Positions 1-64,000 of a stretch of DNA of 64,000 nucleotides are shown one piece after another. The position numbers were made by a program, and so were the translations under genes. The notes beneath the pieces are model-generated. The model saw nothing but the letters and a program-made list of their open reading frames with translations. It was not told the DNA's origin and made no database searches. Source of the stretch: an uncultured Desulfobulbaceae bacterium. Its GTDB lineage: Bacteria; Desulfobacterota; Desulfobulbia; Desulfobulbales; BM004. Within the stretch, counting starts at the first letter, position 1. The number at the start of each line of letters is the position of its first letter. The stretch is from contig CAMYKS010000031.1 in assembly GCA_947259115.1 (NCBI GenBank), positions 48,936-112,935 of the forward strand, written 5' to 3'.

Positions 1-510
1 TGTCCCTTTGTGCCTAAAAAATAAATAAGTTGTACGCGGCAGCAGCCTCTTCAAGAGGCGAGTCAAAGCCGGGTCCTCAGGGCCCGGATTCTTTACTTAA
101 TTTTGCTTCCAGGCCACTTACAAGGATATTTAAATCGAACTCATATAGCAACTCTGCAAATTTCCTGCAGCGATTTTGGACCACGCTGAACGGTCATTTT
201 CAACATACTGAGAAAAAAACAAAGTAAGGGGTGGGGCATTACGGTCATATGAAGGCCGACAACTCTCTTGAAAACATTAACACCGGATGTAAGTAGAGAA
301 GCAAGAATAACTGTTTCGTAATTACGAGGAAAAACCCAATGTTCATTCTGGTATACAAATCATTGCTCGGTCATCCCCGAAATCGATTTTTTTACCACAA
401 ATAATTTGCATTATCTAAAGGTGATTCTTTTATTATTATTGGCGCAAGTTTATTTTTGGGTTAAATGGAATAATAAAGAGTTTAATACCAATTCCTTTGC
501 AGGTGAAAAA
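1..510. other. Leading intergenic region, no gene seen
   Basis: No convincing coding sequence lies here. A 65-codon open frame from a TTG at 30 has no ribosome site and a low-complexity translation, so I reject it. The first 90 bases hold two tandem hairpins (listed separately). From about 230 to 500 the sequence is AT-rich and serves as the upstream region of the bacteriohemerythrin gene. The gene that precedes the hairpins must lie outside the window. Confidence 0.5.
45..87 (+). terminator. Two tandem GC-rich hairpins
   Basis: Positions 45-59 fold as a perfect stem (GCCTCT/AGAGGC around a short loop). Positions 69-87 form an 8-bp stem, CCGGGTCC with GGGCCCGG, with one G-T wobble and a 3-base loop. 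The second is followed by a T-biased but not uniform tract. They may end transcription from a gene left of the window. The linker GAGTCAAAGCC faintly recalls the CGCAAAGCC core of the c-di-GMP-I riboswitch, but other conserved parts are missing, so I do not call one. Confidence 0.3.
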
Positions 511-915
511 ATGGCTCATATCACATGGGATAACACCTTCAGTATTGGTGTGGAGGAAATTGACGCACAACACAAGATCTGGATTGATACGATCAATGAT
601 CTGCATGATGCCTTATACCACAGCAGCAGTGAGAATCTTACTGCTAAGACGAACAAGGCTGTAGAAGCCATGTGGGAGTATACCCGTTTCCATTTCCAGA
701 CAGAGGAAACATATATGAAAAGTATCAATTATCCGGATTTGACAAGCCATCAGGCCATCCATGACATGTTTTCATTGGAGGTCATGAATATATATAATGA
801 CATCAAAGAAGGAAAACAGGTACTCAGCACCTCTGTCATGAAAATGCTGACAAACTGGCTAAAGGAGCATATCCTGCAGGAAGATAAAAAAATAGGTCTT
901 TATCTCTCCAGATAG
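511..915 (+). CDS. Bacteriohemerythrin
   Basis: A 134-residue single-domain hemerythrin that binds O2 at a non-heme di-iron site; the family serves O2 storage, sensing or delivery in microaerophiles and anaerobes. All seven expected ligands are visible: His21, His61, Glu65 (HFQTEE), His80, His84 (HQAIH), His120 and Asp125 (HILQED). I chose the ATG at 511 because AGGTG lies about 6 bases upstream and the family begins with the xxxW(D/S)xxxSVGVxxxDxQH pattern. An upstream TTG would add a hydrophobic N-terminus but has no ribosome site. It stands alone, followed by a 440-bp gap. A second, unrelated hemerythrin-fold gene lies at 8768-9301. Confidence 0.92.
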   Translation: MAHITWDNTFSIGVEEIDAQHKIWIDTINDLHDALYHSSSENLTAKTNKAVEAMWEYTRFHFQTEETYMKSINYPDLTSHQAIHDMFSLEVMNIYNDIKEGKQVLSTSVMKMLTNWLKEHILQEDKKIGLYLSR

Positions 916-1358
916 CATTCAAGCCGGTGTTGGCTTACCTCATCAACATTGCTCTGACATTTCTTTTATTTTGGGCGCCCACAAATCAACATTGTTGCAA
1001 AATCAAGAACCACTCCTGACAAATTCTGGAGTTTTGTTGTCTCTTGTCTATCCCGGGAGAGCAGAGTGCTTTCCGGATTTTCGGAATGAAATTTCCGGTA
1101 AAGCGCACAATTGGGGCTTTTCGTTCTGGGTTATATTGGCATAATTCATTGTTTTTATAAATAAATTAGAAAGAGTTGCTGGTGGTACAAGTATTGCATT
1201 TATTAAAAGAGAATATATCTAATATCGAAACAAGGCATGGCAAGAAGAAACAGATGTATTATTACTCTTGGAAAAGAAATTGCTGAAGGGCAGGGGATGG
1301 CAGGAAGCAATCCCTGCTTTTTTTCGTTTTGATAATCCTATTTTTCAGGGAGATGGAA
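916..1358. other. Intergenic region with a leader hairpin
   Basis: No coding sequence is recognised. Around 1070-1110 there are short inverted TTCCGGA/TCCGGAA-like repeats. The only clear structure is the terminator-like hairpin at 1290-1324, listed separately. The rest is AT-rich and probably carries the promoter of the HAMP protein gene. Confidence 0.45.
1290..1324 (+). terminator. Terminator-like hairpin just ahead of the HAMP gene
   Basis: GCAGGG-GAT at 1290-1298 pairs with ATCCCTGC at 1310-1317 and is followed by seven T residues (1318-1324). It lies 35 bases before the next start codon, far from the preceding gene's stop. It could therefore be an attenuator in the leader of the HAMP gene as readily as a late terminator of the hemerythrin transcript. 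Confidence 0.5.
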
Positions 1359-1937
1359 ATGGATACTACAAGTCTTATGCAGCGCCGGCAACTGGTTGTT
1401 GATCCTAAATTCCAATATGGTCTTATACTTAAAATTATTTTCCTTATGGCAGTTGTTTTGCTCGTTTCTCTCGTTTTATTAACCATTACCTTTGAAGTGT
1501 TTTCCAATATTGCTCTACCGCTTTCAGTCAGTACAAAAGGGATCATGTCTTTTGGAGCGACCCAGGGCATCAGGTTGTCTGACGTGATAAAACTTTCATT
1601 GGCGGTACTGCTGTTCTCAGTAGTTATTGGCAGTATTGCTGTGTATTTTTTTGGAATAAATTTCTCCCACAGAATGGCTGGACCGCTCCCCAGGCTGAGG
1701 AAGTATATCACTGAAATGGGCTATGGTGATTTGGATAAAAAAGTCACGTTACGGCAGAAGGATTACTTTCAGGCGTTGGCGACGGATATAAATAACCTCC
1801 GGCAGGGATGGTATTATACTATTCAGGAATTACAAGACATCAATAAACAATTACATGAAGTTGCCAATGAAGAGCAAAGGGAGATATTGGGACGATTCAG
1901 TATACTCCTCTCGGACCTCACCAGGAAAACCACATAA
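1359..1937 (+). CDS. Two-helix membrane protein with HAMP domain and no output domain
   Basis: A 192-residue inner-membrane protein. Transmembrane helices lie at about residues 22-45 and 76-98, with a short periplasmic loop of about 30 residues between them. A HAMP-like linker follows (about 99-150, with the MAGPLPRLRKYI segment after helix 2), then a coiled-coil tail rich in Glu, Gln and Leu. No kinase, methyl-accepting or GGDEF module follows, so it may signal through a partner or be a reduced chemoreceptor-like protein. ATG 1359 is preferred over ATG 1353 because CAGGGAG lies 7 bases upstream of it. A good terminator follows at 1983. Confidence 0.75.
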   Translation: MDTTSLMQRRQLVVDPKFQYGLILKIIFLMAVVLLVSLVLLTITFEVFSNIALPLSVSTKGIMSFGATQGIRLSDVIKLSLAVLLFSVVIGSIAVYFFGINFSHRMAGPLPRLRKYITEMGYGDLDKKVTLRQKDYFQALATDINNLRQGWYYTIQELQDINKQLHEVANEEQREILGRFSILLSDLTRKTT

Positions 1938-1982
1938 TAACCTGAGCTGTAAATCATTAGGTAAGAAACCATTTGAAATGTT

Positions 1983-2012
1983 AAGCCCTGAACCAAATAT
2001 GGCGGGGCTTTT
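1983..2012 (+). terminator. Rho-independent-like terminator after the HAMP gene
   Basis: AAGCCCTG at 1983-1990 pairs with CGGGGCTT at 2003-2010 over 8 bp with one G-T wobble. The 12-base loop has its own CC/GG pairing. A short T-run (TTTTATGTT) follows. It sits 45 bases past the HAMP gene stop. Confidence 0.65.
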
Positions 2013-2114
2013 ATGTTAAATATTATTATATATTCTGTAACCGGAAAACATTTTTGTTGTTGCGTAATATAATCCGTTTTCACAAACAGTTATAGCACGT
2101 AAAGGGAGGTTGTT

Positions 2115-3167
2115 ATGGGCAGGATATCGTTTGACAGTATTGCATCGGACGTTCGTTTTTTAAATCCCATGAAAGATTTTGCCGAGGACGTCCAGACCCT
2201 CCAGATCCGCAAGGACCCACTCCTGGGGGATACCAGCGTCTTCAACCCGGGACTTAAGGATAAAGCCCAGATTTTTTTCGGCAGCTGTGACCGGGAACTC
2301 ATAGAGCGTCTTGTGGAGGACACGGCAAAGACCTGCTTTTTCTGCGGTGAAGCCGTGCACAAGAGCACCCCGCGTTTCACGCCTGATTTTTCAAGTGAAG
2401 GGCGGATCAGGGTTGGTGAGGCACTCCTTTTTCCCAACCTGTTTTCCCTCGGCACCTATCACCCGGTTATCCGGCTCTGTGATGCGCATTTTCTGGAGCT
2501 TTCCGAATTCACTCCGGATTTGCTGCAAAACGGTTTTCTGGCAGCCCGGAAGTTCATTCACATTGCCTATGCAAAGGACCCGGAGGTTGCCTACGCGGCT
2601 GTGACTGCAAATTATCTGTTTCCCGCGGGCGCCAGTCTTGTACATCCACATCTGCAGATGATTGCAACACCAGTTCCTTATTCATATCAGGCGAGAATGC
2701 TCAAAGCTTTAAGCAGTTGGCAAGAAGAGAACGGTACATCCTATTTTGATGACCTTGCTGCAGAGGAGAAGGGCGGACCCCGCTATATCGGGAAAACAGG
2801 GGGGTGGCAGTGGCTCACGCCCTTTTCGCCATTGGGCAACAATGAAGTCATGGCAATCCATGATGACCTGGGTGATCTTGATGCGCTATCAGACGATGAT
2901 CTCAACAATTTGTCATCCGGTATTGCAAAGGTCCTGGCGTATTATGAGACACTCGGTCACCTCAGTTACAATTATGCCCTCTATTCTGTCCGCCAAGGCA
3001 GGGAAGATGGGAGTTTCCGAGCACTCCTTAAGATCATCACCCGGCAGAATCTGTATGCCAATTACCGCAACGATGACTATTTCCTCCAGAAACTGCTGCA
3101 GTCGGAATTGATCATCACACCCCCTGAAGAGCTGGCAGAAAATTTACGCAGTTGTTTTCAGACATGA
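2115..3167 (+). CDS. GalT/HIT-superfamily nucleotidyltransferase-like protein
   Basis: A 350-residue protein of the galactose-1-phosphate uridylyltransferase (GalT) fold in the HIT superfamily. The catalytic motif HPHLQ is at residues 177-181, in the context AGASLVHPHLQM. In GalT the second His carries the nucleotidyl intermediate. A Cys pair (CFFCG, near residue 75) in the N-terminal half resembles the metal site of the family. The length suits a two-HIT-repeat GalT, but no galactose genes (galE, galK) are nearby, so the substrate could be another sugar phosphate. The ATG at 2115 is well supported by AGGGAGG at 2103-2109. It is monocistronic and converges on the Sel1 gene. Confidence 0.72.
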   Translation: MGRISFDSIASDVRFLNPMKDFAEDVQTLQIRKDPLLGDTSVFNPGLKDKAQIFFGSCDRELIERLVEDTAKTCFFCGEAVHKSTPRFTPDFSSEGRIRVGEALLFPNLFSLGTYHPVIRLCDAHFLELSEFTPDLLQNGFLAARKFIHIAYAKDPEVAYAAVTANYLFPAGASLVHPHLQMIATPVPYSYQARMLKALSSWQEENGTSYFDDLAAEEKGGPRYIGKTGGWQWLTPFSPLGNNEVMAIHDDLGDLDALSDDDLNNLSSGIAKVLAYYETLGHLSYNYALYSVRQGREDGSFRALLKIITRQNLYANYRNDDYFLQKLLQSELIITPPEELAENLRSCFQT

Positions 3168-3220
3168 AAAACTTCTTTGGGTTGTGCAAATAGGTGACTT
3201 AAACAGGTTCGGAAAGGATT

Positions 3221-4060
3221 TTACTTACGCGGGCTGTGTTTTGAAAGCCACTTGCGGGCTTGAAGTTTAGCCTCGTCGATCTGCTTGTCCTGCATTTGTT
3301 TTGCCAGCCGCACCTGGCTGTTTCTCGACTCCAGGATACCGTTTTGGGCAGCAATCTCAAACCACATATAGGCAAGTATAAAATGCCGGGGCATACCCTG
3401 TGCCTTACCATGGGATAACAATATACCCAGATTGAACTGCGAGTCAGCCAAACCCTGTTCCGCAGCCTTCAAAAACCAGACATAGGCCTCCTGGTTATTT
3501 TGCCTGACTCCGTTTCCCTTGGAAAGCATGACTGCCAGGTTATTCTGAGCCCTGGCATGCCCCTGGTTGGCAGCCATATAGAACCAGCGATAGGCAGTTG
3601 CATAATTTTTCTGTACGCCAACGCCTTTAAAATACATGACTCCAAGGTCGTGCTGTGTCTGAGGATCAGTGATGTTGCCCTTAAAATTATCAGGTACTGG
3701 CGGTAGAGAAGCGCTGCTGAGACCTTTTTTACGCATTTCCACAATTTTCTTCTGGGCTTCTCTGTCTCCTTGAATAGCTGCCTTTTGGTACCATTTTGCG
3801 GCTTCAGGGTAATCCTGTTTTACCCCCAGGCCCATTTCGTACATAATACCCAGATGCAGCTGGGCTTTGGTATGTCCTTTTTCAGCCAGGCTTCTGAATT
3901 CACGAAATGCGCTTACATAATCTCCCTTATGAGAGGCGAACAGGCCATCTTCAAAATCAGCCTGGACATGAGCGGTGACTATCAGAGATAAAGCCAGCAA
4001 TAAAATGCAGGGAGCATTTTTTTTGGGGCTAATTTTTCTGAAAATGCGATTACGGCTCAT
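3221..4060 (-). CDS. Sel1-repeat (SLR) periplasmic protein
   Basis: A 279-residue protein with an N-terminal signal peptide: basic n-region, hydrophobic stretch around CILLLALSLIVTAHVQA, probable cleavage before DFEDG. About five Sel1-like repeats follow, seen as recurring A-x-x-x-LGxMYxxGxGVxxxxxxAxxWYxxAAxxG units. These helical repeats act as protein-interaction scaffolds, often at the cell envelope. The start is uncertain: a GTG at 4108 extends the frame by 16 residues, but the ATG at 4060 puts the signal peptide at the N-terminus. An AAGGGGAG sequence upstream is too far from 4060 to be decisive. No partner gene is obvious. Confidence 0.82.
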   Translation of the reverse strand: MSRNRIFRKISPKKNAPCILLLALSLIVTAHVQADFEDGLFASHKGDYVSAFREFRSLAEKGHTKAQLHLGIMYEMGLGVKQDYPEAAKWYQKAAIQGDREAQKKIVEMRKKGLSSASLPPVPDNFKGNITDPQTQHDLGVMYFKGVGVQKNYATAYRWFYMAANQGHARAQNNLAVMLSKGNGVRQNNQEAYVWFLKAAEQGLADSQFNLGILLSHGKAQGMPRHFILAYMWFEIAAQNGILESRNSQVRLAKQMQDKQIDEAKLQARKWLSKHSPRK

Positions 4061-4592
4061 AATTGTAAGTTTTATAAAAAAGTTAACTCCCCTTGGCAAT
4101 AATTTCACCCAGTATTGTATAACTTCTGAGTATAAACTATTTTAAATTAAGTATCCATTTGCATGCAGGGTAACAGGTGTTTGAAATGCCATTGAGCAAT
4201 TCAGGTAAAATCAGTGGAGTTACGGAAGTGACCGGTAGAACTAAATGGCTTATTCTCTGCAGGGACAATATTATACCTTGCAGAATGGCCTGCAAAACTA
4301 TAAAAGAAAGTGGCTCTAGGAGCCTGTCGGAAAATTATAATCGTAACGAAAAAATGAGGAATTGAGTTCAAATTTTTGGAAAGTTGATGCGAATAGCAGC
4401 GCTATTTAAAGAAAATTTACGGAAATTTGAGCCGATTCTCTCGCTTTTGCGGTAGATTGGTAATTCTCCGACAGGCTCCTAGGGAAACTGCTACATAAAC
4501 TCCTTACTTAAAGAGATTTCTGCGCATAATTATGCCGGGTCTGCGCAAATAGCAGCGGGAAACTTCAAGTGTACGATTATCAGGAGGACAAA
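4061..4592. other. Intergenic region carrying a MITE
   Basis: This 530-bp gap between divergent genes is mostly filled by the MITE at 4316-4482. A 62-codon open frame at 4177-4365 runs into the left end of the element, has no ribosome site, and is rejected. The remainder presumably holds the two divergent promoters, but I cannot name one with confidence. Confidence 0.5.
4316..4482 (+). mobile_element. Complete 167-bp MITE with perfect terminal inverted repeats
   Basis: The element starts CTAGGAGCCTGTCGGA and ends with its exact reverse complement, giving 16-bp perfect terminal inverted repeats. It is too short to encode anything. The outermost CTAG on both sides is either part of the repeat or a duplicated CTAG target; insertion at CTAG/YTAR is known for some IS5-family elements. 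Two truncated copies occur at 17136-17233 and 46134-46238. The core around GCGAATAGCAGCGCTATTTA is shared by all three. No transposase that could mobilise it lies in the window. Confidence 0.85.
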
Positions 4593-5090
4593 ATGTTTAA
4601 TAAGCTGTTTGTTGCTTGTTTTTGCCTAATTTTCTTCTTTGCTCTTGTGCAGGGATCATATGCACAGGAGCCCTTGGAAGAGGGTGATTTTATAATTGAG
4701 GAAGAGATCGAGGCGGAATTTAAGACAGAACTCCAGGAAGGAGAGCAAAAACCACGGTTCATAACCTCTCAGGTGCTTACTCCAAAAGAAGTGAAACCTG
4801 CCATTGAATTCTATGTTCGCACCGATATCAGTCAAAAATTTTTGGGCCTGATAGCCGATCTCAATCTAGGCAAGATATACGGCGTCATGCAGGAGGGTAA
4901 AACAGCGACAATATACTTTGACTACAGTTATGTCTCGGTCAGGAACAAAGATAATATTCTTTATGAAAAAGGAAAAATAACATTTATAAAATTCAATTCA
5001 GGTAAATGGTTTAATGCCGAACTTTCCATGTTTCTCTTTGATTCATACCCCTTGGTGACCAAAAAAGAACAACAGGAAAAGGAGGAATAG
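4593..5090 (+). CDS. Uncharacterised secreted protein
   Basis: A 165-residue protein with a clear signal peptide (MFNKLFVACFCLIFFFALVQ..., cleavage likely after GSYA, before QEPLEEG). An acidic segment follows (about residues 24-50), then a compact C-terminal domain of about 100 residues with alternating beta-type patterns. I do not recognise the family. ATG 4593 is favoured over an in-frame start at 4569 because AGGAGG sits at 4582-4587 and because it places the signal peptide correctly. It precedes the EndoQ-helicase gene by 71 bp on the same strand, but a functional link is unproven. Confidence 0.75.
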   Translation: MFNKLFVACFCLIFFFALVQGSYAQEPLEEGDFIIEEEIEAEFKTELQEGEQKPRFITSQVLTPKEVKPAIEFYVRTDISQKFLGLIADLNLGKIYGVMQEGKTATIYFDYSYVSVRNKDNILYEKGKITFIKFNSGKWFNAELSMFLFDSYPLVTKKEQQEKEE

Positions 5091-5161
5091 CAGAGCTTTT
5101 GTCTTCCCGGAAATATCCTTTCCCAGGAAACCGGTAGATACCTGACTCATCTGCTGAAGCT

Positions 5162-8100
5162 GTGAGGTACATAGCTGATCTACATATCCATTCGCCTTTT
5201 TCCAGGGCTACGAGCAAATCAAGCAACCTGGCCGGATTGGCTGCCTGGAGTGCTGTAAAAGGGATCGATGTAATTGGCACAGGTGATTTTACCCACCCCG
5301 GCTGGTTCCGGCAGTTGCGGGAAAGTCTGCAACCTGCTGAGCCTGGATTTTTCAAGCTCAAGGATGGTGACATTCCCCGGATTTTTGAGGCTGTTTCGAC
5401 TGAAAAAGCACAATCCTGCCGTTTTGTCCTCACTGCGGAAATCAGTTCAATTTATAAAAGACACTCCATTGTAAGAAAAATTCACAATATTCTTTTTGTC
5501 CCTGATTTTGTCTCTGCTTCAAGAATAAATGCACGACTGGCAGGTATAGGCAATATCGAATCGGACGGCAGGCCCATCCTCGGGCTCGATGCCCGTGATC
5601 TGCTAGAAATAGTGCTGGAGCTGGCCCCGGATGGTTTCCTGGTGCCTGCACATATCTGGACCCCCTGGTTTTCATTGTTCGGTTCCAAGTCAGGATTTGA
5701 TTCCATTGACGACTGTTTCGGCGATTTGAGCAAATATATTTTTGCCCTTGAGACCGGCCTGTCCTCTGACCCTGATATGAACCGCCTGGTATCGGCCCTG
5801 GACCGTTTCAGCCTTATTTCAAACTCAGATTGTCATTCTCCCGGAAAACTTGGCAGGGAGGCAAATCTTTTCACCTGCGGATTTAATTTTTATTCCATGC
5901 GGGATGCCCTGAAAAATCCAGCCCTTGGAGGGTTCCAGGGAACCGTTGAATTTTTCCCGGAAGAGGGCAAATACCACCACGACGGCCATCGCAAATGCTC
6001 CATTAATTTGAGGCCGCAAGAAACCCGGAAAATTGGCTCAATCTGCCCGGTCTGTTCTAAACCGCTTACCATTGGAGTCATGCACAGGGTGATGGAGCTT
6101 GCTGACCGGGAAACTCCGCATTACCCTCCAAATTCTCCACAATTTTACAGTCTCATTCCCCTGGCCGAGGTGTTGGGTGAAATATTCTCCCGGGGGTCTA
6201 CCACGAAGACAGTAATGCATGAGTATGCCAAGCTTATCAGGCTGTTTGATTCCGAATTCAATCTCCTGCTCAATGTATCGGTGGCTGAGATCAGCCAGCG
6301 GTATTCCCCCGTCCTGGGAGAGGCGGTGAATCGTATTCGCAAGGGCAAGGTCATCCGAAAGGCCGGTTTTGACGGAGAGTTCGGGATCATAAAGGTTTTT
6401 GACGAGGGAGAATTAAAAAGGCTGATCGGCCAGTTCTCTCTTTTTAAAACTGATCGGCCGAAAAAAAAAAGAGATACTCAACCTAAGCCTTCACTGCTCA
6501 AATTCGCTGCGTCCCAAAAGGATAAAAATACCCCGTCTGCACCAAAAAGCCTTAACAAAGAACAGCTGGAGGCTGTTACATCAAGGGCCCACCATATTGT
6601 AGTTACCGCAGGACCGGGTACAGGGAAAACGTATACCCTTGTTGCCAGGATAGAAAGGCTGCTGAAAAAAGCCGGAGTCAATGCCCGGGAGATCACGGCA
6701 ATAACCTTTACAAACCGTGCTGCCGAGGAAATGCGAGAACGGCTGGCCTCTCTGCCTGGAATAAATATTGAGCAGCTCTTTGTCGGAACCTTTCATGCCT
6801 TCTGCCTCCAGCTACTGCGGGAAAATGACAAGGAGCTGACAGTTGTTGCCGACGACCGGCGCGATAAAATTTTAAAGAGGCTGTTCCATGCTTTGTCGCC
6901 AAAGGATTTCAAGGAAATAAAACAAGACATCGAGTCGCATTACCAGCGGATTGCCACCGGGGCAGGGGAGAATGGAGCCCGGGAAATCACGCCCCGTGCT
7001 TCCGCCTATCTCAAGGAACTTGATAAGAGACATGGTATTGATCTCAGTGGAGTCATTCCAGAGGTTGTCTTGCGCCTGAAAAACAACAGGGCTCTACTGC
7101 AAAAAACTCACGCAGCCCTAAAATACCTATTTATTGATGAATTCCAGGACTTGAACAGGGCCCAGTTTGAACTTGTACGGATTTTGGCCCAAAAGAGTTC
7201 CGTCTTTGCAATCGGCGATCCTGACCAGGCAATTTATGGCTTCCGTGGCAGCAATCCGGAATTTTTCCACCGTTTCATAAGTGAATTCGGTGCAGAAACC
7301 ATATCCCTGACAAGAAATTACCGGTCAGCCGAGAAAATCCTCAAAGCTGCTGCCGCTGTTATTGCAAAGAATCATAACTCTGGGACAAATCATTGCAGCA
7401 GGCTCATCCCGGAACACCCTGAACCTGGAAGCATTGAACTGTATCAGGCAGTATCACCCCTGGCTGAGGCTGAGTTTATTGTCCAGCGCATAGAGGAATT
7501 GATGGGCGGGATCAGTCATTTCTCCATTGATTCAGGGCGTGGCTCTGCAGACAAGTCTGAAGCTGCAAGAAGTTTCGCGGATTTTGCCATACTCTATCGT
7601 CTGTCGCAGCAGGCGGAATACCTGCGTGAAGCACTTGAACGCAGGGGTATCCCGTTCCAGATTGTAAATGCCAGACCCTTTTTCATGCACCGGGATATAA
7701 GGCCGCTTTATTACTGGATCAGGGCTGCGACGGAATCAGAGCCGGATGGTATTGAAACCGAGGTCTATCTCCAGCTGTTGCGGACCTTTCCCGGGGTTGG
7801 TGAAAACACCCTGTCATTACTGGAAAATCAGTTGCCGCTGGGAGGATGCCCTGATTTTTTTATGCGGGCAGCAGAAATAAAAATGCCGAAAGCGGCAAAG
7901 GATAGAATCAAGGATGTGCAGCGGCATTTACTCGCTTTTCGGAATGAGGTTGACGAAAAGGGGCTTTCGGGTCCGGCAGCCGCCATCACGAAATACCTGC
8001 GAATTAATGCTAAAACAGCTGCCGCCAAACGGTTTCTGGAGCTTGCCGGTTCATTCGGCTCTGATCTGCAGGAATTTGCGGCTTACTTAAAAAAGAATGA

Positions 8101-8494
8101 GTCAGCAACAGTGTATGATGAGAAAGCCGAGGCGATTTCCCTTATGACCATGCATGGTGCCAAAGGCCTTGAGTTTCCCGTTGTCTTTATCACAGGAATG
8201 GAGGAAGGGATATTTCCCTGCCGTTTATCCAAGGGTGGGCAGGAAGACGATAAAAATATTTTTGCAGCACCCACCTCCGTCCACGAGGAGAGACGCCTGT
8301 TCTATGTAGGGATGACACGGGCCCAGGACTCGCTCATTCTGACTTGTGCCGCAACACGGCCCATTTTCGGCAGCTACCAGAACCGACCAGTATCTCAATT
8401 TATAGCGGAAATTCCTGTTTTACTTTACGAGCAGAGAGTAAGCAAGAAGCCGAGAAAGAAAAAAGCAGCCTCAAAACAGATGAAGCTTTTTTAA
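5162..8494 (+). CDS. EndoQ-type PHP nuclease fused to UvrD/Rep helicase
   Basis: A 1110-residue two-part DNA repair protein. Residues 1-about 425 match the EndoQ family (TIGR00375), a PHP-fold endonuclease known to nick 5' of deaminated bases (hypoxanthine, uracil, xanthine) and AP sites. Visible are D6-x-H8-x-H10, the GTGDFTHPGW segment (D42, H45), E93, H108, H164, D223/H225 and a zinc site with H276, C279, C295 and C298 leading into KPLTIGVMHRVMELADR. Residues about 460-1095 are an SF1A helicase: Walker A GPGTGKT 484-490, Walker B with D659-E660, GDPDQAIYGFRG, the TMHGAKGLEF motif and VGMTRAQ. QFSLF (424-428) in the linker and QMKLF at the extreme C-terminus look like beta-clamp-binding pentapeptides. 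The start is GTG with a weak ribosome site, but the family N-terminus fits it exactly. Confidence 0.9.
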   Translation: MRYIADLHIHSPFSRATSKSSNLAGLAAWSAVKGIDVIGTGDFTHPGWFRQLRESLQPAEPGFFKLKDGDIPRIFEAVSTEKAQSCRFVLTAEISSIYKRHSIVRKIHNILFVPDFVSASRINARLAGIGNIESDGRPILGLDARDLLEIVLELAPDGFLVPAHIWTPWFSLFGSKSGFDSIDDCFGDLSKYIFALETGLSSDPDMNRLVSALDRFSLISNSDCHSPGKLGREANLFTCGFNFYSMRDALKNPALGGFQGTVEFFPEEGKYHHDGHRKCSINLRPQETRKIGSICPVCSKPLTIGVMHRVMELADRETPHYPPNSPQFYSLIPLAEVLGEIFSRGSTTKTVMHEYAKLIRLFDSEFNLLLNVSVAEISQRYSPVLGEAVNRIRKGKVIRKAGFDGEFGIIKVFDEGELKRLIGQFSLFKTDRPKKKRDTQPKPSLLKFAASQKDKNTPSAPKSLNKEQLEAVTSRAHHIVVTAGPGTGKTYTLVARIERLLKKAGVNAREITAITFTNRAAEEMRERLASLPGINIEQLFVGTFHAFCLQLLRENDKELTVVADDRRDKILKRLFHALSPKDFKEIKQDIESHYQRIATGAGENGAREITPRASAYLKELDKRHGIDLSGVIPEVVLRLKNNRALLQKTHAALKYLFIDEFQDLNRAQFELVRILAQKSSVFAIGDPDQAIYGFRGSNPEFFHRFISEFGAETISLTRNYRSAEKILKAAAAVIAKNHNSGTNHCSRLIPEHPEPGSIELYQAVSPLAEAEFIVQRIEELMGGISHFSIDSGRGSADKSEAARSFADFAILYRLSQQAEYLREALERRGIPFQIVNARPFFMHRDIRPLYYWIRAATESEPDGIETEVYLQLLRTFPGVGENTLSLLENQLPLGGCPDFFMRAAEIKMPKAAKDRIKDVQRHLLAFRNEVDEKGLSGPAAAITKYLRINAKTAAAKRFLELAGSFGSDLQEFAAYLKKNESATVYDEKAEAISLMTMHGAKGLEFPVVFITGMEEGIFPCRLSKGGQEDDKNIFAAPTSVHEERRLFYVGMTRAQDSLILTCAATRPIFGSYQNRPVSQFIAEIPVLLYEQRVSKKPRKKKAASKQMKLF

Positions 8495-8767
8495 GCGGTT
8501 TCCCGGTTAAGGTCCGGCCTGGGGTGTCTGGTGGACATTGGTACCACGGCGTTCAAGCCGCTCATCCCCGAAGGTTCCCACATACTTCCACTCAACGCTC
8601 CAATCCGTTTCTCTCTGCGCCTTACCCCAAGCGGACTCATGTTCAAGCACGCCCGACAGTTTTCAGTGTTTCATTCATGTCTTGCCTTTTTAAAGTGAAG
8701 TGGGCGTGACAAATTGGAGAATAATTTTCCTGAAAATCCGCTATAGGCAATTGTTTATGGTTCCAAG
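8495..8767. other. GC-rich 270-bp gap, unexplained
   Basis: The first 200 bases are more GC-rich than neighbouring spacers and free of the AT tracts typical here. On the minus strand they contain a 49-codon frame starting MSPLGVRRREKRIGALSG, without a convincing ribosome site. It could be a gene relic, part of a mobile element or a structured RNA. I cannot assign it. The last 60 bases before the hemerythrin stop are AT-rich and unremarkable. Confidence 0.35.
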
Positions 8768-9301
8768 TTACTTTTCCAGTTCAGCGACGACAGACGTATA
8801 TTTCTCATGAATCATTTTTTGATCAAAATCCAGAAACTCGGCAAGCATTGCCTGGTCCTCTGCTTCAGAAAAGTATGCCCGGGAAGCCGGGAAGAAAACT
8901 TTGTCCTCTTTTGCAATATGCTTTGGATAAAATTCCACGAGCGTGTTTAAACATCTCACAACGTCTCCAAGGGCAGAGGCATCACCATTTCGATAGAGTA
9001 CATTCGCCTCGACTAAAGCCTTCGTGGTGCTCCGTCCGAAAATATGTTCTGCAATTAATTCATCCATGACTTTTCTGTCAACATCTGACAGTTCTTTGTT
9101 CTTCAATTCACGAAACAAAATGTCTTCTTCCTTCCCGTGGTGAGTGCGGTCTGCATAGGTCCGGATAAAGTCAACAGCAATGTCAATAAACAATGGGTCT
9201 ATTTCCCTGGTTTGCTCTCCCTGCGCCGCCATATCCTGAATTTTGTTGATCATTCGTTCAATGAGCCTGTGCTCTATCATGAGAGGTCCGCGTGCCTGCA
9301 T
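8768..9301 (-). CDS. Hemerythrin HHE-domain protein
   Basis: A 177-residue cytoplasmic protein of the hemerythrin/HHE cation-binding type, longer than the bacteriohemerythrin at 511. Candidate di-iron ligands are His11 (EHRLI), His54/His55 with Glu58/Glu59 (HHGKEED), His86 (AEHIFGR), and His128 with Glu132 (HIAKED). This resembles proteins tied to O2, NO or iron stress handling. ATG 9301 is chosen because GGAGA lies 7 bases upstream; a longer frame to 9364 adds 21 residues without family similarity. It is monocistronic, and its upstream region is divergent from nothing coding. Confidence 0.88.
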   Translation of the reverse strand: MQARGPLMIEHRLIERMINKIQDMAAQGEQTREIDPLFIDIAVDFIRTYADRTHHGKEEDILFRELKNKELSDVDRKVMDELIAEHIFGRSTTKALVEANVLYRNGDASALGDVVRCLNTLVEFYPKHIAKEDKVFFPASRAYFSEAEDQAMLAEFLDFDQKMIHEKYTSVVAELEK

Positions 9302-9514
9302 ATGCTGGTCTCCTTTTTTTATGTCCCGAACGTCGGGACTCAGCCAATCACAAAACGGTTTCATGGAGTATGTATGAGTATGAAACAGGCTGATATTCTT
9401 GTTATGATATTGATTTTATTTGTTAAATACTTGACTCAATTTGGTAACCTCTGGAAAATAATAGCTCAAAATACTTGCAGAAATTACTGCCAGTAAAAAG
9501 TGAAAAGAAAAGGC

Positions 9515-9859
9515 TTATAACTTAAGCACCAGTTTCAATCCCTCATCAACTTGGTCTATTATTTCTCGGGAAATGGTGTGAACCTTTTTGGACAAAAATG
9601 ATTTATCAATGGTGATAATTTGAGAAACGTTAACAACGCTTTCCTTTGGTAACTTTGAATTTTCAGGGGAGAGGAATACGTTTCCCGGGGCTGCTGCCAA
9701 ACGGATATTTGATGTGATTACGACTGCAATAATTGTATTGATCTTGCTTTTATTAAAGTCGTCTGATTGGACAATGAGTACAGGTCTTTTGTAACCAGGT
9801 CCTGAACCAACAGGCTCCGGAAGTGCGGCCCACCAAATTTCCCCTCGCTTTTTTACCAT
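9515..9859 (-). CDS. MazF/PemK-family toxin (endoribonuclease)
   Basis: A 114-residue protein of the MazF/PemK family, which cleaves mRNA at short specific sequences. It begins with the characteristic RGEIWWAALPEPVGSGPGYKRPVLIVQSD core, including the conserved R-P-V-L-I-V strand and the S/D after it. Its ATG overlaps the last codons of the antitoxin gene (ATGGTAA), the usual translational coupling of toxin-antitoxin pairs. Length and motif spacing suggest it is intact. Confidence 0.9.
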   Translation of the reverse strand: MVKKRGEIWWAALPEPVGSGPGYKRPVLIVQSDDFNKSKINTIIAVVITSNIRLAAAPGNVFLSPENSKLPKESVVNVSQIITIDKSFLSKKVHTISREIIDQVDEGLKLVLKL

Positions 9860-10089
9860 TCTTCTTTTTTTATCGAACTCAATTGCATGTTTGAAAGGGT
9901 TTTATTCAATTCTGCAGGTTCGGATGAATAAATTTCATCAAGTTGTTTGGTGATGTGGTCAGAAGGGTGCATTTCGAGATATTGAGCAACAGCCTTAGCA
10001 AATAGCTCGCTGCGGGAGTAACCGTGTTTTTGGGCATATTGATCAACTTTACGAAATAATTTGTCCGGAATAGAAATTGCTGTTTTCAT
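9853..10089 (-). CDS. Ribbon-helix-helix (CopG-type) antitoxin
   Basis: A 78-residue protein starting MKTAISIPDKLFRKVDQYAQ, a typical ribbon-helix-helix DNA-binding N-terminus, with SRSELFAKAVAQYLE as the second helix. The polar C-terminal half would wrap the toxin. It overlaps the downstream mazF-like gene by 7 bases, so the two form one toxin-antitoxin operon. The DNA-binding part probably autoregulates the promoter around 10100-10250. An in-frame upstream start at 10155 lacks RHH similarity and is rejected. Confidence 0.88.
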   Translation of the reverse strand: MKTAISIPDKLFRKVDQYAQKHGYSRSELFAKAVAQYLEMHPSDHITKQLDEIYSSEPAELNKTLSNMQLSSIKKEEW

Positions 10090-10268
10090 TATTTGAGTAT
10101 AACCAAGGTAATACCCTGTGTCAAATTGTATTTTTTCGCAGTCCACCGGGCCCAATAACCAGGTATTTCCTGTTTTCCTCCCTTGGCTTAGCCCCCTTTA
10201 ATTTAACGTTCCAGCTACGCTGGCCATTTGTTTGATGTCATCTTCAGTATGTTATATTTGCTGGGCTG

Positions 10269-10631
10269 CTATGGATTTACGTCTGACCACACTGCATACT
10301 CATTGCCATTGGGGTCACCAAAGTGAAAGCGGCGGCCACCGGGAAATGAAAATATCGGCTTAATGACAGAACCGCCGGCAGCCTCTATCTTTGCCAGAGT
10401 TTGCTCCAGGTCTTTACTGTAAAAAACGACAAGAGCGCTTCCGTTTTCAGTGGAAGCAGACAAATCGGACTGAAAAAAGCCACCGTCAACACCTTGATCG
10501 GCAAAAGCTGCATATTCAGGTCCGTAATCCACAAAGGACCAACCGAAGACTTCGGCAAAAAAGGCTTTAGCAGTTTCTATATTTTTTGCCGGAAATTCGA
10601 TGTAATTTATTTTTTCGTGCTCACTCATCAT
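10269..10631 (-). CDS. VOC-family (glyoxalase/dioxygenase-fold) protein
   Basis: A 120-residue vicinal-oxygen-chelate protein. It shows IEFPAKNIETAKAFFAEVFGW at the N-terminus and the C-terminal F-x-DPNGNEYAVW block common in bacterial glyoxalase/bleomycin-resistance-like proteins. The substrate is unknown. Its ATG overlaps the stop of the upstream ABM-domain gene (TAATG), so the two are co-translated. Two ATG codons are adjacent; the first is used here. Confidence 0.85.
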   Translation of the reverse strand: MMSEHEKINYIEFPAKNIETAKAFFAEVFGWSFVDYGPEYAAFADQGVDGGFFQSDLSASTENGSALVVFYSKDLEQTLAKIEAAGGSVIKPIFSFPGGRRFHFGDPNGNEYAVWSDVNP

Positions 10632-10918
10632 TAAAGAGAAACGGTATAGTGCTGTATTGTAGGAGGGCCGACAAAAAGGACTGCGATTTTATTCAACTGC
10701 TCCTGGAGATACCCACTGGATTCTCCGGCAACCATATCATTTTCAGTTTCCCAATAAGTGATTGAAATAAATTTGTTGGTGTCCGGGTCAGTTAATAGGT
10801 TCATACCCTTGAACCCTTTTTGTTTTTCTGCTACCGGTGCTACATTTTCCTTATAAATATTTATTGCTTCATCCTGCTTATGAAGCTTAACTTTTCCCAA
10901 TATCACCCTCGCATGCAT
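10631..10918 (-). CDS. ABM-domain (antibiotic biosynthesis monooxygenase-like) protein
   Basis: A 95-residue dimeric alpha/beta-barrel type protein. Recognisable are the MHARVILGKVKLHKQDEAINIYKENVAPVAEKQKGFKG N-terminal half (read in pieces) and FISITYWETENDM. Members include small monooxygenases and quinone- or heme-handling proteins; the reaction cannot be named here. It is the first gene of a two-gene operon with the VOC protein downstream, with which it shares a base at the stop/start junction. Confidence 0.82.
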   Translation of the reverse strand: MHARVILGKVKLHKQDEAINIYKENVAPVAEKQKGFKGMNLLTDPDTNKFISITYWETENDMVAGESSGYLQEQLNKIAVLFVGPPTIQHYTVSL

Positions 10919-11055
10919 AGCTATACCTCCCGGCCTAAAATTTTATCAAAGAAGGGAATATATCGGTTGCCAGATTCCCGCCGTTTCAGAATTTATTCGG
11001 TTCTATCATCTCAAATATCATCTGGAGATATTTAAGACATTATAACAATAAGCCT

Positions 11056-11523
11056 TTAAGAATTGTTGCCGGTTTGAATTGCCATGGAGCGGATGATGTC
11101 GCTTTTGCCGATGATGCCCACCAGTTCCCCGTCTTTCATGACCGGCAGGGTGTGAACTTTTTTCTCAGACATGATGGTGGCAATCTCATCCAGTCCAACA
11201 TCCTCTGTCACTGATACTAAATCCATGGCACAAATGTCCTGGACCGTATTGCCTGCCATTTTCTTGATTTCCTTTTCAGTTTTTTTGGAGCTTTCAAGAA
11301 AAATCACCGAATCGAGTATGCTTATCATGGTGGGGATATGCACTTTTTTGTTCTGGTCGATGAGATCGCTTTCCGTTACCACGGAGACTACGTTCCCTTC
11401 GTAATCCAGGACTGGTGCTCCGCTGATCTTGTTCTTCCAGAGAACTTCAGCAAGCTCATTTACAGAGGTATCCTTCCGGACGGTGATAACGTTTGTTGTC
11501 ATGATATCTTTTGCTGTCAACAT
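11056..11523 (-). CDS. Two-CBS-domain protein
   Basis: A 155-residue protein made of two CBS repeats (about residues 3-60 and 90-150). Signatures are AKDIMTTNVITV with APVLDYEGNVVSVVTESDL in repeat 1, and AMDLVSVTEDVGLDEIA with LPVMKDGELVGIIGKSDIIR in repeat 2. CBS pairs bind adenine nucleotides and regulate enzymes or channels; this one stands alone. AGGAGA sits about 11 bases upstream of the ATG. It lies downstream of nothing obvious and 58 bp from the end of nnr's transcription unit on the same strand. Confidence 0.88.
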   Translation of the reverse strand: MLTAKDIMTTNVITVRKDTSVNELAEVLWKNKISGAPVLDYEGNVVSVVTESDLIDQNKKVHIPTMISILDSVIFLESSKKTEKEIKKMAGNTVQDICAMDLVSVTEDVGLDEIATIMSEKKVHTLPVMKDGELVGIIGKSDIIRSMAIQTGNNS

Positions 11524-11581
11524 GAGTGGTTTCTCCTGGAGTTTATTGTAGATATGTAATGAATTTATTTATAAGATTTTT

Positions 11582-13129
11582 TTAAAAAGTCCTTAGGTCT
11601 TCAAGCACATAAGGTATTTCATGTGCTACTTCAGAAGCCAGGTAGCCGCAACCGGTCTCTTCTGCCAGCCGGTCGGCTGCCAGGCCATGACCATAGACCC
11701 CAAGGCAGCTTGCCTGCCAGGGAGAAAGTCCCTGGGCCAGAAAGCCACCGATGATACCGGTGAGCACATCACCCATACCGCCGCATGCCATGCCGGGATT
11801 ACCGCTGGGATTAACGGCAATATTGCCTTCAGGATCACACACCAGGGTATCTGCTCCTTTTAAAATCACATGCACATTGTATTCAGCAGCAAAATCCCGG
11901 GTTATTTCAAGTCGGTTTTCCTGTATATGCCTGCTGCTATGGCCTGTAAGCCGGGCCATTTCACCGGGATGCGGGGTGAGGATTCGCGGTCCCGGAGCGT
12001 TTTTGAGAAGGCCTGTGTCAAGTGCCAGAATATTGAGGCCGTCGGCATCAACAAGCAGGGGTATTTCTATTTCTGCATAGAGCCTTGTCATGAGTTCGGC
12101 TGTTTCTTCTGCAGTGCCGATACCGGGACCAATGGCCAGCGCCTGTTTGCTGTAAAGCGCATCCTGAATAACCCTGTAATCATCAATGGAGAGGATGCCC
12201 TTGGCTGCTGACTGCAGGGGTATTGTCATGGCCTCCAACAGGTTAGCTTCAAAGATGTGGTTCAGGTCATAGGGCACACAGAGGGAAACCAGACCGGTAC
12301 CGGAGCGCAACGCTCCCAGGCTGCAGAGAAGGGCTGCGCCTGTTTTGCCTGTGGATCCGGCTATAATGAGTAAATGCCCATATGTGCCCTTGTGGGCCTG
12401 TGGAACCCTTGGCGGCAGCCATTTACCTGCTTCTTTTCCCAGAAGTTCCATGCGGATATCCGCCCCGGCTACAGCCCGTTCAGGAATGCCTATATCCGCG
12501 ACTTCAAGTATGCCGGTGTATTGGCGCCCGGGGTAGATCACCTGGCCGATCTTTGCCAGACCGAAGGTCACCGTAATATCCGCCTCTACGCAACTGCCCA
12601 AAATTCTGCCGCTGTCAGCGTTGAGCCCGGAAGCAATATCCACTGCGACCACGGGGCAGGGTGCTTCATTTATCAGATCTATGGCAGAACCAAAAACCCC
12701 TGAGACTTCCCTGGCAAGTCCGGTGCCGAACATGGCATCCACCAGAGCCCAGCAATCAGAAAGAAGGGCCGGCGCCCCATGCAGGCCTGTTCCATCTGCT
12801 GCCGCAATAATTTCCACAGGGAACTCAGAAAGCCTTTTATAGTTGACGGCTGAATCACCTTTGATTTTGTCAGCAGAGATGAGGAGAAAAACTGTCGGGT
12901 GTGCCATTCTGGCTGCAAGAAGCCTGGCAATGACCAGGCCGTCACCGCCATTGTTGCCGGGGCCGACGAAAATTGCCACCTTCCTGCCCTGCGGCTCGCC
13001 AAATTTGTCCAGCATTACTTCAACGGTCCTGCAGCCGGCATTTTCCATCAATTCAAGGGAGGGAACCCTGAAGGTGTTAATAGCTCCGTTATCCAGACCA
13101 CGCATCTGCTCAGCTGTTACCAGTTTCAT
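11582..13129 (-). CDS. nnr: Bifunctional NAD(P)H-hydrate epimerase / dehydratase Nnr
   Basis: A 515-residue repair enzyme for hydrated NAD(P)H. The N-terminal YjeF_N epimerase half (about 1-220) carries FVGPGNNGGDGLVIARLL, a DAMFGTGL loop and VAVDIASGLNADSG. The C-terminal dehydratase half (about 235-515), which uses ADP or ATP, carries KGTYGHLLIIAGS, GPGIG, VDADGLNIL, LTPHPGEMARL and the NPSGNPGMACGGMGDVLTG nucleotide site. Both halves look intact and the length matches the fused bacterial enzyme. The ribosome site is weak. Its promoter lies in the 420-bp gap shared divergently with uvrC. Confidence 0.95.
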   Translation of the reverse strand: MKLVTAEQMRGLDNGAINTFRVPSLELMENAGCRTVEVMLDKFGEPQGRKVAIFVGPGNNGGDGLVIARLLAARMAHPTVFLLISADKIKGDSAVNYKRLSEFPVEIIAAADGTGLHGAPALLSDCWALVDAMFGTGLAREVSGVFGSAIDLINEAPCPVVAVDIASGLNADSGRILGSCVEADITVTFGLAKIGQVIYPGRQYTGILEVADIGIPERAVAGADIRMELLGKEAGKWLPPRVPQAHKGTYGHLLIIAGSTGKTGAALLCSLGALRSGTGLVSLCVPYDLNHIFEANLLEAMTIPLQSAAKGILSIDDYRVIQDALYSKQALAIGPGIGTAEETAELMTRLYAEIEIPLLVDADGLNILALDTGLLKNAPGPRILTPHPGEMARLTGHSSRHIQENRLEITRDFAAEYNVHVILKGADTLVCDPEGNIAVNPSGNPGMACGGMGDVLTGIIGGFLAQGLSPWQASCLGVYGHGLAADRLAEETGCGYLASEVAHEIPYVLEDLRTF

Positions 13130-13550
13130 TTTTTACTCTTTCTGGTCCTGCCTGTATGCTGTATATTCCTTGTGGAAATCTGATACGTGCTGCGGCAAAC
13201 CTGATTTTATCATTCCAAAGTGGATTAGCTGCGCTCTCAATATACCTGATTATAAGACCCGTTATACCTGTCTATGATGGCATAAATTTAATCCGTTGGC
13301 AATGCTGAAGAGGGATAGTGAACGTTTAGCCTGAATATTTCATGAACAGTTCTGAAAAAAGGGTATGAACGAGAAGGCCCGAGGAAGAAAACGTCATCTT
13401 TGCCCCGATAGATTCCCGGTGACCTGAAGACGTATTCTGCTGCTGCAGGGCGATGCACAACAATTACAATTCTACGAAATTTATGAATTTCGTGGTGTAT
13501 TTTTTCTGCCCGGACACATTATGCGACAAAATAGTTTATACTGATAATAC
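13130..13550. other. Divergent promoter region between nnr and uvrC
   Basis: No gene is supported in these 420 bases. A perfect 8-bp inverted repeat ACGAAATT-TATG-AATTTCGT at 13474-13493, followed by a T-rich stretch, lies about 60 bases before the uvrC start. It could be an operator or a small hairpin. I see no convincing LexA-like site. Confidence 0.4.
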
Positions 13551-15431
13551 ATGGCAACCCAAGAAAGTAATAATAAATTGGCGCCTGCTTCCAAAAGCAG
13601 CAAAACAGCCTCCGGACCTTTGACTGCAGATTTTCTTCGCTCCGTACCCACGGGTCCTGGTGTATATCTCATGAAGAACCGGCAGGGACAGATCCTCTAT
13701 GTGGGCAAGGCAAAAAATCTGCGCAAAAGAGTATCTTCCTACCAGAGGGTGAATCCCAAAATTTCGCCGAAGACGGCTTTGCTGCTCAGCAGGGTTGCTG
13801 CAGTTGAAACGATCCTTACCCGTACGGAAAAGGAGGCCTTTATCCTTGAGGCCTCACTGATCAAGAAACACCGGCCAAGATTTAATATCGACTTAAAGGA
13901 TGACAAGAGTTACCCCCGCATCAAGGTAACTCTGGGCGAAGAGTGGCCCAGGGTGTTTGTGACCCGCCGTCGTATCAAGGACGGCAGCAGGTATTTTGGC
14001 CCATATTCCTCAGCCGGGGCCATGCGCAATACGTTGAACATTATTAAAAGGCTGTTCCCATTGCGCAGATGCAAGGGCAGGAACTTAAAAAAGAGGGGGC
14101 GTCCTTGCCTGAACTACCAGATGGGGCATTGTCTGGCCCCCTGCAGCGGCAAGGTTGGAAAAGAACAGTACAGTAGAATGGTTACAACTATTCTCATGGT
14201 CCTGGAGGGCAGGAACAGGCAGCTGCGGGCTCAATTGGAAACTGAAATGCAGCGGGCCGCAGAAACCCTTGAATTTGAAAAGGCGGCCCTTGTCCGTGAT
14301 AATCTGCAGGCTCTGGCAAAAACCCTTGAGAAACAGGTGGTGGTCAGTAATCTTGACAGGGATCAGGATGTTTTCGGCTATGTACGGAAGGGTGCCGGAG
14401 TTGGTATCGCTGTGATGAATGTCAGGCAGGGTATAGTTTGCGGACAGCAGGTGTTTTTCCTCCTCGATCCCATCGGCGATGACAGCGAGGTGTTAAGAGA
14501 AGTCCTGAGACAATACTACACCCGGGAACAAAGGGTTCCGGATGAGCTGTTACTGCCTTTTCAGGTTGCGGACCATGCTTTTCTTGTTGAGTGGCTGGGC
14601 GACATGCGCGGCAAGGGTGTCCAGCTGCGGGTTCCTAAACGCGGCCAGGGATTAAAACTGCTGCACATGGCAGCAGCAAATGCCAGGCAGATCCATATTG
14701 ATCAGGTAAACAGAGAAAGAAGCTGGCAGGAACTGGCCAGAAACCTGCAGACCAAACTCCACCTTCGATCTTTCCCTGCCAGAGTAGAATGTCTGGATAT
14801 TTCCAATATAGGCGGCAAGCAGCCTGTGGGCTCCCTTGTCTGCTTTATGGACGGTGAAAAAGCTCCAAAGGAGTACAGGCATTACTCTATCAGCGGCGCT
14901 CACGAACCGGATGATTACCGCATGATGGCAGAGGTTTTGGCCAGGCGTTTTGCCGTGGATGACAAACAGAAAACACTCCCTGACCTGCTGGTTATTGATG
15001 GGGGCAAGGGGCACCTTAATGTTGCCAGGGATGTATTGCTGGAAAAGGGGTTGCAGAGTAAGGTGGAACTGGTGTCCATTGCCAAGGACAAGGAGAACAG
15101 GACCGATAAGATCTACCGGCCCGGCAGGAAAAACCCGATCAGCCTGGTGCGCCATTCGCCCGTGCTTTTCTTCCTGATGCAGATACGGGATGAATCCCAC
15201 AGGTTCGGTATTACCTTTCATCGCAGGCTGCGCCGCAAAAGCACCCTTGCCTCGGAACTCGACCATGTGCCGGGAATCGGTCCTGCACGCAGAAAAACTT
15301 TACTGAAAACCCTGGGAAGCATGGCTAAGATCAAAAAGGCTGCGCCCGAGGAATTTGCATCGGTTCCGGGAATAGGTCCGGAACTGGCTGCACAGATATG
15401 GGATTTTTTCAACACCAAGCAGAAAGGATAA
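13551..15431 (+). CDS. uvrC: Excinuclease ABC subunit C
   Basis: A 626-residue dual-incision nuclease of nucleotide excision repair. The N-terminal GIY-YIG domain shows GVYLMKNRQGQILYVGKAKNLRKR. A cysteine cluster (CLNYQMGHCLAPCSG) follows, then a UVR motif (about residues 225-260, LEFEKAALVRDNLQAL). The C-terminal RNase-H-like nuclease has its acidic and His residues in ECLDISNIGG, LLVIDGGKGHL and RDESHRFGITFHR. Tandem helix-hairpin-helix motifs close the protein (VPGIGPARRKTLL, VPGIGPELAAQI). The first 25 residues are a non-conserved extension. A DUF166 gene begins 7 bases after the stop, so the two are probably co-transcribed. Confidence 0.96.
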   Translation: MATQESNNKLAPASKSSKTASGPLTADFLRSVPTGPGVYLMKNRQGQILYVGKAKNLRKRVSSYQRVNPKISPKTALLLSRVAAVETILTRTEKEAFILEASLIKKHRPRFNIDLKDDKSYPRIKVTLGEEWPRVFVTRRRIKDGSRYFGPYSSAGAMRNTLNIIKRLFPLRRCKGRNLKKRGRPCLNYQMGHCLAPCSGKVGKEQYSRMVTTILMVLEGRNRQLRAQLETEMQRAAETLEFEKAALVRDNLQALAKTLEKQVVVSNLDRDQDVFGYVRKGAGVGIAVMNVRQGIVCGQQVFFLLDPIGDDSEVLREVLRQYYTREQRVPDELLLPFQVADHAFLVEWLGDMRGKGVQLRVPKRGQGLKLLHMAAANARQIHIDQVNRERSWQELARNLQTKLHLRSFPARVECLDISNIGGKQPVGSLVCFMDGEKAPKEYRHYSISGAHEPDDYRMMAEVLARRFAVDDKQKTLPDLLVIDGGKGHLNVARDVLLEKGLQSKVELVSIAKDKENRTDKIYRPGRKNPISLVRHSPVLFFLMQIRDESHRFGITFHRRLRRKSTLASELDHVPGIGPARRKTLLKTLGSMAKIKKAAPEEFASVPGIGPELAAQIWDFFNTKQKG

Positions 15432-15438
15432 CATTGGC

Positions 15439-16071
15439 ATGTTTACAATAGTGGTATTTGAAGAACATGGCTCAGGAGAAAAGAAGATCCAGGGCATCAC
15501 CGAACATGGGTCCGGATTGAAAATCAGCAAACGTTATAATATTGAAGAGACTCTGCCTGAGTTTATTGATGATCCGGAACACTATATAGCGGAAGATTTC
15601 TCTGCGGATCTTGTCTTGGATTTCCTGAAACACCCTGACCTGTCATCACATCTTGCCCGGGTTTGCAGGAAGAAAAACATTCCGCTTATTGCCTCCGGCA
15701 AGAAACACGCAGAGGCGATGACGCCTTTTACCTGATGCGGGCTTGGCCGCCTGCAGGCTGCAGGTGTTTACGGCAGACAGTTTGGTTTGCCTGAATACAG
15801 TGTTGAAGTGGAAAATGGCAGGGTTGCCTCCATTGAGGTAAAAAGGGGTGCCCCGTGTGGGGCAACCTGGGATGTTCTGGCCAGGATAATTGGGTTGCCT
15901 CTTGATAAGGCAATCTCCACCCTGGCCCGGGAAGTCCAGTATATCTGCTATGCCGACCCGAGTGCTTTTGATCCCATATCAGGTAAAAGTCCGCTGCATT
16001 ATGCAGGGGATGTGCACGCAGCGGCATTTAAAAAGGCCATATCAGAGCAAAAGCCTGAACATGATGCCTGA
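15439..16071 (+). CDS. DUF166-family protein, probable selenoprotein (in-frame UGA at codon 99)
   Basis: Two open frames, 15439-15732 and 15736-16071, are in the same reading frame and separated only by TGA at 15733-15735. Read through, they give one 210-residue DUF166 protein. The N-terminal half has LPEFIDDPEHYIAEDF and the C-terminal half has LPEYSVEVENGRVASIEVKRGAPCGATW, both DUF166 hallmarks. Codon 99 would be selenocysteine in MTPFT-U-CGLG, next to Cys100. A bacterial SECIS-like hairpin lies at the right distance (listed separately). DUF166 has no firm function; old thymidylate synthase labels are unreliable. The start has AGGA 8-11 bases upstream. Alternatives are a recent nonsense mutation or a sequencing error. 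It lies in an apparent operon with uvrC. Confidence 0.82.
15746..15774 (+). promoter_or_regulatory. Bacterial SECIS-like hairpin after UGA
   Basis: CCTGCA (15750-15755) pairs perfectly with TGCAGG (15759-15764) around a GGC apical loop. GCCG (15746-15749) pairs with CGGC (15771-15774) across a 6-base bulge. The loop starts 20 nucleotides after the UGA at 15733, and its first two bases are G. Both features fit the known bacterial SECIS rules (loop 16-37 nt downstream, G in the first loop positions). Confidence 0.75.
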
Positions 16072-16212
16072 GTATTTATGCCCTTTGAGGGTTTACATAT
16101 CTTCAGTCTTTTGGTTTAACCATCCTTCCTTGCAAAAAAACAAAATCGAGACATCCTGTTTTGGCCAAGTCCACAACGACCCTAAAGGAATGACTTAATA
16201 TCACCCATAGCA

Positions 16213-16241
16213 TTGACATTAAGCCTCATCTTACATATTTT
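16213..16241 (+). promoter_or_regulatory. Candidate sigma-70 promoter
   Basis: TTGACA at 16213-16218 is separated by 17 bases from TATTTT at 16236-16241, about 95 bases before the start of the secreted-protein gene at 16337. The -35 hexamer is perfect and the -10 weak. This is a prediction only. Confidence 0.4.
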
Positions 16242-16336
16242 GTTAATATAACCATTACTGTAACCTGCACCGGGAGGTTATCTCTATTCAGTATCGTAAC
16301 TTATAGGTTTTCTTTGCCTTTGCAGGAGTTAAAGGA

Positions 16337-17134
16337 ATGCTGAATAATAAGTTCAAGATAATGGTTGCTGCCATAATAGCTGCATTGCAGACTTTCATCA
16401 TATTGCCCTGTCAAGCAGGTACCACATTCACTCCAAAGAATAATTCATGCAAAGAAATTCTTTTAGCAGGGTCATGGGTGGAATATCCCGAGGGCTGGTT
16501 TTATACTTTGGATCAAATGGAAGAACTGTATGAAGTGGAGTATTTTGAAAATAATAGATTGGATTATTTCATAAGGCATGAAAATGATAAATACATAAAT
16601 CTCTGCGATAATGAAACGACTGAAATTCAGGGAAAATTTATTGAAACGACCTTGAAACTGCTCAATGAAATGCTTGATAGAGGGCTCATAAAATACTTGT
16701 TCAGGCTGGATACTTTTCATGGTCATTTTTTTGTTGCTGGAGAGCAATTTGAAAGAAAATATACAAATCTCACGACAAGACAAATGATGCAAGAATTTGT
16801 CAATGATGATTCTTTAGGTATTCTGTTTCATTGTGCCGAACATTTGGCCCTACGGAATCCACCTCAAACAGGGACTATAGATGATGAGGCCCAACGGTTG
16901 ATAAAGCAGCGCAATATAATTGGCTGGTATGATGTGGAAATAATTGAGGTTATAACCGGCGAAAATAATGAGTTGATCGGTGATGGAAAATCAAATACCG
17001 CAACAATTCCCCAAGGGTTTCGCGCAGTAGGGTCAATCACTTTTAAAGCGAATGTCAACGGTGAGTTTACTATTAAACATGACGGCCAATCAATAAATTT
17101 AGATATAAGCTTATGTGACTATTATTACCATTAG
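16337..17134 (+). CDS. Uncharacterised secreted protein
   Basis: A 265-residue protein with an N-terminal signal peptide (hydrophobic MVAAIIAALQTFIILPCQA, cleavage likely before GTTFTP). I do not recognise the family. The mature part has scattered Cys residues, an LFHCAEHLALR segment that could bind metal, and an Ile/Asn-rich C-terminus ending in DYYYH. The gene is more AT-rich than its neighbours, which may mean horizontal acquisition. AGGAG and AAGGA lie just before the ATG. A truncated MITE starts two bases after the stop codon. Confidence 0.72.
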   Translation: MLNNKFKIMVAAIIAALQTFIILPCQAGTTFTPKNNSCKEILLAGSWVEYPEGWFYTLDQMEELYEVEYFENNRLDYFIRHENDKYINLCDNETTEIQGKFIETTLKLLNEMLDRGLIKYLFRLDTFHGHFFVAGEQFERKYTNLTTRQMMQEFVNDDSLGILFHCAEHLALRNPPQTGTIDDEAQRLIKQRNIIGWYDVEIIEVITGENNELIGDGKSNTATIPQGFRAVGSITFKANVNGEFTIKHDGQSINLDISLCDYYYH

Positions 17135-17135
17135 G

Positions 17136-17233
17136 CTAGGAGCCTGTCGGGGAATTATAATCGTAACGAAAAATTGAGGAATTGAGATCAAATTTTCGGG
17201 AAATTGATGCGAATAGCAGCGCTATTTAAAGAA
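17136..17233 (+). mobile_element. Truncated MITE copy (left part)
   Basis: The sequence begins CTAGGAGCCTGTCGG and follows the complete element at 4316 through the shared core (GCGAATAGCAGCGCTATTTAAAGAA), with a few substitutions. It then diverges abruptly, so the right terminal repeat is missing. It starts two bases after the stop of the secreted-protein gene. Confidence 0.8.
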
Positions 17234-17294
17234 TAGCTCCAACAGATATGATTTATTGGCTGGTTCCCTTATTCTGAAGATAATATTATAGATA

Positions 17295-17441
17295 GTTCAG
17301 CCTCAGCCTGTATATTTCACCAGTCGAGATGCCGGAGAGGCATTGACCATTATTGCAAGCTGCTATAAGTATACGCTTCGCGGCAAGGAGCTGGTTTACA
17401 AACGCATTGCATCCATCATATTCCAGCCGCAAAAAAATTAA
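17295..17441 (+). pseudogene. Possible gene remnant (C-terminal fragment)
   Basis: An open frame of 48 codons plus stop has protein-like composition, reading ...AGEALTIIASCYKYTLRGKEL VYKR... to FQPQKN (spaced here), but has no start codon with a ribosome site. It lies between the truncated MITE and the histidine kinase gene. It may be the 3' end of a gene lost when the MITE region was rearranged. The family is not recognised. The rest of 17135-17537 holds nothing else I can support. Confidence 0.3.
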
Positions 17442-17537
17442 CTCCGGTTTATGCTAAAAGACGTGTGCAGTCTCCAAGCGCAGAGCTTTAAAGATTAACG
17501 TCTTGTTTCTGCACAATATTGCCTTACTATATTGAAC

Positions 17538-19385
17538 ATGAAAATGAAGGACCGTTTATTTAAAAAAACCAGACTGCTGTTTGTTTCACCCTGGCTTCTC
17601 GCAGCGGCCATTGGTTTGCTTTCCCTTATTATTGTCATATTTGCGGCAAACAATATCAAGCGTGAGCGGGGCATGCTAACTGAGGGCTTGTTTCGCAAGG
17701 GTGAGGCAATAATCCGTTTTGTTGAAGCAGGTATGCGTGCCTCCATGATGACCGGCATGGTGGGCGGCATGATGGGTATGAATGTGCCCGATGCCGGTGG
17801 GGCTGCCCAGACACAGCGTCTCATTGAACAGGCTTCTGAGTCACCTGATATTCATTATCTTGCCGTAATAGATGTATCGGGAAAGGTCCTTGTGCATAGC
17901 GACCCGGAAAAAATAGGCGCAACCATCAAGCGTGACATTGCCATTTTAAACCAGGCCGACCCGAACGGCACATTTCATATAGTAAGCTTGCAGGATACCA
18001 GGCACAAGGTGTTTGAGGTTCTTGGGCCGTTTAAACCTTTTCGGGGCCGGGGAGGCTTAAAGAAATGGCGCCAGCAGTTCAAGCGCCAGTATCCTCTCAA
18101 GCCCGGCGAACTCTCCCAGGGAGATGCGCCGCCGGACAGCTTGCACCTGTCAGCGCTCGGGTCTGACACACACCCGCAGTTCATTCTTGTCGGCCTTGAT
18201 ATGACGGAGCTGGAGAATACCATCAGGAGATACCGTTTCCAGATGATATTCATGTCAATAACCCTGCTCCTCATCGGTCTGGGGGGCTGGATTTCACTCA
18301 TGGCGGCCCAGAGTTACAGTGTCTCCCAGGAGGCCCTCAACAGGGTCCAGGCTTTTACCGGCCTTTTGATTTCCAGATTACCTGTTGGCATTATTGCCAC
18401 GGATCAGGAAGGAATGATAAGGACATTCAACTCTACAGCCGTTGCCATGACCGGCAGGAGCGCCGAATCAGTTCGCAACGGAAAACCGGAAAACGTGCTG
18501 CCTCTGGAAGTTGCCCGGTTTTTTGCCCAGCAGGAGCAAAGAGATGAGATGATAGACAGGGACCTGATTTTGACAGGTGGTGATAATGTCCAGTATTCGC
18601 TCCACCTGAGTTCTTTGCCGGTCTATAATCAATACTCGGTTTTCATGGGCCGGGTTTTGCTCATGTATGACCTGTCTGAACTCAAAAGGCTGCAAAAAGA
18701 AATACAGCGCCATGATCGACTGGTGGCACTTGGCAAGATGGCCGCCGGTGTTGCCCATGAAGTAAGGAACCCGTTAAGCTCCATCAAGGGGTTTGCAACG
18801 CTTCTCGGTTCAAAGTTCAAGGAAGGCAGCCAGGAGCACGAGGCCGCAGACCTTATGGTGCAGGAAGCTGAACGATTGAACAGGAGCATCACCGAACTCC
18901 TGAACTATGCCCGGCCAACCGCTCTTCGCAAAGAACCTGTGAATCTCGGCGAGATTGTCGAGTTGTCACTGAAGCTGATCAGCAGCGATGCCCAGGCTTT
19001 GGGGGTTAAAATTTCATTGGATGTTGAGGCGCACCTTCCGGATATTGCAGTTGATAAGGACAAAATAAACCAGGTACTGCTCAACCTCTATCTCAACGGT
19101 TTGCAGGCCATGGAACTATCAACCTCCGGGAAGGAATTGCAGGTATCTGTGCGTCATGACAAAACAGAAAAAATGCTTGTAATTGACGTGCAGGACACCG
19201 GCAGCGGCATACCTCCGGATGATCTTGACAAGGTGCTTGATCCATATTTCACTACAAAACCTGATGGTACCGGTTTGGGGCTTGCCTTGGCCTACAAAAT
19301 CATAGATGAACATAAGGGGGCCGTAAGGTTTGCCAGTACCCAAGGAAAAGGAACAACCGTATCGGTCACACTCCCATTAGAATAA
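17538..19385 (+). CDS. Membrane sensor histidine kinase with PAS domain
   Basis: A 615-residue kinase of the ZraS/HydH-like group. TM1 is at about residues 14-36, a periplasmic sensor domain at about 37-230 and TM2 at about 232-253. A PAS domain follows (ISRLPVGIIATDQEGMIRTFN), then the dimerisation/phosphoacceptor helix with GVAHEVRNPLSSIKGF and the ATPase domain (N box LYLNGLQAM, DTGSGIPPDD, TGLGLALAYKI). The periplasmic part carries a striking Met-rich run (RASMMTGMVGGMMGMN). Family members usually pair with a sigma-54 response regulator, but none is adjacent, so it is an orphan here. The start is uncertain because no clear ribosome site is present. It precedes tsaE by 30 bp. Confidence 0.88.
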   Translation: MKMKDRLFKKTRLLFVSPWLLAAAIGLLSLIIVIFAANNIKRERGMLTEGLFRKGEAIIRFVEAGMRASMMTGMVGGMMGMNVPDAGGAAQTQRLIEQASESPDIHYLAVIDVSGKVLVHSDPEKIGATIKRDIAILNQADPNGTFHIVSLQDTRHKVFEVLGPFKPFRGRGGLKKWRQQFKRQYPLKPGELSQGDAPPDSLHLSALGSDTHPQFILVGLDMTELENTIRRYRFQMIFMSITLLLIGLGGWISLMAAQSYSVSQEALNRVQAFTGLLISRLPVGIIATDQEGMIRTFNSTAVAMTGRSAESVRNGKPENVLPLEVARFFAQQEQRDEMIDRDLILTGGDNVQYSLHLSSLPVYNQYSVFMGRVLLMYDLSELKRLQKEIQRHDRLVALGKMAAGVAHEVRNPLSSIKGFATLLGSKFKEGSQEHEAADLMVQEAERLNRSITELLNYARPTALRKEPVNLGEIVELSLKLISSDAQALGVKISLDVEAHLPDIAVDKDKINQVLLNLYLNGLQAMELSTSGKELQVSVRHDKTEKMLVIDVQDTGSGIPPDDLDKVLDPYFTTKPDGTGLGLALAYKIIDEHKGAVRFASTQGKGTTVSVTLPLE

Positions 19386-19415
19386 ACTACTGTATTTTTG
19401 TTTTGAAAAACCTTT

Positions 19416-19883
19416 ATGCATTCTCTTGAACTTTCATCTTTAGAGCGAACCGAAGCGTTGGGATCAGTTCTTGGCAACATTGTCGAGCCCGGGGATGTCA
19501 TCACCCTCGAGGGCCCTCTAGGGGCAGGGAAGACGGCTTTAACCCAGGCCATTGCCCGGGGCCTGGGAGTTGAGCCGCGCATATATGTCACCAGCCCCAC
19601 GTTCAGTCTCCTGCATGAATATATAGGAAGAATCCCTCTATATCATATGGATCTCTACAGGCTTGCAGATGAGGGTGAGGTGGAGTCGCTGGGGTTTGCA
19701 GAATATTTTTACGGCAACGGCCTGACTGTCATCGAATGGCCTGAAAGGCTGGGCTACCTCATGCCTACGGAACGTCTTCATATCGAACTTGCCATATCGG
19801 GCGAAAATTCCAGAAGCGCAAATCTGACCGGCTATGGCCAACTTTGGGAAAAAAAGGTGGCCGAGATAGTTTCCATGGTGTAA
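19416..19883 (+). CDS. tsaE: tRNA threonylcarbamoyladenosine biosynthesis ATPase TsaE
   Basis: A 155-residue P-loop protein needed with TsaB, TsaC and TsaD to make t6A37 in tRNAs that read ANN codons. Visible are the Walker A LEGPLGAGKTALTQAIARGL, the VTSPTFSLLHEY switch, YHMDLYRL and the VIEWPERL Walker-B-like segment, in the order of the YjeE family. It follows the kinase gene by 30 bases without a strong ribosome site, suggesting co-transcription. No tsaB or tsaD is nearby. Confidence 0.94.
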   Translation: MHSLELSSLERTEALGSVLGNIVEPGDVITLEGPLGAGKTALTQAIARGLGVEPRIYVTSPTFSLLHEYIGRIPLYHMDLYRLADEGEVESLGFAEYFYGNGLTVIEWPERLGYLMPTERLHIELAISGENSRSANLTGYGQLWEKKVAEIVSMV

Positions 19884-20013
19884 AAAGGTTGCTTTCCAAA
19901 ATAGAATTGCATACCACAATGTGGTGCAATCCACGGCGATTTTGCACAATTGCATTTTGGCAATGACTACTGTGATACACTTTCAACATAATTTTCTTTT
20001 TTGAGAGGAAGAA

Positions 20014-21759
20014 ATGGAACCCAAACCTATTCGTTTACAGGACTGTTACAAGACATATACCTACGACCAGGACAAGGTATTTACTCCTGAGGAGACTGTC
20101 AAGCGTTTCAAGGAGCGCCTTGCAGAAGTTGATCTTGATATTTTAAAAGAGGTGCGCCGCATTGACAACGGACGGCTTGATATCCCCATCTATTTCAGCA
20201 TCACAGGAAAAGACGCCCGGGAAGTTATCGGCAATAAAAAACAGATGGGTAAAGGCAGTACTCCGGAGCAATCAGAGGCAAGTGCCTGCATGGAACTGGG
20301 TGAACGGTTCAGTTTTTTCAGTTTTATAAAGAATCCCGACAATTTTATAACCGGCACCTATCCGCAACTTAAAGCAGAAGGTTATAACCTGCTGCCACTC
20401 AAACGGCTGCTGCAGTCTGTTCATGATGAGACCACGGGCGAGGAGATGCTTGCCAAACTTCTGGCCGATATCCCTATCAAATGGACCTGGGCCACCAACC
20501 TGAACAGACAGGAAGAGGTACTTATGCCGTTTTCCTGGTTTTATGCCATCAACGAATTTAACGGGCCCTCAAACGGCAACTCCTATGAAGAGTCCATATC
20601 CCAGGGGATTTGTGAGATAATAGAGCGCCATGTCTGCGCCGTTGTCAGCCAAGAGAAAAGGCAGGTGGGTCGCATCAGGCCCGATTCTGCCAAAGATCCG
20701 GTTTCACGTGAGTTGATTGAGAAATTCACCAGAAATGGTATTGAGATTTACCTGAATGATTTCACCCTTGATACCGGGGTGCCGACCATCAGTGCACTTT
20801 GTATTGATCCGTCAACATTTCCTGTCATGAGTGAGATCGTCTGGACCGCCGGCACCACCCCGAATCCGGAAAAGGCCCTTATTCGGGCACTCACTGAAGT
20901 GGCCCAGCTTGCAGGAGACTTCAATACCCATGCAAACTACGTGGCCAGCGGCCTGCCCAAGCCGCTGGCCATGGAGGAAGTGGATTACCTTTTGAGCGGC
21001 CCTGAGATAGACCTGCAGGAGATTCCCGACCTTACAAACGACAATATGAAGACCGAAGTTGAGAGCTGCCTGGCAGCCCTTGAAAATCTCGATATGGAAG
21101 TTTTCATTGTCAATACCATGCATCCGCAGCTGAAAATGCCCACAATCTACACCATCATACCCGGCGCACATTTCCGGGAGAGAGCCACAAGCAGAAATGC
21201 CGGTCTTTTTGCAGCCAAGCTCATGGCCGAACTGGTCGAAGACCCCATAGAGTCCAACGCCCATCTTCTCAACATGCAGAAACTGCTGCCTGATGCCTAC
21301 TTCATTGAATTTTATATGGGCCGTAATCTTCTTGATCTTGAGCGGCGGGATGAAGCCCTGATCCATTTCAACAGGGCACTTGACCTGAACCCCAGTGCAG
21401 AGGATCTGCCCTATATATATTCCTATATCGGCAGTTGCCTCAAGGATCTTGAGCGCTACAGGGAAGCAATTGCTGTCCTTGAAAAGGGTGCCGGGGTCGA
21501 TAATACAAGGCCTGATATTCATAATCTGCTGGGCTTCTGTCATTTCAAGCTGGAGGAATATGAAAATGCAGTTTCCCATTTCAGCAAGACCATTGAGTTG
21601 AATCCTGCCTCGGCTATTGATTATGCCAATCTGGGGGTAAATTATCGCAGGCTTGAAAAAAATGAAGAGGCCATCAAATATTTTGAACTTGCCCTGTCAC
21701 TTGATCCTTCCATAGGATTTGCCAGGGACAACCTGGATCAGCTCACAGATGTTGCCTAA
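20014..21759 (+). CDS. YcaO-domain protein with C-terminal TPR repeats
   Basis: A 581-residue fusion. Residues about 1-405 form a YcaO domain, the fold that uses ATP to activate amide backbones (azoline, thioamide or amidine formation). Its Mg-ATP residues are visible in SEASACMELGERFS (87-100), SYEESISQGICEIIERH (190-206) and the ALIRALTEVAQ helix. Residues about 430-578 are four TPR units (RDEALIHFNRALDLNP, YREAIAVLEKG, YENAVSHFSKTIELNP, NEEAIKYFELALSLDP). No precursor peptide, TfuA or dehydrogenase gene is adjacent, so the substrate is unknown. GAGAGGAA gives a strong ribosome site. Confidence 0.88.
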   Translation: MEPKPIRLQDCYKTYTYDQDKVFTPEETVKRFKERLAEVDLDILKEVRRIDNGRLDIPIYFSITGKDAREVIGNKKQMGKGSTPEQSEASACMELGERFSFFSFIKNPDNFITGTYPQLKAEGYNLLPLKRLLQSVHDETTGEEMLAKLLADIPIKWTWATNLNRQEEVLMPFSWFYAINEFNGPSNGNSYEESISQGICEIIERHVCAVVSQEKRQVGRIRPDSAKDPVSRELIEKFTRNGIEIYLNDFTLDTGVPTISALCIDPSTFPVMSEIVWTAGTTPNPEKALIRALTEVAQLAGDFNTHANYVASGLPKPLAMEEVDYLLSGPEIDLQEIPDLTNDNMKTEVESCLAALENLDMEVFIVNTMHPQLKMPTIYTIIPGAHFRERATSRNAGLFAAKLMAELVEDPIESNAHLLNMQKLLPDAYFIEFYMGRNLLDLERRDEALIHFNRALDLNPSAEDLPYIYSYIGSCLKDLERYREAIAVLEKGAGVDNTRPDIHNLLGFCHFKLEEYENAVSHFSKTIELNPASAIDYANLGVNYRRLEKNEEAIKYFELALSLDPSIGFARDNLDQLTDVA

Positions 21760-21927
21760 TCGGCATTTACGGGCTAAAAATCACAGGAACAACCGCAGCT
21801 TTTTTATGTTTTTGGCTGCTGCCTTTTTCTGCCCGCCAATTATAAATTTATACTTTGCCTATCCACCATCTCGACTGGTACAATATACAGTTTAAGTCGA
21901 TTTCAAATGAGAAGCAGCAGGTAAAGA

Positions 21928-22908
21928 ATGAAGCCACTTTCCATTATTGCCTACTTTGACGGACGCCTGGGGCATGAGAAACAGACCCATGGTATCCTGC
22001 AGGCCCTGGCTGAAATAACTGCTACCAATGTAGTCCATAAAAAGGTACCGGTCTCCCGGTCTGCGTATTGTAAAAACTGGGCCGCATATCTCCTGTCATC
22101 TTCCCACAGTCTGCAGGGTGAGAATTTTACCTCTCCCGTTGACCTTATTATCGGTACCGGGACGCACACGCATACGCCCATGCTCCTTGAAAAGGACTTG
22201 CGGCAAAAAATTTCAGGTAAAAAAGTACGTGTCGTTACCTGTATGAGCCCGGATGCTTCACTTCGGAGTAAATTTGATCTCTGCTGTATACCGGTGCACG
22301 ATGAACCTCCATCCCGGGAAAATGTGTTTGTCACCCTGGGGCCACCTAATCCAGTGGTATTTGAGGAAAGACACATACCTGACAGGGGATTGATCCTTGT
22401 CGGGGGACTGGATAAAAAAAGCCATAGGTGGAACAGCCGGACAGTTGCAGGGCAGGTTCAGACTATTATCAACAATAATCTTTCCATGCAGTGGACGGTT
22501 TCTTCCTCGCCACGTACCCCTGAAGATACCTGCAGAGAACTAGAGGATATGGCTGTTTCCAACCCACAGCTCACATTTTACAGGTCAGAAAACACACCTG
22601 CCGGATGGGTGGAGGACCAGTATGCTTTACATAATACTGTCTGGGTTACGGCTGACTCAATATCCATGGTTTACGAAGCCTTGAGCGGGGGCTGTTCGGT
22701 CGGGATCCTGCCGGTGGAGTGGTTGCATCAGGGGAATAAATTTCAAAAAAGTCTCAACATTCTGCTTGAAAAAAAAATGGTTGTAGATTTTGCAGCCTGG
22801 CAGGCAGATGGCCAAATGGTGACGCAGAAAACTGAACTCCTTAATGAATCAAAGCGCTGTGCCGAAGAGATAATACGGAGATGGTGGCCGAACCGTTTAA
22901 TAAAATAG
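21928..22908 (+). CDS. ELM1/GtrOC1-family protein (putative glycosyltransferase-like)
   Basis: A 326-residue protein of the mitochondrial-fission-ELM1 family. Family-type segments are DGRLGHEKQTHGILQAL at the N-terminus, DLIIGTGTHTHTP, the CIPVHDEPP block, LILVGGLDKKSHRW and VTADSISMVYEALSGGCSVGILP. Bacterial members are thought to be GT-B-like sugar transferases in envelope synthesis, but direct evidence is thin. AGGTAAAG supports the ATG. It converges on the LD-carboxypeptidase gene across a structured spacer. Confidence 0.85.
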   Translation: MKPLSIIAYFDGRLGHEKQTHGILQALAEITATNVVHKKVPVSRSAYCKNWAAYLLSSSHSLQGENFTSPVDLIIGTGTHTHTPMLLEKDLRQKISGKKVRVVTCMSPDASLRSKFDLCCIPVHDEPPSRENVFVTLGPPNPVVFEERHIPDRGLILVGGLDKKSHRWNSRTVAGQVQTIINNNLSMQWTVSSSPRTPEDTCRELEDMAVSNPQLTFYRSENTPAGWVEDQYALHNTVWVTADSISMVYEALSGGCSVGILPVEWLHQGNKFQKSLNILLEKKMVVDFAAWQADGQMVTQKTELLNESKRCAEEIIRRWWPNRLIK

Positions 22909-22911
22909 CTT

Positions 22912-23005
22912 AGCCCGTATTGATTCGGGTGAGAAATGATTCGGACCGAATGAACGCAACTTGATGCGGGAAACAAGTATACCCGGTAAACACCAAGAGC
23001 GGGCT
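22912..23005. other. Structured intergenic element between convergent genes
   Basis: AGCCCG (22912) pairs with CGGGCT (23000-23005) over the whole spacer. Inside lie CCCG/CGGG at 22914-22929, the near-palindrome ATTCGGACCGAAT at 22939-22951 and CGGG/CCCG at 22967-22985. This density of nested pairings suggests a bidirectional terminator, a repeat element or a small RNA. I recognise no named family. Confidence 0.4.
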
Positions 23006-23012
23006 CGTAAAG

Positions 23013-23963
23013 TTACTGGATAAATCGCAAAGTACCGTTGCTGCTATTCATTTCAGCTTCAAGACCTACGGGCAGAGTCAGGTTGCGGCGGCTGTGGCCG
23101 ACAGGGAAATTTGCCCAGACCGGAATGTCAGCATCCTTCAGAAGTTCCATTATTCTTTTGTGCACAGCGCTCTGCATGGCTCTATTTTCCTTTCTATCAT
23201 CAGCACTGAAGGTCCCCAGAATAAGACCCTTGATCTTTTGCAGTCTCCCCGCCTGGTTCAAATGGGTAAGGAGGCGGTCCAGGCGGTAAGGGAATTCACC
23301 AATATCCTCAATAAACAAAATTGCCTCATTCCAAGGGATTTCATATGATGTTGCGAGCATATGAACCAGGGTTGTCAGGTTGCCCCCGAGTAAAATACCC
23401 TTGGCGTTACCATCTTTCAGTATTTTGAGTTTAGCTGCTGCAATAGGGGTAAGTGTACTATTTGTCAGTGTGTTGAAAAAACTTTTTTGCGATTTTCTAT
23501 CAATGCCGGCAAGGGTTGTTACAACAGGGCCATGGTAGGTTACAAGGCCTGTTTTTTTGTAGATTGCTGTTAAAAGAACTGTCAGGTCGCTGAAGCCGAT
23601 AAGGATCTTGGGGGTTTTCCGTATCAGCTTCATGTCGAGCATATCAAGCATTCGCAGGCAGCCGTATCCGCCCCTTGCTGCAACCAGGGCCTTTACTTCA
23701 GGATCAGACCATAACATGTTGAAATCATCGGCCCGGGCCCGGTCCGATCCGGCAAGATAGCCTCTGGTATTTAAAAGACGCCGGTTGTATTTGAGTCTGA
23801 AACCTTTTTTTTCAAGAATACGCACACCGGCGCTGAAATTGCTTTTATCGATGAGTGGACCGGCAGGGGCGACCAGACCAATAGTGTCGCCTTTAAGGAG
23901 GGCCGGCGGGAAAACAACCGACCGTTTTTTATTTCGCGTAGATTCTTTAACTGTTTTTCTCAT
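23013..23963 (-). CDS. LD-carboxypeptidase (peptidase S66)
   Basis: A 316-residue cytoplasmic serine peptidase of the LdcA type, which trims the terminal D-Ala from recycled muropeptide tetrapeptides. N-terminal elements are GDTIGLVAPAGP, LVAARGGYGCLRMLD and the nucleophile segment ILIGFSDLT. The Glu and His of the Ser-Glu-His triad fit FIEDIGEFPYRLDR and NFPVGHSRRN. Its ATG lies inside the end of coaX (17-bp overlap), so expression is coupled. Confidence 0.92.
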   Translation of the reverse strand: MRKTVKESTRNKKRSVVFPPALLKGDTIGLVAPAGPLIDKSNFSAGVRILEKKGFRLKYNRRLLNTRGYLAGSDRARADDFNMLWSDPEVKALVAARGGYGCLRMLDMLDMKLIRKTPKILIGFSDLTVLLTAIYKKTGLVTYHGPVVTTLAGIDRKSQKSFFNTLTNSTLTPIAAAKLKILKDGNAKGILLGGNLTTLVHMLATSYEIPWNEAILFIEDIGEFPYRLDRLLTHLNQAGRLQKIKGLILGTFSADDRKENRAMQSAVHKRIMELLKDADIPVWANFPVGHSRRNLTLPVGLEAEMNSSNGTLRFIQ

Positions 23964-24717
23964 GCAGGATACAGAGGCCTTTGAGGGTTAACATGGGATC
24001 TACAGTCTGGATGGATTCCGTATAGGCGCTGATCAGTTCGGACATGCCTCCTGTGGCAATTACCCCTGGTGTTTCGATAAATTCTGCCGAGAGTTTTTTT
24101 ATGAGGCCGTCCACCATGGCGCCATACCCATAAAGAAGGCCGGACTTGATGGCATCAACCGTGTTTGAACCGATTGCCTTACGGGGTGGAATTGAGATAT
24201 CAATCCTTGGCAGTTTGGCAGTACGGCGCGCCAGCGCATCAAGTGAAATACTCATGCCGGGCATGATGGCGCCACCCAGGTATTCTCCTTTGGCAGATAT
24301 ACAGTCGAATGTTATGGCTGTACCGAAGTCAACCACAATAGTGCTTTTGCTGTATAGTTCAAATGCCGCCACTGCATTGACAATCCTGTCCGCACCGACT
24401 TCCTCGGGATTATCCGTTATTATTTTTATACCGGTAACAGGTAATTGGTCATTGACCAGCATGGGAGAGCAATCCGTATATCTGGTGGAAAATTCCAGCC
24501 AGGCCTGTTGCTGGGTAGGGACTACGCTGGCAATTATCACTCCGCTAATGTCCTTGAACTGGATATCCTGCATGGCAAAGAGTGGCATAAAGCGTGCTGC
24601 CAGTTCATCGGCTGTTTTTTCCCGGTCTGTTTTCAGACGCCAATGACAATGCAGGTCAGCATCACTGAATATACCGCAAACGGTTTGGGAGTTACCAACA
24701 TCAATTGCTAAAAGCAT
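23947..24717 (-). CDS. coaX: Type III pantothenate kinase
   Basis: A 256-residue enzyme for the first step of coenzyme A synthesis (pantothenate to 4'-phosphopantothenate). It has the ASKHA-fold motifs LLAIDVGNSQTVCGIF, GADRIVNAVAAFE, VVDFGTAITFDCIS and GGAIMPGMSIS. CoaX enzymes need a monovalent cation and are not inhibited by CoA. It is the first gene of a two-gene operon with the LD-carboxypeptidase. Confidence 0.95.
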   Translation of the reverse strand: MLLAIDVGNSQTVCGIFSDADLHCHWRLKTDREKTADELAARFMPLFAMQDIQFKDISGVIIASVVPTQQQAWLEFSTRYTDCSPMLVNDQLPVTGIKIITDNPEEVGADRIVNAVAAFELYSKSTIVVDFGTAITFDCISAKGEYLGGAIMPGMSISLDALARRTAKLPRIDISIPPRKAIGSNTVDAIKSGLLYGYGAMVDGLIKKLSAEFIETPGVIATGGMSELISAYTESIQTVDPMLTLKGLCILHEKNS

Positions 24718-24742
24718 AGTTATTTTTTTACCTATATTTTTG

Positions 24743-24803
24743 AAGTGACTAAAGTTTAAAGTGAACTAAAGTGACTGAAGTTTATAAATGCCTAAAGTTT
24801 AAA
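24743..24803 (+). repeat. Short direct repeats of the AAAGTGACTAAAGTTT type
   Basis: About four degenerate copies of a 14-16 bp unit (AGTGACTAAAGTTTA, AGTGAACTAA, AGTGACTGAAGTTTA, ATGCCTAAAGTTTAA) lie head to tail upstream of coaX. The same words reappear at 36155-36240 as an inverted arrangement. The function is unknown. Confidence 0.6.
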
Positions 24804-24974
24804 AGGATTCAGGGGAGCAATAAAATATATATTTTCTTTTAGCCTATATATAGAGATGAATATAAAAGATATGGCTCCGTTATTTCAGCCAGAACAATAC
24901 TATTAGAACTGTTGTGCATAAGCAAGGGCTTGTATGGCTTTAAACTGCGTGGGGCTTGAAGGGATGGAATGATT

Positions 24975-25352
24975 TCAAGAATTGCCGGCCGAATACGTCA
25001 AGATAAAATCATTGATAAGCAACTCCTGCTCAGAAGAGAGGATGCCAAACTGCAGGCAGCATTGGCGTTCACTGATGATACTGAAAGAAACCTCATTTTC
25101 CACTTTGAAATCACAGACATTCTCAATGGGAATATTGGTCATGAAGAAGTTGCTGTTGACAAGTATATCTACGGCATTTGCGTTTCCCAGCCAGTCATTC
25201 TGGTCAAGGTAACGCACTGCCATGCCGCCTTTGCTTATATTAATGATTCTTGCTACCTGTGAGGTCTGCCTCTTGGGGACAGCAATTGCCAGCTGGGGCA
25301 CATTGTAACGTTCGTATTTTCTTCTTTCACTCTGATATGGATCAGCTGACAT
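24975..25352 (-). CDS. PilZ-domain protein (candidate c-di-GMP receptor)
   Basis: A 125-residue single PilZ domain. The two ligand motifs are present: RxxxR in ERRKYERYN and NxSxxG in INISKGGMAVR. Such stand-alone PilZ proteins bind cyclic di-GMP and act on motility, exopolysaccharide or stalk machinery. A surface-polymer locus lies further along this window, but no direct link is shown. AAGGAG lies about 8 bases before the ATG. It is monocistronic. Confidence 0.86.
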   Translation of the reverse strand: MSADPYQSERRKYERYNVPQLAIAVPKRQTSQVARIINISKGGMAVRYLDQNDWLGNANAVDILVNSNFFMTNIPIENVCDFKVENEVSFSIISERQCCLQFGILSSEQELLINDFILTYSAGNS

Positions 25353-25748
25353 TATGGCTCCTTAATCATTAATCATTTAATGGGCCTGAAAATTCATAAT
25401 AAGATAATTTTTCAAAAAAAATAAAGAAAAAAATTTCTATTTTTTTTTTACTTCTTGTGGTGCTCTTTTAAAAATTGCTAAAGAAACAGGCCAATCCTTA
25501 GAGACTGGCAAAATTATATCACAGTAGTCATATATCCCCCTCCAACAAGTAGCCGGTCATAGAGTTATAAGACTCTTATGTGCAGTTAAATAAAATGCCG
25601 GCAGTGCATTGATGGCCGGAATATTTTTTAAAAGACTTGGGCCGGGAATTGCATCTTTATGCGGCAGTTTGCTTATTTGTTCCATAAGCCATCGGGTATA
25701 TCCTGCGGTGAGAAAGCAGTTTTCCCAAGCTTTTCTCAATGCTGTTTT
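25353..25748. other. 396-bp gap with possible decayed coding sequence
   Basis: The half near 25353-25560 is AT-rich with homopolymer A/T runs. A 60-codon minus-strand frame at 25557-25739 (TTG start, MRKAWENCFLTAG...) begins 10 bases after the methyltransferase stop. It reads like protein but has no ribosome site or recognised family. It may be a small gene or a fragment. Confidence 0.3.
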
Positions 25749-26888
25749 TCAATACACACTGTATTTGACCAGGCGTCCGTCCAGTCCGCCGCTGACAAGA
25801 ATCTTTTTCCAGCTTGGCTTCAGGCCGATACTTTTTATCAATTCGCGATTGCCGAAATACAGAAAGGCATCAGAACCCTGACAGCGTTGTTTTAGGAAAT
25901 CGCCAAGCTGCTTCATAAAATCTTTTATGTTTTCATCTGCTTCAAGTCGTATCCCATAGGGCGGATTGCAGATAATAGCAGAATTCTGCAGCGCTTTGAT
26001 CTCCTGAATGGGCTTTACAGAAAGTGTGATATTGGCTCCTTGTGCAAAACATCTGATATTTTTCTTTGCCGCAGCAACTGCCGCACCCGACTTGTCACTG
26101 CCACTGATAAGGCCGGGGGGCAGATCACGGATACGCCTGTCCTCCTCCTCTTTAACCGAAACCCAGGTCTGTGCATCGAAATCGGGCAGCCTTACAAAAC
26201 CAAATTTTTTTCGCAGGTATCCTGTGGGAATCCTGCAGTAATGCATCATTGCCTCGCACAGCAGGGTACCTGAACCGCACATGGGATCAACCAGCGGCCT
26301 GTCTCCATTCCAGCCGCTTAAACGGATAATCGCGGCAGCAACAATCTCCCCCATGGGAGCTGTGACGGATTCCTGTCGATATCCCCGCCTGTGCAGGGAA
26401 GCGCCCGAGGTGTCAAGATAGATGGTTGCCTTATTGTTCTGAATATGCAGGTTGAACAGTACATCCGGTTCCCTGGTGTCTACATTGGGCCGCTTGCCTG
26501 TTTTTTTCCTGAACACGTCAACAATTGCATCCTTGAGACGCAGTGAAGCAAACTGGGAGTGGGTAATTTTGCTGTGGGAGACATTGGCCTTTACGGCAAA
26601 GGTGGAGTTCAGGTCGATAAGGGATGGCCAGTTAATATTACTGGCTGTTTTGTACAAATATCTGTCCGAGTGGCAGTCAAAGCGGAGAAGAGGTGCCAAT
26701 ATTCTGCTCAGAAGCCTGGAACAGTAATTGATCCGGTAGAGAGTTGCCCTGTCGGCAGAAAAATAAAATCCCCTGTAAACCGGCTTAATATCCCTTGCCC
26801 CGAGTTCCTGCAGTTCATTTCCGCCAAGCTCTTCAATCCCTTCGACAATCTGGGCAAAGTAGCGCCCGCTCTTCTGATAGGTGAACAT
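25749..26888 (-). CDS. THUMP-domain class I SAM RNA methyltransferase (RlmL/YpsC-like)
   Basis: A 379-residue enzyme that probably makes m2G in 23S rRNA. The N-terminal THUMP RNA-binding part spans about residues 1-165. The UPF0020 catalytic domain follows, with GYRQESVTAPM, the SAM loop LVDPMCGSGTLLCEA and the base-flipping motif ICNPPYGIRL. The length matches the single-methyltransferase form rather than fused E. coli RlmKL. It follows the YkgJ-family gene by 10 bp, in one operon. Confidence 0.88.
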   Translation of the reverse strand: MFTYQKSGRYFAQIVEGIEELGGNELQELGARDIKPVYRGFYFSADRATLYRINYCSRLLSRILAPLLRFDCHSDRYLYKTASNINWPSLIDLNSTFAVKANVSHSKITHSQFASLRLKDAIVDVFRKKTGKRPNVDTREPDVLFNLHIQNNKATIYLDTSGASLHRRGYRQESVTAPMGEIVAAAIIRLSGWNGDRPLVDPMCGSGTLLCEAMMHYCRIPTGYLRKKFGFVRLPDFDAQTWVSVKEEEDRRIRDLPPGLISGSDKSGAAVAAAKKNIRCFAQGANITLSVKPIQEIKALQNSAIICNPPYGIRLEADENIKDFMKQLGDFLKQRCQGSDAFLYFGNRELIKSIGLKPSWKKILVSGGLDGRLVKYSVY

Positions 26889-26898
26889 AGGGATTTGC

Positions 26899-27273
26899 TC
26901 AAGGGTTTTGGGAAAAAGATTTTTTAAGCCAGTGATTTTTCAGGCCTGCCTCAAGGCGGGGCTGGATTTCTGCAAGCAAATCCTCTCTTTCCAGGTAGGG
27001 GCAGGGGCTGTTATAGGGGAACATCCTGCACTGCCTGGGGCGGGCCTCGTGGACCGTGCACCTTTTGATCATTTTGTCCCGAGCCTGAAAGATACAGGAA
27101 CCGTCGTCTTTTACTTTGAAGGTATGGCGGTTTTCCATGAAGCGCTTGCGGGCCTCTCCATCTGTAATTGAAAAATACCGGGCAAGACGGTTTATATCCT
27201 CAGCATCAATTAACAGGACCGAGCCTTTGAGCCTGTAACAGCAATATCCGGGGCAGTAATTACAGTAATTCAT
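26899..27273 (-). CDS. YkgJ-family cysteine-cluster protein
   Basis: A 124-residue protein with eight or more Cys arranged as in the YkgJ/Fliw-like zinc- or iron-cluster family. Segments are CNYCPGYCCYRL at the N-terminus, DGSCIFQ, KRCTVHEARPRQCRMFPY and CPYL. Its role in the family is unclear; metal coordination is likely. It lies upstream of the THUMP methyltransferase, 10 bp apart, and probably shares its transcript. Confidence 0.85.
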   Translation of the reverse strand: MNYCNYCPGYCCYRLKGSVLLIDAEDINRLARYFSITDGEARKRFMENRHTFKVKDDGSCIFQARDKMIKRCTVHEARPRQCRMFPYNSPCPYLEREDLLAEIQPRLEAGLKNHWLKKSFSQNP

Positions 27274-27366
27274 GGTTTGTGCTGATTATTGAATGGTTCA
27301 TAGGTATTTTCAGATAATGACAAAAATTAATATGCAGTCCAGGCCTCACATAATTTTGAAATTTAC

Positions 27367-27666
27367 TTACCTTATAGTGTAACCGGCTGTTTGTATATGC
27401 GAATTTTTGCAGTTCGGACAACGGCCCGGCTTGGAGAGACGGGTCCGCTTCTCAAATACAAAGCCGCATGAAATACATTTGTACGGCGTGACCGTGAGTT
27501 TTTTCCCTAAACGCTGCGCAGACCGCTCAATATGAACCAGATGATCCAGGACTTCCTTTTCCGGAATGCTCATGGCCTGTGAAAGATCACGAACTGTCAG
27601 CTCTTCTTTACTGAGCAGAGCAATAATCTGTTGCCTCATGGTATGTCTATATTCAACAGGCTCCAT
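27367..27666 (-). CDS. Winged-helix protein with zinc ribbon
   Basis: A 99-residue protein. Residues 5-50 read as a helix-turn-helix (IIALLSKEELTVRDLSQAMSIPEKEVLDHL). The C-terminal half is a zinc ribbon with CISCGF and CPNCKN pairs (about residues 64-86). The architecture matches small predicted transcription regulators of archaea and anaerobes. Its start overlaps the end of the 74-residue protein upstream by 31 bases, so the two are translationally coupled. Confidence 0.8.
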   Translation of the reverse strand: MEPVEYRHTMRQQIIALLSKEELTVRDLSQAMSIPEKEVLDHLVHIERSAQRLGKKLTVTPYKCISCGFVFEKRTRLSKPGRCPNCKNSHIQTAGYTIR

Positions 27667-27860
27667 GTATCCTTATCATTGTCGTATTGCAGAACATATA
27701 AACATGCGTCATCCCCTAAAACTTTGAAACACCTGCATTCGGGAGTCAGCCAGCGTTTTTCTATGGACTGTATTTCAATTTTCCGCAGGCCGATATAAAA
27801 GCGGAGAGGCTGTTCCTCTGCCCTGCTTCCGGCATAACTTTCAACAGTAATTGATTCCAT
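27636..27860 (-). CDS. Small conserved-looking protein of unknown function
   Basis: A 74-residue beta-rich protein (RFYIGLRKIEIQSIEKRWLTPECRCFKVLGDD, shown in part) ending just inside the zinc-ribbon regulator gene, with which it overlaps by 31 bases. I recall similar short RKIEV...RWxxPxxxxFKV proteins in other deltaproteobacterial groups, but no function. It probably forms a two-gene operon with the regulator. Confidence 0.65.
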   Translation of the reverse strand: MESITVESYAGSRAEEQPLRFYIGLRKIEIQSIEKRWLTPECRCFKVLGDDACLYVLQYDNDKDTWSLLNIDIP

Positions 27861-28100
27861 GGGGTGTCAGAATGTAAAAGTTTACAGTTTACTCATTTTT
27901 CAGGCCTCGCAAAACTCTCCATGACCCGGCATGGCAAATGTAAGCAGCTGAAATAATTTAACCCCATTGCGGATTATTGTACTTTTTTACGGCTGCATGA
28001 ACATTTACTATGGTCTGCTTTGCATGTACAGCTTATTATAGAGATCTTTTTGACGTGGTAGGCGGGAAAAAATCATACATGAAAATAGAGGAAAGCACCC

Positions 28101-28421
28101 ATGACAGAGTATATACAGATTTTAACAACTGTTGAGCACAGAGCTGATGCTGAAAAAATTGCCAGGAATCTCGTGGAAAAGCACATTGCAGCCTGCGTCC
28201 AGATTGTGGGTCCCCTGACGAGTTATTTCCAATGGCAGGGAAAACTGGATTCGGCCCAGGAATACCTATGTCTGATAAAGAGCAGAAGTGATCTTTTTGC
28301 GGAACTGGAGGCTGCCATTCAAAGTATGCACCCATATGAGGTTCCGGAAATACTTGCCACACCTATAATAAAGGGAAACGCAGAATATCTGAATTGGATG
28401 GCGGCGGAACTGGAGGCATGA
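28101..28421 (+). CDS. cutA: Divalent-cation tolerance protein CutA
   Basis: A 106-residue trimeric ferredoxin-fold protein. Family marks are the EKHIAACVQIVGPLTSYFQWQGK block and HPYEVPEILATPI near the C-terminus, with catalytically unexplained but conserved Cys and His. The name comes from copper tolerance in E. coli; its real role is unsettled. The length is typical. A GAGG lies about 13 bases upstream. Confidence 0.93.
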   Translation: MTEYIQILTTVEHRADAEKIARNLVEKHIAACVQIVGPLTSYFQWQGKLDSAQEYLCLIKSRSDLFAELEAAIQSMHPYEVPEILATPIIKGNAEYLNWMAAELEA

Positions 28422-28484
28422 TAATGGTCGGGGAACTGACCTAATTTTCTGCAGTATGTTAACTTAATCAAATTTTTGCTGATC

Positions 28485-28688
28485 ATGGAAATTGAAAAGA
28501 AAAGATCCCGGCGGCGTGGGAAAAAGGAATTTAAGTGTCACTGTTGCCAAAAAAAACAGTTATTCTGCTGGAACTGTCCATGTGGTTTTCAGATTTGTGC
28601 TCCCTGTCTTGAGGAAAATAAGTGGGGCATGACCAACGGTCCCACTTGGATCTGTCCTGATTGCGGCAATATAAGAATGATGGAGTAG
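28485..28688 (+). CDS. Small zinc-ribbon protein
   Basis: A 67-residue Cys-rich protein with pairs CHCC, CWNC, CGFQICAPC and CPDC, enough for two zinc sites, after a basic N-terminus (KKRSRRRGKK). The GMTNGPTWICPDCGN ending looks conserved rather than random. ATG 28485 is used instead of a TTG at 28476. No ribosome site is clear. The function is unknown; nucleic-acid or protein binding is plausible. Confidence 0.68.
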   Translation: MEIEKKRSRRRGKKEFKCHCCQKKQLFCWNCPCGFQICAPCLEENKWGMTNGPTWICPDCGNIRMME

Positions 28689-28706
28689 GGGAGGGGGTTC
28701 TTTTTA

Positions 28707-29540
28707 TTATTTGAGGTGGTGCATGAGAGGGCCTGTACCGTGTCCTATCTTGAAAGGGGCACTTTTTTTGATAATGGCAGCCATATAATCGGTTGCCCTT
28801 TGAAAAGCCTCTGAATCATCTCCAGTCAATAAATGATACGCTGTAAAGGCTGCAGAAAATGTACAGCCTGTTCCATGGGTATTATGGCTGGCAATTCTCG
28901 GGTGAGAAATTTCTTTATAACCTACATTCCGTGAGGCGCCTGGAGCGGTAACCAGATAATCGGATATACTCTTTTCTTCCGGTCTGAAATGCCCACCCGT
29001 AATAATCACGGAGCGCAATTTCCCATACTGCTGCAATACTGTTTCAGCAGCTGCAAGGAGTGAATCCTTATGGGTGCAGTTCTTTTTCGTCAGCAGGAAA
29101 AGTTCCGGGAGATTGGGAGTGAGAACCGTGCAGATACCAAGCAGGTGTGCCCGTACGGCATCATACCCCCCCTGATCGATGAGTTGCCGGCCACTGGATG
29201 ATACGAGGACAGGATCGTAGATAATTTCGCCGCTGAAATCTGCCAGTGCATCACAAATGCTTTCAGAGACCGCAGCAGAACCGAGCATACCTATCTTGAT
29301 ATGACTTACGTTGAGATCGCTCAGGACACGGTAAATCTGGTCTTTGACAAATGCGGGATCAACGGCCTGAACGCCAAAAACACCCTGGGTGTTTTGTACG
29401 GTCAGGGAACTGATTACCGCTCCACCGTAAACGCCGATAGCGGTGAATGTTTTCAGATCTGCCTGTATGCCGGCCCCACCGGAAGGATCGGAACCCGCTA
29501 TTGTTAAGACAACCTGTTGAAGACCTTTTATCGCTGACAT
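28707..29540 (-). CDS. thiD: Hydroxymethylpyrimidine / phosphomethylpyrimidine kinase
   Basis: A 277-residue ribokinase-fold enzyme that phosphorylates HMP twice in thiamine synthesis. It shows LTIAGSDPSGGAGIQADLKTF, SLTVQNTQGV, DPVLVSSSGRQLI and the anion-hole motif HGTGCTFSAAFTAY. No TPP riboswitch is evident upstream, and no other thi gene is nearby. It converges on the small zinc-ribbon gene with an 18-bp spacer. Confidence 0.95.
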   Translation of the reverse strand: MSAIKGLQQVVLTIAGSDPSGGAGIQADLKTFTAIGVYGGAVISSLTVQNTQGVFGVQAVDPAFVKDQIYRVLSDLNVSHIKIGMLGSAAVSESICDALADFSGEIIYDPVLVSSSGRQLIDQGGYDAVRAHLLGICTVLTPNLPELFLLTKKNCTHKDSLLAAAETVLQQYGKLRSVIITGGHFRPEEKSISDYLVTAPGASRNVGYKEISHPRIASHNTHGTGCTFSAAFTAYHLLTGDDSEAFQRATDYMAAIIKKSAPFKIGHGTGPLMHHLK

Positions 29541-29643
29541 TTTGAAAATCGCACGGGATTAATGGACCTGAACTTTTTAGTTTATTAACTATAACAGGAA
29601 TTTATCAATTTATTCCAATTAAACCTATGGTCGTTTTTTTTTG

Positions 29644-29672
29644 TTGAAGGTATACCCTATATTGTGTATATA
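29644..29672 (+). promoter_or_regulatory. Candidate sigma-70 promoter for parE
   Basis: TTGAAG at 29644-29649 and TATATA at 29667-29672 are spaced by 17 bases in an AT-rich spacer, about 110 bases before the proposed parE start. Low-complexity AT sequence makes chance matches likely. Confidence 0.3.
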
Positions 29673-29782
29673 TAAAAAAATTTGTCTATATATTGTATAA
29701 TGGACAAACAGCACGACCAAATGACACCAAAGAGGCAATAGGACGGAATTTCAGAAATTTAACATCGAACAGTGAAATCGGC

Positions 29783-31597
29783 ATGGCACAGGCAGCACAC
29801 GTTTACGATGAAAGCAAGATAAAAACCTTAAGTTCCCTTGAACATATCCGTCTGCGTCCTGGAATGTACATTGGCCGTCTTGGCGACGGTTCCCATCAGG
29901 ATGACGGCATCTATATCCTTCTCAAAGAGGTAATAGATAATGGCGTGGATGAATATATCATGGGAGCCGGTAAAAGAATTGATATCGCCATCGAGGATAA
30001 TGGCTTTACATCGATAAGGGACTATGGCCGCGGCATTCCCCTTGGCAAACTGGTGGAATGTGTCTCGGTGATAAACACCGGTGCCAAATACAACACCGAT
30101 GTCTTCCAGTTTTCTGTGGGGTTGAACGGCGTGGGAACCAAGGCGGTGAATGCCCTGTCAAAAATGTTTCGGGTCACGTCCTTCAGGGACGGCAAATATT
30201 CCATGGCTGAATTTGCAGCCGGTATTCTCAAAAAAGAGAACAAGGGGACGAGCAAGGAGCGCAACGGCACCCTGATCGAATTTATGCCGGACGAAAAACT
30301 GTTTGGTGAGTTTGCCTATGATAAACAGTATGTAAGGAAACGGTTGTGGCGCTATGCCTACCTTAATTCCGGCCTTAACCTTTATTTCAACGAGGAGAGA
30401 TTTTTTTCCGCCAACGGTCTGCAGGATCTTCTGGCAGAGGAAATAAACGGCAGCCAGATATATGAACCTATCTATACAAAAGATAATACCCTTGAATTTT
30501 GTTTCTGTCATACCACTAACTACGGTGACAGCTATTTTTCCTTTGTGAACGGAACCTACACAAGTGAGGGAGGCACCCACCTCTCAGCCTTTCGTGAGGG
30601 AATCCTCAAGGGTGTGAATGAGTTTTCCAACAAGAAATTTTCCGGCAAAGACGTCCGGGAAGGCGTGGTCGGCGCTCTGGCTGTAAAAATTAAAGACCCT
30701 GTTTTTGAGTCACAGACAAAGAACAAGCTGGGCAATACTGATATTCGCTCCTGGATAGTGAATGAGGTAAAAGACGCCGTCAGTGCCTTTCTCTATAAAA
30801 ACTCCGAGGCTGCCGAGCGGATGCTGGAAAAAATTCAGCAGAATGAAAGGGTTCGCAAGGAGATGCAGCATGTAAGGAAAGAGGCCCGGGCCAAGGCCAA
30901 AAAAGTTGCTCTCAAGATCCCGAACCTCAAGGACTGCAAATACCATCCCAGGAAGGACAAGCCTTCACCTCCCGGCGATGAGAATATGCTTTTTATCACT
31001 GAAGGCCAGTCGGCAGCGGGTTCGATAGTCAGTTCCAGGGATCCCATGCGGCAGGCCGTTTTTTCACTAAAAGGCAAACCGTTGAATGTCCTGGGACAAA
31101 GCTTGCCGTTGCTCTATAAAAATGACGAAATGTACAGTATGATGCAGGCCCTCAATATTGAGGAATCGGTCGGTAACCTGCGGTATGATAAAGTTATACT
31201 CGCCACTGATGCAGACGTTGACGGGCTGCATATCAGAAATCTGCTATTGACTTTTTTTCTGCATTATTTTGAGCCGCTGGTGAAACTCGGTCATATCTAT
31301 ATCCTTGAAACTCCGATTTTCAGGGTGCGCAACAAGAAGCAGACCATTTACTGCTACAGCGAAAAAGAAAAGGAAAATGCCGCTAAAAAGCTTGGCAAGA
31401 AACAGGCTGTGGAAATGACCCGCTTCAAAGGGTTGGGGGAAATTTCCCCTGCAGAGTTCAAACAGTTTATTGGTAATGATATGCGTTTACGCCAGGTGAA
31501 TATCGATCGGCTCTCCGAAGTTCCCAAAGTACTTAATTTCTACATGGGGAAAAATACCCCGGAGCGTAGAGATTATATAATGAATAACCTCGTATAA
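29783..31597 (+). CDS. parE: DNA topoisomerase IV subunit B (ParE-type)
   Basis: A 604-residue type IIA topoisomerase ATPase subunit. Present are the GHKL ATP site (LLKEVIDNGVDEYIMG, DYGRGIPLG, GLNGVGTKAVNALS), the transducer, and TOPRIM motifs FITEGQSAAGS and ATDADVDGLHIRNLLL. The HIRLRPGMYIGRLGDGSHQDDGIYILL N-terminal segment (shown for orientation in the family) matches the Bacteroidetes-like ParE group, not classical GyrB. An upstream in-frame ATG at 29693 would add 30 unconserved residues; ATG 29783 is preferred. It is followed by parC after 86 bp. Confidence 0.92.
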   Translation: MAQAAHVYDESKIKTLSSLEHIRLRPGMYIGRLGDGSHQDDGIYILLKEVIDNGVDEYIMGAGKRIDIAIEDNGFTSIRDYGRGIPLGKLVECVSVINTGAKYNTDVFQFSVGLNGVGTKAVNALSKMFRVTSFRDGKYSMAEFAAGILKKENKGTSKERNGTLIEFMPDEKLFGEFAYDKQYVRKRLWRYAYLNSGLNLYFNEERFFSANGLQDLLAEEINGSQIYEPIYTKDNTLEFCFCHTTNYGDSYFSFVNGTYTSEGGTHLSAFREGILKGVNEFSNKKFSGKDVREGVVGALAVKIKDPVFESQTKNKLGNTDIRSWIVNEVKDAVSAFLYKNSEAAERMLEKIQQNERVRKEMQHVRKEARAKAKKVALKIPNLKDCKYHPRKDKPSPPGDENMLFITEGQSAAGSIVSSRDPMRQAVFSLKGKPLNVLGQSLPLLYKNDEMYSMMQALNIEESVGNLRYDKVILATDADVDGLHIRNLLLTFFLHYFEPLVKLGHIYILETPIFRVRNKKQTIYCYSEKEKENAAKKLGKKQAVEMTRFKGLGEISPAEFKQFIGNDMRLRQVNIDRLSEVPKVLNFYMGKNTPERRDYIMNNLV

Positions 31598-31683
31598 AAT
31601 GAGAAAATAACCTGGCCGGATAAGCATTTTTTTTCGAATTCCTCACAGGGCATGCTATAAAAATCTACTTGATTGACCACTCC

Positions 31684-33798
31684 ATGGAAGATATTGCTGA
31701 TCTTGGAAAACTCCATAAGCTCTTTGATGAAAATTTCATGGAGTATACCTCTTATGTAATCAAAGAGCGTGCCATTCCGGACATGAGTGACGGCCTGAAG
31801 CCGGTACAGCGCCGCATCCTGCAGACGTTGCATAATATGGATGACGGCCGGTTCCAGAAGGTGGCCAACGTGGTCGGCGAGACCATGAAGCTGCATCCCC
31901 ATGGTGATGCCTCAATTTTTGCCGCCCTGGTAAACCTGGCAAACAAGGAACTCCTTATAGAACGCCAGGGGAACTTCGGCAATATCTTTACCGGTGACCA
32001 TGCATCGGCTGCCCGTTATATAGAATGTCGTCTTACACCACTTGCCAAAGAGGCCCTGTTCAACAAGGATCTGACAGAGTTTCAACCCTCTTACGACGGC
32101 AGGATGCAGGAACCGGTTACCCTGCCTGCCAAGATTCCGATGTTGCTGCTGCTGGGCGCAGAAGGAATTGCTGTGGGCATGGCGACCAAGATTATGCCCC
32201 ATAATTTCCGCGAACTCCTGCGGGCCCAGAAAAAAATCCTCAAAGGCCAGCCAGTAACACTGTATCCGGACTTTCAGAAGGGCGGCATGCTTGATGTCTC
32301 CGGCTATAACAACGGCAACGGTCGTCTCAAGTGCAGGGCCAAAATTATTGAGAAGAATGAAAAAACCATTGTCATCGAGGAAATTCCCCATTCGACCACC
32401 ACCTCATCCATTATTGACTCCATTGAGAAGGCGGACAAAAGCGGCAAGATAAAAATACATTCTATTAATGATTACACGGCCGAGAAGGTTGAGATTGAGA
32501 TCAAACTGGCCCGGGGCATCTATGCCAAGGATACGATCAAGGCCCTTTATGCCTTTACCGACTGCGAGGTGTCGATCAGCCCCAACCTCACAGTCATCCA
32601 GAACAACCAGCCGGTCAATATTTCAGTTGAAGAGGTGCTTCAGTACAACACTGAAAAACTTGTCAAAGACCTTGAAAAGGAACTGCAGATAGAGCTGGGC
32701 CGTCTTCAGGATAAACTGCATGCCAGGACACTGGAACAGATTTTCATCGAAGAGCGCATCTATAAGAAAATAGAGGAATGCAAAACCTCCAAGGCTATTA
32801 TTACTACAGTAAAAAAAGGGCTTGACGCGTTTGCGGACAAACTGATCAGGCCGGTCGGCCAGGAAGATATTGAGCGCTTACTTGAGATCCGCATTAAACG
32901 TATATCCCGTTTTGACATCGATCGGCAGCGCAAGGAAATAAAGGAAATAAAGATTTCCATCAAAGAGGTTCAGAAAAAACTTAAAGATATTACCGGGTTT
33001 ACAATTACATATCTGGATAATCTCCTCAAAAAGTATGGCCGTCATTATCCCCGTAGAACCACAATTGAGGCTTTTACCGAAGTTAAGGCAAGAAAGGTTG
33101 CCCTTTCCAACCTCACAGTCGGGTACCACAGGGAAACAGGGCTTTTGGGCTACCATGTGAAAACGGACTGTGACATGACCATTGCCTGTTCGGAGTATGA
33201 CAAGATCCTGCTTATCCACCGTGACGGGCGTTACAAGGCTATCAAGGCGCCGGATAAGGTATTTGTCGACCATGATATTTACTGGGCCGGCAAAGTAAAG
33301 GGTAAGACGATATTTAATCTGCTTTACCGGGATGGCTCCTCGAGCCTGACCTATGTCAAAAGGTTTACAACTCCAAAATTTATCATGGACAAGGAGTACC
33401 GCCTGTTCCCGGCCCATAAGAAATCCTGGATCCAGTTCCTGCAGACCGGTGAAGGAGCCCGCGTCCGTATTGATTTTGTTCCAACAAAGCGCTCAAAAAT
33501 AAATTCCCAACGCCTGGAATTTGATGAATACCTCATTAAAGGCGGGGGAGCGCTTGGCAAGAGATTGGCCACTCGAACCGTGAGACGGATTTCAGAATTA
33601 ACAGTGAAAGTGTTGGATCAACAGGATAATAGCGGGACTGAGACGAAGGAGAGAGAAACAAAAGAAAATCCGCCGCAATCTCCTGAATCTGAACAGGCCC
33701 CCATTCAGGCAAAAGGCATGGGAAAAGAGGAGCCAGCTACAGAAGAGAAGAAGACAAAAGCGCAACTTGGCCTCTTCGATCTAAAGAAAAAAAACTAG
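31684..33798 (+). CDS. parC: DNA topoisomerase IV subunit A (ParC-type)
   Basis: A 704-residue cleavage-religation subunit. It has the winged-helix DMSDGLKPVQRRIL segment, KLHPHGDASIF, the catalytic tyrosine in ASAARYIECRLTP and a coiled-coil region around residues 320-460. A divergent C-terminal domain follows that lacks clear GyrA-box blades. The last 90 residues are charged and disordered, and end in AQLGLFDLKKKN. QLGLF (694-698) resembles a beta-clamp-binding pentapeptide. ATG 31684 is preferred over TTG 31669. It forms an operon with parE. Confidence 0.92.
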   Translation: MEDIADLGKLHKLFDENFMEYTSYVIKERAIPDMSDGLKPVQRRILQTLHNMDDGRFQKVANVVGETMKLHPHGDASIFAALVNLANKELLIERQGNFGNIFTGDHASAARYIECRLTPLAKEALFNKDLTEFQPSYDGRMQEPVTLPAKIPMLLLLGAEGIAVGMATKIMPHNFRELLRAQKKILKGQPVTLYPDFQKGGMLDVSGYNNGNGRLKCRAKIIEKNEKTIVIEEIPHSTTTSSIIDSIEKADKSGKIKIHSINDYTAEKVEIEIKLARGIYAKDTIKALYAFTDCEVSISPNLTVIQNNQPVNISVEEVLQYNTEKLVKDLEKELQIELGRLQDKLHARTLEQIFIEERIYKKIEECKTSKAIITTVKKGLDAFADKLIRPVGQEDIERLLEIRIKRISRFDIDRQRKEIKEIKISIKEVQKKLKDITGFTITYLDNLLKKYGRHYPRRTTIEAFTEVKARKVALSNLTVGYHRETGLLGYHVKTDCDMTIACSEYDKILLIHRDGRYKAIKAPDKVFVDHDIYWAGKVKGKTIFNLLYRDGSSSLTYVKRFTTPKFIMDKEYRLFPAHKKSWIQFLQTGEGARVRIDFVPTKRSKINSQRLEFDEYLIKGGGALGKRLATRTVRRISELTVKVLDQQDNSGTETKERETKENPPQSPESEQAPIQAKGMGKEEPATEEKKTKAQLGLFDLKKKN

Positions 33799-33933
33799 TT
33801 TTCCCTGTCATCATTTCTAAAAAGTAAGTAATATGCGTTTTGATTTTTTATTCTAAACTTGCAATTTATCATTTTTTTATTTATATGGACCCCCTTCAGC
33901 ACCATTGACAGTTAAGGCATTAATGGGAATCAT

Positions 33934-35043
33934 ATGAATACCCCTTCCTCGAATCTCAGTAAATCAGACAACGTGCATGAGTCTTCGCACATGATGCGCT
34001 TCGGCAATCATCAGGTGCATAATTGGGCAGTATATTTGGGTTTAATAGCTGCTCTGGCAGTACTCGTGGCCGTTATCAGCACCCTGGGAATTTCATATCA
34101 GGTTACGTCACAAACACCTGCACCAAAACCTCCTGTAGTTCTCATGGAAAAAAGGCTGAAAAAGCCTGTTTTGCAAGCAGAAAAACAGGGGGAAACGGCT
34201 AAATTAATTGATAATCTCAAGCAATACGGCTTGTGGGAAATTGAACCCCCTCAGGAGGTTTCACGTTTCTTCATCAGGTCCTACCCGGCTGATTTACATA
34301 CCATAGAAGATATCTCCATCAGAAAGAGAGTATTTATCAATTCTCTTCTGCCCCATGCATTATATGTGCGCCAGGAAACATTATTTAAAAGAAGCAGGCT
34401 TGAGTCGATTCTGGATAAAATCAACTGTTTTCCGGAAGATATTGATTTTAATACCAGGTCTGATGCGGAGAGCCAGTGTTCCTGGTCCGATTTCCTGGCT
34501 GCAAACGAAATCCGCTTTATTCGGAACCTCTGTAAAGATTACCGCACATCAACCGCCGAGGAATTACTCGAACGTGTTGATGCAATACCAACCAGTTTAA
34601 TTCTGGCCCAGGGAGCTCTGGAGTCATCCTGGGGAAGTTCACGTTTTACCAGGGAAGGAAACAGCCTTTTTGGTATGTGGACCTGGAAAAACAAGGGAAT
34701 TATTCCCTCACAGCGTGAAGCAGGAAAAACCCATCGGGTCAAGGTCTATGAGAATGTTCTTGACTCAGTGCGGTCATATCAACTGACCCTCAACCGTCTG
34801 GGGCCCTATGATTATTTGCGTCAGCTGCGCCTGAATACCGACGACCCCCTGATTCTGGCTGAAGGACTCACCTTGTATTCCGCCCGGGGTGCAGCATATG
34901 TTGAAGATATTAAAAATGTTATTCTGTCCAATGATCTGCAGAAATATGACAGCTGCAGGCTCTCGGATTTCGATCTGCCTGAATTTTCCACCCCTCTCTT
35001 AAATAGCCTTGACCTTGCCAAATCCGGCAAAGCTTCTCTGTAG
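33934..35043 (+). CDS. Bax-like membrane-anchored N-acetylglucosaminidase
   Basis: A 369-residue inner-membrane-anchored protein with one transmembrane segment (about residues 29-50). Its periplasmic domain matches the Bax/GH73 glucosaminidase family. The proposed catalytic Glu is in QGALESSWGSSRF, followed by GNSLFGMWTW and SYQLTLNRLGPYDYLRQLR. Such enzymes cut peptidoglycan glycan strands. The next gene, a polysaccharide deacetylase, starts 10 bases after its stop, so a cell-wall or glycan role is plausible for the pair. Confidence 0.88.
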   Translation: MNTPSSNLSKSDNVHESSHMMRFGNHQVHNWAVYLGLIAALAVLVAVISTLGISYQVTSQTPAPKPPVVLMEKRLKKPVLQAEKQGETAKLIDNLKQYGLWEIEPPQEVSRFFIRSYPADLHTIEDISIRKRVFINSLLPHALYVRQETLFKRSRLESILDKINCFPEDIDFNTRSDAESQCSWSDFLAANEIRFIRNLCKDYRTSTAEELLERVDAIPTSLILAQGALESSWGSSRFTREGNSLFGMWTWKNKGIIPSQREAGKTHRVKVYENVLDSVRSYQLTLNRLGPYDYLRQLRLNTDDPLILAEGLTLYSARGAAYVEDIKNVILSNDLQKYDSCRLSDFDLPEFSTPLLNSLDLAKSGKASL

Positions 35044-35053
35044 TTTTCAATTC

Positions 35054-36121
35054 ATGCGATCTACACTGGTATTTTTTGTTTTTTTTCTCTTTTTCCCTCT
35101 TGCTTCTCCTTGTTTTGCTGTGGAAAAAGACAGTGTGCCGTCAGAAGGAAGCAGCGTCACAGTGCTCATCTACCACCGTTTTGGAGAAGATAAATATCCT
35201 ACGACCAACATAGGCGTTGAACGTTTCCGGGAGCAGTTGGAATTTCTGAAGAATAATGACTACCGGGTGATACCACTGGAGGAACTGGTTACATTACTGC
35301 AAGGAGGTGCGAAGCTGCCGGAAAAAACCGTTGTCATTACCATTGATGACGGCTACAGAAGCGTTTACGAAAATGGTTGGCCTCTTTTAAAAGAGTATGG
35401 ATATCCATTCACGGTATTTATCTACGCTAAAGCCACAGAGAACGAACACTGGAATTACATGACCTGGCTCCAGATCAAAGAAATGAAAGCTGCAGGGGTG
35501 GATTTCCAGAATCATGGCTTTACCCATGACCATATGGCTTTCAAGTCTCCGGAGATGAATATGGATGAATACAGGGCCTGGATCAGAGCGGACCTGGCCG
35601 TGAGCACCCGGATACTGTCTGAAGAGCTTAAAGAACGGCCACGATTTTTTGCAGTGCCCTACGGTGAATACAACAGGACTCTTCTTGAGGAGATCCGGTC
35701 ATTTGGCTACGAAGCCATACTTTTGCAGAATCCCGGCTCTGTCAGCAGCGATACCGACCCCTTCAGCATACCGCGTGAGCCAATCCTCGGAAACGAGTGG
35801 TCTTCCATCCCGCATCTTCAAATGATCCTGGAAAGGGTGGATTTGCCGCTAACAGAAGAAATCCCTGCTGCCGGCAAGTTGACTGATAACCTCCCTGAAC
35901 TTTTTGGAGCGCGGTTACTCTATCCTGAGCGTTATATTCCAGGCACACTTGGTATTTACGTCAGTGAATTGGGCTGGAAAGAGGCCAGCCGGAAAAATGA
36001 TTTTGTCAGTATCGCCAATGACAGCACTTTAAGCCGCAGAATAAATCGTGTCGCTGTCAGCGGGCGTGAAAAGGAAAGCGGCAGAACAGCCATCCGCTAC
36101 TGGATGTTGGTGGGGGAGTGA
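35054..36121 (+). CDS. Secreted polysaccharide deacetylase (NodB domain)
   Basis: A 355-residue exported protein: signal peptide MRSTLVFFVFFLFFPLASPC (cleavage after CFA), then a carbohydrate-esterase-4 domain. Visible are VTVLIYHRFG, the catalytic/metal TIDDGYRS, FQNHGFTHDHM with two metal His, and FFAVPYGEYNR. About 120 extra residues follow. It would remove N-acetyl groups from a surface or wall glycan. The frame is open further upstream, but ATG 35054 sets the signal peptide properly. It is linked to the Bax-like gene. Confidence 0.88.
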   Translation: MRSTLVFFVFFLFFPLASPCFAVEKDSVPSEGSSVTVLIYHRFGEDKYPTTNIGVERFREQLEFLKNNDYRVIPLEELVTLLQGGAKLPEKTVVITIDDGYRSVYENGWPLLKEYGYPFTVFIYAKATENEHWNYMTWLQIKEMKAAGVDFQNHGFTHDHMAFKSPEMNMDEYRAWIRADLAVSTRILSEELKERPRFFAVPYGEYNRTLLEEIRSFGYEAILLQNPGSVSSDTDPFSIPREPILGNEWSSIPHLQMILERVDLPLTEEIPAAGKLTDNLPELFGARLLYPERYIPGTLGIYVSELGWKEASRKNDFVSIANDSTLSRRINRVAVSGREKESGRTAIRYWMLVGE

Positions 36122-36123
36122 AG

Positions 36124-36144
36124 AAGCTGACAGGATGTCAGCTT
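36124..36144 (+). terminator. Hairpin directly after the deacetylase gene
   Basis: AAGCTGACA (36124-36132) pairs perfectly with TGTCAGCTT (36136-36144) around a GGA loop, two bases past the stop codon. A T-run is lacking, so it may act as an mRNA 3' end stabiliser rather than a classical terminator. Confidence 0.5.
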
Positions 36145-36154
36145 TCAAGTTGAA

Positions 36155-36240
36155 AGTTACAAGTGCCTAAAGTGAGCTAAAGTGAATTGTTGTTTTTTTA
36201 CTTTAGTCACTTTAAACTTTAGTCACTTAAGTCACTTTTA
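36155..36240. repeat. Inverted array of AAAGTGA/TCACTTT words
   Basis: The left arm (GTGCCTAAAGTGAGCTAAAGTGAA) and right arm (ACTTTAGTCACTTTAAACTTTAGTCACTTAAGTCACTTT, in 20-base pieces) use the same words as 24743-24803, here facing each other across a T-run. The transcript could fold into a long AT-rich hairpin between two convergent genes and might terminate both. Confidence 0.55.
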
Positions 36241-36265
36241 CCTTGGCCCCTCGAACCCTGTTTTT

Positions 36266-36910
36266 TCACTTCTCTGCAACAAGCCCCTCCATATCCCTTC
36301 GCAGTTTTTCATACCGGGCTTTGTCCAGCCCTGCTCCCAGCGCCACAGTTTCAGCCATTGCAGCGCTCATGAAATCATCCGGTCCATGGGCATCGGCATT
36401 GACAACGAGAAGCGCCCCTGCATCCAGAGCACGCCGGGCAACATGACCATTGGTTAATGAATGTCCCTTCCTGCCGGTGAGTTCAAGATAAACACCTTTT
36501 TCAGCTGCCAGCTGCGCCTCTTCTTTAGTGATAAAACCAGGATGGGCCAGGATGTCCACACCTGCCTTGATTGCCGCCAGGTTAGTACCGGCTTTGACCG
36601 GCTCCATGACTGTTTCGCCATGGCCAACGACTATTTCGGCTCCAAGTTTCCTTGATTGGGCCACAAGCTCAGTAAACATCTGCGGTGGTATATGGGTAAG
36701 CTCAATGCCGGGAATGAGCCTTGTCCGGGAAAAGCGGTTTAAATCAGCAGCAACTTTAACAATCCTGGGGATGATAAAATCAAGGTTTGAAGAATCGGCA
36801 TGATCGGTAATGGCAACCGCTTGGTAAGCCATATTTTCAACACGCCTGAGGTGCTCGGCAGGGACAAGTTCCCCATCGGAAAAAATCGAATGTGTGTGCA
36901 GGTCAATCAT
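36266..36910 (-). CDS. PHP-domain phosphoesterase/hydrolase
   Basis: A 214-residue stand-alone PHP (polymerase and histidinol phosphatase) protein. Metal ligands are visible in MIDLHTHSIFSDGE (HxH), AITDHAD, PGIELTHIP, GHGET, LAHPGF and NADAHGPDD. It is histidinol-phosphatase-like, but the substrate cannot be told; no his genes are near. It is much shorter than the PHP part of the EndoQ-helicase at 5162 and lacks the zinc site. It lies 140 bp downstream of miaB. Confidence 0.85.
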   Translation of the reverse strand: MIDLHTHSIFSDGELVPAEHLRRVENMAYQAVAITDHADSSNLDFIIPRIVKVAADLNRFSRTRLIPGIELTHIPPQMFTELVAQSRKLGAEIVVGHGETVMEPVKAGTNLAAIKAGVDILAHPGFITKEEAQLAAEKGVYLELTGRKGHSLTNGHVARRALDAGALLVVNADAHGPDDFMSAAMAETVALGAGLDKARYEKLRRDMEGLVAEK

Positions 36911-36948
36911 AATATTCCCTCTAAATTATTCCGGCAGTCACAGGGCCC

Positions 36949-37014
36949 TTAGAATCTTTTGATCACAAGTGCAATACCTGTCGGCGGAGCGTTTTCTGCG
37001 AGGCTGACAATCAT
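36949..37014 (-). CDS. Possible 21-residue small protein
   Basis: A short frame reading MIVSLAENAPPTGIALVIKR plus F, with AGGGA 8 bases before its ATG, lies between miaB and the PHP gene. It would end 39 bases before the PHP start. It may be a leader peptide, a small protein or chance; only conservation could tell. Confidence 0.3.
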   Translation of the reverse strand: MIVSLAENAPPTGIALVIKRF

Positions 37015-37051
37015 GCTAATTCCCTAAAATACTCTCATCAAATTGAACAGA

Positions 37052-38419
37052 TTAAATCATAACTCCCCGCAATGAATGCAGGAGTCCCTCTGTAATTTTT
37101 ACGTGAACTTCCCGGCCGGGAGAAAGGGCAGGGCTGTCAAAATTAACAATTATATTGCTCATTGTGCGGCCGCTCCACTGGCCGGCAGCATTTTTGCTTT
37201 CCCCCTCAACCATAACAAGTTGAACGGAGCCTTCATATTCTCTGTTACGCTGCAGGCAGATGTCATTTTGTCTTTCCTGCAAAATCCTGAGTCTTTCCGA
37301 CTTTACCTGCTCCTCTACCTTGTCGTCAAAGGCAATGGCCTTGGTCTGGGGCCGGTCAGAATATTTAAAGGAAAAGGCCCCATGGTAGCGTACCCGGTCA
37401 AGCAGCTGCAGGGTTGCCTGGAAATCCTCATCGGTTTCACCGGGAAAACCTACAATAATATCTGTAGTCAGGCTTATATCCGGGCGGACCTTTCTGAGAC
37501 TTGCAACTCTGTCCAGGTATTTTTCAATTGTATACTTTCTGTTCATTTTTTTCAGGATGCGGTTCGAGCCCGATTGCACAGGCAGGTGAAAATGCGGGCA
37601 GAGTTTTTCAATGGTGGCAAAGCATTCGATGAGTTCGGCAGAAAGGTCTTTGGGATGAGAGGTGGTGAAGCGAATTCTTTTAATCCCATCTATTGTTGAA
37701 ACTCTTTTCAAAAGCTCGGGAAAAGAAATGTGCTGCAGACTTCCGTCTGAAATTTTGCCGTACGAATTGACATTCTGGCCAAGAAGGGTCACCTCTCTGA
37801 CGCCCTGTTCTGCCAGGTTTGATATTTCAGCAATAATGTCCTCTGCAACCCTGCTGGTTTCCCGGCCCCGGGTGTACGGCACCACGCAGTAGGTGCAGAA
37901 GTTGTTGCAGCCCTGCATGATAGTGACAAATTTTTTAAAGGCCGGTGAGGAGGCCACCTTTTCACTTTTATAAGATATTCCGGCAGGGGAGGGGGGTGAA
38001 TACCGGGGAATTACAAAACCTGCAGAAAGCTCAACTGCCATCTGCAGTTTGCCTTTCTGAGCAGCTTTGCTTACAAGCTCCGGCAGCCTGTAAATCTGCT
38101 GCGGCCCGATCACTATATCGACATGCTCCATTCTGTCCTGCAGCCGTTTACCTTCCTGCTGGGCAACACACCCTGCAACAGAGATAATCAGGGAGGGTTT
38201 CTTTTTCTTGAGTTTCTTTAATCTGCCAAGAAGACTGTAGACTTTCTGCTCGGCTTTATCACGGATGGAACAGGTATTGATGACTATAACATCCGCCTGC
38301 TTCATGTCCGTGGTTGGGCTGTAATGCAGGTTACCGAGCATCTGTCCCATGATCTCAGAGTCACGCTCATTCATCTGGCAGCCGAATGTTTCTATGTATG
38401 CTAGTTTTTCGATATTCAT
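37052..38419 (-). CDS. miaB: tRNA-2-methylthio-N6-dimethylallyladenosine synthase
   Basis: A 455-residue radical-SAM methylthiotransferase that modifies i6A37 in tRNAs. The UPF0004 domain holds one Fe-S cluster through Cys in ETFGCQMNERDSE, VINTCSIRDKAEQK and VAGCVAQQEG. The radical-SAM cluster is in MQGCNNFCTYCVVPYTRGRE. A C-terminal TRAM domain closes the protein. Length and motif order are those of MiaB rather than MtaB or RimO. Confidence 0.96.
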   Translation of the reverse strand: MNIEKLAYIETFGCQMNERDSEIMGQMLGNLHYSPTTDMKQADVIVINTCSIRDKAEQKVYSLLGRLKKLKKKKPSLIISVAGCVAQQEGKRLQDRMEHVDIVIGPQQIYRLPELVSKAAQKGKLQMAVELSAGFVIPRYSPPSPAGISYKSEKVASSPAFKKFVTIMQGCNNFCTYCVVPYTRGRETSRVAEDIIAEISNLAEQGVREVTLLGQNVNSYGKISDGSLQHISFPELLKRVSTIDGIKRIRFTTSHPKDLSAELIECFATIEKLCPHFHLPVQSGSNRILKKMNRKYTIEKYLDRVASLRKVRPDISLTTDIIVGFPGETDEDFQATLQLLDRVRYHGAFSFKYSDRPQTKAIAFDDKVEEQVKSERLRILQERQNDICLQRNREYEGSVQLVMVEGESKNAAGQWSGRTMSNIIVNFDSPALSPGREVHVKITEGLLHSLRGVMI

Positions 38420-38545
38420 CTAATAAATAAAACGTCAGCGCCGACTTTTATATTTTGATTTTTTTATAATTTTCTATTGTTGCGGTGCTGCTTTTTTCGA
38501 TCCTGTGTCTTGAACTTCCTGTTTATAGGGATGTTATTATTATTC

Positions 38546-39868
38546 CTATAGCAGGGTACCAGTGGACCAGGCCAGTCTCATAAGGGATATGCGGTAGTTA
38601 TACAGGGCATTGAAATAATTAATCCTGGCCCTGGTCAGGCGTGTCTGGGCGTCCAGAACATTGGTAGTGGTGCTGAGTTGTGCCTGGTACCTGGACTGAT
38701 TGATACGGAAGTCCTCTTCCGCCTGTTCAATGGCCTTCTCAGTTACCGCTATATCGTACTCAGCTTCCAGGGTGTCAACATAGGCCTCTCTGACCTGCAG
38801 GATAATATTGTCAAGGAGTTCTGTCTGGTTTTCCTGGGCCTTTTTCATATTGTACCTGGCCGCTGCCATTTCATCCTTGCTCTGGCCCCAGGCCCAGAAA
38901 CGCCATTCAAGGGTGGCTAGAGCGGTTTTTTCCTCGCTTGTCCCAAGCGGATAATCCCGGGCAAGGGGATCATCTCCCTGTTTTAAATAGTTGGCAGAGA
39001 CCGATACGGCAGGAAGGTAGGGGGCCCTGGTAAGAATTATGTTTTTATCAGCCTGTTCAATGGCTATCTCACTCTGTTTCAGTTCAGGGCGATATTTTTG
39101 GGCCTGCTCAATGGAATGTTCCCAGGAAATTTTACTGGGTTCAAACTTGAGAACATCCTCCAACTCAATATTTGTGTCCACAGGCCTTCGCAAAAGGGTA
39201 TTAAGCCTCGCCAAAGCCATGATGGATAAATTCATGGCCCTGAGAAGCTCAATTTCAGCTCCGGCTAACTGCACCTCGCTTTGCAGCATGTCGTTCTTAG
39301 GTATCAGGCCGGCCTTATAAAAGGCTTTGGAATCCTTGAGGTGGGCTTTTCGTTCTTCTAAAGACTGTCTGGCAACTTCCTCGAACTTCCTTGCCTTTAA
39401 AAGATTATAGTACGCCTCATGTACTGCGAGAATAATGTCATTTTCAGTCCGGGCCATACCGGCCTTGGATGATTCAAGGTCAAGTTCACTGAGTTCGACG
39501 CCGGTCACAAGAGAACGACCGCGATATACGGGCTGCTCAATGGAAAATGAATAACTGAAGTAATCTTCTGTACCAAATGGTTCATAGGCATCGGGGGCGT
39601 ATCTGTAGCCATAATTAAAGAACAGGGATGGATAGAGGTCCTTTTTGCTGCTTTCAAAAGAATGTTCCTTTTCAAGGATATCAGCCTTTGAATAGAGCAT
39701 CTGCGGACTAGTAGTCAAGGCTATTGTGACACATTCCGAGAGGCTGAAAACTTTACCGCTTTCTTCGGGTTTTATTATTTGTTCATTCTCGGCTGCCGCA
39801 TGTGAGATGAATGCCTGCAAAAAGAAAAACAAAAATACCAATAATGGGATAGAAATAAAACGCTTCAT
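38546..39868 (-). CDS. TolC-family outer-membrane efflux protein
   Basis: A 440-residue exported protein. The signal peptide is MKRFISIPLLVFLFFFLQAF (cleavage near SHAAA). Two OEP repeats follow with long helical, Glu/Ala/Lys-rich stretches (ALTTSPQMLYSKADILEKE, AEIELLRAMNLSIMALARL and a matching second half). It would form the outer-membrane channel of a type I or RND export system, but no inner-membrane partner is adjacent. The frame extends to 39940, but ATG 39868 places the signal peptide correctly. It follows a DUF4911 gene by 11 bp. Confidence 0.88.
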   Translation of the reverse strand: MKRFISIPLLVFLFFFLQAFISHAAAENEQIIKPEESGKVFSLSECVTIALTTSPQMLYSKADILEKEHSFESSKKDLYPSLFFNYGYRYAPDAYEPFGTEDYFSYSFSIEQPVYRGRSLVTGVELSELDLESSKAGMARTENDIILAVHEAYYNLLKARKFEEVARQSLEERKAHLKDSKAFYKAGLIPKNDMLQSEVQLAGAEIELLRAMNLSIMALARLNTLLRRPVDTNIELEDVLKFEPSKISWEHSIEQAQKYRPELKQSEIAIEQADKNIILTRAPYLPAVSVSANYLKQGDDPLARDYPLGTSEEKTALATLEWRFWAWGQSKDEMAAARYNMKKAQENQTELLDNIILQVREAYVDTLEAEYDIAVTEKAIEQAEEDFRINQSRYQAQLSTTTNVLDAQTRLTRARINYFNALYNYRISLMRLAWSTGTLL

Positions 39869-39879
39869 GGTATGAAGTC

Positions 39880-40143
39880 CTAAGCAATATTTTTCACTAT
39901 TTGTGGCCCGATACTGTGGAGCAACTCTTTTAAATCGCATTCAATTTCAGGAGGATAGCGTAATTCCACAATGCCTTGTCCGGCATCTATGGTAGATTGT
40001 AAAGCCAGGCCGTCATATCCTTCTAAAATAAACTTTAAGAAGTGAATCCGTTCCGGGGAGATTTCAATCCGCAACACAGAGCACTGTGTCTGCTTTGCAA
40101 CATCAGCTGCCATGGCTTTATTTATGCCAATCCCATTTACCAT
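39880..40143 (-). CDS. DUF4911-family protein
   Basis: An 87-residue protein with the RIEISPERIHFLKFILEGYDGLALQSTID (first part of this) and VELRYPPEIECDLKELL blocks of DUF4911, a short family I know mainly from Deltaproteobacteria. Its function is unknown. It sits between purB (44 bp upstream) and the TolC-like gene (11 bp downstream), all minus strand, so the three may share a transcript. M11 is an alternative start. Confidence 0.72.
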   Translation of the reverse strand: MVNGIGINKAMAADVAKQTQCSVLRIEISPERIHFLKFILEGYDGLALQSTIDAGQGIVELRYPPEIECDLKELLHSIGPQIVKNIA

Positions 40144-40187
40144 AAATATAGTATACCAACAATATCTTATGTATTTGGAGTGAGTAC

Positions 40188-41633
40188 CTATACAGAAAGC
40201 TCGGCGTCGACTTTACCCAATATACTTTTATAAGGCTTGAGACGGGGGAAGACAACCTCATTTAAGTATTCTTCCGTCTGTTCTTTGGCTCTGCCGGTGA
40301 ATTGCTGGAAATTGCTTATCATGCCTTCCAGTTCTGACAAGGCAAACGGGATTCCATCGTCAGCCGCAAGTCTTTGCAGTAAATCATTGTCTTTGCCATC
40401 TTCTTTGACAACTTTTCCGGCTGCCAGGGAATGCACTTTAATGATTTCATGCAACTCCTGTCTGCTTTTACCTTTTTCAACCCCTGCCATTAGAATTTTC
40501 TCCGTGGCCATAAAGGGTAATTCCTGCAGCAAGTATTTTTCTATTTGCTTAGGAAATACAACCATATCCGAAGATATATTAATGTAAAGCTTTAATATGG
40601 AATCGGTCAGGAGAAAGGCCTGGGGGATGTCCATGCGGCGGATTGCCGAATCATCAAGCGTCCTCTCAAACCATTGATTTGCATAGGTTGCGGAAAAATC
40701 AGCAGCCAACCCCATAAGTTTACGGGCCAGGCCTGTCATGCGTTCAGAGCGCATGGGATTGCGCTTATAGGCCATGGCAGAGCTGCCCACCTGCTTCTGA
40801 GCAAAGGGCTCCTCCTGGACTTTAAGGTTGGAAAGCAGCCGCATGTCCACTGCGAATTTATGGGCCGAGGCTCCGATACCCGCCAGGGTCTCCACTGTCT
40901 TCATATCAAGCTTCCGCGGGTAGGTCTGGCCGGTGACAGGAAAGTATTGGCCAAAGCCAAGCTTGGCAGCCACCAGTTTATCCAGCTGCCTGACCTTTTC
41001 ATGGTCGCCCTTGAACAACTCCAGGAATGTGGCCTGTGTGCCCACTGTGCCTTTGGCACCGCGGGCCTTGATCTGTTTTTCAAGATTCTCCAGATAATCA
41101 AGGTCAAGGAACAGATCCTGGATATAGAGAGTTGTGCGTTTGCCGACAGTAGTGGGCTGCGCCGGTTGGTAATGGGTATAACCGAGAGTTGCTAAGTCTT
41201 TATACTTACTGGCAAAGCTAGCAAGATTGGCAATAACGTTCACCAAACTGTTTTTTACCAGCTGCAGGGCCTTTTTCTGCAGGATCAGGTCGGTATTGCA
41301 GACTACATACTGCGATGTGGCTCCGAGGTGAATGATGGGCTCGGCATTTGGACATTTTCGGCCATAGGCAAAGACATGGGCCATGACATCATGCCTTATT
41401 TCCTTTTCTTTGGCTGCAGCCAGATCAAAATCAATGTCTGAAGCGTGTTCCTTCAGTTCCTTGATCATTTCCAGGGTGACAATTTCGGAAAGACCAAGTT
41501 CATTCTGGGCCTCTGCCAGGGCAATCCAGCAACGCCGCCATGTTTGTATACGGGTGCGCTCCGAAAAAAGCTCCTGCATTTCACGGCTGGTGTAGCGGCT
41601 TACCAAAGGTTCCTGATAAATTTCTCTGTTCAT
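40188..41633 (-). CDS. purB: Adenylosuccinate lyase
   Basis: A 481-residue fumarase/aspartase-superfamily lyase of purine synthesis, cleaving SAICAR and adenylosuccinate. Signature features are LGATSQYVVCNTDLILQKKA, the catalytic-region TLGYTHYQPAQPTTVGKR and the mobile loop VGSSAMAYKRNPMRSERM. The length fits the longer (about 480-residue) PurB subgroup, also found in eukaryotes, rather than the 430-residue form. Confidence 0.95.
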   Translation of the reverse strand: MNREIYQEPLVSRYTSREMQELFSERTRIQTWRRCWIALAEAQNELGLSEIVTLEMIKELKEHASDIDFDLAAAKEKEIRHDVMAHVFAYGRKCPNAEPIIHLGATSQYVVCNTDLILQKKALQLVKNSLVNVIANLASFASKYKDLATLGYTHYQPAQPTTVGKRTTLYIQDLFLDLDYLENLEKQIKARGAKGTVGTQATFLELFKGDHEKVRQLDKLVAAKLGFGQYFPVTGQTYPRKLDMKTVETLAGIGASAHKFAVDMRLLSNLKVQEEPFAQKQVGSSAMAYKRNPMRSERMTGLARKLMGLAADFSATYANQWFERTLDDSAIRRMDIPQAFLLTDSILKLYINISSDMVVFPKQIEKYLLQELPFMATEKILMAGVEKGKSRQELHEIIKVHSLAAGKVVKEDGKDNDLLQRLAADDGIPFALSELEGMISNFQQFTGRAKEQTEEYLNEVVFPRLKPYKSILGKVDAELSV

Positions 41634-42247
41634 TATAATTTTCCCAAAAAATGATCCAAGGGTTAGGAGATGACCGCATCAAGCTGCGGAAAGTTCAAGT
41701 AAATAGGGTGCCAATATACCTTTATATACGAAATTATCATGCTGTTTCAGCAGGCCACGACAAAAACACGGGCTATATGCAACAATGTCGCATAACATAT
41801 ATTATGTTAAGCTTATTATGTTTAAGTAAATACAGAGTGTTATCTATACAATTTGGCAAATAAATTCTGTATCCCCTGTTTATAGACTGAAATTTTTTTA
41901 ACTGTCTAAAAGCGATACTAAAACCCGCATTAGAGATAAGTTTCAGTTTCTTGGTTTACCCCTTAAAGAACATTTCCTCATGTTCCATGAGTATGAAACA
42001 GCCGTACCTCTTCAATGTACCCTGTCAGGCTTATTCCGGCCCATTATCTGTAATTGAAAAATATTATCATCAATAAAACAGGAACAACACATACCGGTCA
42101 CGATAACAGCCCAGTAAGAGTTTTAATGAAAAATACCCCTTCATACACGTTTTGGTTTGCAGCTACTCTGGTACCCCCAGTAGTTATTTTGTCCTCGTCG
42201 CTGGTTAAGCAAAACGTTGAACCCTGGGCTCCCAGTATCCTTGAACC
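41634..42247. other. 614-bp intergenic region, no gene supported
   Basis: AT-rich spacer between purB and the pirin gene, both minus strand. A plus-strand frame at 41651-41863 and another starting at 42054 lack ribosome sites and protein-like composition and are rejected. There is a TATATTATGTTAAGCTTATT-type low-complexity stretch near 41800. I see no clear hairpin, repeat or promoter. Confidence 0.45.
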
Positions 42248-43165
42248 CTATTTTTCCCGCCTGTTTTTCAAAAAAGTGCCCTCGCGGTACTCTTCAAAGG
42301 CCAGGCGCAGTTCTTCCTGGGTATTCATAACAATGGGACCGTGCCATGCTATGGGCTGCCCCAGCGGCTTTCCTGCAATAAGCAGAAAGCGGATCGAATT
42401 ATTCTCTGTTTCAATATGCACGGAATCGCCGTCCTCAAACAGAAGAAGTGTGCCGTTGTCGGCCACAGGATCCGTCTCCATGTCAAAATAGTTCCGGCCT
42501 TCTGTTTCGTAAGTGAAAGGCTTTCTTGCCGAACAAAAGTAGCCCCGGCCTGCAATCACATATGCAAAAACAGTGTGGCCCGGCTTGGTGGGATGTTCAT
42601 ACCTAATATGGGCCGGCAGGGTAATATCAAGATATTCGGGGTCGATCATTATGTCACGCACCGGACCCTGGACATCGTTGACCTTCCCGCAGATTATCCT
42701 TATCTGCCCACCGTTCTCCATGGTTATAACAGGGATTTTATCTGATTTTACATCCCTGTAACGCGGAGACATCATCTTTTCAGCGGCAGGCAGGTTGGCC
42801 CAGAGTTGGAAACCATCCATGCGCCCGCCTGCGTCCCCTTTCGGCATTTCCTGGTGGATAATGCCGCTTCCGGCCGTCATCCACTGCACATCGCCCGAAT
42901 CGATGACACCTCTATTGCCGAGGCTGTCACCGTGTTCAACCCTGCCCTGCAAAATATAGGTGATCGTCTCTATGCCCCGATGCGGGTGCCAGGGAAATCC
43001 TTTACTGTAGTGATCCGGGTTGCCGGAACGAAAATCATCCAGGAGAAGAAATGGATCAAATAGCCCCACCTCGCTGAACCCGAAAGCCCGCTTCAGATGC
43101 ACTCCTGCCCCTTCCATGGTTTGTTTGCTCTTAAAAACCTTTTTTATCTTTCGTGCTGCTGGCAT
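42248..43165 (-). CDS. Pirin-family cupin protein
   Basis: A 305-residue double-cupin protein. Metal ligands in the N-terminal cupin are His60 and His62 (WHPHRGIETI), His104 and Glu106 (GIIHQEMP). FGFSEVGLFDPFLLLDDF at the N-terminus is diagnostic of the family. Some pirins are quercetin dioxygenases and others redox sensors or coregulators; the context does not decide. The whole active site is intact. Confidence 0.92.
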   Translation of the reverse strand: MPAARKIKKVFKSKQTMEGAGVHLKRAFGFSEVGLFDPFLLLDDFRSGNPDHYSKGFPWHPHRGIETITYILQGRVEHGDSLGNRGVIDSGDVQWMTAGSGIIHQEMPKGDAGGRMDGFQLWANLPAAEKMMSPRYRDVKSDKIPVITMENGGQIRIICGKVNDVQGPVRDIMIDPEYLDITLPAHIRYEHPTKPGHTVFAYVIAGRGYFCSARKPFTYETEGRNYFDMETDPVADNGTLLLFEDGDSVHIETENNSIRFLLIAGKPLGQPIAWHGPIVMNTQEELRLAFEEYREGTFLKNRREK

Positions 43166-43357
43166 GGCATAATCCGCTCATTAGGTTTTTATACACGAAC
43201 ATCCTTATCCTTCACCCGATTCGTAAGCAGTTTATGGGGCAAACCAACACCATCGTGTATCTGTAACCGCCGCCGACACAGGGCATGGAGCACAGTGAGC
43301 TGTAGATTTTGATCAATTGTGCCCCCTAAATCGAAAATTATCTGCGCCTGAGAACTC

Positions 43358-43627
43358 TTAACAGCCTAACCCCTTAACAACCTCAATCCCTTGACCTGCA
43401 AGGTATTGCAATGTCTTGCCGCATACAGGCGCAGACGTCTTCAGCATAACCTTCCATCCTGGTCGTGCTTCTATGATCTTTATGGCCTTGGCATGGATTT
43501 TCCTGCCGTCAGCCATAATGATCCTGCTCTTACGGTTAATGACAATGGCCAGGGTATCGGGATTAATTTCTTCTAGAGTTGTCCGCGGCTGCAAACCCAG
43601 CGTAACGGGATCGATAAATTTTGTCAT
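43358..43627 (-). CDS. Small protein of unknown function
   Basis: An 89-residue protein without signal or membrane segment, with a basic middle (VINRKSRIIMADGRKIHAKA). I do not recognise it with certainty, but its composition is protein-like. It starts 18 bases after the TPR lipoprotein gene's stop on the same strand, so it may be the last gene of that operon. Cys69 and Cys89 are the only cysteines. Confidence 0.6.
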   Translation of the reverse strand: MTKFIDPVTLGLQPRTTLEEINPDTLAIVINRKSRIIMADGRKIHAKAIKIIEARPGWKVMLKTSAPVCGKTLQYLAGQGIEVVKGLGC

Positions 43628-43645
43628 TGCAGACTTTTGCCTGTT

Positions 43646-45928
43646 TTAGATCCAGTTCTGCAGCAGTTTTTCAGCTTTCTCACGTTCCGGAAATTCTGCA
43701 TTTTGTTCCAGGCACTTGCTTAGTTCCTCCTTGGCCTCGGTCATTCTGCCCTTGGCCCGCAGGGCTAAAACCAGGTAATAGCGAAATGTAGGCTGGTCCG
43801 GGCGGGCATTGACTGCCTGTTCAAACTGGGAAAGTGCCAGGTCATATGACTTTCTTTTATAGTGGATCCACCCGAGGGTGTTGGAGATATGGGGGTCTTC
43901 AGGATACTTCTCCTTGGCTATCAGGCCTAAGCGCATGGCTTCCCCCAGGTCCCCGTTTTCTTCATTGGCAATGAGCCAGGCCAGATTATTGGCAGCCACA
44001 ACATTATTCGGGGCAATAGCAAGAATTTTCATATAGGATTCTTTGGCTTTAATAAAGTCTCCAGCCTGTTCCTGAAGGGTAGCAAGACCCAAAAGCGGAG
44101 GCAGAAATGTCGGCTTTTGGGCTATCAGTTCCCGGTATTCAGCCATGGCCTCCTCGCCTTTTCCCAGGTGAGCAAGAAGACGCGCACTCAGCAAATAGGG
44201 CTGGGGCGCTTGCGGCACAAGCTCTTGGGTTTTTCTGAACAGCGACAAAGCTTCCTCCAGCCTGTTTTCCCGCATGTAAAGATTGCCGAGGAGCATCAGA
44301 TTCCCAGCATTTTCAGGGGTGATGTCGACCTGCTTCTGCACGCGCTGAAGCGCCTTTTCCTTCTCCTCTCTACTGAAATAGATTTCCACAAGGGAAGCCA
44401 GGGCCGGCGTACTTCCAGGTGCATTCTCAAGAATATACTCAAAGGTTTCAACAGCCTGGTCAGTTTGCTCCAATGCCATTTGGGTCCTGCCTTTCAGTTG
44501 CAGGACCTCAGTGTTCTCAGGCATGTATTGCAGGAGTGCATTGGCTGTTTTTAAGGCCGCGGTATACTCTTTTGCTGCAAACTGGGACTGACCGAGGACC
44601 AGGGCTGCGGTAAAATTATTAGGCATAAACCTGAGGGCGGTTTTGGATTCCTCCATGGCACCTGGAAAATCTCCCTGCAGAAAAAGCTGCCGCGCCTTTA
44701 AGATATGAACTTTTGCGTCGTTGGGCAACAGTTTGACCGCTTCATTAATTGAAGTGTTAAGCATTTCCAGCTCCATGCGGTCAAAATGGGCAAACGCCTT
44801 ATAATAATACGCTTTTCCCCATTTTGGATTTTCCTCAAGCAATACATCGAGGATTACCAGGGCTTCGGAACTCTTGCCCTCCATGAGAAACAGTTTAGCC
44901 TTTACCAGGTTTGCCTGGGCATGCTTTTTGTTGCCCTGCAGTATTTCATTAACTGCCTTTTCTGCCTCCGCAAGCTTTCTCTGTTCAATGTAGAAGTCAG
45001 CTATAACCGCCTTGATATCATCAGGGTTTTCTGCCTTTGTAAGTGCCAGTTTATAAGTAGCTTCAGCCTCATCAGTACGTCTGAGGCTCTGGTAGAAATT
45101 CCCTAGAATAATATAAAGGCTGGAGTTGTCTGGAGACACTGCAACGGCTTTTTTAATGCTTTCTTCTGCTTTTTGGGTATCTCCCTGGCTGAGATACAGT
45201 TCAGCCATTACCAGGTGGGGTTCAGGCATTTCAGGAAACTTTTCAACCATTTCTTTGAGCAGTGTTTCACTCTTGGTCAAATCGGACTGACTTTTATAGA
45301 AGCTGAGAAGAGCCTGATAGTTTTGCAGTTTATCCGGTGCCAATTCTTTCGCCTTGAGCAGGGCTTTTTCAGCCTGGTGAAAATTCTGCTGCTGGGCCAG
45401 AAGGTTTGCCTTAATGAGGTAGAGGCGGTCCGAATCCGGGTTAAATTGCAAGGCCAGGTTGATTGATGCATGGGCAAGTTCGGCATTGCCTTCCTGCAGC
45501 GCGAGGTTTGCTTTCAGGATTAAAGCATCAATATTTGTCGGCTCCAGTGCCAGGATTGTATCGACATGCTTTTGGCTGTCAGCCCATTGCTTTGCCAGAA
45601 AGTAAAATTCAGCGGTTTTAACCTGGGCGTCGAGATTATGCGGATCTAGGTCGGTAACCCGTTTGAATTGACCGAACGCACCTTTCAGATCACTGCTGTT
45701 AAGATATGCAAGCCCCAATTGATAGCGGGCATCGGCAAATTTGGGATCAATCTGCACGGCATTTTTAAATTCAAGGATTGCAGCGCCCGTATCTCCCTTC
45801 TCATGGTATTCCATACCCTTCTGATAGTGGGCGTTTTTTTTCTCATCCGCACTGGAGCAACTGAGAAGCAGAAAAAGAATGAACATACAAACAATTACGC
45901 TGCCTGGAAAAGATAATCGACTCTTCAT
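43646..45928 (-). CDS. PEP-CTERM-system TPR-repeat lipoprotein (PrsT-type)
   Basis: A 760-residue lipoprotein: short basic start, hydrophobic stretch and lipobox FLLLSC (Cys22-24 region). The rest is about 20 tetratricopeptide units (AILEFKNAVQIDP, ALIVxxxLLEENP-like repeats through NNLAWLIANEENGDLGEAM and AKEKYPEDPHISNTLGWIHYK). This matches the TIGR02917 family found next to exosortase/PEP-CTERM loci. ATG 45928 has AAGGA 9 bases upstream; the frame extends 34 codons further but would bury the lipobox. It is paralogous to 47596-49923 and divergent from the PEP-CTERM gene. Confidence 0.9.
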   Translation of the reverse strand: MKSRLSFPGSVIVCMFILFLLLSCSSADEKKNAHYQKGMEYHEKGDTGAAILEFKNAVQIDPKFADARYQLGLAYLNSSDLKGAFGQFKRVTDLDPHNLDAQVKTAEFYFLAKQWADSQKHVDTILALEPTNIDALILKANLALQEGNAELAHASINLALQFNPDSDRLYLIKANLLAQQQNFHQAEKALLKAKELAPDKLQNYQALLSFYKSQSDLTKSETLLKEMVEKFPEMPEPHLVMAELYLSQGDTQKAEESIKKAVAVSPDNSSLYIILGNFYQSLRRTDEAEATYKLALTKAENPDDIKAVIADFYIEQRKLAEAEKAVNEILQGNKKHAQANLVKAKLFLMEGKSSEALVILDVLLEENPKWGKAYYYKAFAHFDRMELEMLNTSINEAVKLLPNDAKVHILKARQLFLQGDFPGAMEESKTALRFMPNNFTAALVLGQSQFAAKEYTAALKTANALLQYMPENTEVLQLKGRTQMALEQTDQAVETFEYILENAPGSTPALASLVEIYFSREEKEKALQRVQKQVDITPENAGNLMLLGNLYMRENRLEEALSLFRKTQELVPQAPQPYLLSARLLAHLGKGEEAMAEYRELIAQKPTFLPPLLGLATLQEQAGDFIKAKESYMKILAIAPNNVVAANNLAWLIANEENGDLGEAMRLGLIAKEKYPEDPHISNTLGWIHYKRKSYDLALSQFEQAVNARPDQPTFRYYLVLALRAKGRMTEAKEELSKCLEQNAEFPEREKAEKLLQNWI

Positions 45929-46133
45929 TTTGGGATCCTTGGTAGAAGTTTCCTCATGGGAAAAATTATTGATGTTGCCGACAGGCCATTCGTGTATTTT
46001 AAATATGCAATTTAAACATTCCGGGCCCATTTTTCAGTTTAAAATAATCAAATGAATATAGAGAGTTACTCCTAGCTCTTTTAATAAGAGGTATTTTTGT
46101 ATACCCGTTTCACTTTTCTTTGGCAAGCATATC

Positions 46134-46238
46134 CTAGGAGCCTGTCAGAGAATTACTAATCTACTGCAAAAGCGAGAGAATCGGCTCAAATTTCCGTAAA
46201 TTTTCTTTAAATAGCGCTGCTATTCGCATCAATTTCTC
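46134..46238 (-). mobile_element. Truncated MITE copy (right part, inverted)
   Basis: From CTAGGAGCCTGTCAGAGAAT onward, this follows the reverse complement of the complete element at 4316-4482 through the core (AAATAGCGCTGCTATTCGCATCAA), then diverges. The other terminal repeat is lost. It lies about 200 bases upstream of the sigma-54 promoter of the PEP-CTERM gene. Confidence 0.8.
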
Positions 46239-46437
46239 TGTTGGTATTTATTTTCATTCTACCTGTTCAAAACATTTTTTAAACGCCCCCTGAAAATTCC
46301 GGATTCCTGGAATGCGGAATTCGGTTTGCCGGAATTTTTCGCATACCCTCAAAGAACAGCTTCCATTTTGACAATAAATTTTTAATAACATGCTGAAATT
46401 TATTAATATAATTTATATTGCCCTTTAGTTTGATTTC

Positions 46438-46453
46438 TGGCACATTTATTGCT
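46438..46453 (+). promoter_or_regulatory. Sigma-54 (RpoN) promoter of the PEP-CTERM gene
   Basis: TGGCAC (46438-46443), five bases, then TTGCT (46449-46453) matches the -24/-12 consensus exactly, with GG and GC 12 bases apart. The predicted transcript start is near 46464, giving a leader of about 40 bases to the ATG at 46506. PEP-CTERM genes in other bacteria are controlled by the PrsK/PrsR system with RpoN, so this fits. No PrsR-like activator lies in the window. Confidence 0.85.
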
Positions 46454-46505
46454 TATTATTTATACTGATACGATGCATTGCGTCTTTAGCTCAATTTAGG
46501 ATATT

Positions 46506-47273
46506 ATGAAAAACAAAAATTTATTACCATTATTGATTGCCTCACTGATATTTGTAGCGGTCCCATCAGCCCTCCTGGCTGCTGTGAGCCCCCCAACATT
46601 CTATTTCAGTGTGATAAATAACGATCCTGCCCCTTCCCAAACCATCAAAGACGCTCTGAGCAGCCAGCTATATGTCGAAGTTATTGATGAAGGTGAATTT
46701 TCTGTAACATTCAGTTTTCATAATTATAATGAAACCGGAACAACTACTCCTATGGTAGTGACAAGTATCTATTTTGATGACGAACCTTTGCCTCATCTTC
46801 TTGATTATGCAAGTCCAACGATTACAAATTACACAGGAACTGATTATGTAATAAGCACTAAAACGAATGACGATCTGCCTGCCGGAAATCCAATAAATTT
46901 TGAGGCATCCGGTGCTTACGTCCCCGAGAACCCATCACCCACTTGGGGTATCAACGAGGAGGCATCTGATCATGAGGGCAACCCGGTTGAACAGCTCGAT
47001 ATTAGTTTTATGTATAAACCGATGGAAAATACCAACACTCTTTATAAATACGACGATTTAATTACCGCCCTTGAAAATGGCTCTGTGGATATTGGCATGC
47101 ATGTCCAGGCCATAGGAATTTACGGCGGCAACAGTTTATCGGTGCATCTCACCGGTGGCGGCGGACCAAGTCCCGCCCCGCTCCCTACTCCCGAACCCAC
47201 TACCATGCTGCTGCTTGGCACTGGTTTAGCAGGTATTGCAGGCGCAACACGAAGGCGCAAAAAACTGCAATAA
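46506..47273 (+). CDS. PEP-CTERM sorting-domain protein
   Basis: A 255-residue exported protein. The signal peptide is MKNKNLLPLLIASLIFVAVP (cleavage near LLAA). The mature Ser/Thr/Asn-rich region ends in a PEP-CTERM tail: PEP at 229-231, hydrophobic stretch (TMLLLGTGLAGIAGA) and basic RRRKK. Exosortase would cut the tail and release or anchor the protein on the surface, usually in a biofilm matrix. AGGAT precedes the ATG. It has a sigma-54 promoter, a good terminator, and TPR lipoprotein genes on both sides. Confidence 0.93.
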   Translation: MKNKNLLPLLIASLIFVAVPSALLAAVSPPTFYFSVINNDPAPSQTIKDALSSQLYVEVIDEGEFSVTFSFHNYNETGTTTPMVVTSIYFDDEPLPHLLDYASPTITNYTGTDYVISTKTNDDLPAGNPINFEASGAYVPENPSPTWGINEEASDHEGNPVEQLDISFMYKPMENTNTLYKYDDLITALENGSVDIGMHVQAIGIYGGNSLSVHLTGGGGPSPAPLPTPEPTTMLLLGTGLAGIAGATRRRKKLQ

Positions 47274-47595
47274 TAAATCTTCTCTTTCTCCATTCTCCGG
47301 GCAGGATCAATTGCTAATGATCCTGCCTCTCTTATTTGTGCTCAAAACACATTGTGTCTTTCCCGGCTCTCTGCGCTTGAAAAATTTCGCCCCCTGACCC
47401 TTTTAAAATCTTCGAGCCTTTTTCGAGCCTTTATTGTAATGGGGCAATATCTACCTTCCCTGCACTGTAGCAAAGCATCCGTTCAATTAATTTCTATTCT
47501 TATGCAAAAGAAAAATCTTTATAGTAAACTGATCATGGAATTTACCGAAAACATTCTAGAGTTCACTTAACTAAAATGAAAGGCTTTCACTGCTA
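47274..47595. other. Spacer between PEP-CTERM gene and second TPR gene
   Basis: It holds the terminator at 47300-47330. A 72-codon frame at 47352-47570 has no ribosome site and a composition unlike its neighbours, and I reject it. The last 100 bases are AT-rich and probably contain the promoter of the TPR gene; no sigma-54 site is visible there. Confidence 0.45.
47300..47330 (+). terminator. Strong terminator after the PEP-CTERM gene
   Basis: GGCAGGATCA (47300-47309) pairs perfectly with TGATCCTGCC (47318-47327), a 10-bp stem with an 8-base loop, followed by TCTCTTATTT. It separates the PEP-CTERM transcript from the TPR gene downstream. Confidence 0.75.
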
Positions 47596-49923
47596 ATGAA
47601 CATATTTAGATTTCTCCTCCACCGCATAAAAGCAGTGTCTGTATCAGCTCTAACGCTCATTCTCCTCTTTTCCCTATTGGGAGCAGCCGGCTGTACCAGA
47701 CCTGAGGACCTGGCCCCCGCCCATTATGACAAAGGGGTAAACCTTTTACAGGTTGGGGACTACAAGGCTGCAATTATTGAATTAAGAAATGCCTTGCAGC
47801 TTGATCCGCGTTTATCAGAGGCCCATTACCAGTTGGGCCTGGCGTATATAGGAATAGATGATGCAGTCAACGCCTACCGCCACCTGGAAATGGCATCCCA
47901 GGTTGATCCTTTAAATGTCGATGCCATAACCAAGGCTGCGGAAATGCTGTTCCAGGGCAATGAATTGGATGAAAGCCGAAAAAGACTGAAGAAAGCCCTG
48001 GACCTGGACCCTGACTACGTTAATGCATTGATACTTGCCGCGAACATGGAACTGCAGGCAAAACATTTGAATGAGGCCGAAACGTACATTGAAAAAGCCC
48101 ATAAACTTGATCCAGACCTCGACAGGGTATATTTGGCAAAAGCCAACATATATCTGGCCAAAAAAAACTATGACAATGCAGTGGAATCAATTGAAAAGGC
48201 CCTGGAAATAAATCCGAAAAATGAAGCGGCTTACAGAGCTCTGACAATTTATTGGATTGCCACCAACAACCTGAGTGAAGCGGAAAAGACTCTGCAGAAG
48301 ATGTTGGCAACTTTTCCAAATTCGCCACTGCCGCATCTTGAGATGGCTAAAATCCAGGAACTCAAAAACGATCTTACAGGGGCGGCCACAAGCCTCCAAA
48401 AAGCAATTGAAAAAGATCCACGGGACCCTGAAGTCCATGTCATAGAGGCACGGTTTTATGAAAAACATGGTGAACTGCAAAAAGCAGAGTCTTCTTTTGT
48501 AAAGGCCGTCAGCGTTGCCGCTAAACCCGATGATTACCGGGCAGTTCTGGCGGATCATTACTTCAACAGCAAAAAGTATGCTTTGGCCGGAGAACAGGTG
48601 GAACAGGTTATTGCTAAATATCCTGAGCATATGTACGCCAATTTCGTAAAAGCCAAACTTTTGCTTGAAAAAGAAGACAGCATTAATGAAGCAATTGCAC
48701 TGCTTGAAAAACTCGCGCTGCAAAACCCGCAATGGAGCGAAGTTTTATTTTACACGGCCAGGGCCTATTTCAAACTGCATGAAATTGACAGGGCCTTGAA
48801 CGCCATTGAAAAAGCGGTTGATCAAGCGCCCGGCAATCCGGACTACAGGTTGCTGCTGGCACATCTTTTATATAGTAAGGGAGAGTTTGAGCAGGCTTTG
48901 GTTGAAGTAAAAATTGCCTTAAGGATGAAGTCGGGCAGTTATGCTGCAGCAATTCTGTATGGAAAATTACTTTACATGACGGAGTCATACCCTCAGGCCC
49001 TGGAATTCTACAAAAATTTGGATAGTGTCAAACCAAATGATTTTGAGATACTGCAGTATCTTGGTCTCAGCCAAATGGCTGTGGAGGACTACGGCAATGC
49101 CAGGAAGACCCTGCAAAAAGCTGTTTCTGTAAACAAAGGCTATACTCTGGCCCTGGAAGCGTTGGTGAATATACTGATCGTACAAAACCATCAAACCAGG
49201 GCCATATCTCTCCTTGATGATCAGATCGAGGCAACCCCATTGTCACCAAAGTTATTATTACTCTACGGGACTTTGCTCTTTAATAATGGCAGGCTTGAAG
49301 AAGCGCTCACCGCATTTCGGCAGGTACAGGAAATAGCTCCCGATACCCCGTCGGCTTACATGATGGAAGCCATTATTTTAAAGCAGCTTGGAGACCTTGA
49401 TGCGGAAATTGCCAACCGCTATAGGGACCTTGCTCACAGTAAAAGTGTTGACCCTGCATCACAGATGGTTCTGGCCGGCCTCCTTGAAATAACAGGTAAC
49501 ACTGAAGGGGCAAAAGATTCGTACAGAAGGGTTCTGGAGCTCTCTCCCGGATTCCCTGCAGCAGCGAACAATCTCGCCTGGCTGCTGGCAAACGATGGCA
49601 ATCCGGATACTCTGGATGAGGCAATGAATCTGGCCCAGATTGCCAAAGAAAAAGATCCCACCGATCCATATATTACCGACACGCTAGGCTGGGTGCATTA
49701 CAAGCAGGGGCACTACTATGCCGCCGCCCTGGAATTCCGGCATGCAATTGCCAATTCGCCGACAACTGCCCAGTATTATTATCATCTGGCCCTGGCATTA
49801 GAGGGGCAGGACAAAAAGCAGGATGCATTGCGCGCGGTAAAAAAGAGTCTTGCTGCCGGTAAAGCATTTCAAGATAGGGATAAGGCAGAAGCATTGTATA
49901 AAAAGCTGAGGGCTGGCAATTAA
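47596..49923 (+). CDS. PEP-CTERM-system TPR-repeat lipoprotein (PrsT-type), second copy
   Basis: A 775-residue lipoprotein: hydrophobic segment (VSALTLILLFSLLGAAGC) with a lipobox ending at Cys33, then about 20 TPR units (IELRNALQLDPRLSEAHYQLGLAY to NNLAWLLANDGNPDTLDEAM, IAKEKDPTDPYITDTLGWVHYK, in part). It shares order and C-terminal wording with 43646-45928, so the two are paralogues around the PEP-CTERM gene. TIGR02917 proteins are thought to help assemble or export the polymer with which PEP-CTERM proteins associate. Confidence 0.9.
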   Translation: MNIFRFLLHRIKAVSVSALTLILLFSLLGAAGCTRPEDLAPAHYDKGVNLLQVGDYKAAIIELRNALQLDPRLSEAHYQLGLAYIGIDDAVNAYRHLEMASQVDPLNVDAITKAAEMLFQGNELDESRKRLKKALDLDPDYVNALILAANMELQAKHLNEAETYIEKAHKLDPDLDRVYLAKANIYLAKKNYDNAVESIEKALEINPKNEAAYRALTIYWIATNNLSEAEKTLQKMLATFPNSPLPHLEMAKIQELKNDLTGAATSLQKAIEKDPRDPEVHVIEARFYEKHGELQKAESSFVKAVSVAAKPDDYRAVLADHYFNSKKYALAGEQVEQVIAKYPEHMYANFVKAKLLLEKEDSINEAIALLEKLALQNPQWSEVLFYTARAYFKLHEIDRALNAIEKAVDQAPGNPDYRLLLAHLLYSKGEFEQALVEVKIALRMKSGSYAAAILYGKLLYMTESYPQALEFYKNLDSVKPNDFEILQYLGLSQMAVEDYGNARKTLQKAVSVNKGYTLALEALVNILIVQNHQTRAISLLDDQIEATPLSPKLLLLYGTLLFNNGRLEEALTAFRQVQEIAPDTPSAYMMEAIILKQLGDLDAEIANRYRDLAHSKSVDPASQMVLAGLLEITGNTEGAKDSYRRVLELSPGFPAAANNLAWLLANDGNPDTLDEAMNLAQIAKEKDPTDPYITDTLGWVHYKQGHYYAAALEFRHAIANSPTTAQYYYHLALALEGQDKKQDALRAVKKSLAAGKAFQDRDKAEALYKKLRAGN

Positions 49924-50061
49924 ATCAGAAGATGATTTCAGGGATTCCGCCTGTTTTATGCCTCAACAAAACCACCAGGACAACAATTGCAGATACCTTG
50001 CGGCTCAGGTTAAAAAATCGCAGCACCAATCCTTATATTAAATTTCCAGGGCTGCTTTGCG

Positions 50062-51948
50062 TTATGTTAGAAGCCGTCGCCACAACCCGAACATCATTAA
50101 ACCCCACAATGGTGTGCCATTGTTTTCCTGCATTTTTTGGTGCCTGTTCCATAATCCTTGAACATATTGTTTATTAAAATATTCGCTTAACCCGGACCCC
50201 GAAGCAAACAGGGCATCATGGGCCAACTCCTTGAGTTCGCCACGCAACCAGCTATCAAGGGGCACGCTGAATCCCTGCTTTTTACGATGGAGTATTTCAT
50301 GCGGCAGCCGGTCCCCATTCATTTTCTTTAGAATATATTTCGATTCACTCCCATGCAGTTTCAGGTTCGACGGCAGGCGGGCCGCATATTCCATCACCTT
50401 GTGATCCAGGATCGGCGCCCTCACCTCCAGTGAGTGCGCCATGCTCATGCGATCCACCTTGACCAGAATATCTTCCGGCAAATAACTTTTAATATCCACA
50501 TACTGCACCCGGGTCGTGGGATCAGGATTATGGTTTCTGGCAAAATGCGAAGTAATAAAATGCTGCGGACCAACACCATCGGTCTGGGCAGCAAAATCAG
50601 GTGTGTACAGGAGTCTTTTTGCCTCCGGTTTGAAATAAAAAGACATGTCCCGGAAGTAGGCCTGCTCATGTTGCAGAGAAAGATTGGTCAAAAACATTTT
50701 AAGCCTGAGGGGGCGCGGCATGAAATCCGCCCTGGGATATATGGAGGCCAATGGACCAAGAATTCCGCGGCGCAAAAAGTATGGAAGCAGCTTTCTGATA
50801 TTGCTTTCAAGCCGGTTCATGGAATAGCGCTGCACATATCCGGCAAAGGTTTCGTCACCGCCGTCTCCGGAGAGAGCCACCGTAACTTTCTGCCGGGCCA
50901 TTTTGGATACATACCAGGTAGGTAAAGCAGATGAATCGGCAAATGGTTCATCAAAATGCCACACCATCTTTTCAATTATATCCAGGGCATCCGGCCTGAC
51001 AACAAACTCCGTATGGTCGGTATGGTAGCGTTTTGCCACTACAGCTGCATATTCCAGTTCATTGAACCGCTTGTCATCAAAACCTATGGCAGCGGTCTTA
51101 ATTGGCGTACCACCCTGCAAAGACATGGAAGCTACGACTGCACTGGAATCCACGCCGCCGCTCAGGAACGCTCCCAGCGGGACATCGCTGATCATGCGCA
51201 GACGCACCGCTTCATCAAACACTTCCTGCAATTCTGCTACGGCCCTGCCCTCTTCAATGTTTTCAGGGGCATTGTTCATGTCAACATCCCAATACGCCTG
51301 CTGCGTAAATGTGCCCGGTGTGCAGACCGCCATGTGGGCCGGCTCCAACTTGCGAATCCCTTTAAATATACTCAGTGGTGAGGGCACGTAACCAAGGCTG
51401 CAATAAGCATCCAGGGCGTTCGGGTCAATTTCCCTTGGAATCGAAGGGTCGGCCAGCAGGGCTTTCAGCTCCGAGCCGAAGACCAGCCTGTTATCGTTGC
51501 TGAAGTAGTATAAAGGTTTTTTGCCGACCCGGTCGCGGATCAGCAGCAGCTTGCGCTTGTTTGCGTCCCACAGAGCTATGGCAAACATGCCGCGCAGACG
51601 CGCAACAAAATGTTCACCCCATTGCCGATAGCCATGCAGCAATACCTCGGTATCACTTTTAGTACGAAACAGATGGCCGCAACTTTCCAGCTCTTTTCGC
51701 AGTTCAAGAAAATTGTAAATCTCACCATTGAACACCACGTGCAGAACACCATCATCTGTGGACATGGGCTGTTCGCCGGTATGCAGATCGATAATGGCCA
51801 GGCGCCGGTGCCCCAGGCCGATGGAGTTGTCAATATAAATACCACTGCCATCGGGACCGCGATGGATCATGGTATTATTCATGCGCCCCAGCAAATTTCG
51901 ATCTACCGGTGCACCGTTCCTGTTATAGATTCCGCAGATGCCGCACAT
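50062..51948 (-). CDS. asnB: Asparagine synthetase-type amidotransferase, exosortase-A associated
   Basis: A 628-residue two-domain enzyme. The N-terminal Ntn glutaminase starts with the nucleophile Cys2 (MCGICGIYNR), with HRGPDGSG and the NGEIYN loop. The C-terminal ATP-pyrophosphatase synthetase domain has LGAFLSGGVDSSAVVASM and ALSGDGGDETFAGY. The C-terminal part (MAHSLEVRAPILDHKVMEYA, KKQGFSVPLDSW) and length fit the XrtA-system amidotransferase subgroup (TIGR03108), which probably amidates a uronic acid or similar sugar. It is the last gene of the long minus-strand cluster. Confidence 0.9.
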   Translation of the reverse strand: MCGICGIYNRNGAPVDRNLLGRMNNTMIHRGPDGSGIYIDNSIGLGHRRLAIIDLHTGEQPMSTDDGVLHVVFNGEIYNFLELRKELESCGHLFRTKSDTEVLLHGYRQWGEHFVARLRGMFAIALWDANKRKLLLIRDRVGKKPLYYFSNDNRLVFGSELKALLADPSIPREIDPNALDAYCSLGYVPSPLSIFKGIRKLEPAHMAVCTPGTFTQQAYWDVDMNNAPENIEEGRAVAELQEVFDEAVRLRMISDVPLGAFLSGGVDSSAVVASMSLQGGTPIKTAAIGFDDKRFNELEYAAVVAKRYHTDHTEFVVRPDALDIIEKMVWHFDEPFADSSALPTWYVSKMARQKVTVALSGDGGDETFAGYVQRYSMNRLESNIRKLLPYFLRRGILGPLASIYPRADFMPRPLRLKMFLTNLSLQHEQAYFRDMSFYFKPEAKRLLYTPDFAAQTDGVGPQHFITSHFARNHNPDPTTRVQYVDIKSYLPEDILVKVDRMSMAHSLEVRAPILDHKVMEYAARLPSNLKLHGSESKYILKKMNGDRLPHEILHRKKQGFSVPLDSWLRGELKELAHDALFASGSGLSEYFNKQYVQGLWNRHQKMQENNGTPLWGLMMFGLWRRLLT

Positions 51949-51979
51949 GGTATTTTATTTATAAAAAAATGGAAGACTC

Positions 51980-53098
51980 TCAGGCAAGGGGTTCATACAG
52001 TTTCTCATAGCTCTGCACCATAGACCTGACAGTAAATCTTTCCTCGAACTTCATTCTCGCTTTCACACCCATATCATGACGTTTCTTTTTGTCACGGATC
52101 AACTCTGAAATAGCAGCAGCAAGTTCATCTGAATCATCACTCCGGATTATTATGCCGTCAGTATTATCTTGAATAATCTCAGGAATGCCGCCAACACTTG
52201 TTGCCACGATTGGTTTTCCTGCAGCCATGGCTTCCAGGATGGTCAGGGGCAGTCCTTCACTGAGAGAACACAGAACAAAAATGTCAAGCACTGAAAGGAG
52301 CCGTGGGATATCATTCCTGGTTCCAAGAAAGAGTATATTGTTCTGCAGTTGTTCTTCAGAGACAAGCTCTTCAAGCTCCTGCCGCAAGGTGCCGTCACCT
52401 ATTACTATCAGGACAACATTTGGATAAAGGGCTGAAACCTTTTTCATGGCTTTAATCAGGCATCTATGGTTCTTGATGGGATCCAGTCGCGCCACTATAC
52501 CGATTATTTTTGCTGCCGCCGATATGTTCAATTCCCTGGTAATCTCTTGACGATCAAACTCAGTGGTGAATGGTTCACCGTCTATACCGTTGTAAATTGT
52601 CGTAATAATTTTGGGATCTATCCATTCTTTATGCACCAAGTTCAGTTTGAGGAATTCCGCCACCACCACTATCCGGTCAGTCAGGTATGAGAGGATTTTA
52701 TCCATTATCCTGACTTTAATATTCGGGGCAACGTCCCGCGCATGCTCCGTATAAATGATGCGCCCTACCCCGGCTATCTTCCCTGCCAGGACACCGTAAA
52801 AAAATGCTGTCGAGTTATGGAGGTGGATAATATCAATTTTATCTTTCTTCAGCAACGCTGCAAGCTTGAAGGGGTAGAAAAGATCTATGCCCGGCTTCCT
52901 TTTGAGCAAGGTGGTTTTTGTGTCGTTAAGGAGATTGTTATGCAGCTCGCCAAGTGTATCAAAACAACAGACGGAAGGGAGGAATTTCTTCCTGTTCAAT
53001 TGATTCACCAAGGCCACAACCATGTATTCCAACCCTCCCACATCGAGCCCCTGGACCAGGTGCAGGACTTTACAGGGATTTCTCACTTCTGCAGTCAT
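51980..53098 (-). CDS. Glycosyltransferase family 4
   Basis: A 372-residue GT-B enzyme. The N-terminal acceptor domain has VLHLVQGLDVGGLEYMVVAL, as in the PEP-CTERM-associated sugar transferase group (TIGR03088). The C-terminal GT1 donor domain has IGIVARLDPIKNH and CSLSEGLPLTILEAMAAGKPIVATSVGGIPEII with the E-x7-E. It transfers an unknown sugar during polymer synthesis at the cytoplasmic side. Its ATG overlaps the stop of the O-ligase gene (TGATG), so the two are coupled. Confidence 0.9.
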   Translation of the reverse strand: MTAEVRNPCKVLHLVQGLDVGGLEYMVVALVNQLNRKKFLPSVCCFDTLGELHNNLLNDTKTTLLKRKPGIDLFYPFKLAALLKKDKIDIIHLHNSTAFFYGVLAGKIAGVGRIIYTEHARDVAPNIKVRIMDKILSYLTDRIVVVAEFLKLNLVHKEWIDPKIITTIYNGIDGEPFTTEFDRQEITRELNISAAAKIIGIVARLDPIKNHRCLIKAMKKVSALYPNVVLIVIGDGTLRQELEELVSEEQLQNNILFLGTRNDIPRLLSVLDIFVLCSLSEGLPLTILEAMAAGKPIVATSVGGIPEIIQDNTDGIIIRSDDSDELAAAISELIRDKKKRHDMGVKARMKFEERFTVRSMVQSYEKLYEPLA

Positions 53099-54369
53099 CA
53101 GGCCGGCAACTCGCCCTGATTGATCTTTTCTAATTCCCTTTGTGCAAAAACCTTTACAAGCACCCCTATGATCACCAGGTGGTAGAACAGGTCGAAATAG
53201 GCACGGCCGAGAAATACTCCTCCTGCCATATACGCCAAAATGCTTACCTGGATCATGTCGGCATAGTTGCAGATCCAGCTGCAGCTCTTGATGTTTTTAA
53301 ATTGCCGTTTAAGTTTCTGCATGGATGCGAGAGTTGAGAGCAGGAGAGCCATAAAGAAACCGAATGCGATAAATCCATGTTCTTGCAGCACCTCAAAATA
53401 TATGCTGTGAACATCACCGGCCATTATTGCGCCGGGATATGGCATATATTTTATCCTGTAAACGGTCAGGTAAGTATCAAAACCTCCTCCGGTCAGGGGT
53501 CTGTCCTTAGCAATATTCCAGGCCATTTTCCAGGCATTGATCCTACCCATTGCAGAAGCATCTTCTTCAAATGTTTCTATTGTTTCCATTCGGTCAAACC
53601 ACTTGTCAGCTATGAAAAATGGAGCGCTGAAAATAGCTGCAGCAACAAGAATACCGGCAATAAATCGTCTTTGGGATTTCAACAGGAGTAAAATAACAAC
53701 AACTGCCAGGGCGAGAAAGCCGCCGCGTCGGAAAGTAAAAATAACTGAAATTATACTGCCCAGAAAACAGGCATAAAGTGAAAACTTCAGCCATTTTTTA
53801 CTTTCGTTTCTGGCCTGAAAAAACAAAAGCGGCAGAGTCATGTTTAAGGCAAGGGCAAAATCCCCCTCCCCACCTATGAAAGAATTATCCGGCCCCCTGA
53901 CATTATGCACTCCACCTGTGAGTATGGTAAAAATGGCGCCCTTCAGGCCGAGTAGGCCCAGGGAAAATGCTATGACCAGAACCAGGTAGCGCAGCTTGTC
54001 TTTATTATTGATCAGAGGAAGCGTTATAAGCGCCATTAACAGAACTTTAGAGGTCTTTTGCCACATCAACCATGATACAGAAGGATTGAAAGCGGTAAAT
54101 GATGTTATAGTAAACAATATCCAAAGAATAAGGATGAACACCGTTTCCCTTTCCATGTGAAACTTGTCCTTGTCCTCGGTGAACAGGTACCCTGCAAGGA
54201 CAGCGATTGCAACTATCTGGGCAAATGGAAAATCTGTTGCAGCTCCCCAGGAAAACTTGTGTGGATTCATGTAGCCCAGCCATGAGAAAGTCAGGATTCC
54301 TATCCATGGCTGAGTGAAACAAATGGGCAGGAGACTGAATACAATTATAAATAAAATGGTGGCGCGCAT
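53098..54369 (-). CDS. O-antigen-ligase-like membrane protein, exosortase-A system associated
   Basis: A 423-residue integral membrane protein with about ten predicted helices. The N-terminal region (TQPWIGILTFSWLGYMNPHK) is typical of putative O-glycosylation ligases tied to exosortase A (TIGR03097/DUF5935). The Wzy_C loop includes GRINAWKMAWNIAKDRPLTGGGF and VHSIYFEVLQEHGF. It probably joins lipid-linked glycan to protein or to growing polymer in the periplasm. It overlaps the GT4 gene by one base. Confidence 0.9.
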   Translation of the reverse strand: MRATILFIIVFSLLPICFTQPWIGILTFSWLGYMNPHKFSWGAATDFPFAQIVAIAVLAGYLFTEDKDKFHMERETVFILILWILFTITSFTAFNPSVSWLMWQKTSKVLLMALITLPLINNKDKLRYLVLVIAFSLGLLGLKGAIFTILTGGVHNVRGPDNSFIGGEGDFALALNMTLPLLFFQARNESKKWLKFSLYACFLGSIISVIFTFRRGGFLALAVVVILLLLKSQRRFIAGILVAAAIFSAPFFIADKWFDRMETIETFEEDASAMGRINAWKMAWNIAKDRPLTGGGFDTYLTVYRIKYMPYPGAIMAGDVHSIYFEVLQEHGFIAFGFFMALLLSTLASMQKLKRQFKNIKSCSWICNYADMIQVSILAYMAGGVFLGRAYFDLFYHLVIIGVLVKVFAQRELEKINQGELPA

Positions 54370-54456
54370 AGTAGTTTATTTGAGATTCCTTATTTTATTG
54401 TACGGAGAATTCATTATACTTTTTTTGAAGAAATTCTATTTTTTGCTTGTTCTCTG

Positions 54457-55413
54457 TTAGCCATCCGCGCTGTTCCCGTACCCCATGCCTTCCATTATTC
54501 CGCTGATTATCGGCATTATCCTTTCAATGCGCTCCCTGTTCTCCTCCTTCCATTTGTCCAGACGCGGCCGGGAGAATGCATTATAGGGTTTTGCAGAAAG
54601 GTTTTCACAATGTTTCCGAATTTCATCCGTATAGCTCATATCTAATTGGGTAAATGCCCTGCGGAATGTTTCTACGGGCTTATTCAGGAGATCTTCGTAG
54701 ACTATTTCCACCCACTGGTCTGCCGGTATTATTTTCTTAGCGTTCAAAACCGCCCTGTTTGCCTCGATCCATTGTACCGCGCATACCTCCTCAATAGATT
54801 TTGAGGTAAAATCCCGCCAACCGCTGAAAAGGAAGAAACACCAGCGGTTGTACCTGCCGTTGTCAATTTCCACCCTGGCCGGCAGATCGTGCGACCAGGC
54901 GCCGTATTCATCCGGGCGTCCCCAGCCGTGGATCATGGAATTTATATTGTCCCTGCCGTCACGTCTAATGAAGACGAAAAAGGCATTGGGAAACATGGCG
55001 TGCAGATAGGGTATCCTGAAGCAGTTCTGATTGGCCTTGTCCAGGAATCTTTTTGCACCAAGATAGCGGTAGAAAAATTTCGGCACCTCCCGCCTATCCT
55101 TCCCGGTAACATCTTTTTCGGTGAGAATGTGGGAATTCCAGTTATTTTCCTCCATAGGGTGTAGCATATTCCAAAAATCATGGGATTCCTTGCGCATGGT
55201 AGCCAGTTCCGGCGCCATTCCAAGAACATTATAAACCGCCGTGGTGCCGGACCGTGAACAACCTACCACAAATACCGGGCGCTTAAATTCCGGTTGCAGC
55301 AGCGGGTATACCAGATCCCGCCAACGCCACAAAAGCCTTTTCCCATAATAAGCAAGGGTCTTTCGCACCTTCACCATGAAAGTCGCATTATCTCTTGATT
55401 CTTGTTTACTCAT
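54457..55413 (-). CDS. PAPS-dependent sulfotransferase
   Basis: A 318-residue cytoplasmic sulfotransferase. The 5'-phosphosulfate loop is GCSRSGTT (51-58) and the 3'-phosphate site is in FFVFIRRDGRDNINSMIHG. Both match the Sulfotransfer_3-like fold. It would sulfate a sugar of the surface polymer with PAPS from the APS-kinase gene at the window end. Its start overlaps the preceding GT2 gene by 8 bases, so they are coupled. Confidence 0.88.
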   Translation of the reverse strand: MSKQESRDNATFMVKVRKTLAYYGKRLLWRWRDLVYPLLQPEFKRPVFVVGCSRSGTTAVYNVLGMAPELATMRKESHDFWNMLHPMEENNWNSHILTEKDVTGKDRREVPKFFYRYLGAKRFLDKANQNCFRIPYLHAMFPNAFFVFIRRDGRDNINSMIHGWGRPDEYGAWSHDLPARVEIDNGRYNRWCFFLFSGWRDFTSKSIEEVCAVQWIEANRAVLNAKKIIPADQWVEIVYEDLLNKPVETFRRAFTQLDMSYTDEIRKHCENLSAKPYNAFSRPRLDKWKEENRERIERIMPIISGIMEGMGYGNSADG

Positions 55414-56344
55414 TCCGGTGCCCTTTTTTATGCCCTTGTATTTCCCCCATAACGGAGGCCAGCTTTACAAGATAATAACGCCGGGCAGACTGCTGGAGAC
55501 AAAAGATTGATTTCAACAGATGTGCGGCAGCCATCCTGTAAAAATACCGAGGGATGGCACCTGAAGATATTTTGTCACTCAGTTGGTACGCCGCCATTGA
55601 TCGGTAATAGGCCTTTTTGATCAAATAATTGAGGGTTAATTTATTCTTATCCACATGATGGTACTGCAGAATTTCAGGTATATACATGAGACGTTCCCCA
55701 TGTTTGAGTGCCCGCCTGATAAATTCGAGATCCTCCCCTCCCTGCAGGTTATGCCCTTTAGGGCCGAACTCTTCACTGAAAAGGCCGACATTCTTAAAAA
55801 CAGACCTTTTTATGACCAGGTTCCCGGCGCCGGGAATGAACATCCCCTTGTCAAGCTGAACTTCAAGAACACTGTCTCCCATATTAAAATTCGGAATCGG
55901 AAACGGACGTATAGGGTACCTGGTGTCATCATGAATCCACGGGGGTTCTGTCCCGTCCCAGTTCGGCGTTATCCTGCCGCAGAAAATATTACAATCGGGA
56001 TAGTTCGCCGCCGCAGAGCGGATCGCCTTGAAATAGCCGGGACTGACAATATGGTCGTCATCAACAAATGCCAGCAAGTCTCCTGCAGCGTTATTGATAG
56101 CGGTATTCAAGGCAAAGGTCTTACCCTGTTTCGGTTCTTTCAAGGGGTGTATTTTGAATTTGCTCTTTTTGACGTGCTCGGTGATCACCTGGAAAGAATT
56201 GTCGCTACAGGCATTATCGACAATTACCAATTCAATCTCTATATTTTCCGGCATTTCCGTCTTCTCGAGTGAATTCAGAACTTCGGGAAGTAGAAAGGCC
56301 CGATTATGGGTGCAGATTATTACTGAAATATCGATGGATGACAT
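55406..56344 (-). CDS. Glycosyltransferase family 2
   Basis: A 312-residue GT-A enzyme starting SVIICTHNRAFLLPEVLNSL, with the nucleotide-sugar DxD-type motif in LLAFVDDDHIVSPGYF and GGEDLEFIRRALKHG near the acceptor site. Its substrate is unknown. It sits between another GT2 gene (27 bp upstream) and a sulfotransferase (8-base overlap downstream). Confidence 0.9.
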   Translation of the reverse strand: MSSIDISVIICTHNRAFLLPEVLNSLEKTEMPENIEIELVIVDNACSDNSFQVITEHVKKSKFKIHPLKEPKQGKTFALNTAINNAAGDLLAFVDDDHIVSPGYFKAIRSAAANYPDCNIFCGRITPNWDGTEPPWIHDDTRYPIRPFPIPNFNMGDSVLEVQLDKGMFIPGAGNLVIKRSVFKNVGLFSEEFGPKGHNLQGGEDLEFIRRALKHGERLMYIPEILQYHHVDKNKLTLNYLIKKAYYRSMAAYQLSDKISSGAIPRYFYRMAAAHLLKSIFCLQQSARRYYLVKLASVMGEIQGHKKGHRNE

Positions 56345-56371
56345 CAGGACGTTATAAATGTATATAGTATG

Positions 56372-57274
56372 TTATTTCTTCAGTGAATAAATATCTCTTC
56401 TTCCCCTGATGAATCCAATGATCCACCAGACATTCATTTGCATTCTCATTGTCGGTTTTAAGATATACTTAACTGTACTTCTGAAAAGCTGAGGAAAAAT
56501 AAATAACGGGATGCCATATACTGTCCGCTTGTATTCAACAGATTCATTCAGTGCTTTTTGCTCACCAGCCCTGAAATGAAGCTTCCTGAAATATTGTTTC
56601 TGCAATTTTTCCGGCCCAATAACATGATAGACGATTGCTGCAGGTATATACATCCCTTTGCCACCTGAAGCGAGAAACCGGGTAAAGAGTTCATACTCAT
56701 CACCACCAAAATCTTTGTTCCCCGTCCTTCCATAGTTCGGATTAAAGTAGCCTGTCTTGGCAAAGAAATCCCTGGCAAATACCATATTGCCCCCAAACGG
56801 GTAACGCACGTTATCAAAATTTATCTCTTCGTCCCCGTAATCAAGGTAGCCAAGGAACCCCCATAGTTCCTTACTTAACCACCCTGGAAGTTCTTTATCA
56901 GTCTTCAGAAATATTTTTCCGCCAACGCACTCGCAGCCATATTTCACAAGACCCTGATGTAAAGACGCAACCCAATTTTTTCCTGCTATGGCATCATCAT
57001 CTGTAAAAGCAACATACTTTCCCTTTGATTCGACTATCCCACGGTTTCTTGCATGGGATAAACCTTGTTTTTCTTCAGTAAAATATTTCACCGGGATAGG
57101 TGTTTTTAATTCAAAACCTTTAACAACATCTTTTGTATCATCTACCGAGTTATTGTCTATAACCACTATTTCCCATAGCAGTTCTTCAGAAACTTCCTGT
57201 TCAACAAGGCTGTTCAGTATATTGTTCAGATGCCTACTTCTGTTATATGTACATATAACGACACTGATATCCAT
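56372..57274 (-). CDS. Glycosyltransferase family 2
   Basis: A 300-residue GT-A enzyme with SVVICTYNRSRHLNNILNSL, KYVAFTDDDAIAGKNWV (DxD-type) and GGDEYELFTRFLASGGK. It is paralogous to the GT2 at 55406. AGGA lies just before the ATG, overlapping the end of a 34-codon fragment upstream. It begins the tightly packed six-gene minus-strand run that ends with asnB. Confidence 0.9.
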   Translation of the reverse strand: MDISVVICTYNRSRHLNNILNSLVEQEVSEELLWEIVVIDNNSVDDTKDVVKGFELKTPIPVKYFTEEKQGLSHARNRGIVESKGKYVAFTDDDAIAGKNWVASLHQGLVKYGCECVGGKIFLKTDKELPGWLSKELWGFLGYLDYGDEEINFDNVRYPFGGNMVFARDFFAKTGYFNPNYGRTGNKDFGGDEYELFTRFLASGGKGMYIPAAIVYHVIGPEKLQKQYFRKLHFRAGEQKALNESVEYKRTVYGIPLFIFPQLFRSTVKYILKPTMRMQMNVWWIIGFIRGRRDIYSLKK

Positions 57275-57283
57275 TGGAGTCCT

Positions 57284-57388
57284 TTATGCTGGCTTAATTT
57301 CTGTCTTAAATTTGCAGAACGAGTTATCCGCCAGCTCCATATCCCGGTGTTTCTGGACCCATTCATACTGTTCATAACCGAATGTCAT
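57284..57388 (-). pseudogene. Short coding remnant upstream of GT2
   Basis: A 34-residue frame (MTFGYEQYEWVQKHRDMELA...) with protein-like composition ends 9 bases before the GT2 start and carries that gene's ribosome site. It has no ribosome site of its own and looks like the 3' end of a deleted cluster gene. The family is not recognised. Confidence 0.35.
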
Positions 57389-57777
57389 ATCTACATTAGC
57401 TCATTGAGAAAATGAGTTTCTGGCGAAACGGGTACATTGCTGTGACTGTCGCACGCAAAGACAAGGAGCGTAGTTCCAGACCTGTAGGCTCCTATAAAAA
57501 AAACATGGCAGGTAAAGAGTGGATGCTTCATTGTCTATGGTCATGACTCAATCCCATTACGGTTGGAAAGCGGGCTGATTATCCGTAAAATCCTATTGAC
57601 TATACGAGCTGGTAAATTCAGAAACATTATCAATAGGCGATAATTTTTTTAAGATGATTTTCCATCATGTATCTTTAATCCCCTTGACTCTATTCCAATA
57701 AAACAAAATGCCAGTATCAGGCAGCTTACCATCACATTGTTTTTAAGTAAAAATCTTAGCCTAAATGATCAACCGTA
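57389..57777. other. 389-bp gap in the polysaccharide cluster
   Basis: Beyond the fragment at 57284-57388 there is only a 45-codon plus-strand frame at 57412-57549 (MSFWRNGYIAVTVARKD...) without ribosome site. The rest is AT-rich. I suspect deletion debris between two gene blocks rather than function. Confidence 0.35.
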
Positions 57778-58536
57778 TCATTCTTCTAAAAACCTCTCAT
57801 ATTGACCACCCGCAAGAGCATCCCGAACTTCGTCATAATTCTCGATCAGCATATTTAATTCCCCGGGATTTTGCTTAACGGTTCTTGGCTCTATTTTCTC
57901 AGTCTGATTTATGTCGACACCAAGAAATTCAAAAATATTTTGCAGTGAACTCTTGCGATTTAACACAATTTGCTCATGGCTGACATTGAGGTATTGAAAC
58001 TCCTGAGCCAAGGTATCTATTTGACAATCAATAGATTCCAAACAATTAATAGACCGTTTAAGATCGTCCAGATCTAACGTGATACTAATCTGTCGCCCCC
58101 TGTAGTTGCTTGAACTCCAACGAGATTCTTTATTTGCAATCTTTGAGGAAAGATATCTTCTGAGCAAATTATGCCTGGTTAACCTTATTATTTTGAATTC
58201 ATTAATTTTCCAGTGGTCCCGAAAATTTGGATATCTCTCGAACTGTCCCGGGTACATAATTTTATATCCGACAGCCTGGGGATCACCTGTAGTTTGAATC
58301 GTACAGATGTCATTAAGAAAGTTTTCTATGCTGTAATCTCTTAAATACTTATGAGATAAGCGCCTCAGAAAAGATTTATTAACCCATTTTAAATACCCTT
58401 TTCCGTAGGCGGGATTAAAAATTTCTCCAAAGCACGTTATTTGGGGATGCTCATTCAGCATTGCTTTTAACATGTTGCTGCCACAGCGAGCATAACTCAG
58501 CATAATAAATTTTTGCACTTCTTTCGATTGTGACAT
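57778..58536 (-). CDS. Stf0/NodH-like sulfotransferase
   Basis: A 252-residue sulfotransferase. The PAPS 5'-loop is SYARCGSNML (about 14-23), followed by the C-x-GE-x-FNP segment common to Stf0-type enzymes. Later, FKIIRLTRHNLLRRYLS matches the 3'-phosphate-binding helix. It would sulfate a glycan or glycolipid. The start is uncertain: the frame runs to ATG 58599 and TTG 58602, but family members begin close to the PAPS loop, so ATG 58536 is used. No ribosome site decides it. Low GC compared with its neighbours suggests later acquisition. Confidence 0.8.
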   Translation of the reverse strand: MSQSKEVQKFIMLSYARCGSNMLKAMLNEHPQITCFGEIFNPAYGKGYLKWVNKSFLRRLSHKYLRDYSIENFLNDICTIQTTGDPQAVGYKIMYPGQFERYPNFRDHWKINEFKIIRLTRHNLLRRYLSSKIANKESRWSSSNYRGRQISITLDLDDLKRSINCLESIDCQIDTLAQEFQYLNVSHEQIVLNRKSSLQNIFEFLGVDINQTEKIEPRTVKQNPGELNMLIENYDEVRDALAGGQYERFLEE

Positions 58537-58687
58537 TAATGTTAACTCATCATCTGTTAAGTTTGTATGACACCAAAAGGACACCCAATAGATCTTCATC
58601 AATATAAAATGATTAAGCTAAAATTGGTAAAAACAGCTTAGTAGCATTTCGTGATCAGCATCCGGTTTTCAGTTAAGTTTATTCATT

Positions 58688-59485
58688 TTACTGATGTTGG
58701 TTCCCAGCAATTCGACTGACAACCCGAGATGCATAATATTTCAAGGGCTGGAAAACGCTTGCTTCATTAGTGCCAAACTTAAGTTTTTGTTTTACTTTCC
58801 ATAATGAATCATTGCCGAAGATTTCAATGCGTCTGAGTTTAAGCATATCAGTACTGCTGTTGTTAAATCCGGAACGCGTGGTACATGCAGATTTAAATCC
58901 TGCTTCTTTAACAAGTTTTACAACTTGCTCATTTAACAACCCATAAGGGTAAGCAAAGTGCTTCACTTCTGCACCTAAATTCTCCTCAATAATCGCTTTG
59001 GACTCGGAGATTTCCTTGCGAGCCGTGTCCCGGCCAATTTCTGGAAGGCAAACATGATTTAATGTGTGCGCCCCAAAACCAACGAGATCTTGCATTTGCT
59101 TAATTTGATACCAGGATAAAAGCTTGCGCTCGGGAAATCCCCGGGAACTCATCCAAGAGTTTTTTTCGCCCAACATACCGGCAGTTAGGAATATTGTAGA
59201 TGGGATGGAATATTTTTGTAATATTGGATAGCCGTTGATAAAATTATCCTCAAACCCGTCATCAATCGTTATCACAACGCTATTTTCAGGTAACGGAATA
59301 CGTTGTATATGATGCGTAACTATATCGTCAAGTGAAACTGCATTGCAGTTTTGTCGAATAAACCGCATATGTTTCTCAAATAACCCTGGAGTACAGGCGT
59401 ATTTTATTTCTGAGTCACTGCGCGGTGTTGAAATCATATGGTACATAAGTATAAGAAAACGGTTTTCAGCCATTTCACTGACCAT
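58688..59485 (-). CDS. Polysaccharide deacetylase (NodB domain)
   Basis: A 265-residue cytoplasmic-looking CE4 enzyme without a clear signal peptide. Motifs are LILMYHMIS, VVITIDDGFEDNF (catalytic Asp pair), FGAHTLNHVCL (metal His) and KHFAYPYGLLNE. It would remove an acetyl group from a precursor or the polymer. Its start overlaps the GT2 gene upstream by 11 bases, so it is coupled to it. Confidence 0.88.
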   Translation of the reverse strand: MVSEMAENRFLILMYHMISTPRSDSEIKYACTPGLFEKHMRFIRQNCNAVSLDDIVTHHIQRIPLPENSVVITIDDGFEDNFINGYPILQKYSIPSTIFLTAGMLGEKNSWMSSRGFPERKLLSWYQIKQMQDLVGFGAHTLNHVCLPEIGRDTARKEISESKAIIEENLGAEVKHFAYPYGLLNEQVVKLVKEAGFKSACTTRSGFNNSSTDMLKLRRIEIFGNDSLWKVKQKLKFGTNEASVFQPLKYYASRVVSRIAGNQHQ

Positions 59486-60410
59486 CCGAATTATTCAAAA
59501 GACGAAAATAGATTTTTTCCGGCAGTAATGATGGAAGTATATATTTTAATTCTCCAGGTTTCCAGTAACCGCTCCAAAGCAAAACACGGAACAGCTTTTG
59601 AGCTGAAACCAAATCCCGCTGCCAGTATGCTTCAAATGCTTTTTCATATAAAAATTGATGCCGCAACCTGCGTCTGGTGGTTTTATTTATATGTTTGACG
59701 CACCCGGGGTTGTTATGAATAAAGTCTCGGCGTACTCGCCAGGAATCGAGAACTTGACGCCATTTGACAGCAGAAATTTGCCCGGTGTCGTGCCAACGGT
59801 AATAAGCCAGTACCCTTCCGACCTGAACAATGTTATGCGTGACTGCAGATAAACGCAGCCACAGGTCGTAATCCATAGAGGTAAAATAGCGCTCTGAAAA
59901 TCCACCTACGCGTTCAAGGACAGAACGTCGGGTCAGAGCGGCATGGATTGGCCATGGGCAATTGCTGAGAAAAGCTTCACTGATGTCACCTTCTTCATAG
60001 ACTGGCGGGATATATGGCTCAGTGCCCTTTTGGCGGCCGACATTCTGCCAGCCGCAATATGCAATATCAGCTCGCTGTTTTTCGATAACGTCTGCTAGGC
60101 TGCTCAAACAGTCTTTTTCCCAGTAATCATCAGCATCAAGAAATGCGATGAAGTTACCTTTAGCCTGCTTTAAACCCAAGTTGCGCGCCGGGTAAGGTCC
60201 CTGGTTTTCCTGTGTAAAAAATTTTATTTGCTGGGGATATCTTGCCGCTAGACTTTCAAGGACTTGCGGGCTGTCATCATCGGACCCGTCATCAACCACG
60301 ATAAGTTCAACCGACACATGCTTTTGTTCGAGTACGGATTGTACAGCTTGTTCAACAAATTCACGGGCATTATAACAAGGCATAATAACGGATATCAGTT
60401 GAGTATCCAT
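59475..60410 (-). CDS. Glycosyltransferase family 2
   Basis: A 311-residue GT-A enzyme: ISVIMPCYNAREFVEQAVQS, VVDDGSDDDSPQVLE, the donor-site NFIAFLDADDYWEKD and the W-rich block TSMDYDLWLRLSA. The closest pattern is the large bacterial GT2 group that adds hexoses to lipid-linked precursors. It is coupled to the deacetylase gene by an 11-base overlap. Confidence 0.9.
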   Translation of the reverse strand: MDTQLISVIMPCYNAREFVEQAVQSVLEQKHVSVELIVVDDGSDDDSPQVLESLAARYPQQIKFFTQENQGPYPARNLGLKQAKGNFIAFLDADDYWEKDCLSSLADVIEKQRADIAYCGWQNVGRQKGTEPYIPPVYEEGDISEAFLSNCPWPIHAALTRRSVLERVGGFSERYFTSMDYDLWLRLSAVTHNIVQVGRVLAYYRWHDTGQISAVKWRQVLDSWRVRRDFIHNNPGCVKHINKTTRRRLRHQFLYEKAFEAYWQRDLVSAQKLFRVLLWSGYWKPGELKYILPSLLPEKIYFRLLNNSDGQ

Positions 60411-60800
60411 GCTGCCGGTCTTGCTAAATTATTTTTATAAATGATTAGTGGATGTTGAGAAATCATCAGGCAAGTTTATATAGGTTTATAGAAAGGATTC
60501 GAGGGGAAATTCCTGGACCATAATTTTTCTAAGCGCGAAATGCGTAAGGCATCTTCCCCGCAGGCTTAAAGGAAACTTCGTCACACCAACAAGTAATAGG
60601 AATTTTCATTCAGCTTCGATGCGTGGCCGATTACACACGCATATACTATCATATACAAATCAGTTATCTTATACAAATCAATTTTTCCATGGTTAATTGA
60701 TTCAATGTCCTCCCTAATCTAAGGATATTGCTCAAATTATTGACATGTTTTCTTGTTAATTTGTACAGATGCTAACTGTTAAAGAAGATCTTTGCATTGT
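60411..60800. other. 390-bp AT-rich spacer, no gene
   Basis: It separates the GT2-deacetylase pair from the sulfotransferase fusion gene on the same strand and presumably contains the promoter of the pair. No frame of note, hairpin or repeat was found. A TTGACA near 60738 faces the wrong way for the minus-strand genes. Confidence 0.45.
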
Positions 60801-62144
60801 TTATACTATGGCAATACAACTATTTGTAAATGATTTTTTATTGTAGGTAAGGTCTTGTTTTGTATCACAATCCTTAACTTTCAGGCCAACTGCTCCAGCG
60901 ATTGCATGGGCTGCAGCAGTCTGCCACTCCATTGACTTTTCAATAGTCTTCATAGGCTCCGACTTCCCATCTGCAATGCTACACATCAATAAGGCCGTGT
61001 TAGTAACATTTCCAACATTTTTTCTCTGCCTATGCGATGCACCCTGCATGTTAAATTGCATCTCAGATGACTCAAAACTGCCTGTTTTAATTTGTTTAAG
61101 CTGCCGAAGTTCCGCCCCGGATTCACTGCAAAACGCCCCTTTGCCCAAAGTCCCGTAGAAAAGGGTACCAGTCAATGGGGCATGCACGACTCCCATATAG
61201 GGTTTATTATCCTCAATGAGCGCAATGTTTATCGTAAAGTTATTATCACCGGCTAAAAACGCCTCTTCATTTTCAAGGGGGTCTACCAGCCAGAAGTGGT
61301 TCAACTTGCGGCGCTCCAAGAAAGGTATGTCAGGGCTATGTGGAGATATCACAGGAATAGTTGGGCTGATGGCGGTCAGTCCGTCCACTATCCTTCTATA
61401 GGCTTGGATTGCCGCTAAATTCTGCGGGTTGTTACATATTGTATAACGACACCTGGCCAGGATTGATGAAAAAAATGAAGTTCCGGGGGACTTTTTCCTC
61501 GGCAAAAGATTCTTATTGCCATGTTTAACACAATAAGCTGTTAATAACTCCTCACCTGCATGACGTGCAATAGCAACAATGTCCTGGATGTCCATCCACC
61601 TGATCTGCGTCACGTTGGCTTTTGGAAAAGCAATATCGGGTATTGGTTTGTCAAGAAAAGGACAGAGTTTCTCCCAGCCATCACCTGCTATAATATCAAG
61701 AATCAGGAGGTCATGCGGCCTGTTCTGGAAATAATCAAGCACTGAATCGACAAATTTGTTATAGCCTTTTTTGAAAAGCTGCTCATCGAACACACTACAA
61801 CCGTATAAGTCCATGAATAGCTCTTTATGTGCTTCATTCTGCTTGTCATCAAGCTTTTGGGTGAATTGTTTTTTGCATGACTTCAGCCAACCGTTTGTTT
61901 CTCTGACAGTTAAAATGAATTTAGAATTGGGATACTCCCTATCCAATTCTTTATAAAAACTTGGAATCGGGGTGTCGGTAAAGGCGTCGTATTCAGCCAT
62001 AACCTTCCTGTCAATAGAGTTCAGGTCCCCGCGAGCATAGGTTTCAATACCCAGGTAATCCTTTGTCCTGCAGCCCAACAACTCAAGGGCACGGGCAAGG
62101 CTTGATGTTCCTGTTTTTGAAAGTCCGATTCCAAAAATCTTCAT
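60801..62144 (-). CDS. Sulfotransferase fused to a degenerate CysQ (PAP phosphatase-like) domain
   Basis: A 447-residue fusion. Residues 1-about 185 form a PAPS sulfotransferase (Sulfotransfer_4-like), with GLSKTGTSSLARAL (7-20) as the 5'-phosphosulfate loop and FILTVRETNGWLKSC for the 3' site. Residues about 190-447 align by eye with CysQ, the 3'(2'),5'-bisphosphate nucleotidase (FWLVDPL, FTINIALIEDNKPYMGVVHAP, YNKKSFTNSCIAI). Its metal-site residues are changed: EE becomes PH in PVISPHS (264-270), DPLDGT becomes DPLENE (288-293) and WDTAA becomes WQTAA (407-411). It may therefore sense or hold PAP rather than hydrolyse it. The gene is divergent from the APS-kinase gene. Confidence 0.82.
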   Translation of the reverse strand: MKIFGIGLSKTGTSSLARALELLGCRTKDYLGIETYARGDLNSIDRKVMAEYDAFTDTPIPSFYKELDREYPNSKFILTVRETNGWLKSCKKQFTQKLDDKQNEAHKELFMDLYGCSVFDEQLFKKGYNKFVDSVLDYFQNRPHDLLILDIIAGDGWEKLCPFLDKPIPDIAFPKANVTQIRWMDIQDIVAIARHAGEELLTAYCVKHGNKNLLPRKKSPGTSFFSSILARCRYTICNNPQNLAAIQAYRRIVDGLTAISPTIPVISPHSPDIPFLERRKLNHFWLVDPLENEEAFLAGDNNFTINIALIEDNKPYMGVVHAPLTGTLFYGTLGKGAFCSESGAELRQLKQIKTGSFESSEMQFNMQGASHRQRKNVGNVTNTALLMCSIADGKSEPMKTIEKSMEWQTAAAHAIAGAVGLKVKDCDTKQDLTYNKKSFTNSCIAIV

Positions 62145-62529
62145 GTATTTTTTTTAGTAGATAATGAATAACTTATAAGTTGGTAATGGGGGGGGGGCGA
62201 TAACTAATCATATTCAGATCATTTGCAAAAATCGGGGGCAGCCATATTTAAGCTCCCCAAAATCTTACATTTATAATTAATCATTGGATGCACTGTCAAT
62301 CAAAAACAAGTTGCTCATTGAACTGCAACAAATGAATTTTTATATTATGGGCAAAATTCTCTAAAGGTTTTATGTAGTCTCTCAGTATATGCAGCAGCAG
62401 AGAAAGCTCTGCCAGGATTTCATATAACTAGTTTTATATTTCAAATAAATGATATAAATTAACATCCGGTTATCGTTTCAAATTTTTTTTTATTTTTAAA
62501 AACATATTTTACCAGGAGAAAAATCACAG
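62145..62529. other. 385-bp divergent promoter region
   Basis: It holds the G10 tract at 62188-62197 and otherwise AT-rich sequence. It must carry promoters for both the sulfotransferase-CysQ fusion (leftward) and the APS-kinase gene (rightward). No further gene or clear hairpin is seen. Confidence 0.5.
62188..62197. repeat. Homopolymer of ten G residues
   Basis: An uninterrupted G10 (C10 on the coding strand of the leftward gene) lies 44-53 bases before the start codon of the sulfotransferase-CysQ fusion, in a promoter-like position. Such tracts slip during replication and can switch gene expression in other bacteria; here that is only a possibility. Confidence 0.7.
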
Positions 62530-64000
62530 ATGGGACATCTTATTGAGCCGCATGGAGGAAAGCTGGTTAATCTCTATTGTCCGCAAGATTTGGCTGACAG
62601 TCTCAAAAAGCAATCGATAAATTATTTTTCAATAGATCTGACCCCAAGACAACTTTTTGACCTGGAGCTTATTTTGAACGGGGGGTTTTCTCCCCTGCAG
62701 GGCTTCATGACCCAGGCGGAATACGAATCTGTTGTGGATAAAGAAGTTTTGCCCAATGGGCTGTGCTGGCCTATTCCGGTATATCTGGATATTTCGGAGG
62801 AAACGGCAAAGAATATCAGCCTTGAACAACCCATCGCCCTGCGGGATATGGAGGGTTTCCTGCTTGCCATAATCACTGTATCCGATATATGGCAGCCCGA
62901 TAAGCTCAAGGAGGCCAGGCAGATCTACGGGACGGAAAGCACCATTCATCCCAGCGTCGAAGAAATGTTGGATTCGGACAAGACGTATTGCCTCGGGGGC
63001 AAGCTTATCGGACTGGAGCAGCCGGTGCATTATGATTATAAAATGCTGCGCCTGAATCCTGTTGACAGCAGGGCCTTTTTTCAGCGCATGGGCTGGCGGC
63101 GCATCATGGCCTTTGATACTTACAAGCCGCTGCATAGTGCCCATAAGGAAATGGCGCTTCTGGCCGCACGGCAAAACAAGGTCAATATATTCATGCATCC
63201 CATTGTCGGGTTGACCCATCCTGGCGACATCGATCATTATGCCAGGGTGCGCTGCTTTGAGGCGATCATGAAAACATTCCCCGATGATTCGGTCATCTTT
63301 GGCTTGCTTCCCCTGGCAATGCGGATGGCCGGCCCTAAGGAGGCTCTCTGGCATGCAATAATCAGAAAAAACTACGGCTGCACCCATTTCATGGTATCTG
63401 CCGACCATGCCGACCCCTTTGCCTCTACAGGGCGTGATCTTTTTTATGCGTCCGGTGCTGCCCAGGAATATGTAGCCAAGCACGAGGATGCCACCGGGGT
63501 CAAAATGGTTGCCTTTAAAAAAATGGTCTATTTGCCCAACAAGGTTCAATATGTTCCTGTTGACCAGTGCAGCGAGGACGAAATGCAGTCCCTTGAACTT
63601 TCTGCCACCGAACTCAGAAGAAGACTTGCCTTCAACCTTGACATCCCGACCTGGTTTTCCCCTCCAGAGGTTGTCAAGGTGTTGAAAAAGGCATATCCTC
63701 CAAGATGCAGACAGGGATTGACCATTTTCCTGACCGGATTGTCAGGGTCCGGCAAATCAACCATTGCCAAGGTGCTGATGAGCCGGTTTATGCAGATGGG
63801 TGACCGACCTGTTACCCTGCTGGATGGAGATATTGTCCGCAGGAACTTGTCCAGCGAGCTCGGATTTTCCAAAAGAGATCGCGAGTTGAACATCATCCGC
63901 ATCGGCTTTGTGGCCAGTGAGATCACTAAGAACGGTGGTGTGGCTATCTGTGCACCGATAGCAGCCATAGCCAAATCCCGGCTCCATAATCGTCTGTTGA
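62530..64000 (+). CDS. cysC: APS kinase with degenerate N-terminal ATP-sulfurylase domain (3' end outside window)
   Basis: 490 codons without a stop run off the window. Residues about 1-390 align by eye with the sulfate adenylyltransferase of bifunctional Sat/CysC enzymes (LTPRQLFDLELILNGGFSPL, MHPIVG, LPLAMRMAGPKEALWHAIIR, ELRRRL). Its active-site motifs are altered: QTRNPxHxxH reads DTYKPLHSAH (196-205), and GRDHAG reads SADHAD (290-295), losing both key Arg. From about 398 the APS kinase is intact: P-loop GLSGSGKST (403-411), LLDGDIVRRNLSSELGFS, GGVAICAPIA. It would make PAPS for the nearby sulfotransferases. AGGAG lies about 12 bases before the ATG. Confidence 0.88.
   Translation, partial: MGHLIEPHGGKLVNLYCPQDLADSLKKQSINYFSIDLTPRQLFDLELILNGGFSPLQGFMTQAEYESVVDKEVLPNGLCWPIPVYLDISEETAKNISLEQPIALRDMEGFLLAIITVSDIWQPDKLKEARQIYGTESTIHPSVEEMLDSDKTYCLGGKLIGLEQPVHYDYKMLRLNPVDSRAFFQRMGWRRIMAFDTYKPLHSAHKEMALLAARQNKVNIFMHPIVGLTHPGDIDHYARVRCFEAIMKTFPDDSVIFGLLPLAMRMAGPKEALWHAIIRKNYGCTHFMVSADHADPFASTGRDLFYASGAAQEYVAKHEDATGVKMVAFKKMVYLPNKVQYVPVDQCSEDEMQSLELSATELRRRLAFNLDIPTWFSPPEVVKVLKKAYPPRCRQGLTIFLTGLSGSGKSTIAKVLMSRFMQMGDRPVTLLDGDIVRRNLSSELGFSKRDRELNIIRIGFVASEITKNGGVAICAPIAAIAKSRLHNRLL

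Follow-up and report, generated by a model that had tools for sequence, protein, structure and literature searches.

The window analysed here, a 64,000-nucleotide stretch of a contig from an uncultured Desulfobulbaceae bacterium, contains a gene in which an endonuclease Q (EndoQ)-like PHP and zinc-domain module is joined through a linker to an SF1A helicase (Table 1). The original prediction, made from the DNA letters, had proposed one uninterrupted 1110-codon frame with this composition, and both the frame and the profile matches described below bear it out; the motifs it listed (DLHIH, GTGDFTHPGW in the EndoQ module, the zinc site and the helicase motifs) are all located in the protein. In an order-level alignment the GTG start lines up with the ATG of orthologues. 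Dozens of independent genomes encode the same full-length protein at 42-80% identity, so that the fusion is neither an assembly chimera nor a chance join.

Table 1. Features of the EndoQ-helicase fusion gene (positions in the window; aa, residues of the protein).
Feature	Position	Strand	Basis
EndoQ-UvrD fusion gene	5162..8494	+	1110 codons, GTG start, TAA stop 8492-8494, frame uninterrupted
EndoQ-like PHP and zinc-domain endonuclease module, aa 1-423	5162..6430	+	profile, PDB match and alignment; model against 5zb8
DLHIH, aa 6-10, PHP motif I (H8, H10)	5177..5191	+	aligned with PfuEndoQ H8/H10
E93, equivalent of PfuEndoQ E76 (Zn ligand)	5438..5440	+	alignment; role from PMC8307549
H108, equivalent of PfuEndoQ H84 (Zn ligand)	5483..5485	+	alignment; role from PMC8307549
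H164, equivalent of PfuEndoQ H139 (Zn ligand and base-pocket wall)	5651..5653	+	alignment; role from PMC8307549
ETGLS, aa 197-201; G199/S201, equivalents of PfuEndoQ G169/S171 (base pocket)	5750..5764	+	alignment; PMC8307549
Zinc site H276-x2-C279...C295-x2-C298	5987..6055	+	four ligands, after the PHP domain; alignment
QFSLF, aa 424-428, internal putative beta-clamp-binding motif	6431..6445	+	end of EndoQ module; pLDDT falls here
Disordered linker, aa 429-460	6446..6541	+	pLDDT about 35; sequence unconserved
SF1A helicase, aa 463-1094, UvrD/PcrA-like, without PcrA C-terminal Tudor-like tail	6548..8443	+	profiles, model
Walker A AGPGTGKT, aa 483-490	6608..6631	+	G488, K489, T490 invariant in 42 fusions
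Walker B DEFQD, aa 659-663	7136..7150	+	D659, E660, Q662, D663 invariant in 42 fusions
Helicase motif VI RLFYVGMTRAQ, aa 1045-1055	8294..8326	+	R1053 invariant in 42 fusions
QMKLF, aa 1106-1110, C-terminal putative beta-clamp-binding motif	8477..8491	+	disordered tail, pLDDT < 50

The N-terminal module belongs with EndoQ. Residues 5-410 match TIGR00375 in an NCBIfam profile search (E 1.5e-49), and the PDB chains that match are EndoQ chains only, the best being that of PfuEndoQ (5zb8, 2.4e-51; also 7k30 and 7k31), to which the module is about 31% identical. PfuEndoQ binds zinc through E76, H84 and H139 and walls its uracil/hypoxanthine pocket with H139, G169 and S171 (review PMC8307549). These residues and H8, H10, D193 and H195, nine out of nine, are aligned and conserved in the fusion, with D193/H195 mapping to D223/H225; all nine are unchanged in both the order-level alignment and the wider bacterial set, and the equivalents of H139, G169 and S171 are invariant in all 22 aligned members of the order and in 19 bacterial rows. 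The catalytic residues are intact, in keeping with the complete domain of the original prediction. Two outcomes had been named in advance as grounds for giving up the assignment, a better score against a non-EndoQ PHP family and a failure of the catalytic residues to align with a characterised EndoQ: no non-EndoQ PHP family scores in NCBIfam, no Pfam PHP family matches the EndoQ part at E 0.001, and every PfuEndoQ residue finds its partner. The proposed check against TIGR00375 came out in part, since the match covers positions 2-374 of the 374-position profile and its 169.4 bits lie below the curated cut-off of 326.6 bits.

Because of this score, we place the module by sequence in a bacterial sister subfamily of EndoQ-type enzymes and not among the TIGR00375 equivalogs. 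The bacterial proteins have features of their own: the first zinc Cys of PfuEndoQ is His in 19 of 19 aligned bacterial rows (HCCC vs CCCC), and an insertion of about eight residues beside the metal site (EISSIYKR...KIHN; near E93 and H108) is common to all of them. The module is predicted to cut at deaminated bases, and its base specificity could differ from that of PfuEndoQ because of the sub-cut-off score, the insertion and the His in place of one zinc Cys. The same three features would fit a PHP module that targets some other lesion (AP sites only, an oxidised base, other backbone damage) or acts as a broader nickase, with nicking, unwinding and clamp tethering holding as proposed below; so would the presence of the UDG superfamily, which already handles uracil in most of these genomes. 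We regard such a change of target as unlikely, though it is the strongest of the alternatives considered here, given that the uracil/hypoxanthine pocket is invariant across the order and the bacterial rows and that hypoxanthine would otherwise be poorly served, EndoV being rare.

The other deamination-repair enzymes encoded in these genomes bear on this point. Members of the UDG superfamily occur in 239 of the 258 genomes of the class, and the source genome encodes one as well, which rules out a replacement of UDG by the EndoQ fusion. The class has almost no bona fide EndoV (12 strong matches in 258 genomes), and EndoQ may therefore be a main route for hypoxanthine there; a test for mutual exclusion of EndoV and EndoQ gives a Fisher p of 0.13. 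Among genomes at least 90% complete, PF03167 proteins are more numerous where EndoQ is missing (2.4 vs 1.2; within-family permutation 0/2000). We take this difference as a clade-level effect and only as a lead, since little or none of it remains within g15 and g22, the two mixed genera with the most data.

The C-terminal part is a full SF1A helicase, again as predicted. Residues 463-1103 match the PcrA/UvrD/Rep profiles (2.5e-98) and, in Pfam, UvrD-helicase (4.9e-57) and UvrD_C (2.2e-43), and motifs I-VI are complete with their catalytic residues. Beyond the motifs of Table 1, helicase motifs lie at GDPDQAIYGFRG (685-696) and MTMHGAKGLEFPVVF (995-1009), and Q689, R695, R721 and K1001-G1002-E1004 are likewise invariant in the 42 fusions, so that catalytic residues of both nuclease and helicase are invariant across this set. 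The scores against the PcrA, UvrD and Rep equivalogs (330, 304 and 291 bits) are all under the respective cut-offs (911, 1144 and 951 bits), at about a third of them. Fused and split helicases group apart from the PcrAs encoded in the same order (SH-aLRT 100), and the Tudor-like C-terminal tail present in all full-length PcrAs of relatives is missing from the fusion. The source genome also encodes a separate PcrA, which is divided between contig ends.

An AlphaFold2 model built from 42 fusions (mean pLDDT 85.6, pTM 0.56) consists of two confident bodies, the disordered linker and a disordered tail (1096-1110). In Foldseek comparisons the modelled EndoQ module superimposes on PfuEndoQ with a TM score of 0.88-0.89 and an rmsd of 2.4 (0.89 for 5zb8), consistent with an EndoQ fold, and the modelled helicase reaches TM scores of about 0.74-0.76, by target length, against UvrD-DNA complexes. 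The middling pTM fits modules that are mobile relative to each other.

Two short motifs at the module ends, which the original prediction did not mention, suggest how the protein might be held on DNA. The bacterial clamp-motif consensus is QL[S/D]LF, more generally QxxLF, and QMxLF variants can bind the clamp weakly (PMC12309361). Both pentapeptides in the window satisfy the clamp-client pattern in exposed, low-pLDDT regions and are putative binding sites. The C-terminal one is widely kept: Q1106 is invariant in an alignment of fusions, and 72 of 79 complete fusions have Q[LMI]x[LMI][FLI] within their last 15 residues, in 54 cases as the extreme C-terminus, against a mean of 0.3 and a maximum of 3 in 500 rounds of shuffled tails. 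Only 7 of 471 other genes of the same loci have such a motif in their last nine residues, and none of 21 complete PcrAs of the same order does, these ending in the Tudor-like tail instead. The internal motif (Qxx[LM]F at the end of the EndoQ module) occurs in 50 of 90 fused linkers (shuffles 1.1, maximum 5). Where nuclease and helicase are separate genes, the helicases of the split loci also end in a clamp motif (QLKLF, QLKLF, QLTLF and QLKLFLQ). In archaea, PCNA is bound by a PIP box at the C-terminus of EndoQ and stimulates the enzyme, and the EndoQ homologs of Bacillus and Desulfovibrio have already been noted to carry clamp motifs (PMC4858679); what is new is where these motifs sit in the helicase fusion and how close to universal they are in it.

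Published accounts treat EndoQ as an archaeal enzyme found also in some limited bacterial groups, and the original prediction likewise spoke of a few bacteria. EndoQ-like proteins turn out to be widespread: the family is present in 148 of the 258 genomes of the class. The survey that had been suggested finds a single frame of at least 800 aa in about 105 of these 148, about 33 frames of 370-490 aa and about 10 of lengths in between. Some of the intermediate frames lie at contig ends. No second EndoQ was found in the source genome. A scan of 84,980 species genomes returned at least 590 relatives, and among the best 80 of these, fusions occur in Thermodesulfobacteriota, Myxococcota-labelled MAGs, Elusimicrobiota, Melainabacteria (Gastranaerophilales), Actinomycetota, Pseudomonadota, Spirochaetota, Chloroflexota, Bacteroidota, Balneolota, Calditrichota, Planctomycetota, Binatota, Gemmatimonadota and Verrucomicrobiota, that is, in at least 15 bacterial phyla. 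Many of the carriers are MAGs. Isolates with the fusion are Geobacter argillaceus, Desulfovibrio sp. ZJ369, Fodinibius roseus, Saccharothrix algeriensis, Dactylosporangium siamense, Plantactinospora endophytica and Phytoactinopolyspora halophila.

A 128-row EndoQ tree contains a separate 17-row clade that is entirely standalone, with a C-terminal clamp motif in 15 of the 17, and a 105-row clade that is mostly fused, with about 13-15 standalone rows scattered within it; only 2 of 15 nested standalone rows retain the clamp motif. In the order, standalone, fused and split forms share one syntenic slot by tadA, dnaX and recR. The nesting of standalone EndoQs among fusions indicates repeated loss of the helicase, which had not been anticipated, and an old fusion with such losses is the simplest reading of these sequences; the root is uncertain, as is fused versus standalone ancestry, because the branch to the PfuEndoQ outgroup is too long (8.1). 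Adjacent two-gene forms occur at loci L022 (4-base overlap), L060 and L098 (Omnitrophota, 10 bases apart), and these splits look real; the one in L023 could come from a frameshift or from faulty assembly. The presence of the fusion in at least 15 phyla and of adjacent-gene forms implies that the nuclease and helicase functions are linked.

The genomic setting also speaks to whether the protein might be a phage-defence nuclease-helicase, acting with Gabija-like logic against DNA with deaminated or uracil-substituted bases. PADLOC GajB models do match the helicase part (best 271.7 bits), and PMC8307549 cites a possible antiviral role for Bacillus EndoQ; PcrA, however, scores higher (330 bits), and the GajB match is therefore generic UvrD similarity. 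No OLD-TOPRIM profile matches the protein, which ends in a replication-clamp motif, and its neighbours are housekeeping genes (dnaX, recR and tadA in the source's order) in conserved synteny, not defence islands; in Desulfobacterales the fusion gene adjoins dnaN-gyrB, and in a Melainabacteria MAG it lies one gene from dnaN. The fusion is present in most members of the order, and none was found in 50,697 phage records, 72,556 plasmid records or viral-contig collections. On this absence and the housekeeping synteny we reject a role as a defence system, which we consider very improbable.

UvrD-type motors move 3'->5' and typically load at nicks or gaps. By sequence and model, the fusion brings together an EndoQ-type module that has every published catalytic and base-pocket residue, a UvrD-type motor that is complete, a flexible linker between the two and a pair of putative clamp-docking pentapeptides in disordered or terminal positions. 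We think it probable that the protein, tethered to the sliding clamp, repairs deaminated (hypoxanthine, uracil) or abasic bases by nicking and unwinding. The beta clamp would deliver it to DNA that has just been replicated or is under repair; the EndoQ module would flip the damaged base and cut the phosphodiester bond on the 5' side of the lesion, leaving a 3'-OH and a 5'-phosphate, as EndoQ does (PMC4357722). The motor could then load at the nick, travel 3'->5' on the unbroken strand and peel off the strand starting with the damaged nucleotide; alternatively, a motor on the cut strand could open a gap on the other side. Host nucleases would remove the 5' flap, clamp-bound polymerase would fill from the 3'-OH and ligase would seal. 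Such a device is plausible because 3'->5' travel on the unbroken strand yields a primer end together with a 5' flap; which activity comes first, on which strand the motor runs and which lesion is cut are what we infer.

That order could be reversed, with a clamp-borne motor opening DNA or clearing obstacles and EndoQ scanning the exposed single strand: reported EndoQs also act on single-stranded DNA (PMC8307549), and the 30-residue linker, flexible in the model, would permit either order. Helicase loss without nuclease loss is nevertheless common in the EndoQ tree, and this, with the loading preference of UvrD-type motors, makes a helicase-first order quite improbable. For the nick-and-unwind enzyme that we favour, the several lineages that drop the helicase and keep the nuclease mean that unwinding is not obligatory. 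A self-contained alternative pathway in an anaerobe, as originally proposed, overstates the case: the fusion spans at least 15 phyla and its carriers include actinomycetes that are aerobes, UDG is also present, and the protein is without filling, flap-cutting or sealing activity. We advance more tentatively, as a possibility in which we place limited confidence, a glycosylase-independent, clamp-coupled excision pathway across at least 15 phyla, in which one EndoQ-UvrD protein would grip both beta-clamp pockets with its two motifs, nick 5' of the lesion and unwind the damaged strand; this would be what EndoQ-PCNA repair is in archaea, with a motor added.

A distinct EndoQ subfamily thus spans many bacterial phyla, mostly helicase-fused and clamp-tagged; the component parts are familiar, and the breadth and the two clamp motifs are unexpected. 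If the mechanism is true, it would be a widespread third bacterial route for deaminated bases beside glycosylase-started repair and EndoV, and processing of the EndoQ nick would become testable with one protein from cultured organisms (Geobacter argillaceus, Fodinibius roseus, Saccharothrix algeriensis). In line with the original prediction, which knew of no experimental description of such a fusion, we found none in 5.39 million open-licence papers; domain databases probably list the architecture.

Among known systems, the N-terminal module shares whole-length homology, catalytic and pocket residues and, in the model, the fold (TM 0.89) with Endonuclease Q (PfuEndoQ PF1551, TkoEndoQ, MacEndoQ and Bacillus pumilus EndoQ; TIGR00375), and where archaeal EndoQ has its PIP box, at the end of the EndoQ module, the fusion has a beta-clamp-type motif; it differs in its low identity to the Pfu enzyme, its sub-cut-off score, the insertion, the HCCC site and the added helicase. 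With the UvrD/PcrA/Rep SF1A helicases (TIGR01073, TIGR01075, TIGR01074) it has in common all SF1A motifs and a UvrD-like model fold, but it forms a separate group, without the PcrA Tudor-like tail and with a C-terminal clamp motif. Gabija GajA-GajB and other pairs of a nuclease and a UvrD-like helicase also couple these two activities, whereas the fusion is a single polypeptide with a PHP/EndoQ rather than a TOPRIM OLD nuclease, in a housekeeping context and with clamp motifs. An analogy of function only would be with UvrABC plus UvrD in nucleotide excision and MutL plus UvrD in mismatch repair, where incision is likewise followed by helicase removal of the incised strand; here one protein would suffice, with a lesion-specific single nick and no recognition ATPase.

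Among the matches listed, the fusion versions with a short helicase form one tight clade spanning three phyla, their hosts being Elusimicrobiota, Melainabacteria and alphaproteobacterial MAGs, a distribution that suggests gene transfer; these proteins are without the internal motif, the putative beta-clamp-binding pentapeptide at the end of the EndoQ module, and carry a C-terminal QLSLF/QLDLF.

Locations of fusion variants, neighbouring genes and the EndoV-like protein
Feature	Location	Strand	Details
Short-helicase fusion version	L056-L068, L073, L081, L086, L093 (EndoQ-relative loci)		936-984 aa
Putative UvrC ORF	window 13551-15431	+	GIY-YIG start SVPTGPGVYLMKNRQG...
Candidate MazF/MazE-type toxin-antitoxin pair	window 9515-10155	-	two small overlapping ORFs
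Small secreted-looking ORF	window 4569-5090	+	weak DUF3855 match
Two-gene unit	L082:2739-3881; L084:2621-3766		between dnaN and fusion gene
EndoV-like protein, short, very divergent	G000:C4:7718-8095		E about 1e-10

In the window, the secreted-looking ORF lies directly upstream of the fusion gene, which the candidate MazF/MazE-type pair adjoins, and the putative UvrC ORF follows about 5 kb downstream. In Desulfobacterales (L082, L084) the fusion gene is transcribed divergently and separated from dnaN by the two-gene unit, one gene of which matches RdgC weakly and the other of which has no Pfam match.

Class-wide, UDG-superfamily proteins are about twice as numerous per genome where EndoQ is missing; this excess is clade-level, and is small or absent inside the two mixed genera checked. 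The genus of the window's bacterium (genomes G000, G001, G004, G008 and G174) encodes the divergent EndoV-like protein of about 185 aa, which is distinct from bona fide EndoV.

Follow-up and report, generated by a model that had tools for sequence, protein, structure and literature searches.

The DUF166 family comprises classical DUF166 (PF02593 in Pfam, and COG1810, which we take to be the same family), which is found in methanogens and some Desulfobacterota, as well as the DfsP branch, which falls into the same Pfam family. DfsP is already catalogued. The NCBIfam entry NF041372 is named "DUF166 family (seleno)protein DfsP", one review gives DUF166 as a prokaryotic selenoprotein family and credits this to work on the symbiont of Olavius algarvensis published in 2007 (PMC9312934, its reference 63), and another review, which cites NF041372, also includes DUF166 among the prokaryotic selenoprotein families (PMC13188914). 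The selenoprotein status of DfsP is right but not new. In the literature that we searched, DUF166 appears by name in only two papers, as a table entry in each, and no paper states its function. The CooC/AcsF ATPases and the AcsV activator keep genomic company with classical DUF166, and the role that we propose below for DUF166 is of the same kind, but DUF166 belongs to a different Pfam family and has no P-loop or RACo domain match. In this article, we analyze one dfsP gene in a stretch of 64,000 nt (the window) and compare it with its relatives.

The dfsP gene and its in-frame UGA

The first-pass annotation of the window had described two frames in the same phase, parted by a TGA alone. The reading of open reading frames confirms this: an ORF of 98 aa (15439-15735) and a downstream ORF share a single phase, and TGA 15733-15735 is the sole break between them. 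When TGA is translated as U, 15439-16071 yields 210 residues with Sec99-Cys100 in the context PFT-U-CGLG, exactly as had been stated. The read-through product matches NF041372 with 289 bits (the cut-off is 200 bits; NCBIfam release 20) over residues 3-201 and profile positions 2-202 of 203, and PF02593 with 132.4 bits (the Pfam gathering cut-off is 24.4 bits) over residues 6-202. Because both matches span the TGA, both halves of the gene contain DUF166 sequence, which bears out the DUF166 hallmarks noted earlier on either side. The gene is thus a member of the NF041372 family, with which it has in common the full-length match, the Sec/Cys site and the SECIS-like element; apart from the loop position in its clade, there is no substantial difference. 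Coordinates of the features are collected in Table 1.

Table 1. Features of the dfsP locus (positions refer to the window)
Feature	Position	Strand	Remark
uvrC	13551..15431	+	7 nt upstream of dfsP
dfsP, predicted DUF166-family selenoprotein gene	15439..16071	+	210 residues, one in-frame UGA, stop is TGA 16069-16071
UGA predicted to be read as selenocysteine (Sec99)	15733..15735	+	UGA or Cys in 67/67 DfsP homologues
Cys100	15736..15738	+	invariant in both DfsP and classical DUF166
Putative bacterial-type SECIS hairpin inside coding region	15746..15774	+	outer and inner stem, GGC loop
Cys140 (PCG motif)	15856..15858	+	invariant across DUF166
Cys170	15946..15948	+	invariant across DUF166 rows aligned with the classical set; at least 90% in the 72-row alignment
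His187	15997..15999	+	invariant across DUF166

Homologues were taken from a survey of 395 genomes of the same phylum and from one genome collection, and 67 DfsP sequences could be aligned. An alignment of homologues at the Sec site was one of the checks that the first-pass annotation had suggested, and the outcome is favorable: the site is UGA in 28 of the 67 sequences and a Cys codon in the other 39, and the next residue is Cys in all 67. The UGA forms are spread over ten family-level groups of the phylum survey and six further, named MAGs, which excludes a sequencing error or a pseudogene. It is extremely improbable that TGA 15733-15735 is such an error, a pseudogene scar or a real stop between two proteins, since a plain table-11 translation of 15439-16071 does yield two ORFs but the TGA is kept in 28 aligned genes with only Cys codons elsewhere, and both frame and sequence are preserved on either side of it.

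The hairpin downstream of the UGA consists of an inner stem, CCTGCA (15750-15755) paired with TGCAGG (15759-15764) around the loop GGC (15756-15758), and an outer stem, GCCG (15746-15749) paired with CGGC (15771-15774). It had been placed 20 nt past the TGA; the hairpin itself stands, but 20 nt is the distance to the start of the loop and the inner stem starts at 14 nt. Hairpins with a G-containing loop are found in 28/28 UGA homologues, where the loop begins 15-21 nt past the UGA, and SECIS-like hairpins are mostly absent from the Cys forms. With a simple score for a hairpin with a G-containing loop within the SECIS range, the mean is 17.8 for the UGA forms (n=28) and 9.9 for the Cys forms (n=39; Mann-Whitney p = 2.5e-10, only indicative because the rows are related and not phylogenetically independent). 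On its own the hairpin of dfsP is unremarkable: its score is equalled or beaten in 532 of 20,000 synonymous recodings, which makes chance only moderately unlikely, its folding energy is ordinary (z -0.37), and none of the single-hairpin free-energy z-scores is significant. We consequently take the support for a SECIS element from the comparison of homologues. An alternative fold competes with the dfsP hairpin in a 46-nt stretch, in the clade of dfsP the GGC loop starts about 3 nt farther from the UGA than do the GGTC-type loops in other clades, and an Rfam scan of the whole window at the gathering threshold gave zero matches.

The genome that carries dfsP also encodes the machinery for selenocysteine. 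All components sought as a further check, namely selA, selB, selD and tRNA-Sec, are present: selA (627 bits) and selB (368 bits) score over their cut-offs, tRNA-Sec reaches 70.8 bits (gathering score 47), and selD occurs in two copies (L114 and L115, 349 and 346 bits). A single in-frame TGA is present in each selD copy, and both are probably selenoproteins themselves. Co-occurrence of selA with DfsP across the phylum is uninformative because selA is over the cut-off in 361 of the 395 genomes. TGA still serves as a stop, given that the terminator of dfsP is itself a TGA. The Cys-form relatives, the SECIS-like element in all UGA forms and the Sec machinery together uphold the earlier claim that dfsP encodes a selenoprotein, and by these sequence comparisons 15439-16071 is very probably a Sec-containing member of the DfsP branch of DUF166 with the UGA decoded as Sec. 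SelB and tRNA-Sec would decode the UGA, directed by the in-frame hairpin that starts 10-14 nt past it.

Conserved residues and history of the Sec/Cys site

In an alignment of 72 rows, Cys100, Gly116, Pro118, Ala138, Cys140 and His187 are invariant. Comparison of DfsP with 29 classical DUF166 proteins of the phylum (22-24% identity) separates the residues of the whole family from those of the branch. Cys100, Cys140, Cys170 and His187 are retained in all 29 proteins, and Pro96 and Gly141 are likewise common to both sides, whereas the Sec column holds Phe (19) or Leu (10), with neither Sec nor Cys, and His193 is found in only one protein, nearly all others having Val/Ile or other residues. On this basis the core of the family consists of three Cys and one His, while Sec/Cys99 and His193 are marks of DfsP. 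Judged from the aligned residues, Sec at 99 is something that the DfsP branch adds and not a family-wide trait. The core of Cys100, Cys140, Cys170 and His187 looks, from its make-up, like a metal or Fe-S site.

Structure prediction gives a very confident AlphaFold model of DfsP (pLDDT 96, pTM 0.90), for which Foldseek finds no solved structure at E<=0.001. The best VIA-align match is the N-terminal region of siroheme synthase (CysG; Z 8.3, 120 residues, rmsd 4.5), which is at the level of unrelated matches, and the fold gives no function because Z values near 8 are typical of common alpha/beta arrangements. A sequence search of the PDB returned no convincing homologue, the best hit being an ankyrin protein with E 0.013.

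On a maximum-likelihood tree built with the Sec column removed, the Sec/Cys labels require 7 changes (bootstrap range 7-7), at least 4 when changes are counted on well-supported branches. The seven-member Sec clade that contains dfsP is nested among otherwise Cys forms with SH-aLRT 99 in a rooted quick tree. Together with the later start of the GGC loop in this clade, this would be compatible with Sec having been regained in a Cys lineage, along with a SECIS at a new place. Repeated loss of Sec elsewhere may account for the same pattern, and parsimony counts cannot separate the two. Two Cys-form genes, L095 and L096, have hairpin scores of 22 and 15 beside the Cys codon; they are placed in a clade containing UGA forms, and their hairpins are likely relics of a recent change from Sec to Cys. 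One genome (G127) has two DfsP genes, L083 and L100, one of the Sec form and one of the Cys form, on the same contig at a distance of about 0.76 Mb.

The first-pass annotation had given DUF166 a redox-active Sec-Cys pair. Judged by the refuting condition named with it (homologues with neither Cys nor UGA at the site), the Sec/Cys-Cys pair holds within the DfsP branch (67/67) and fails for DUF166 at large, where the first position is Phe or Leu in 29/29. A related explanation is that DfsP is a thiol/selenol oxidoreductase in which a vicinal selenenylsulfide formed by Sec99 and Cys100 cycles in catalysis, independently of CODH/acetyl-CoA synthase. Interchange of Sec and Cys on the tree is typical of redox-active sites, the Cys adjoining Sec99 is invariant, and genes for low-potential redox enzymes adjoin some DfsP genes. 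However, classical DUF166 keeps Cys100 just as strictly, which argues that this residue has a function even where position 99 offers no partner, and Cys140, Cys170 and His187 are conserved as much as the Sec site; the fold comparison has no prominent thioredoxin-like match, although such an absence proves little. We regard the oxidoreductase as possible, though less likely than not. The core of three Cys and one His, together with the CODH/ACS context described below, instead points to an accessory protein that deals with a metal or Fe-S unit.

Gene neighborhoods and CODH/acetyl-CoA synthase

In the window, uvrC and dfsP are probably co-transcribed, and each of the six close relatives (L047-L052) has an upstream neighbor of the same family. 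In these relatives a kinase-cluster gene follows dfsP after about 8-290 nt. In the window, an ORF of 265 aa without a Pfam match (16337-17134) separates dfsP from a histidine kinase gene, and farther downstream lies a YcaO domain fused to tetratricopeptide repeats (20014-21759). Elsewhere, DfsP genes neighbor those of 2-oxoacid:ferredoxin oxidoreductase, Fe-alcohol dehydrogenase or Glu-tRNA synthetase. Among the DfsP neighborhoods compared, no gene is conserved across families and none has CODH/ACS genes beside dfsP.

Classical DUF166, for its part, is found in the company of CODH/ACS genes. In one genus it lies in an operon cdhD-cdhA-DUF166-cdhB-cdhC-cdhE (cdhA-DUF166-cdhB loci L084-L086, L122-L125, L135 and L136), with cdhA directly upstream in six genomes; in two further copies (L135, L136) the contig ends inside DUF166. 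In a second lineage, from another family, six genomes have classical DUF166 near homologues of acsB, cdhD and cdhE (L127, L130-L134), and the one locus examined closely, L134, reads acsB-cdhD-cdhE-acsV-(CbiA/MinD-type P-loop protein)-DUF166. Two proteins of Methanococcus maripaludis are also of interest here, MMP0976 and MMP0984, whose locus tags are presumably close on the chromosome. MMP0976 is the COG1810 protein, specific to all methanogens plus A. fulgidus, and MMP0984, "CO_dh", is in the same specificity list (PMC1852104).

Among the 395 phylum genomes, ACS alpha/beta is found in 78 of 85 carriers of DUF166/DfsP compared to 182 of 310 non-carriers (Fisher p = 1.1e-9), and in 58 of 62 when only carriers of DfsP are counted (p 1.3e-8). 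Seven DUF166/DfsP carriers have no detected ACS; among them, cdhA scores over the cut-off in G230, and a fragment of it is present in G187. Relatedness and anaerobic lifestyle both confound this profile; within the families that vary, the association is modest (Mantel-Haenszel p 0.019, with strata tallied by hand and cdhA hits in f13 counted as ACS). In one family of 12 genomes (f34), the sole ACS carrier is also the sole DfsP carrier. Since most ACS carriers are without DUF166, it is not essential for CODH/ACS. The link to CODH/ACS rests on classical DUF166, the branch in which gene linkage is seen; co-occurrence is seen for both branches.

The same data can be explained if DfsP has no connection with CODH/ACS, being instead a small enzyme or a carrier of electrons with an Fe-S unit, and the co-occurrence stems from anaerobic lifestyle and shared ancestry. 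This is in line with the DfsP genes seen, none of which adjoins CODH/ACS genes, and with the modest association within families, but it sits poorly with classical DUF166 lying with CODH/ACS genes in two separate genomic contexts and with the single genome of f34 that has both. We consider it, too, possible but less likely than not.

A possible accessory role for DfsP

A role of DUF166 in the assembly or upkeep of CODH/ACS is plausible, and we infer from it the part that DfsP would play. Our tentative proposal is that DfsP uses Cys100, Cys140, Cys170 and His187 to bind a metal or Fe-S unit and serves CODH/acetyl-CoA synthase. It would be a small alpha/beta protein that assembles, loads or repairs the metal centers of CODH/ACS or contributes to their electron supply, and in the DfsP branch Sec/Cys99 would provide an additional soft ligand or redox-active selenol beside Cys100. 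More broadly, and with the same reserve, DUF166 and DfsP together could form an unrecognized family of metal- or Fe-S-binding accessory proteins of CODH/ACS, in which Sec was perhaps re-acquired in the clade of dfsP along with a new SECIS.

The dfsP gene in the window is one more selenoprotein gene in a catalogued yet uncharacterized family, and as a selenoprotein finding it is ordinary. The newer lead is that the DUF166/DfsP family accompanies the carbon-fixing enzyme CODH/acetyl-CoA synthase, and this association is the part worth following. Natural Sec and Cys variants of DfsP are available for comparison, and the association with CODH/ACS suggests for DUF166 a role that can be tested, in an ancient pathway of carbon fixation.

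Follow-up and report, generated by a model that had tools for sequence, protein, structure and literature searches.

The stretch of DNA analyzed here (the window, 64,000 nucleotides) encodes a protein in which a sulfotransferase carries, as its C-terminal half, a relative of the PAP phosphatase CysQ, whose catalytic site appears to have been lost. The locus raises the question of what such a domain may do when it is attached to an enzyme that produces PAP.

Domain organization of the fusion protein

The preliminary description of this DNA had reported the fusion and quoted several of its motifs. The coordinates and motifs proved exact, all being present in the ORF at 60801-62144, and the fusion is real: the Pfam and NCBIfam scans recognize a Sulfotransfer_4 domain and a CysQ-like domain within one ORF of 447 aa, organized as follows:

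60801..62144, (-) strand: Sulfotransfer_4/pseudo-CysQ fusion gene, 447 aa, with the ATG at 62144
61605..62141, (-) strand: sulfotransferase domain, aa 2-180 (Pfam PF17784, 8e-34)
60804..61604, (-) strand: putatively dead CysQ-fold domain (inositol-monophosphatase superfamily), about aa 181-447 (TIGR01331, 1e-39; predicted fold)

In the Pfam scan of the window ORF, the Sulfotransfer_4 match extends over aa 2-179 (E 8e-34) and scores 117.8 bits, above the Pfam gathering cut-off of 22.8. The CysQ-like domain is joined to it directly, with Inositol_P matched at aa 245-438 (E 2e-21) and the NCBIfam CysQ model, TIGR01331, at aa 240-442 (E 1e-39). The latter match (136.6 bits) does not reach the equivalog cut-off of 228.8, and the three other fusions that were scored (L018, L019 and L026, see below) are likewise under it.

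The N-terminal half is a member of the Sulfotransfer_4 family (PF17784) with intact PAPS motifs, both in the 5' loop and in the 3'-phosphate-binding residues R81 and S89. Its relatives of known structure, as judged by sequence, are 5tiz, 9kf1 and the schistosome sulfotransferase SmSULT (4mua). The following elements were compared among the nine fusions described below:

62097..62126, (-) strand: 5'-PAPS loop GLSKTGTSSL, aa 7-16, kept in nine of nine fusions except for one G to A replacement
61974..61976, (-) strand: Asp57, invariant in the nine fusions and in the 24 sulfotransferase-only sequences compared
61878..61904, (-) strand: 3'-phosphate-binding pair Arg81...Ser89, invariant in nine of nine fusions

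Asp57 aligns near Asp91 of SmSULT, a residue that contacts the acceptor hydroxyl. Judging from these motifs, the sulfotransferase half looks functional.

A family of nine fusions

A search for other sulfotransferase-CysQ fusions recovered eight more, from genomes that belong to two or more bacterial classes, and none of the nine has an intact active site. In addition to the window protein, the family comprises L018 and L019, from one scan of genome contigs, and L026, L033, L046, L047, L050 and L106, from whole-genome searches. L018 and L019 derive from gammaproteobacterial metagenome-assembled genomes, and the window genome belongs to a different class, in which it is the only one of the 257 genomes searched to possess the fusion. 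The sampled genomes (369 of one class and 395 of the phylum of the window genome) represent only part of larger groups, as do those taken from the class of the L019 genome, and the searches of them revealed no fusion whose CysQ site is intact. All nine fusions retain a domain of about 240-290 aa, the CysQ part ending early in L046. The erosion of the domain is graded: L026 keeps DPLDG and GSA, and L106 is heavily eroded. One genome, G058, holds two members of the family (on contigs C12 and C252; L026 and L018), one of which is the best-preserved copy.

Among the matches listed from protein searches of plasmids and phages, all were confined to a single domain, and no record covered 80% of the query. 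A first scan of viral contigs found no relatives, and a second, alignment-based scan found 41, all of which match the sulfotransferase half. Those that were read as ORFs are sulfotransferase-only or fused to other domains, whereas the window protein adds the pseudo-CysQ domain. One such viral ORF (L074 1998-3290, 431 aa) combines Sulfotransfer_4 with a Stealth CR2 match, located after it, that does not reach its cut-off, and would represent another fusion of a sulfotransferase to a glycan enzyme; another (L059 1398-2516, 373 aa) has a weak methyltransferase match ahead of Sulfotransfer_4. In the titles and abstract openings of the literature searched, no sulfotransferase-CysQ fusion or pseudoenzyme fusion of this kind was found.

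The active site of the CysQ-like domain

The metal motif of the phosphatase family, D..EE..DPxDxT..D, takes the form D54..E79E80..D153PID156ST158..D317 in INPP1, where its residues are assigned to three metal sites and to a Thr, equivalent to T88 of CysQ, which activates water in the proposed mechanism (PMC7948987). We mapped the INPP1 motif onto CysQ by our own alignment and used E. coli CysQ as the site-by-site reference. In the window domain the motif reads A..PH..DPLENE..Q, owing to the following changes:

61410..61421, (-) strand: T-A-A-D motif lost, T38/D41 to N242/A245 (alignment to E. coli CysQ)
61338..61343, (-) strand: metal ligands lost, E64/E65 to P268/H269 (alignment to E. coli CysQ)
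61266..61283, (-) strand: DPLDGT to DPLENE, with D83 kept as D288, D86 replaced by E291 (conservative) and T88 by E293
60921..60923, (-) strand: metal ligand lost, D205 to Q408 (sequence alignments)

All three metal-binding motifs had been described as changed, which holds at the level of the motifs but not of every ligand, since D83 survives and D86 is replaced conservatively by Glu. A fourth changed element, absent from the preliminary description, is the T-A-A-D motif, and the nucleotide-binding loops are altered as well: R156, S181, K183 and R197, which we take, from the CysQ and Hal2p structures, to be nucleotide-binding residues, are also missing from the window domain.

The same sites are affected throughout the family. 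T38, D41, T88, D205, R156, S181 and K183 are retained in none of the nine fusions, E64 in one, E65 and D86 in three each, and D83 in eight; R197 is retained only in one, a member of uncertain alignment. The loop at 145-180 is eroded in most fusions, and the alignment of L106 is unsure within its eroded middle part. The absence of D41, T88 and D205 from all nine sequences agrees with the earlier proposal that the domain is catalytically dead. The acidic ligands do not appear to have simply shifted, because each motif is flanked on either side by anchored alignment and because the ligand columns are occupied by different replacements in the eight other fusions. Glu substitutes for D205 in five of the nine and for D86 in two, so that residual metal binding may be conceivable in several members. 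No fusion-specific new motif that would mark a new binding site was identified in the family.

The loss is concentrated in the site. Of 65 positions at which eight active CysQs are all identical, the 18 in the active site are kept, on average, in 1.9 of eight fusions, compared with 5.2 of eight for the remaining 47 (Mann-Whitney p 2e-5), in a comparison that predates the addition of L106 and in which the site positions (the metal motif and the nucleotide-lining loops) were our own choice. The loops were selected as those which line the nucleotide in known structures.

Predicted structure

A model built from 20 sequences has a mean pLDDT of 83 and superseded a three-sequence model with a pLDDT of 52. 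Its low-confidence regions are at about residues 217-237 and 355-376, the former coinciding with this feature:

61431..61493, (-) strand: low-confidence insert, about aa 218-238; in active CysQ, the segment before the T-A-A-D motif of metal site 3

The C-terminal half of the model matches CysQ of B. thetaiotaomicron (3b8b) with a Z score of 26.6 (233 residues, rmsd 4.4) and CysQ of M. tuberculosis (5djh) with a Z score of 20.8. The dead half is predicted to adopt the complete CysQ/inositol-monophosphatase fold. Because the structural aligner prints no residue pairs, the statement that no ligand has shifted is based on the sequence alignments. Retention of the fold, which had been proposed earlier, is in keeping with the family of nine, with the confident model and with the purifying selection described below. 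The domain would share fold and ancestry with CysQ, the 3'(2'),5'-bisphosphate nucleotidase (TIGR01331), from which it differs in its incomplete set of metal ligands, in the absence of the catalytic Thr and the nucleotide-binding residues, and in its fusion to a sulfotransferase.

Phylogeny and selection

In the tree of the CysQ domain the fusions form one clade with a support of 100/100 (100/99 with L106 added), which makes a single fusion event likely, after which the two domains would have been inherited or transferred together. The tree of the sulfotransferase domain groups the fusions in the same manner with weak basal support (59/92) and falls short, by itself, of proving one fusion event; the main groups agree between the two trees.

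The two halves have diverged to different extents, with identities between fusions of 56-77% in the sulfotransferase half and 25-49% in the dead half. The stand-alone CysQs of G059 and G063 share 77% identity, their dead domains 39%. Codon comparison of the two closest pairs, L026/L050 and L033/L047, gave dN/dS values of 0.24 and 0.28, respectively, for the dead half, against 0.08 and 0.13 for its sulfotransferase partner, all of which are rough since synonymous changes approach saturation. The dead domain has the faster evolution of the two, yet it is under purifying selection; in view of its fast divergence, part of it may be near-neutral.

Candidate PAP-clearing enzymes in fusion-bearing genomes

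Each of the two fusion-bearing genomes checked (G058 and G059) possesses a stand-alone CysQ that is over the cut-off and has an intact site, and a protein search found stand-alone CysQ-like ORFs in several genomes of the order of G059. In the window genome we found no CysQ over the cut-off; it contains an inositol monophosphatase whose metal motif is intact and an NrnA-like gene whose score is below its cut-off, PAP activity being disputed for the NrnA family (PMC9757072).

Gene neighborhood

The fusion gene is surrounded by genes for sulfation and for polysaccharide synthesis:

62530..64000, (+) strand: divergent sulfate adenylyltransferase/APS kinase gene, 571 aa, extending past the window end; GLSGSGKS P-loop, read from sequence
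59475..60410, (-) strand: GT2 glycosyltransferase; similar genes near the fusion in L018 and L019, by eye
58688..59485, (-) strand: polysaccharide deacetylase-like gene; a similar gene adjoins GT2 in L019
57778..58602, (-) strand: second sulfotransferase (Sulfotransfer_3, Pfam scan)
54457..55413, (-) strand: third sulfotransferase (Sulfotransfer_3, Pfam scan)
43646..54369, (.): XrtA/PEP-CTERM exopolysaccharide genes (NCBIfam)

The ATP-sulfurylase/APS-kinase gene is complete beyond the window, where it is followed by a Sulfotransfer_2-type gene and another sulfotransferase (read from sequence). The XrtA/PEP-CTERM stretch comprises PrsT-type TPR lipoproteins, a PEP-CTERM protein, an amidotransferase, a glycosyltransferase and an O-glycosylation ligase. 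The window member is thus set in an XrtA/PEP-CTERM exopolysaccharide cluster, a designation that applies to the window locus (NCBIfam), and this cluster differs from others of the type in combining several sulfotransferases with PAPS synthesis. A text search of the literature found no paper combining PEP-CTERM, sulfotransferase and exopolysaccharide.

Family scans at three loci and visual reading at six indicate a glycan-cluster setting. Among the scanned neighbors, Sulfotransfer_2 occurs in both L018 and L019, and GT2, WbsX and polysaccharide deacetylase in L019. In the ORF lists, read by eye, a glycosyltransferase-like gene as seen beside the L018 and L019 fusions is also present in L026, L046, L050 and L106, and a WbsX-like gene is near the fusion in L033, L047 and L106; the ORFs that lie downstream of the L047 fusion carry no assignment. 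A run of 10 G (62188-62197) is located 44-53 bases upstream of the fusion start codon, before the divergent ATP-sulfurylase gene; it is the only run of at least eight G in the window, and such runs are no commoner there than in shuffled sequences.

Proposed function and alternative explanations

We consider it fairly probable that the protein is a working polysaccharide sulfotransferase whose partner, once a PAP phosphatase, now serves a structural or acceptor-handling purpose without catalysis. The PAPS-dependent sulfotransferase would sulfate the polysaccharide, or a lipid-linked precursor, of the surrounding XrtA/PEP-CTERM exopolysaccharide cluster, with PAPS supplied by the adjacent ATP-sulfurylase/APS-kinase gene. 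The C-terminal half would descend from a CysQ PAP phosphatase that was joined once to the sulfotransferase; having lost catalysis and canonical PAP binding, it would support the sulfotransferase as a folded domain, whether by stabilizing it, by forming dimers or complexes (as is often the case for inositol-monophosphatase folds) or by holding the glycan acceptor. The analysis establishes the fusion, the loss of the site in all nine members, the retained PAPS motifs, the selection acting on the domain, the predicted fold and the gene setting; we infer the sulfotransferase activity, the cluster polysaccharide as substrate and precisely what the dead domain does. The dead copy is probably structural or substrate-holding, since nine versions are broken at the same catalytic site and yet the fold is kept, which is close to the scaffold alternative of the preliminary description. 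More tentatively, a PAP-phosphatase fold may have been converted, inside a sulfotransferase, to a module that binds the acceptor or serves assembly in the production of sulfated exopolysaccharides, giving rise to a pseudoenzyme family that spans bacterial classes.

The main rival, which appears unlikely but deserves serious consideration, regards the domain as the vestige of a former sulfotransferase-PAP-phosphatase fusion, kept only as a soluble, folded C-terminus for the sulfotransferase. Evolution that is relaxed relative to the sulfotransferase half (in identity, in dN/dS and in the G059/G063 pair), the loss of additional site residues in separate branches, with D86 surviving in three members, and the shortened L046 would all be expected of such a remnant, whereas persistent purifying selection, the preservation of a domain of about 240-290 aa in nine of nine fusions and the conservation of core positions while site positions go are at odds with it. 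The suggestion that the domain still binds PAP and regulates the attached sulfotransferase gains appeal from its CysQ ancestry and its physical link to a PAP-producing enzyme, but no fusion retains R156, S181 or K183, which do not vary among active CysQs, R197 is lost from eight, and the 145-180 loop is eroded in most; with the nucleotide-binding residues gone along with the metal ligands, a role as PAP sensor is highly improbable.

Even less credit can be given to a surviving phosphatase, either with a metal site reconstituted by Glu at the D86 or D205 position or with another substrate: the persistence of D83 in eight fusions and the Glu residues at D205 (five) and D86 (two) would be compatible with it, but none of the nine has T88 or D41, and eight of them are without the Glu that opens the EE pair. 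Finally, L018 and L019 come from metagenome-assembled genomes, in which assembly or binning may unite two genes or two organisms; such an artefact is refuted in practice by the independent recoveries, the nine fusions being found in separate genomes or contigs, several with similar gene settings, and the topoisomerase gene of the window contig showing about 84-91% identity to its counterpart in same-genus genomes.

Relation to known systems

Domains that have become pseudoenzymes are familiar from kinases and from some families of eukaryotic phosphatases; for pseudophosphatases with the inositol-monophosphatase fold, a literature search gave one paper. The use of an inositol-monophosphatase fold as an assembly part has a parallel in SuhB, which takes part in rrn antitermination without acting as a catalyst (PDB 6tqn); the active site of SuhB is preserved and the protein is unfused to any enzyme, whereas the window domain is fused to a sulfotransferase. 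The graded series from L026 to L106 allows catalytic loss after gene fusion to be followed, and the family may mark sulfated-exopolysaccharide clusters, where genes for sulfotransferases and PAPS synthesis occur together with XrtA/PEP-CTERM genes. The window genome also codes for a stand-alone Sulfotransfer_4 protein of 209 aa (G000 C10:204322-204936; L104 6308-6937), which is situated among glycosyltransferase- and methyltransferase-like ORFs.

Follow-up and report, generated by a model that had tools for sequence, protein, structure and literature searches.

This locus raises the question of why two neighbouring genes, whose predicted products make and use PAPS, each join an apparently active domain to one that seems to have lost its function. 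In the window, i.e., the whole 64,000-nucleotide stretch of Desulfobulbaceae DNA that was analysed, gene A (60801..62144, minus strand, 447 aa, ATG start) encodes a fusion of a sulfotransferase with a degenerate CysQ domain, and gene B (62530..64000, plus strand, continuing for 245 bp past the window, 571 aa; L003:3466-5181) encodes a Sat-like domain followed by an APS kinase. The genes are adjacent and divergent, with 385 bp between their start codons, and motif losses in the CysQ and Sat domains suggest that each gene pairs an active domain with a likely pseudoenzyme, as the original prediction had it. That prediction went on to propose that the two degenerate domains form a nucleotide-sensing control layer on polymer sulfation, in a layout for which it knew of no described system.

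Profile searches divide gene A into two parts. The first, residues 1-180 (61605..62144, minus strand), is a Sulfotransfer_4 domain, matched by PF17784 over residues 2-179 at 117.8 bits against a cut-off of 22.8. Across 17 family members, the motif K10-T11-G12-T13, residues R81/S89 and D57 of TDTP are invariant or nearly so; we take K10-T11-G12-T13 and R81/S89 to bind PAPS and D57 to be the catalytic residue. The second part, approximately residues 182-447 (60804..61601, minus strand), was assigned as a CysQ-fold pseudo-phosphatase domain by profile, alignment and superposition, with residues 245-438 matching Inositol_P. The AlphaFold model of gene A has a pLDDT of 84.5, and its residues 178-447 superpose on the CysQ structure 3b8b (Z 27.1, rmsd 3.6, 232 residues aligned); per this predicted model, the IMPase/CysQ fold is retained in the C-terminal half. 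The Foldseek and VIA rows for gene A were taken up by the CysQ half and are uninformative on the sulfotransferase half. The C-terminal half thus shares its fold and many structural residues with CysQ, the 3'(2'),5'-bisphosphate nucleotidase (TIGR01331; 3b8b, 5djh), whereas its signature sites are all broken, its score falls below the TIGR01331 cut-off (136.6 vs 228.8 bits) and it is fused to a sulfotransferase.

For the residue check, the CysQ part of 17 gene A family members was aligned with 18 intact CysQs taken from the phylum survey. Gene A has lost the expected catalytic residues, with the D of TxAD replaced by A, SEE by SPH (E to P; residues 267-269, 61338..61346), DPLDGT by DPLENE (DGT to ENE; residues 288-293, 61266..61283) and WDTA by WQTA (D to Q; residues 407-410, 60915..60926), all on the minus strand. 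The T and D of TxAD, the first E of SEE and the D of WDTA are invariant in the intact CysQs and kept in none of the family members (0/17 each), and at the DPLDGT site the first D is kept in 16/17, the second D in 8/17 and the T in 2/17. Nowhere did a fused CysQ turn up with its residues intact. Judging from these losses, the CysQ-derived domain is predicted to be catalytically dead. R278, W285, L309, G318, W407 and N435 are conserved in all 17 members, and the invariant residues of the CysQ part (e.g., R278, W285, G318, W407 and N435) are of structural kinds.

In nearly every member, the residues expected to hold PAP are missing, as are the metal ligands: the SRSH histidine is kept in 1/17, the GSSLK lysine in 1/17 and the YxR arginine in 2/17. 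In yeast Hal2p complexes PAP is presumably held by the H, S, K and R positions that are missing here, and PAP binding is therefore probably gone, like catalysis. Y434-N435 and D288 are mostly kept in the family, and given these some residual ligand binding by the CysQ part may persist. These losses bear directly on the proposed sensing module, in which the dead CysQ would bind PAP and throttle the sulfotransferase, the dead Sat would bind APS or PAPS and control the kinase, and the two would act jointly. In its favour are the placement of pseudo-domains on both the PAPS-making and the PAPS-using enzyme, the occurrence of Sat-CysC in half of the other gene A genomes, and a reverse case, the fungal ATP sulfurylase, in which a dead kinase domain is the PAPS site. 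Nevertheless, with the SRSH, GSSLK and YxR residues and the metal ligands gone in most of the 17 members, with broken Sat motifs that include the would-be sulfate- and nucleotide-holding residues, and with genes A and B not adjacent elsewhere, we consider such sensing very unlikely.

Relatives of gene A were sought by a scan of 84,980 species genomes, which yielded 16 full-length relatives from Thiobacillus, Burkholderiales, several Gammaproteobacteria (including Methylomicrobium and Chromatiaceae) and Desulfacinum, a span of Beta-/Gammaproteobacteria and Desulfobacterota, i.e., two phyla. The dead CysQ is present in all 16, which lie in related polysaccharide clusters. Identity to the window protein is 56-72% in the sulfotransferase part and 26-35% in the CysQ part, which is the faster-evolving of the two; where dS is not saturated, i.e., in two pairs, dN/dS of the CysQ part is 0.32 against 0.20 for the sulfotransferase part, and 0.73 against 0.29. 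Such strong divergence and weak constraint, with dN/dS of up to 0.73, would suit a decaying passenger, brought in by fusion with a once active PAP phosphatase and now disappearing through neutral drift. However, the dN/dS of the CysQ part is below 1 in 5/5 pairs, purifying selection on it persists, and the domain keeps its full length, fold and invariant residues across 17 members and two phyla, with no truncated domain seen except at contig ends, all of which makes passive decay distinctly unlikely. A dead metabolic enzyme that has long been kept on a live one is a good case for learning what pseudoenzymes do.

The window protein does not cluster with the Desulfacinum members, which suggests a separate acquisition, and no plasmid-borne copies of the fusion reached 80% query coverage. 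The loci of the relatives have glycosyltransferases, a deacetylase and other sulfotransferases in common with the window. In one relative's cluster an intact CysQ lies about 5 kb from the gene A-type fusion, so that the fused domain is not simply the PAP phosphatase, and a full-scoring CysQ is found elsewhere in 10 of the 18 carrier-genome entries (two of which are the same D. infernum genome). Searches of the open-licence literature found no description of the gene A family, none of CysQ, a sulfotransferase and a fusion in an exopolysaccharide context, and none of a link between an exosortase and a sulfotransferase; the family is apparently undescribed, with its dead CysQ apparently a new part. 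The family, with its two-phylum span, sits in polymer-sulfation clusters, of which little is known in XrtA-type systems. As a separate observation, a Phycisphaeraceae MAG (L087:9974-11581) has a Sulfotransfer_4-like domain joined to a C-terminus that is glycosyltransferase-like, as assigned by eye, and not CysQ.

On the other side of the divergent pair, profile searches assigned PUA_2, ATP-sulfurylase and APS_kinase domains to gene B, which passes the PRK05537/NF004040 cut-off for a bifunctional Sat/APS kinase (812 vs 669 bits). The PUA_2 and ATP-sulfurylase-like region (approximately residues 1-390, 62530..63699, plus strand) has broken active-site motifs. In the alignment, DTYKPLHSAH (63115..63144, plus strand) stands where active ATP sulfurylases have QTRNPxHRAH, and SADHAD (63397..63414, plus strand) where they have GRDHAG; of a working site (QxRN, HxxH, GRDHA), only HxxH is kept. 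The APS kinase (CysC) domain begins at residue 394 (63709..64000, plus strand, running beyond the window end), and its P-loop, GLSGSGKST, is intact. Going by these motifs, the ATP-sulfurylase-like domain is probably inactive and the APS kinase domain probably live.

With broken Sat-like motifs and an intact kinase P-loop, gene B fits the type of Thiobacillus denitrificans Tbd_0210 (PDB 3cr8), a two-domain APS kinase reported to be without ATP sulfurylase activity (Gay, Segel and Fisher 2009, PMID 19770499). Both have an N-terminal ATP-sulfurylase-like domain and a C-terminal APS kinase and can be aligned over nearly their whole length, but the broken residues differ (QARQPMHRAQ/GGEHQP in 3cr8 vs DTYKPLHSAH/SADHAD in gene B), and the Thiobacillus and window Sat-CysC proteins fall in separate tree clades. 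No paper that names the T. denitrificans locus and describes this arrangement was found in the open-licence literature. A dead Sat-like domain on an APS kinase is also found in Entamoeba histolytica, where the protein without it is less stable and has a kcat about 100-fold lower, a figure that aggregation may affect (PMC13213808). The Entamoeba enzyme is, however, very distant, its Sat-like domain being without a substrate loop and having a short linker, where gene B instead has point losses in its motifs. The claimed novelty of the layout thus does not extend to the gene B half, a dead Sat on an APS kinase having been solved in both T. denitrificans and Entamoeba, and apparently stands for the gene A family. 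The comparison with 3cr8 also bears on whether Sat and CysQ might both still be active with altered active sites. The window proteins retain HxxH in Sat and D288 in CysQ, but several independent catalytic residues are lost in each domain, in CysQ those of TxAD (T and D), SEE (first E) and WDTA (D) in 17/17 members, and 3cr8, with different losses, is reported to lack Sat activity; surviving activity is in our view extremely improbable.

In all, 33 Sat-CysC fusions were collected from 297 genomes of the phylum together with the genomes that bear the fusion, and six active-site residues were scored in each. At least one of the six is missing in 29 of the 33, and four are intact. Another Sat is present in all 29 genomes with a broken motif, while the three genomes without another Sat all have an intact motif; the remaining intact fusion (G242) has a second Sat in its genome. 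This is suggestive of the pattern expected if a spare Sat is free to decay. That an intact Sat goes with being the sole Sat has a value of 4/5456 if genomes count as independent, but the intact fusions come from roughly one clade, so that the association is not an independent statistical test, and as a tree-based test it fails, with two independent pairs. On a Sat-CysC tree built without the motif columns, individual active-site residues change between 4 and 10 times, except H201, which never changes, and the losses differ by clade: the Desulfacinum group has lost only the second histidine of the six scored residues, and the window protein the QRN and GR residues. The closest relatives of the window gene B (G029, G066, G181 and G228) are broken too, and the loss of function in the window Sat is therefore probably older than the gene arrangement seen today. 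Most Sat-CysC fusions in these lineages are probably mislabelled when annotated as "bifunctional sulfate adenylyltransferase/adenylylsulfate kinase", a point of consequence when sulfur metabolism is reconstructed from genomes. The Sat-CysC of Thiobacillus 65-29 (L134) has a 664 aa frame with seemingly an extra part-copy of the Sat-like domain and overlapping Sat matches.

Do the two fusions belong together? Outside this strain, Sat-CysC occurs in 8 of the 16 other gene A carrier genomes, in line with the expectation that the two architectures would co-occur, and the Sat motifs are broken in 7 of these 8. The fusion is found in 26 of the 297 phylum genomes, although the carriers come mostly from other phyla and the comparison of 8/16 with 26/297 is not a matched test. 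Co-occurrence lends a module little weight in any case, since an APS kinase is required wherever a PAPS-dependent sulfotransferase operates, and most carriers that lack Sat-CysC have CysNC-like or stand-alone CysC matches. The idea of a two-gene module finds no backing in the other gene A loci, whose flanks, covered to at most 10 kb on either side, contain no Sat-CysC, and adjacency as a conserved unit was rejected, being seen in no other gene A locus. On a 95-kb contig of an Ectothiorhodospiraceae MAG (G302 contig C1) both fusions are present about 44 kb apart, and the Sat-CysC there has an intact Sat motif and is the only Sat found in that genome. In five Desulfobacterota genomes (L149, L152, L157, L158 and L162) a stand-alone, intact-looking CysQ lies beside Sat-CysC, and an APS kinase close to a CysQ relative is thus in itself a commonplace combination of PAPS supply and PAP removal.

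The source genome has AprA and a separate second Sat. PF01507 (CysH/CysD; covers PAPS reductase) has no match in its 91%-complete assembly, so PAPS appears to have no visible use except sulfation. The source genome holds no intact CysQ, its sole other IMPase-fold gene being SuhB-like, and an NrnA-like DHH-DHHA1 gene adjoins truB. NrnA is established as a pAp phosphatase, a role for which CysQ is the alternative enzyme, and sulfotransferases are inhibited by pAp (PMC8268124). Profile matches place a polysaccharide cluster with XrtA/PEP-CTERM-associated genes at 50062..60410 (minus strand), which holds an amidotransferase, GT4, the O-ligase TIGR03097, GT2s, a deacetylase and two more sulfotransferases (54457-55413 and 57778-58602). 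The XrtA/PEP-CTERM-associated families PrsT, PEP-CTERM and TIGR03097 are present (TIGR02917 399.7/312.2; TIGR02595 25.1/16; TIGR03097 454.5/188.1); a motif scan of contig C31 found no exosortase A gene. At 43646-49923, a short PEP-CTERM protein (46506-47273) sits between two long PrsT-kind TPR proteins, on opposite strands. Clusters for sulfated capsules in Cobetia and Vibrio likewise have PAPS-making genes beside sulfotransferase and glycosyltransferase genes (PMC11766843, PMC11641403), but they use CysND with CysC or CysNC, unlike the window, and the Cobetia cluster also holds cysQ, annotated as a separate, functional gene. The link of both genes to polymer sulfation, as originally predicted, is supported.

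The reading that we hold to be probable is that gene B supplies PAPS with its Sat as a scaffold and gene A uses it, with its CysQ in a structural or docking role, for exopolysaccharide sulfation. APS would come from the separate Sat of this AprA-bearing organism, and gene B would be a single-activity APS kinase whose kinase domain turns APS into PAPS solely for sulfation, with the dead Sat domain retained as a scaffold for assembly and activation, as in T. denitrificans and Entamoeba. Gene A would be a PAPS-dependent sulfotransferase that moves sulfate to the exopolysaccharide. Its CysQ-derived domain would not hydrolyse PAP, would probably not bind it, and would persist as a folded structural, dimerisation or partner-docking domain, and PAP clearance would fall to a different enzyme, for which the NrnA-like protein is the likeliest candidate. 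The sequences themselves show the domain make-up, the motif losses, the conserved fusion, the cluster context and the lack of a detected PAPS reductase; the enzyme activities and scaffold roles here, like the choice of the PAP-clearing enzyme, are what we infer. SuhB, also of the IMPase fold, acts in the rrn antitermination complex (PDB 6tqn) and offers a precedent, by analogy only, for action through protein contacts, though unlike the CysQ part of gene A it is not fused to a sulfotransferase. A bolder version, which we think unlikely while giving it some chance, has the former PAP phosphatase as a regulatory or docking domain in a conserved pseudoenzyme family, tethering the sulfotransferase to a partner (e.g., the APS kinase, the glycosyltransferase machinery or an intact CysQ) and thereby channelling PAPS and PAP in exopolysaccharide sulfation.

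Lastly, the intergenic region between the start codons (62145..62529, 385 bp) contains no inverted repeats, and promoter matches in it are at or below chance; as such, a shared operator for the two genes was rejected. A G10 tract lies in this region at 62188..62197, 44-53 bp ahead of the gene A start codon, and is not conserved upstream of the gene A relatives. It is the only G or C run of at least 9 in the approximately 190 kb of the genome that was read, with about 0.04 expected per 64 kb, and could be a slipping, phase-variable tract.
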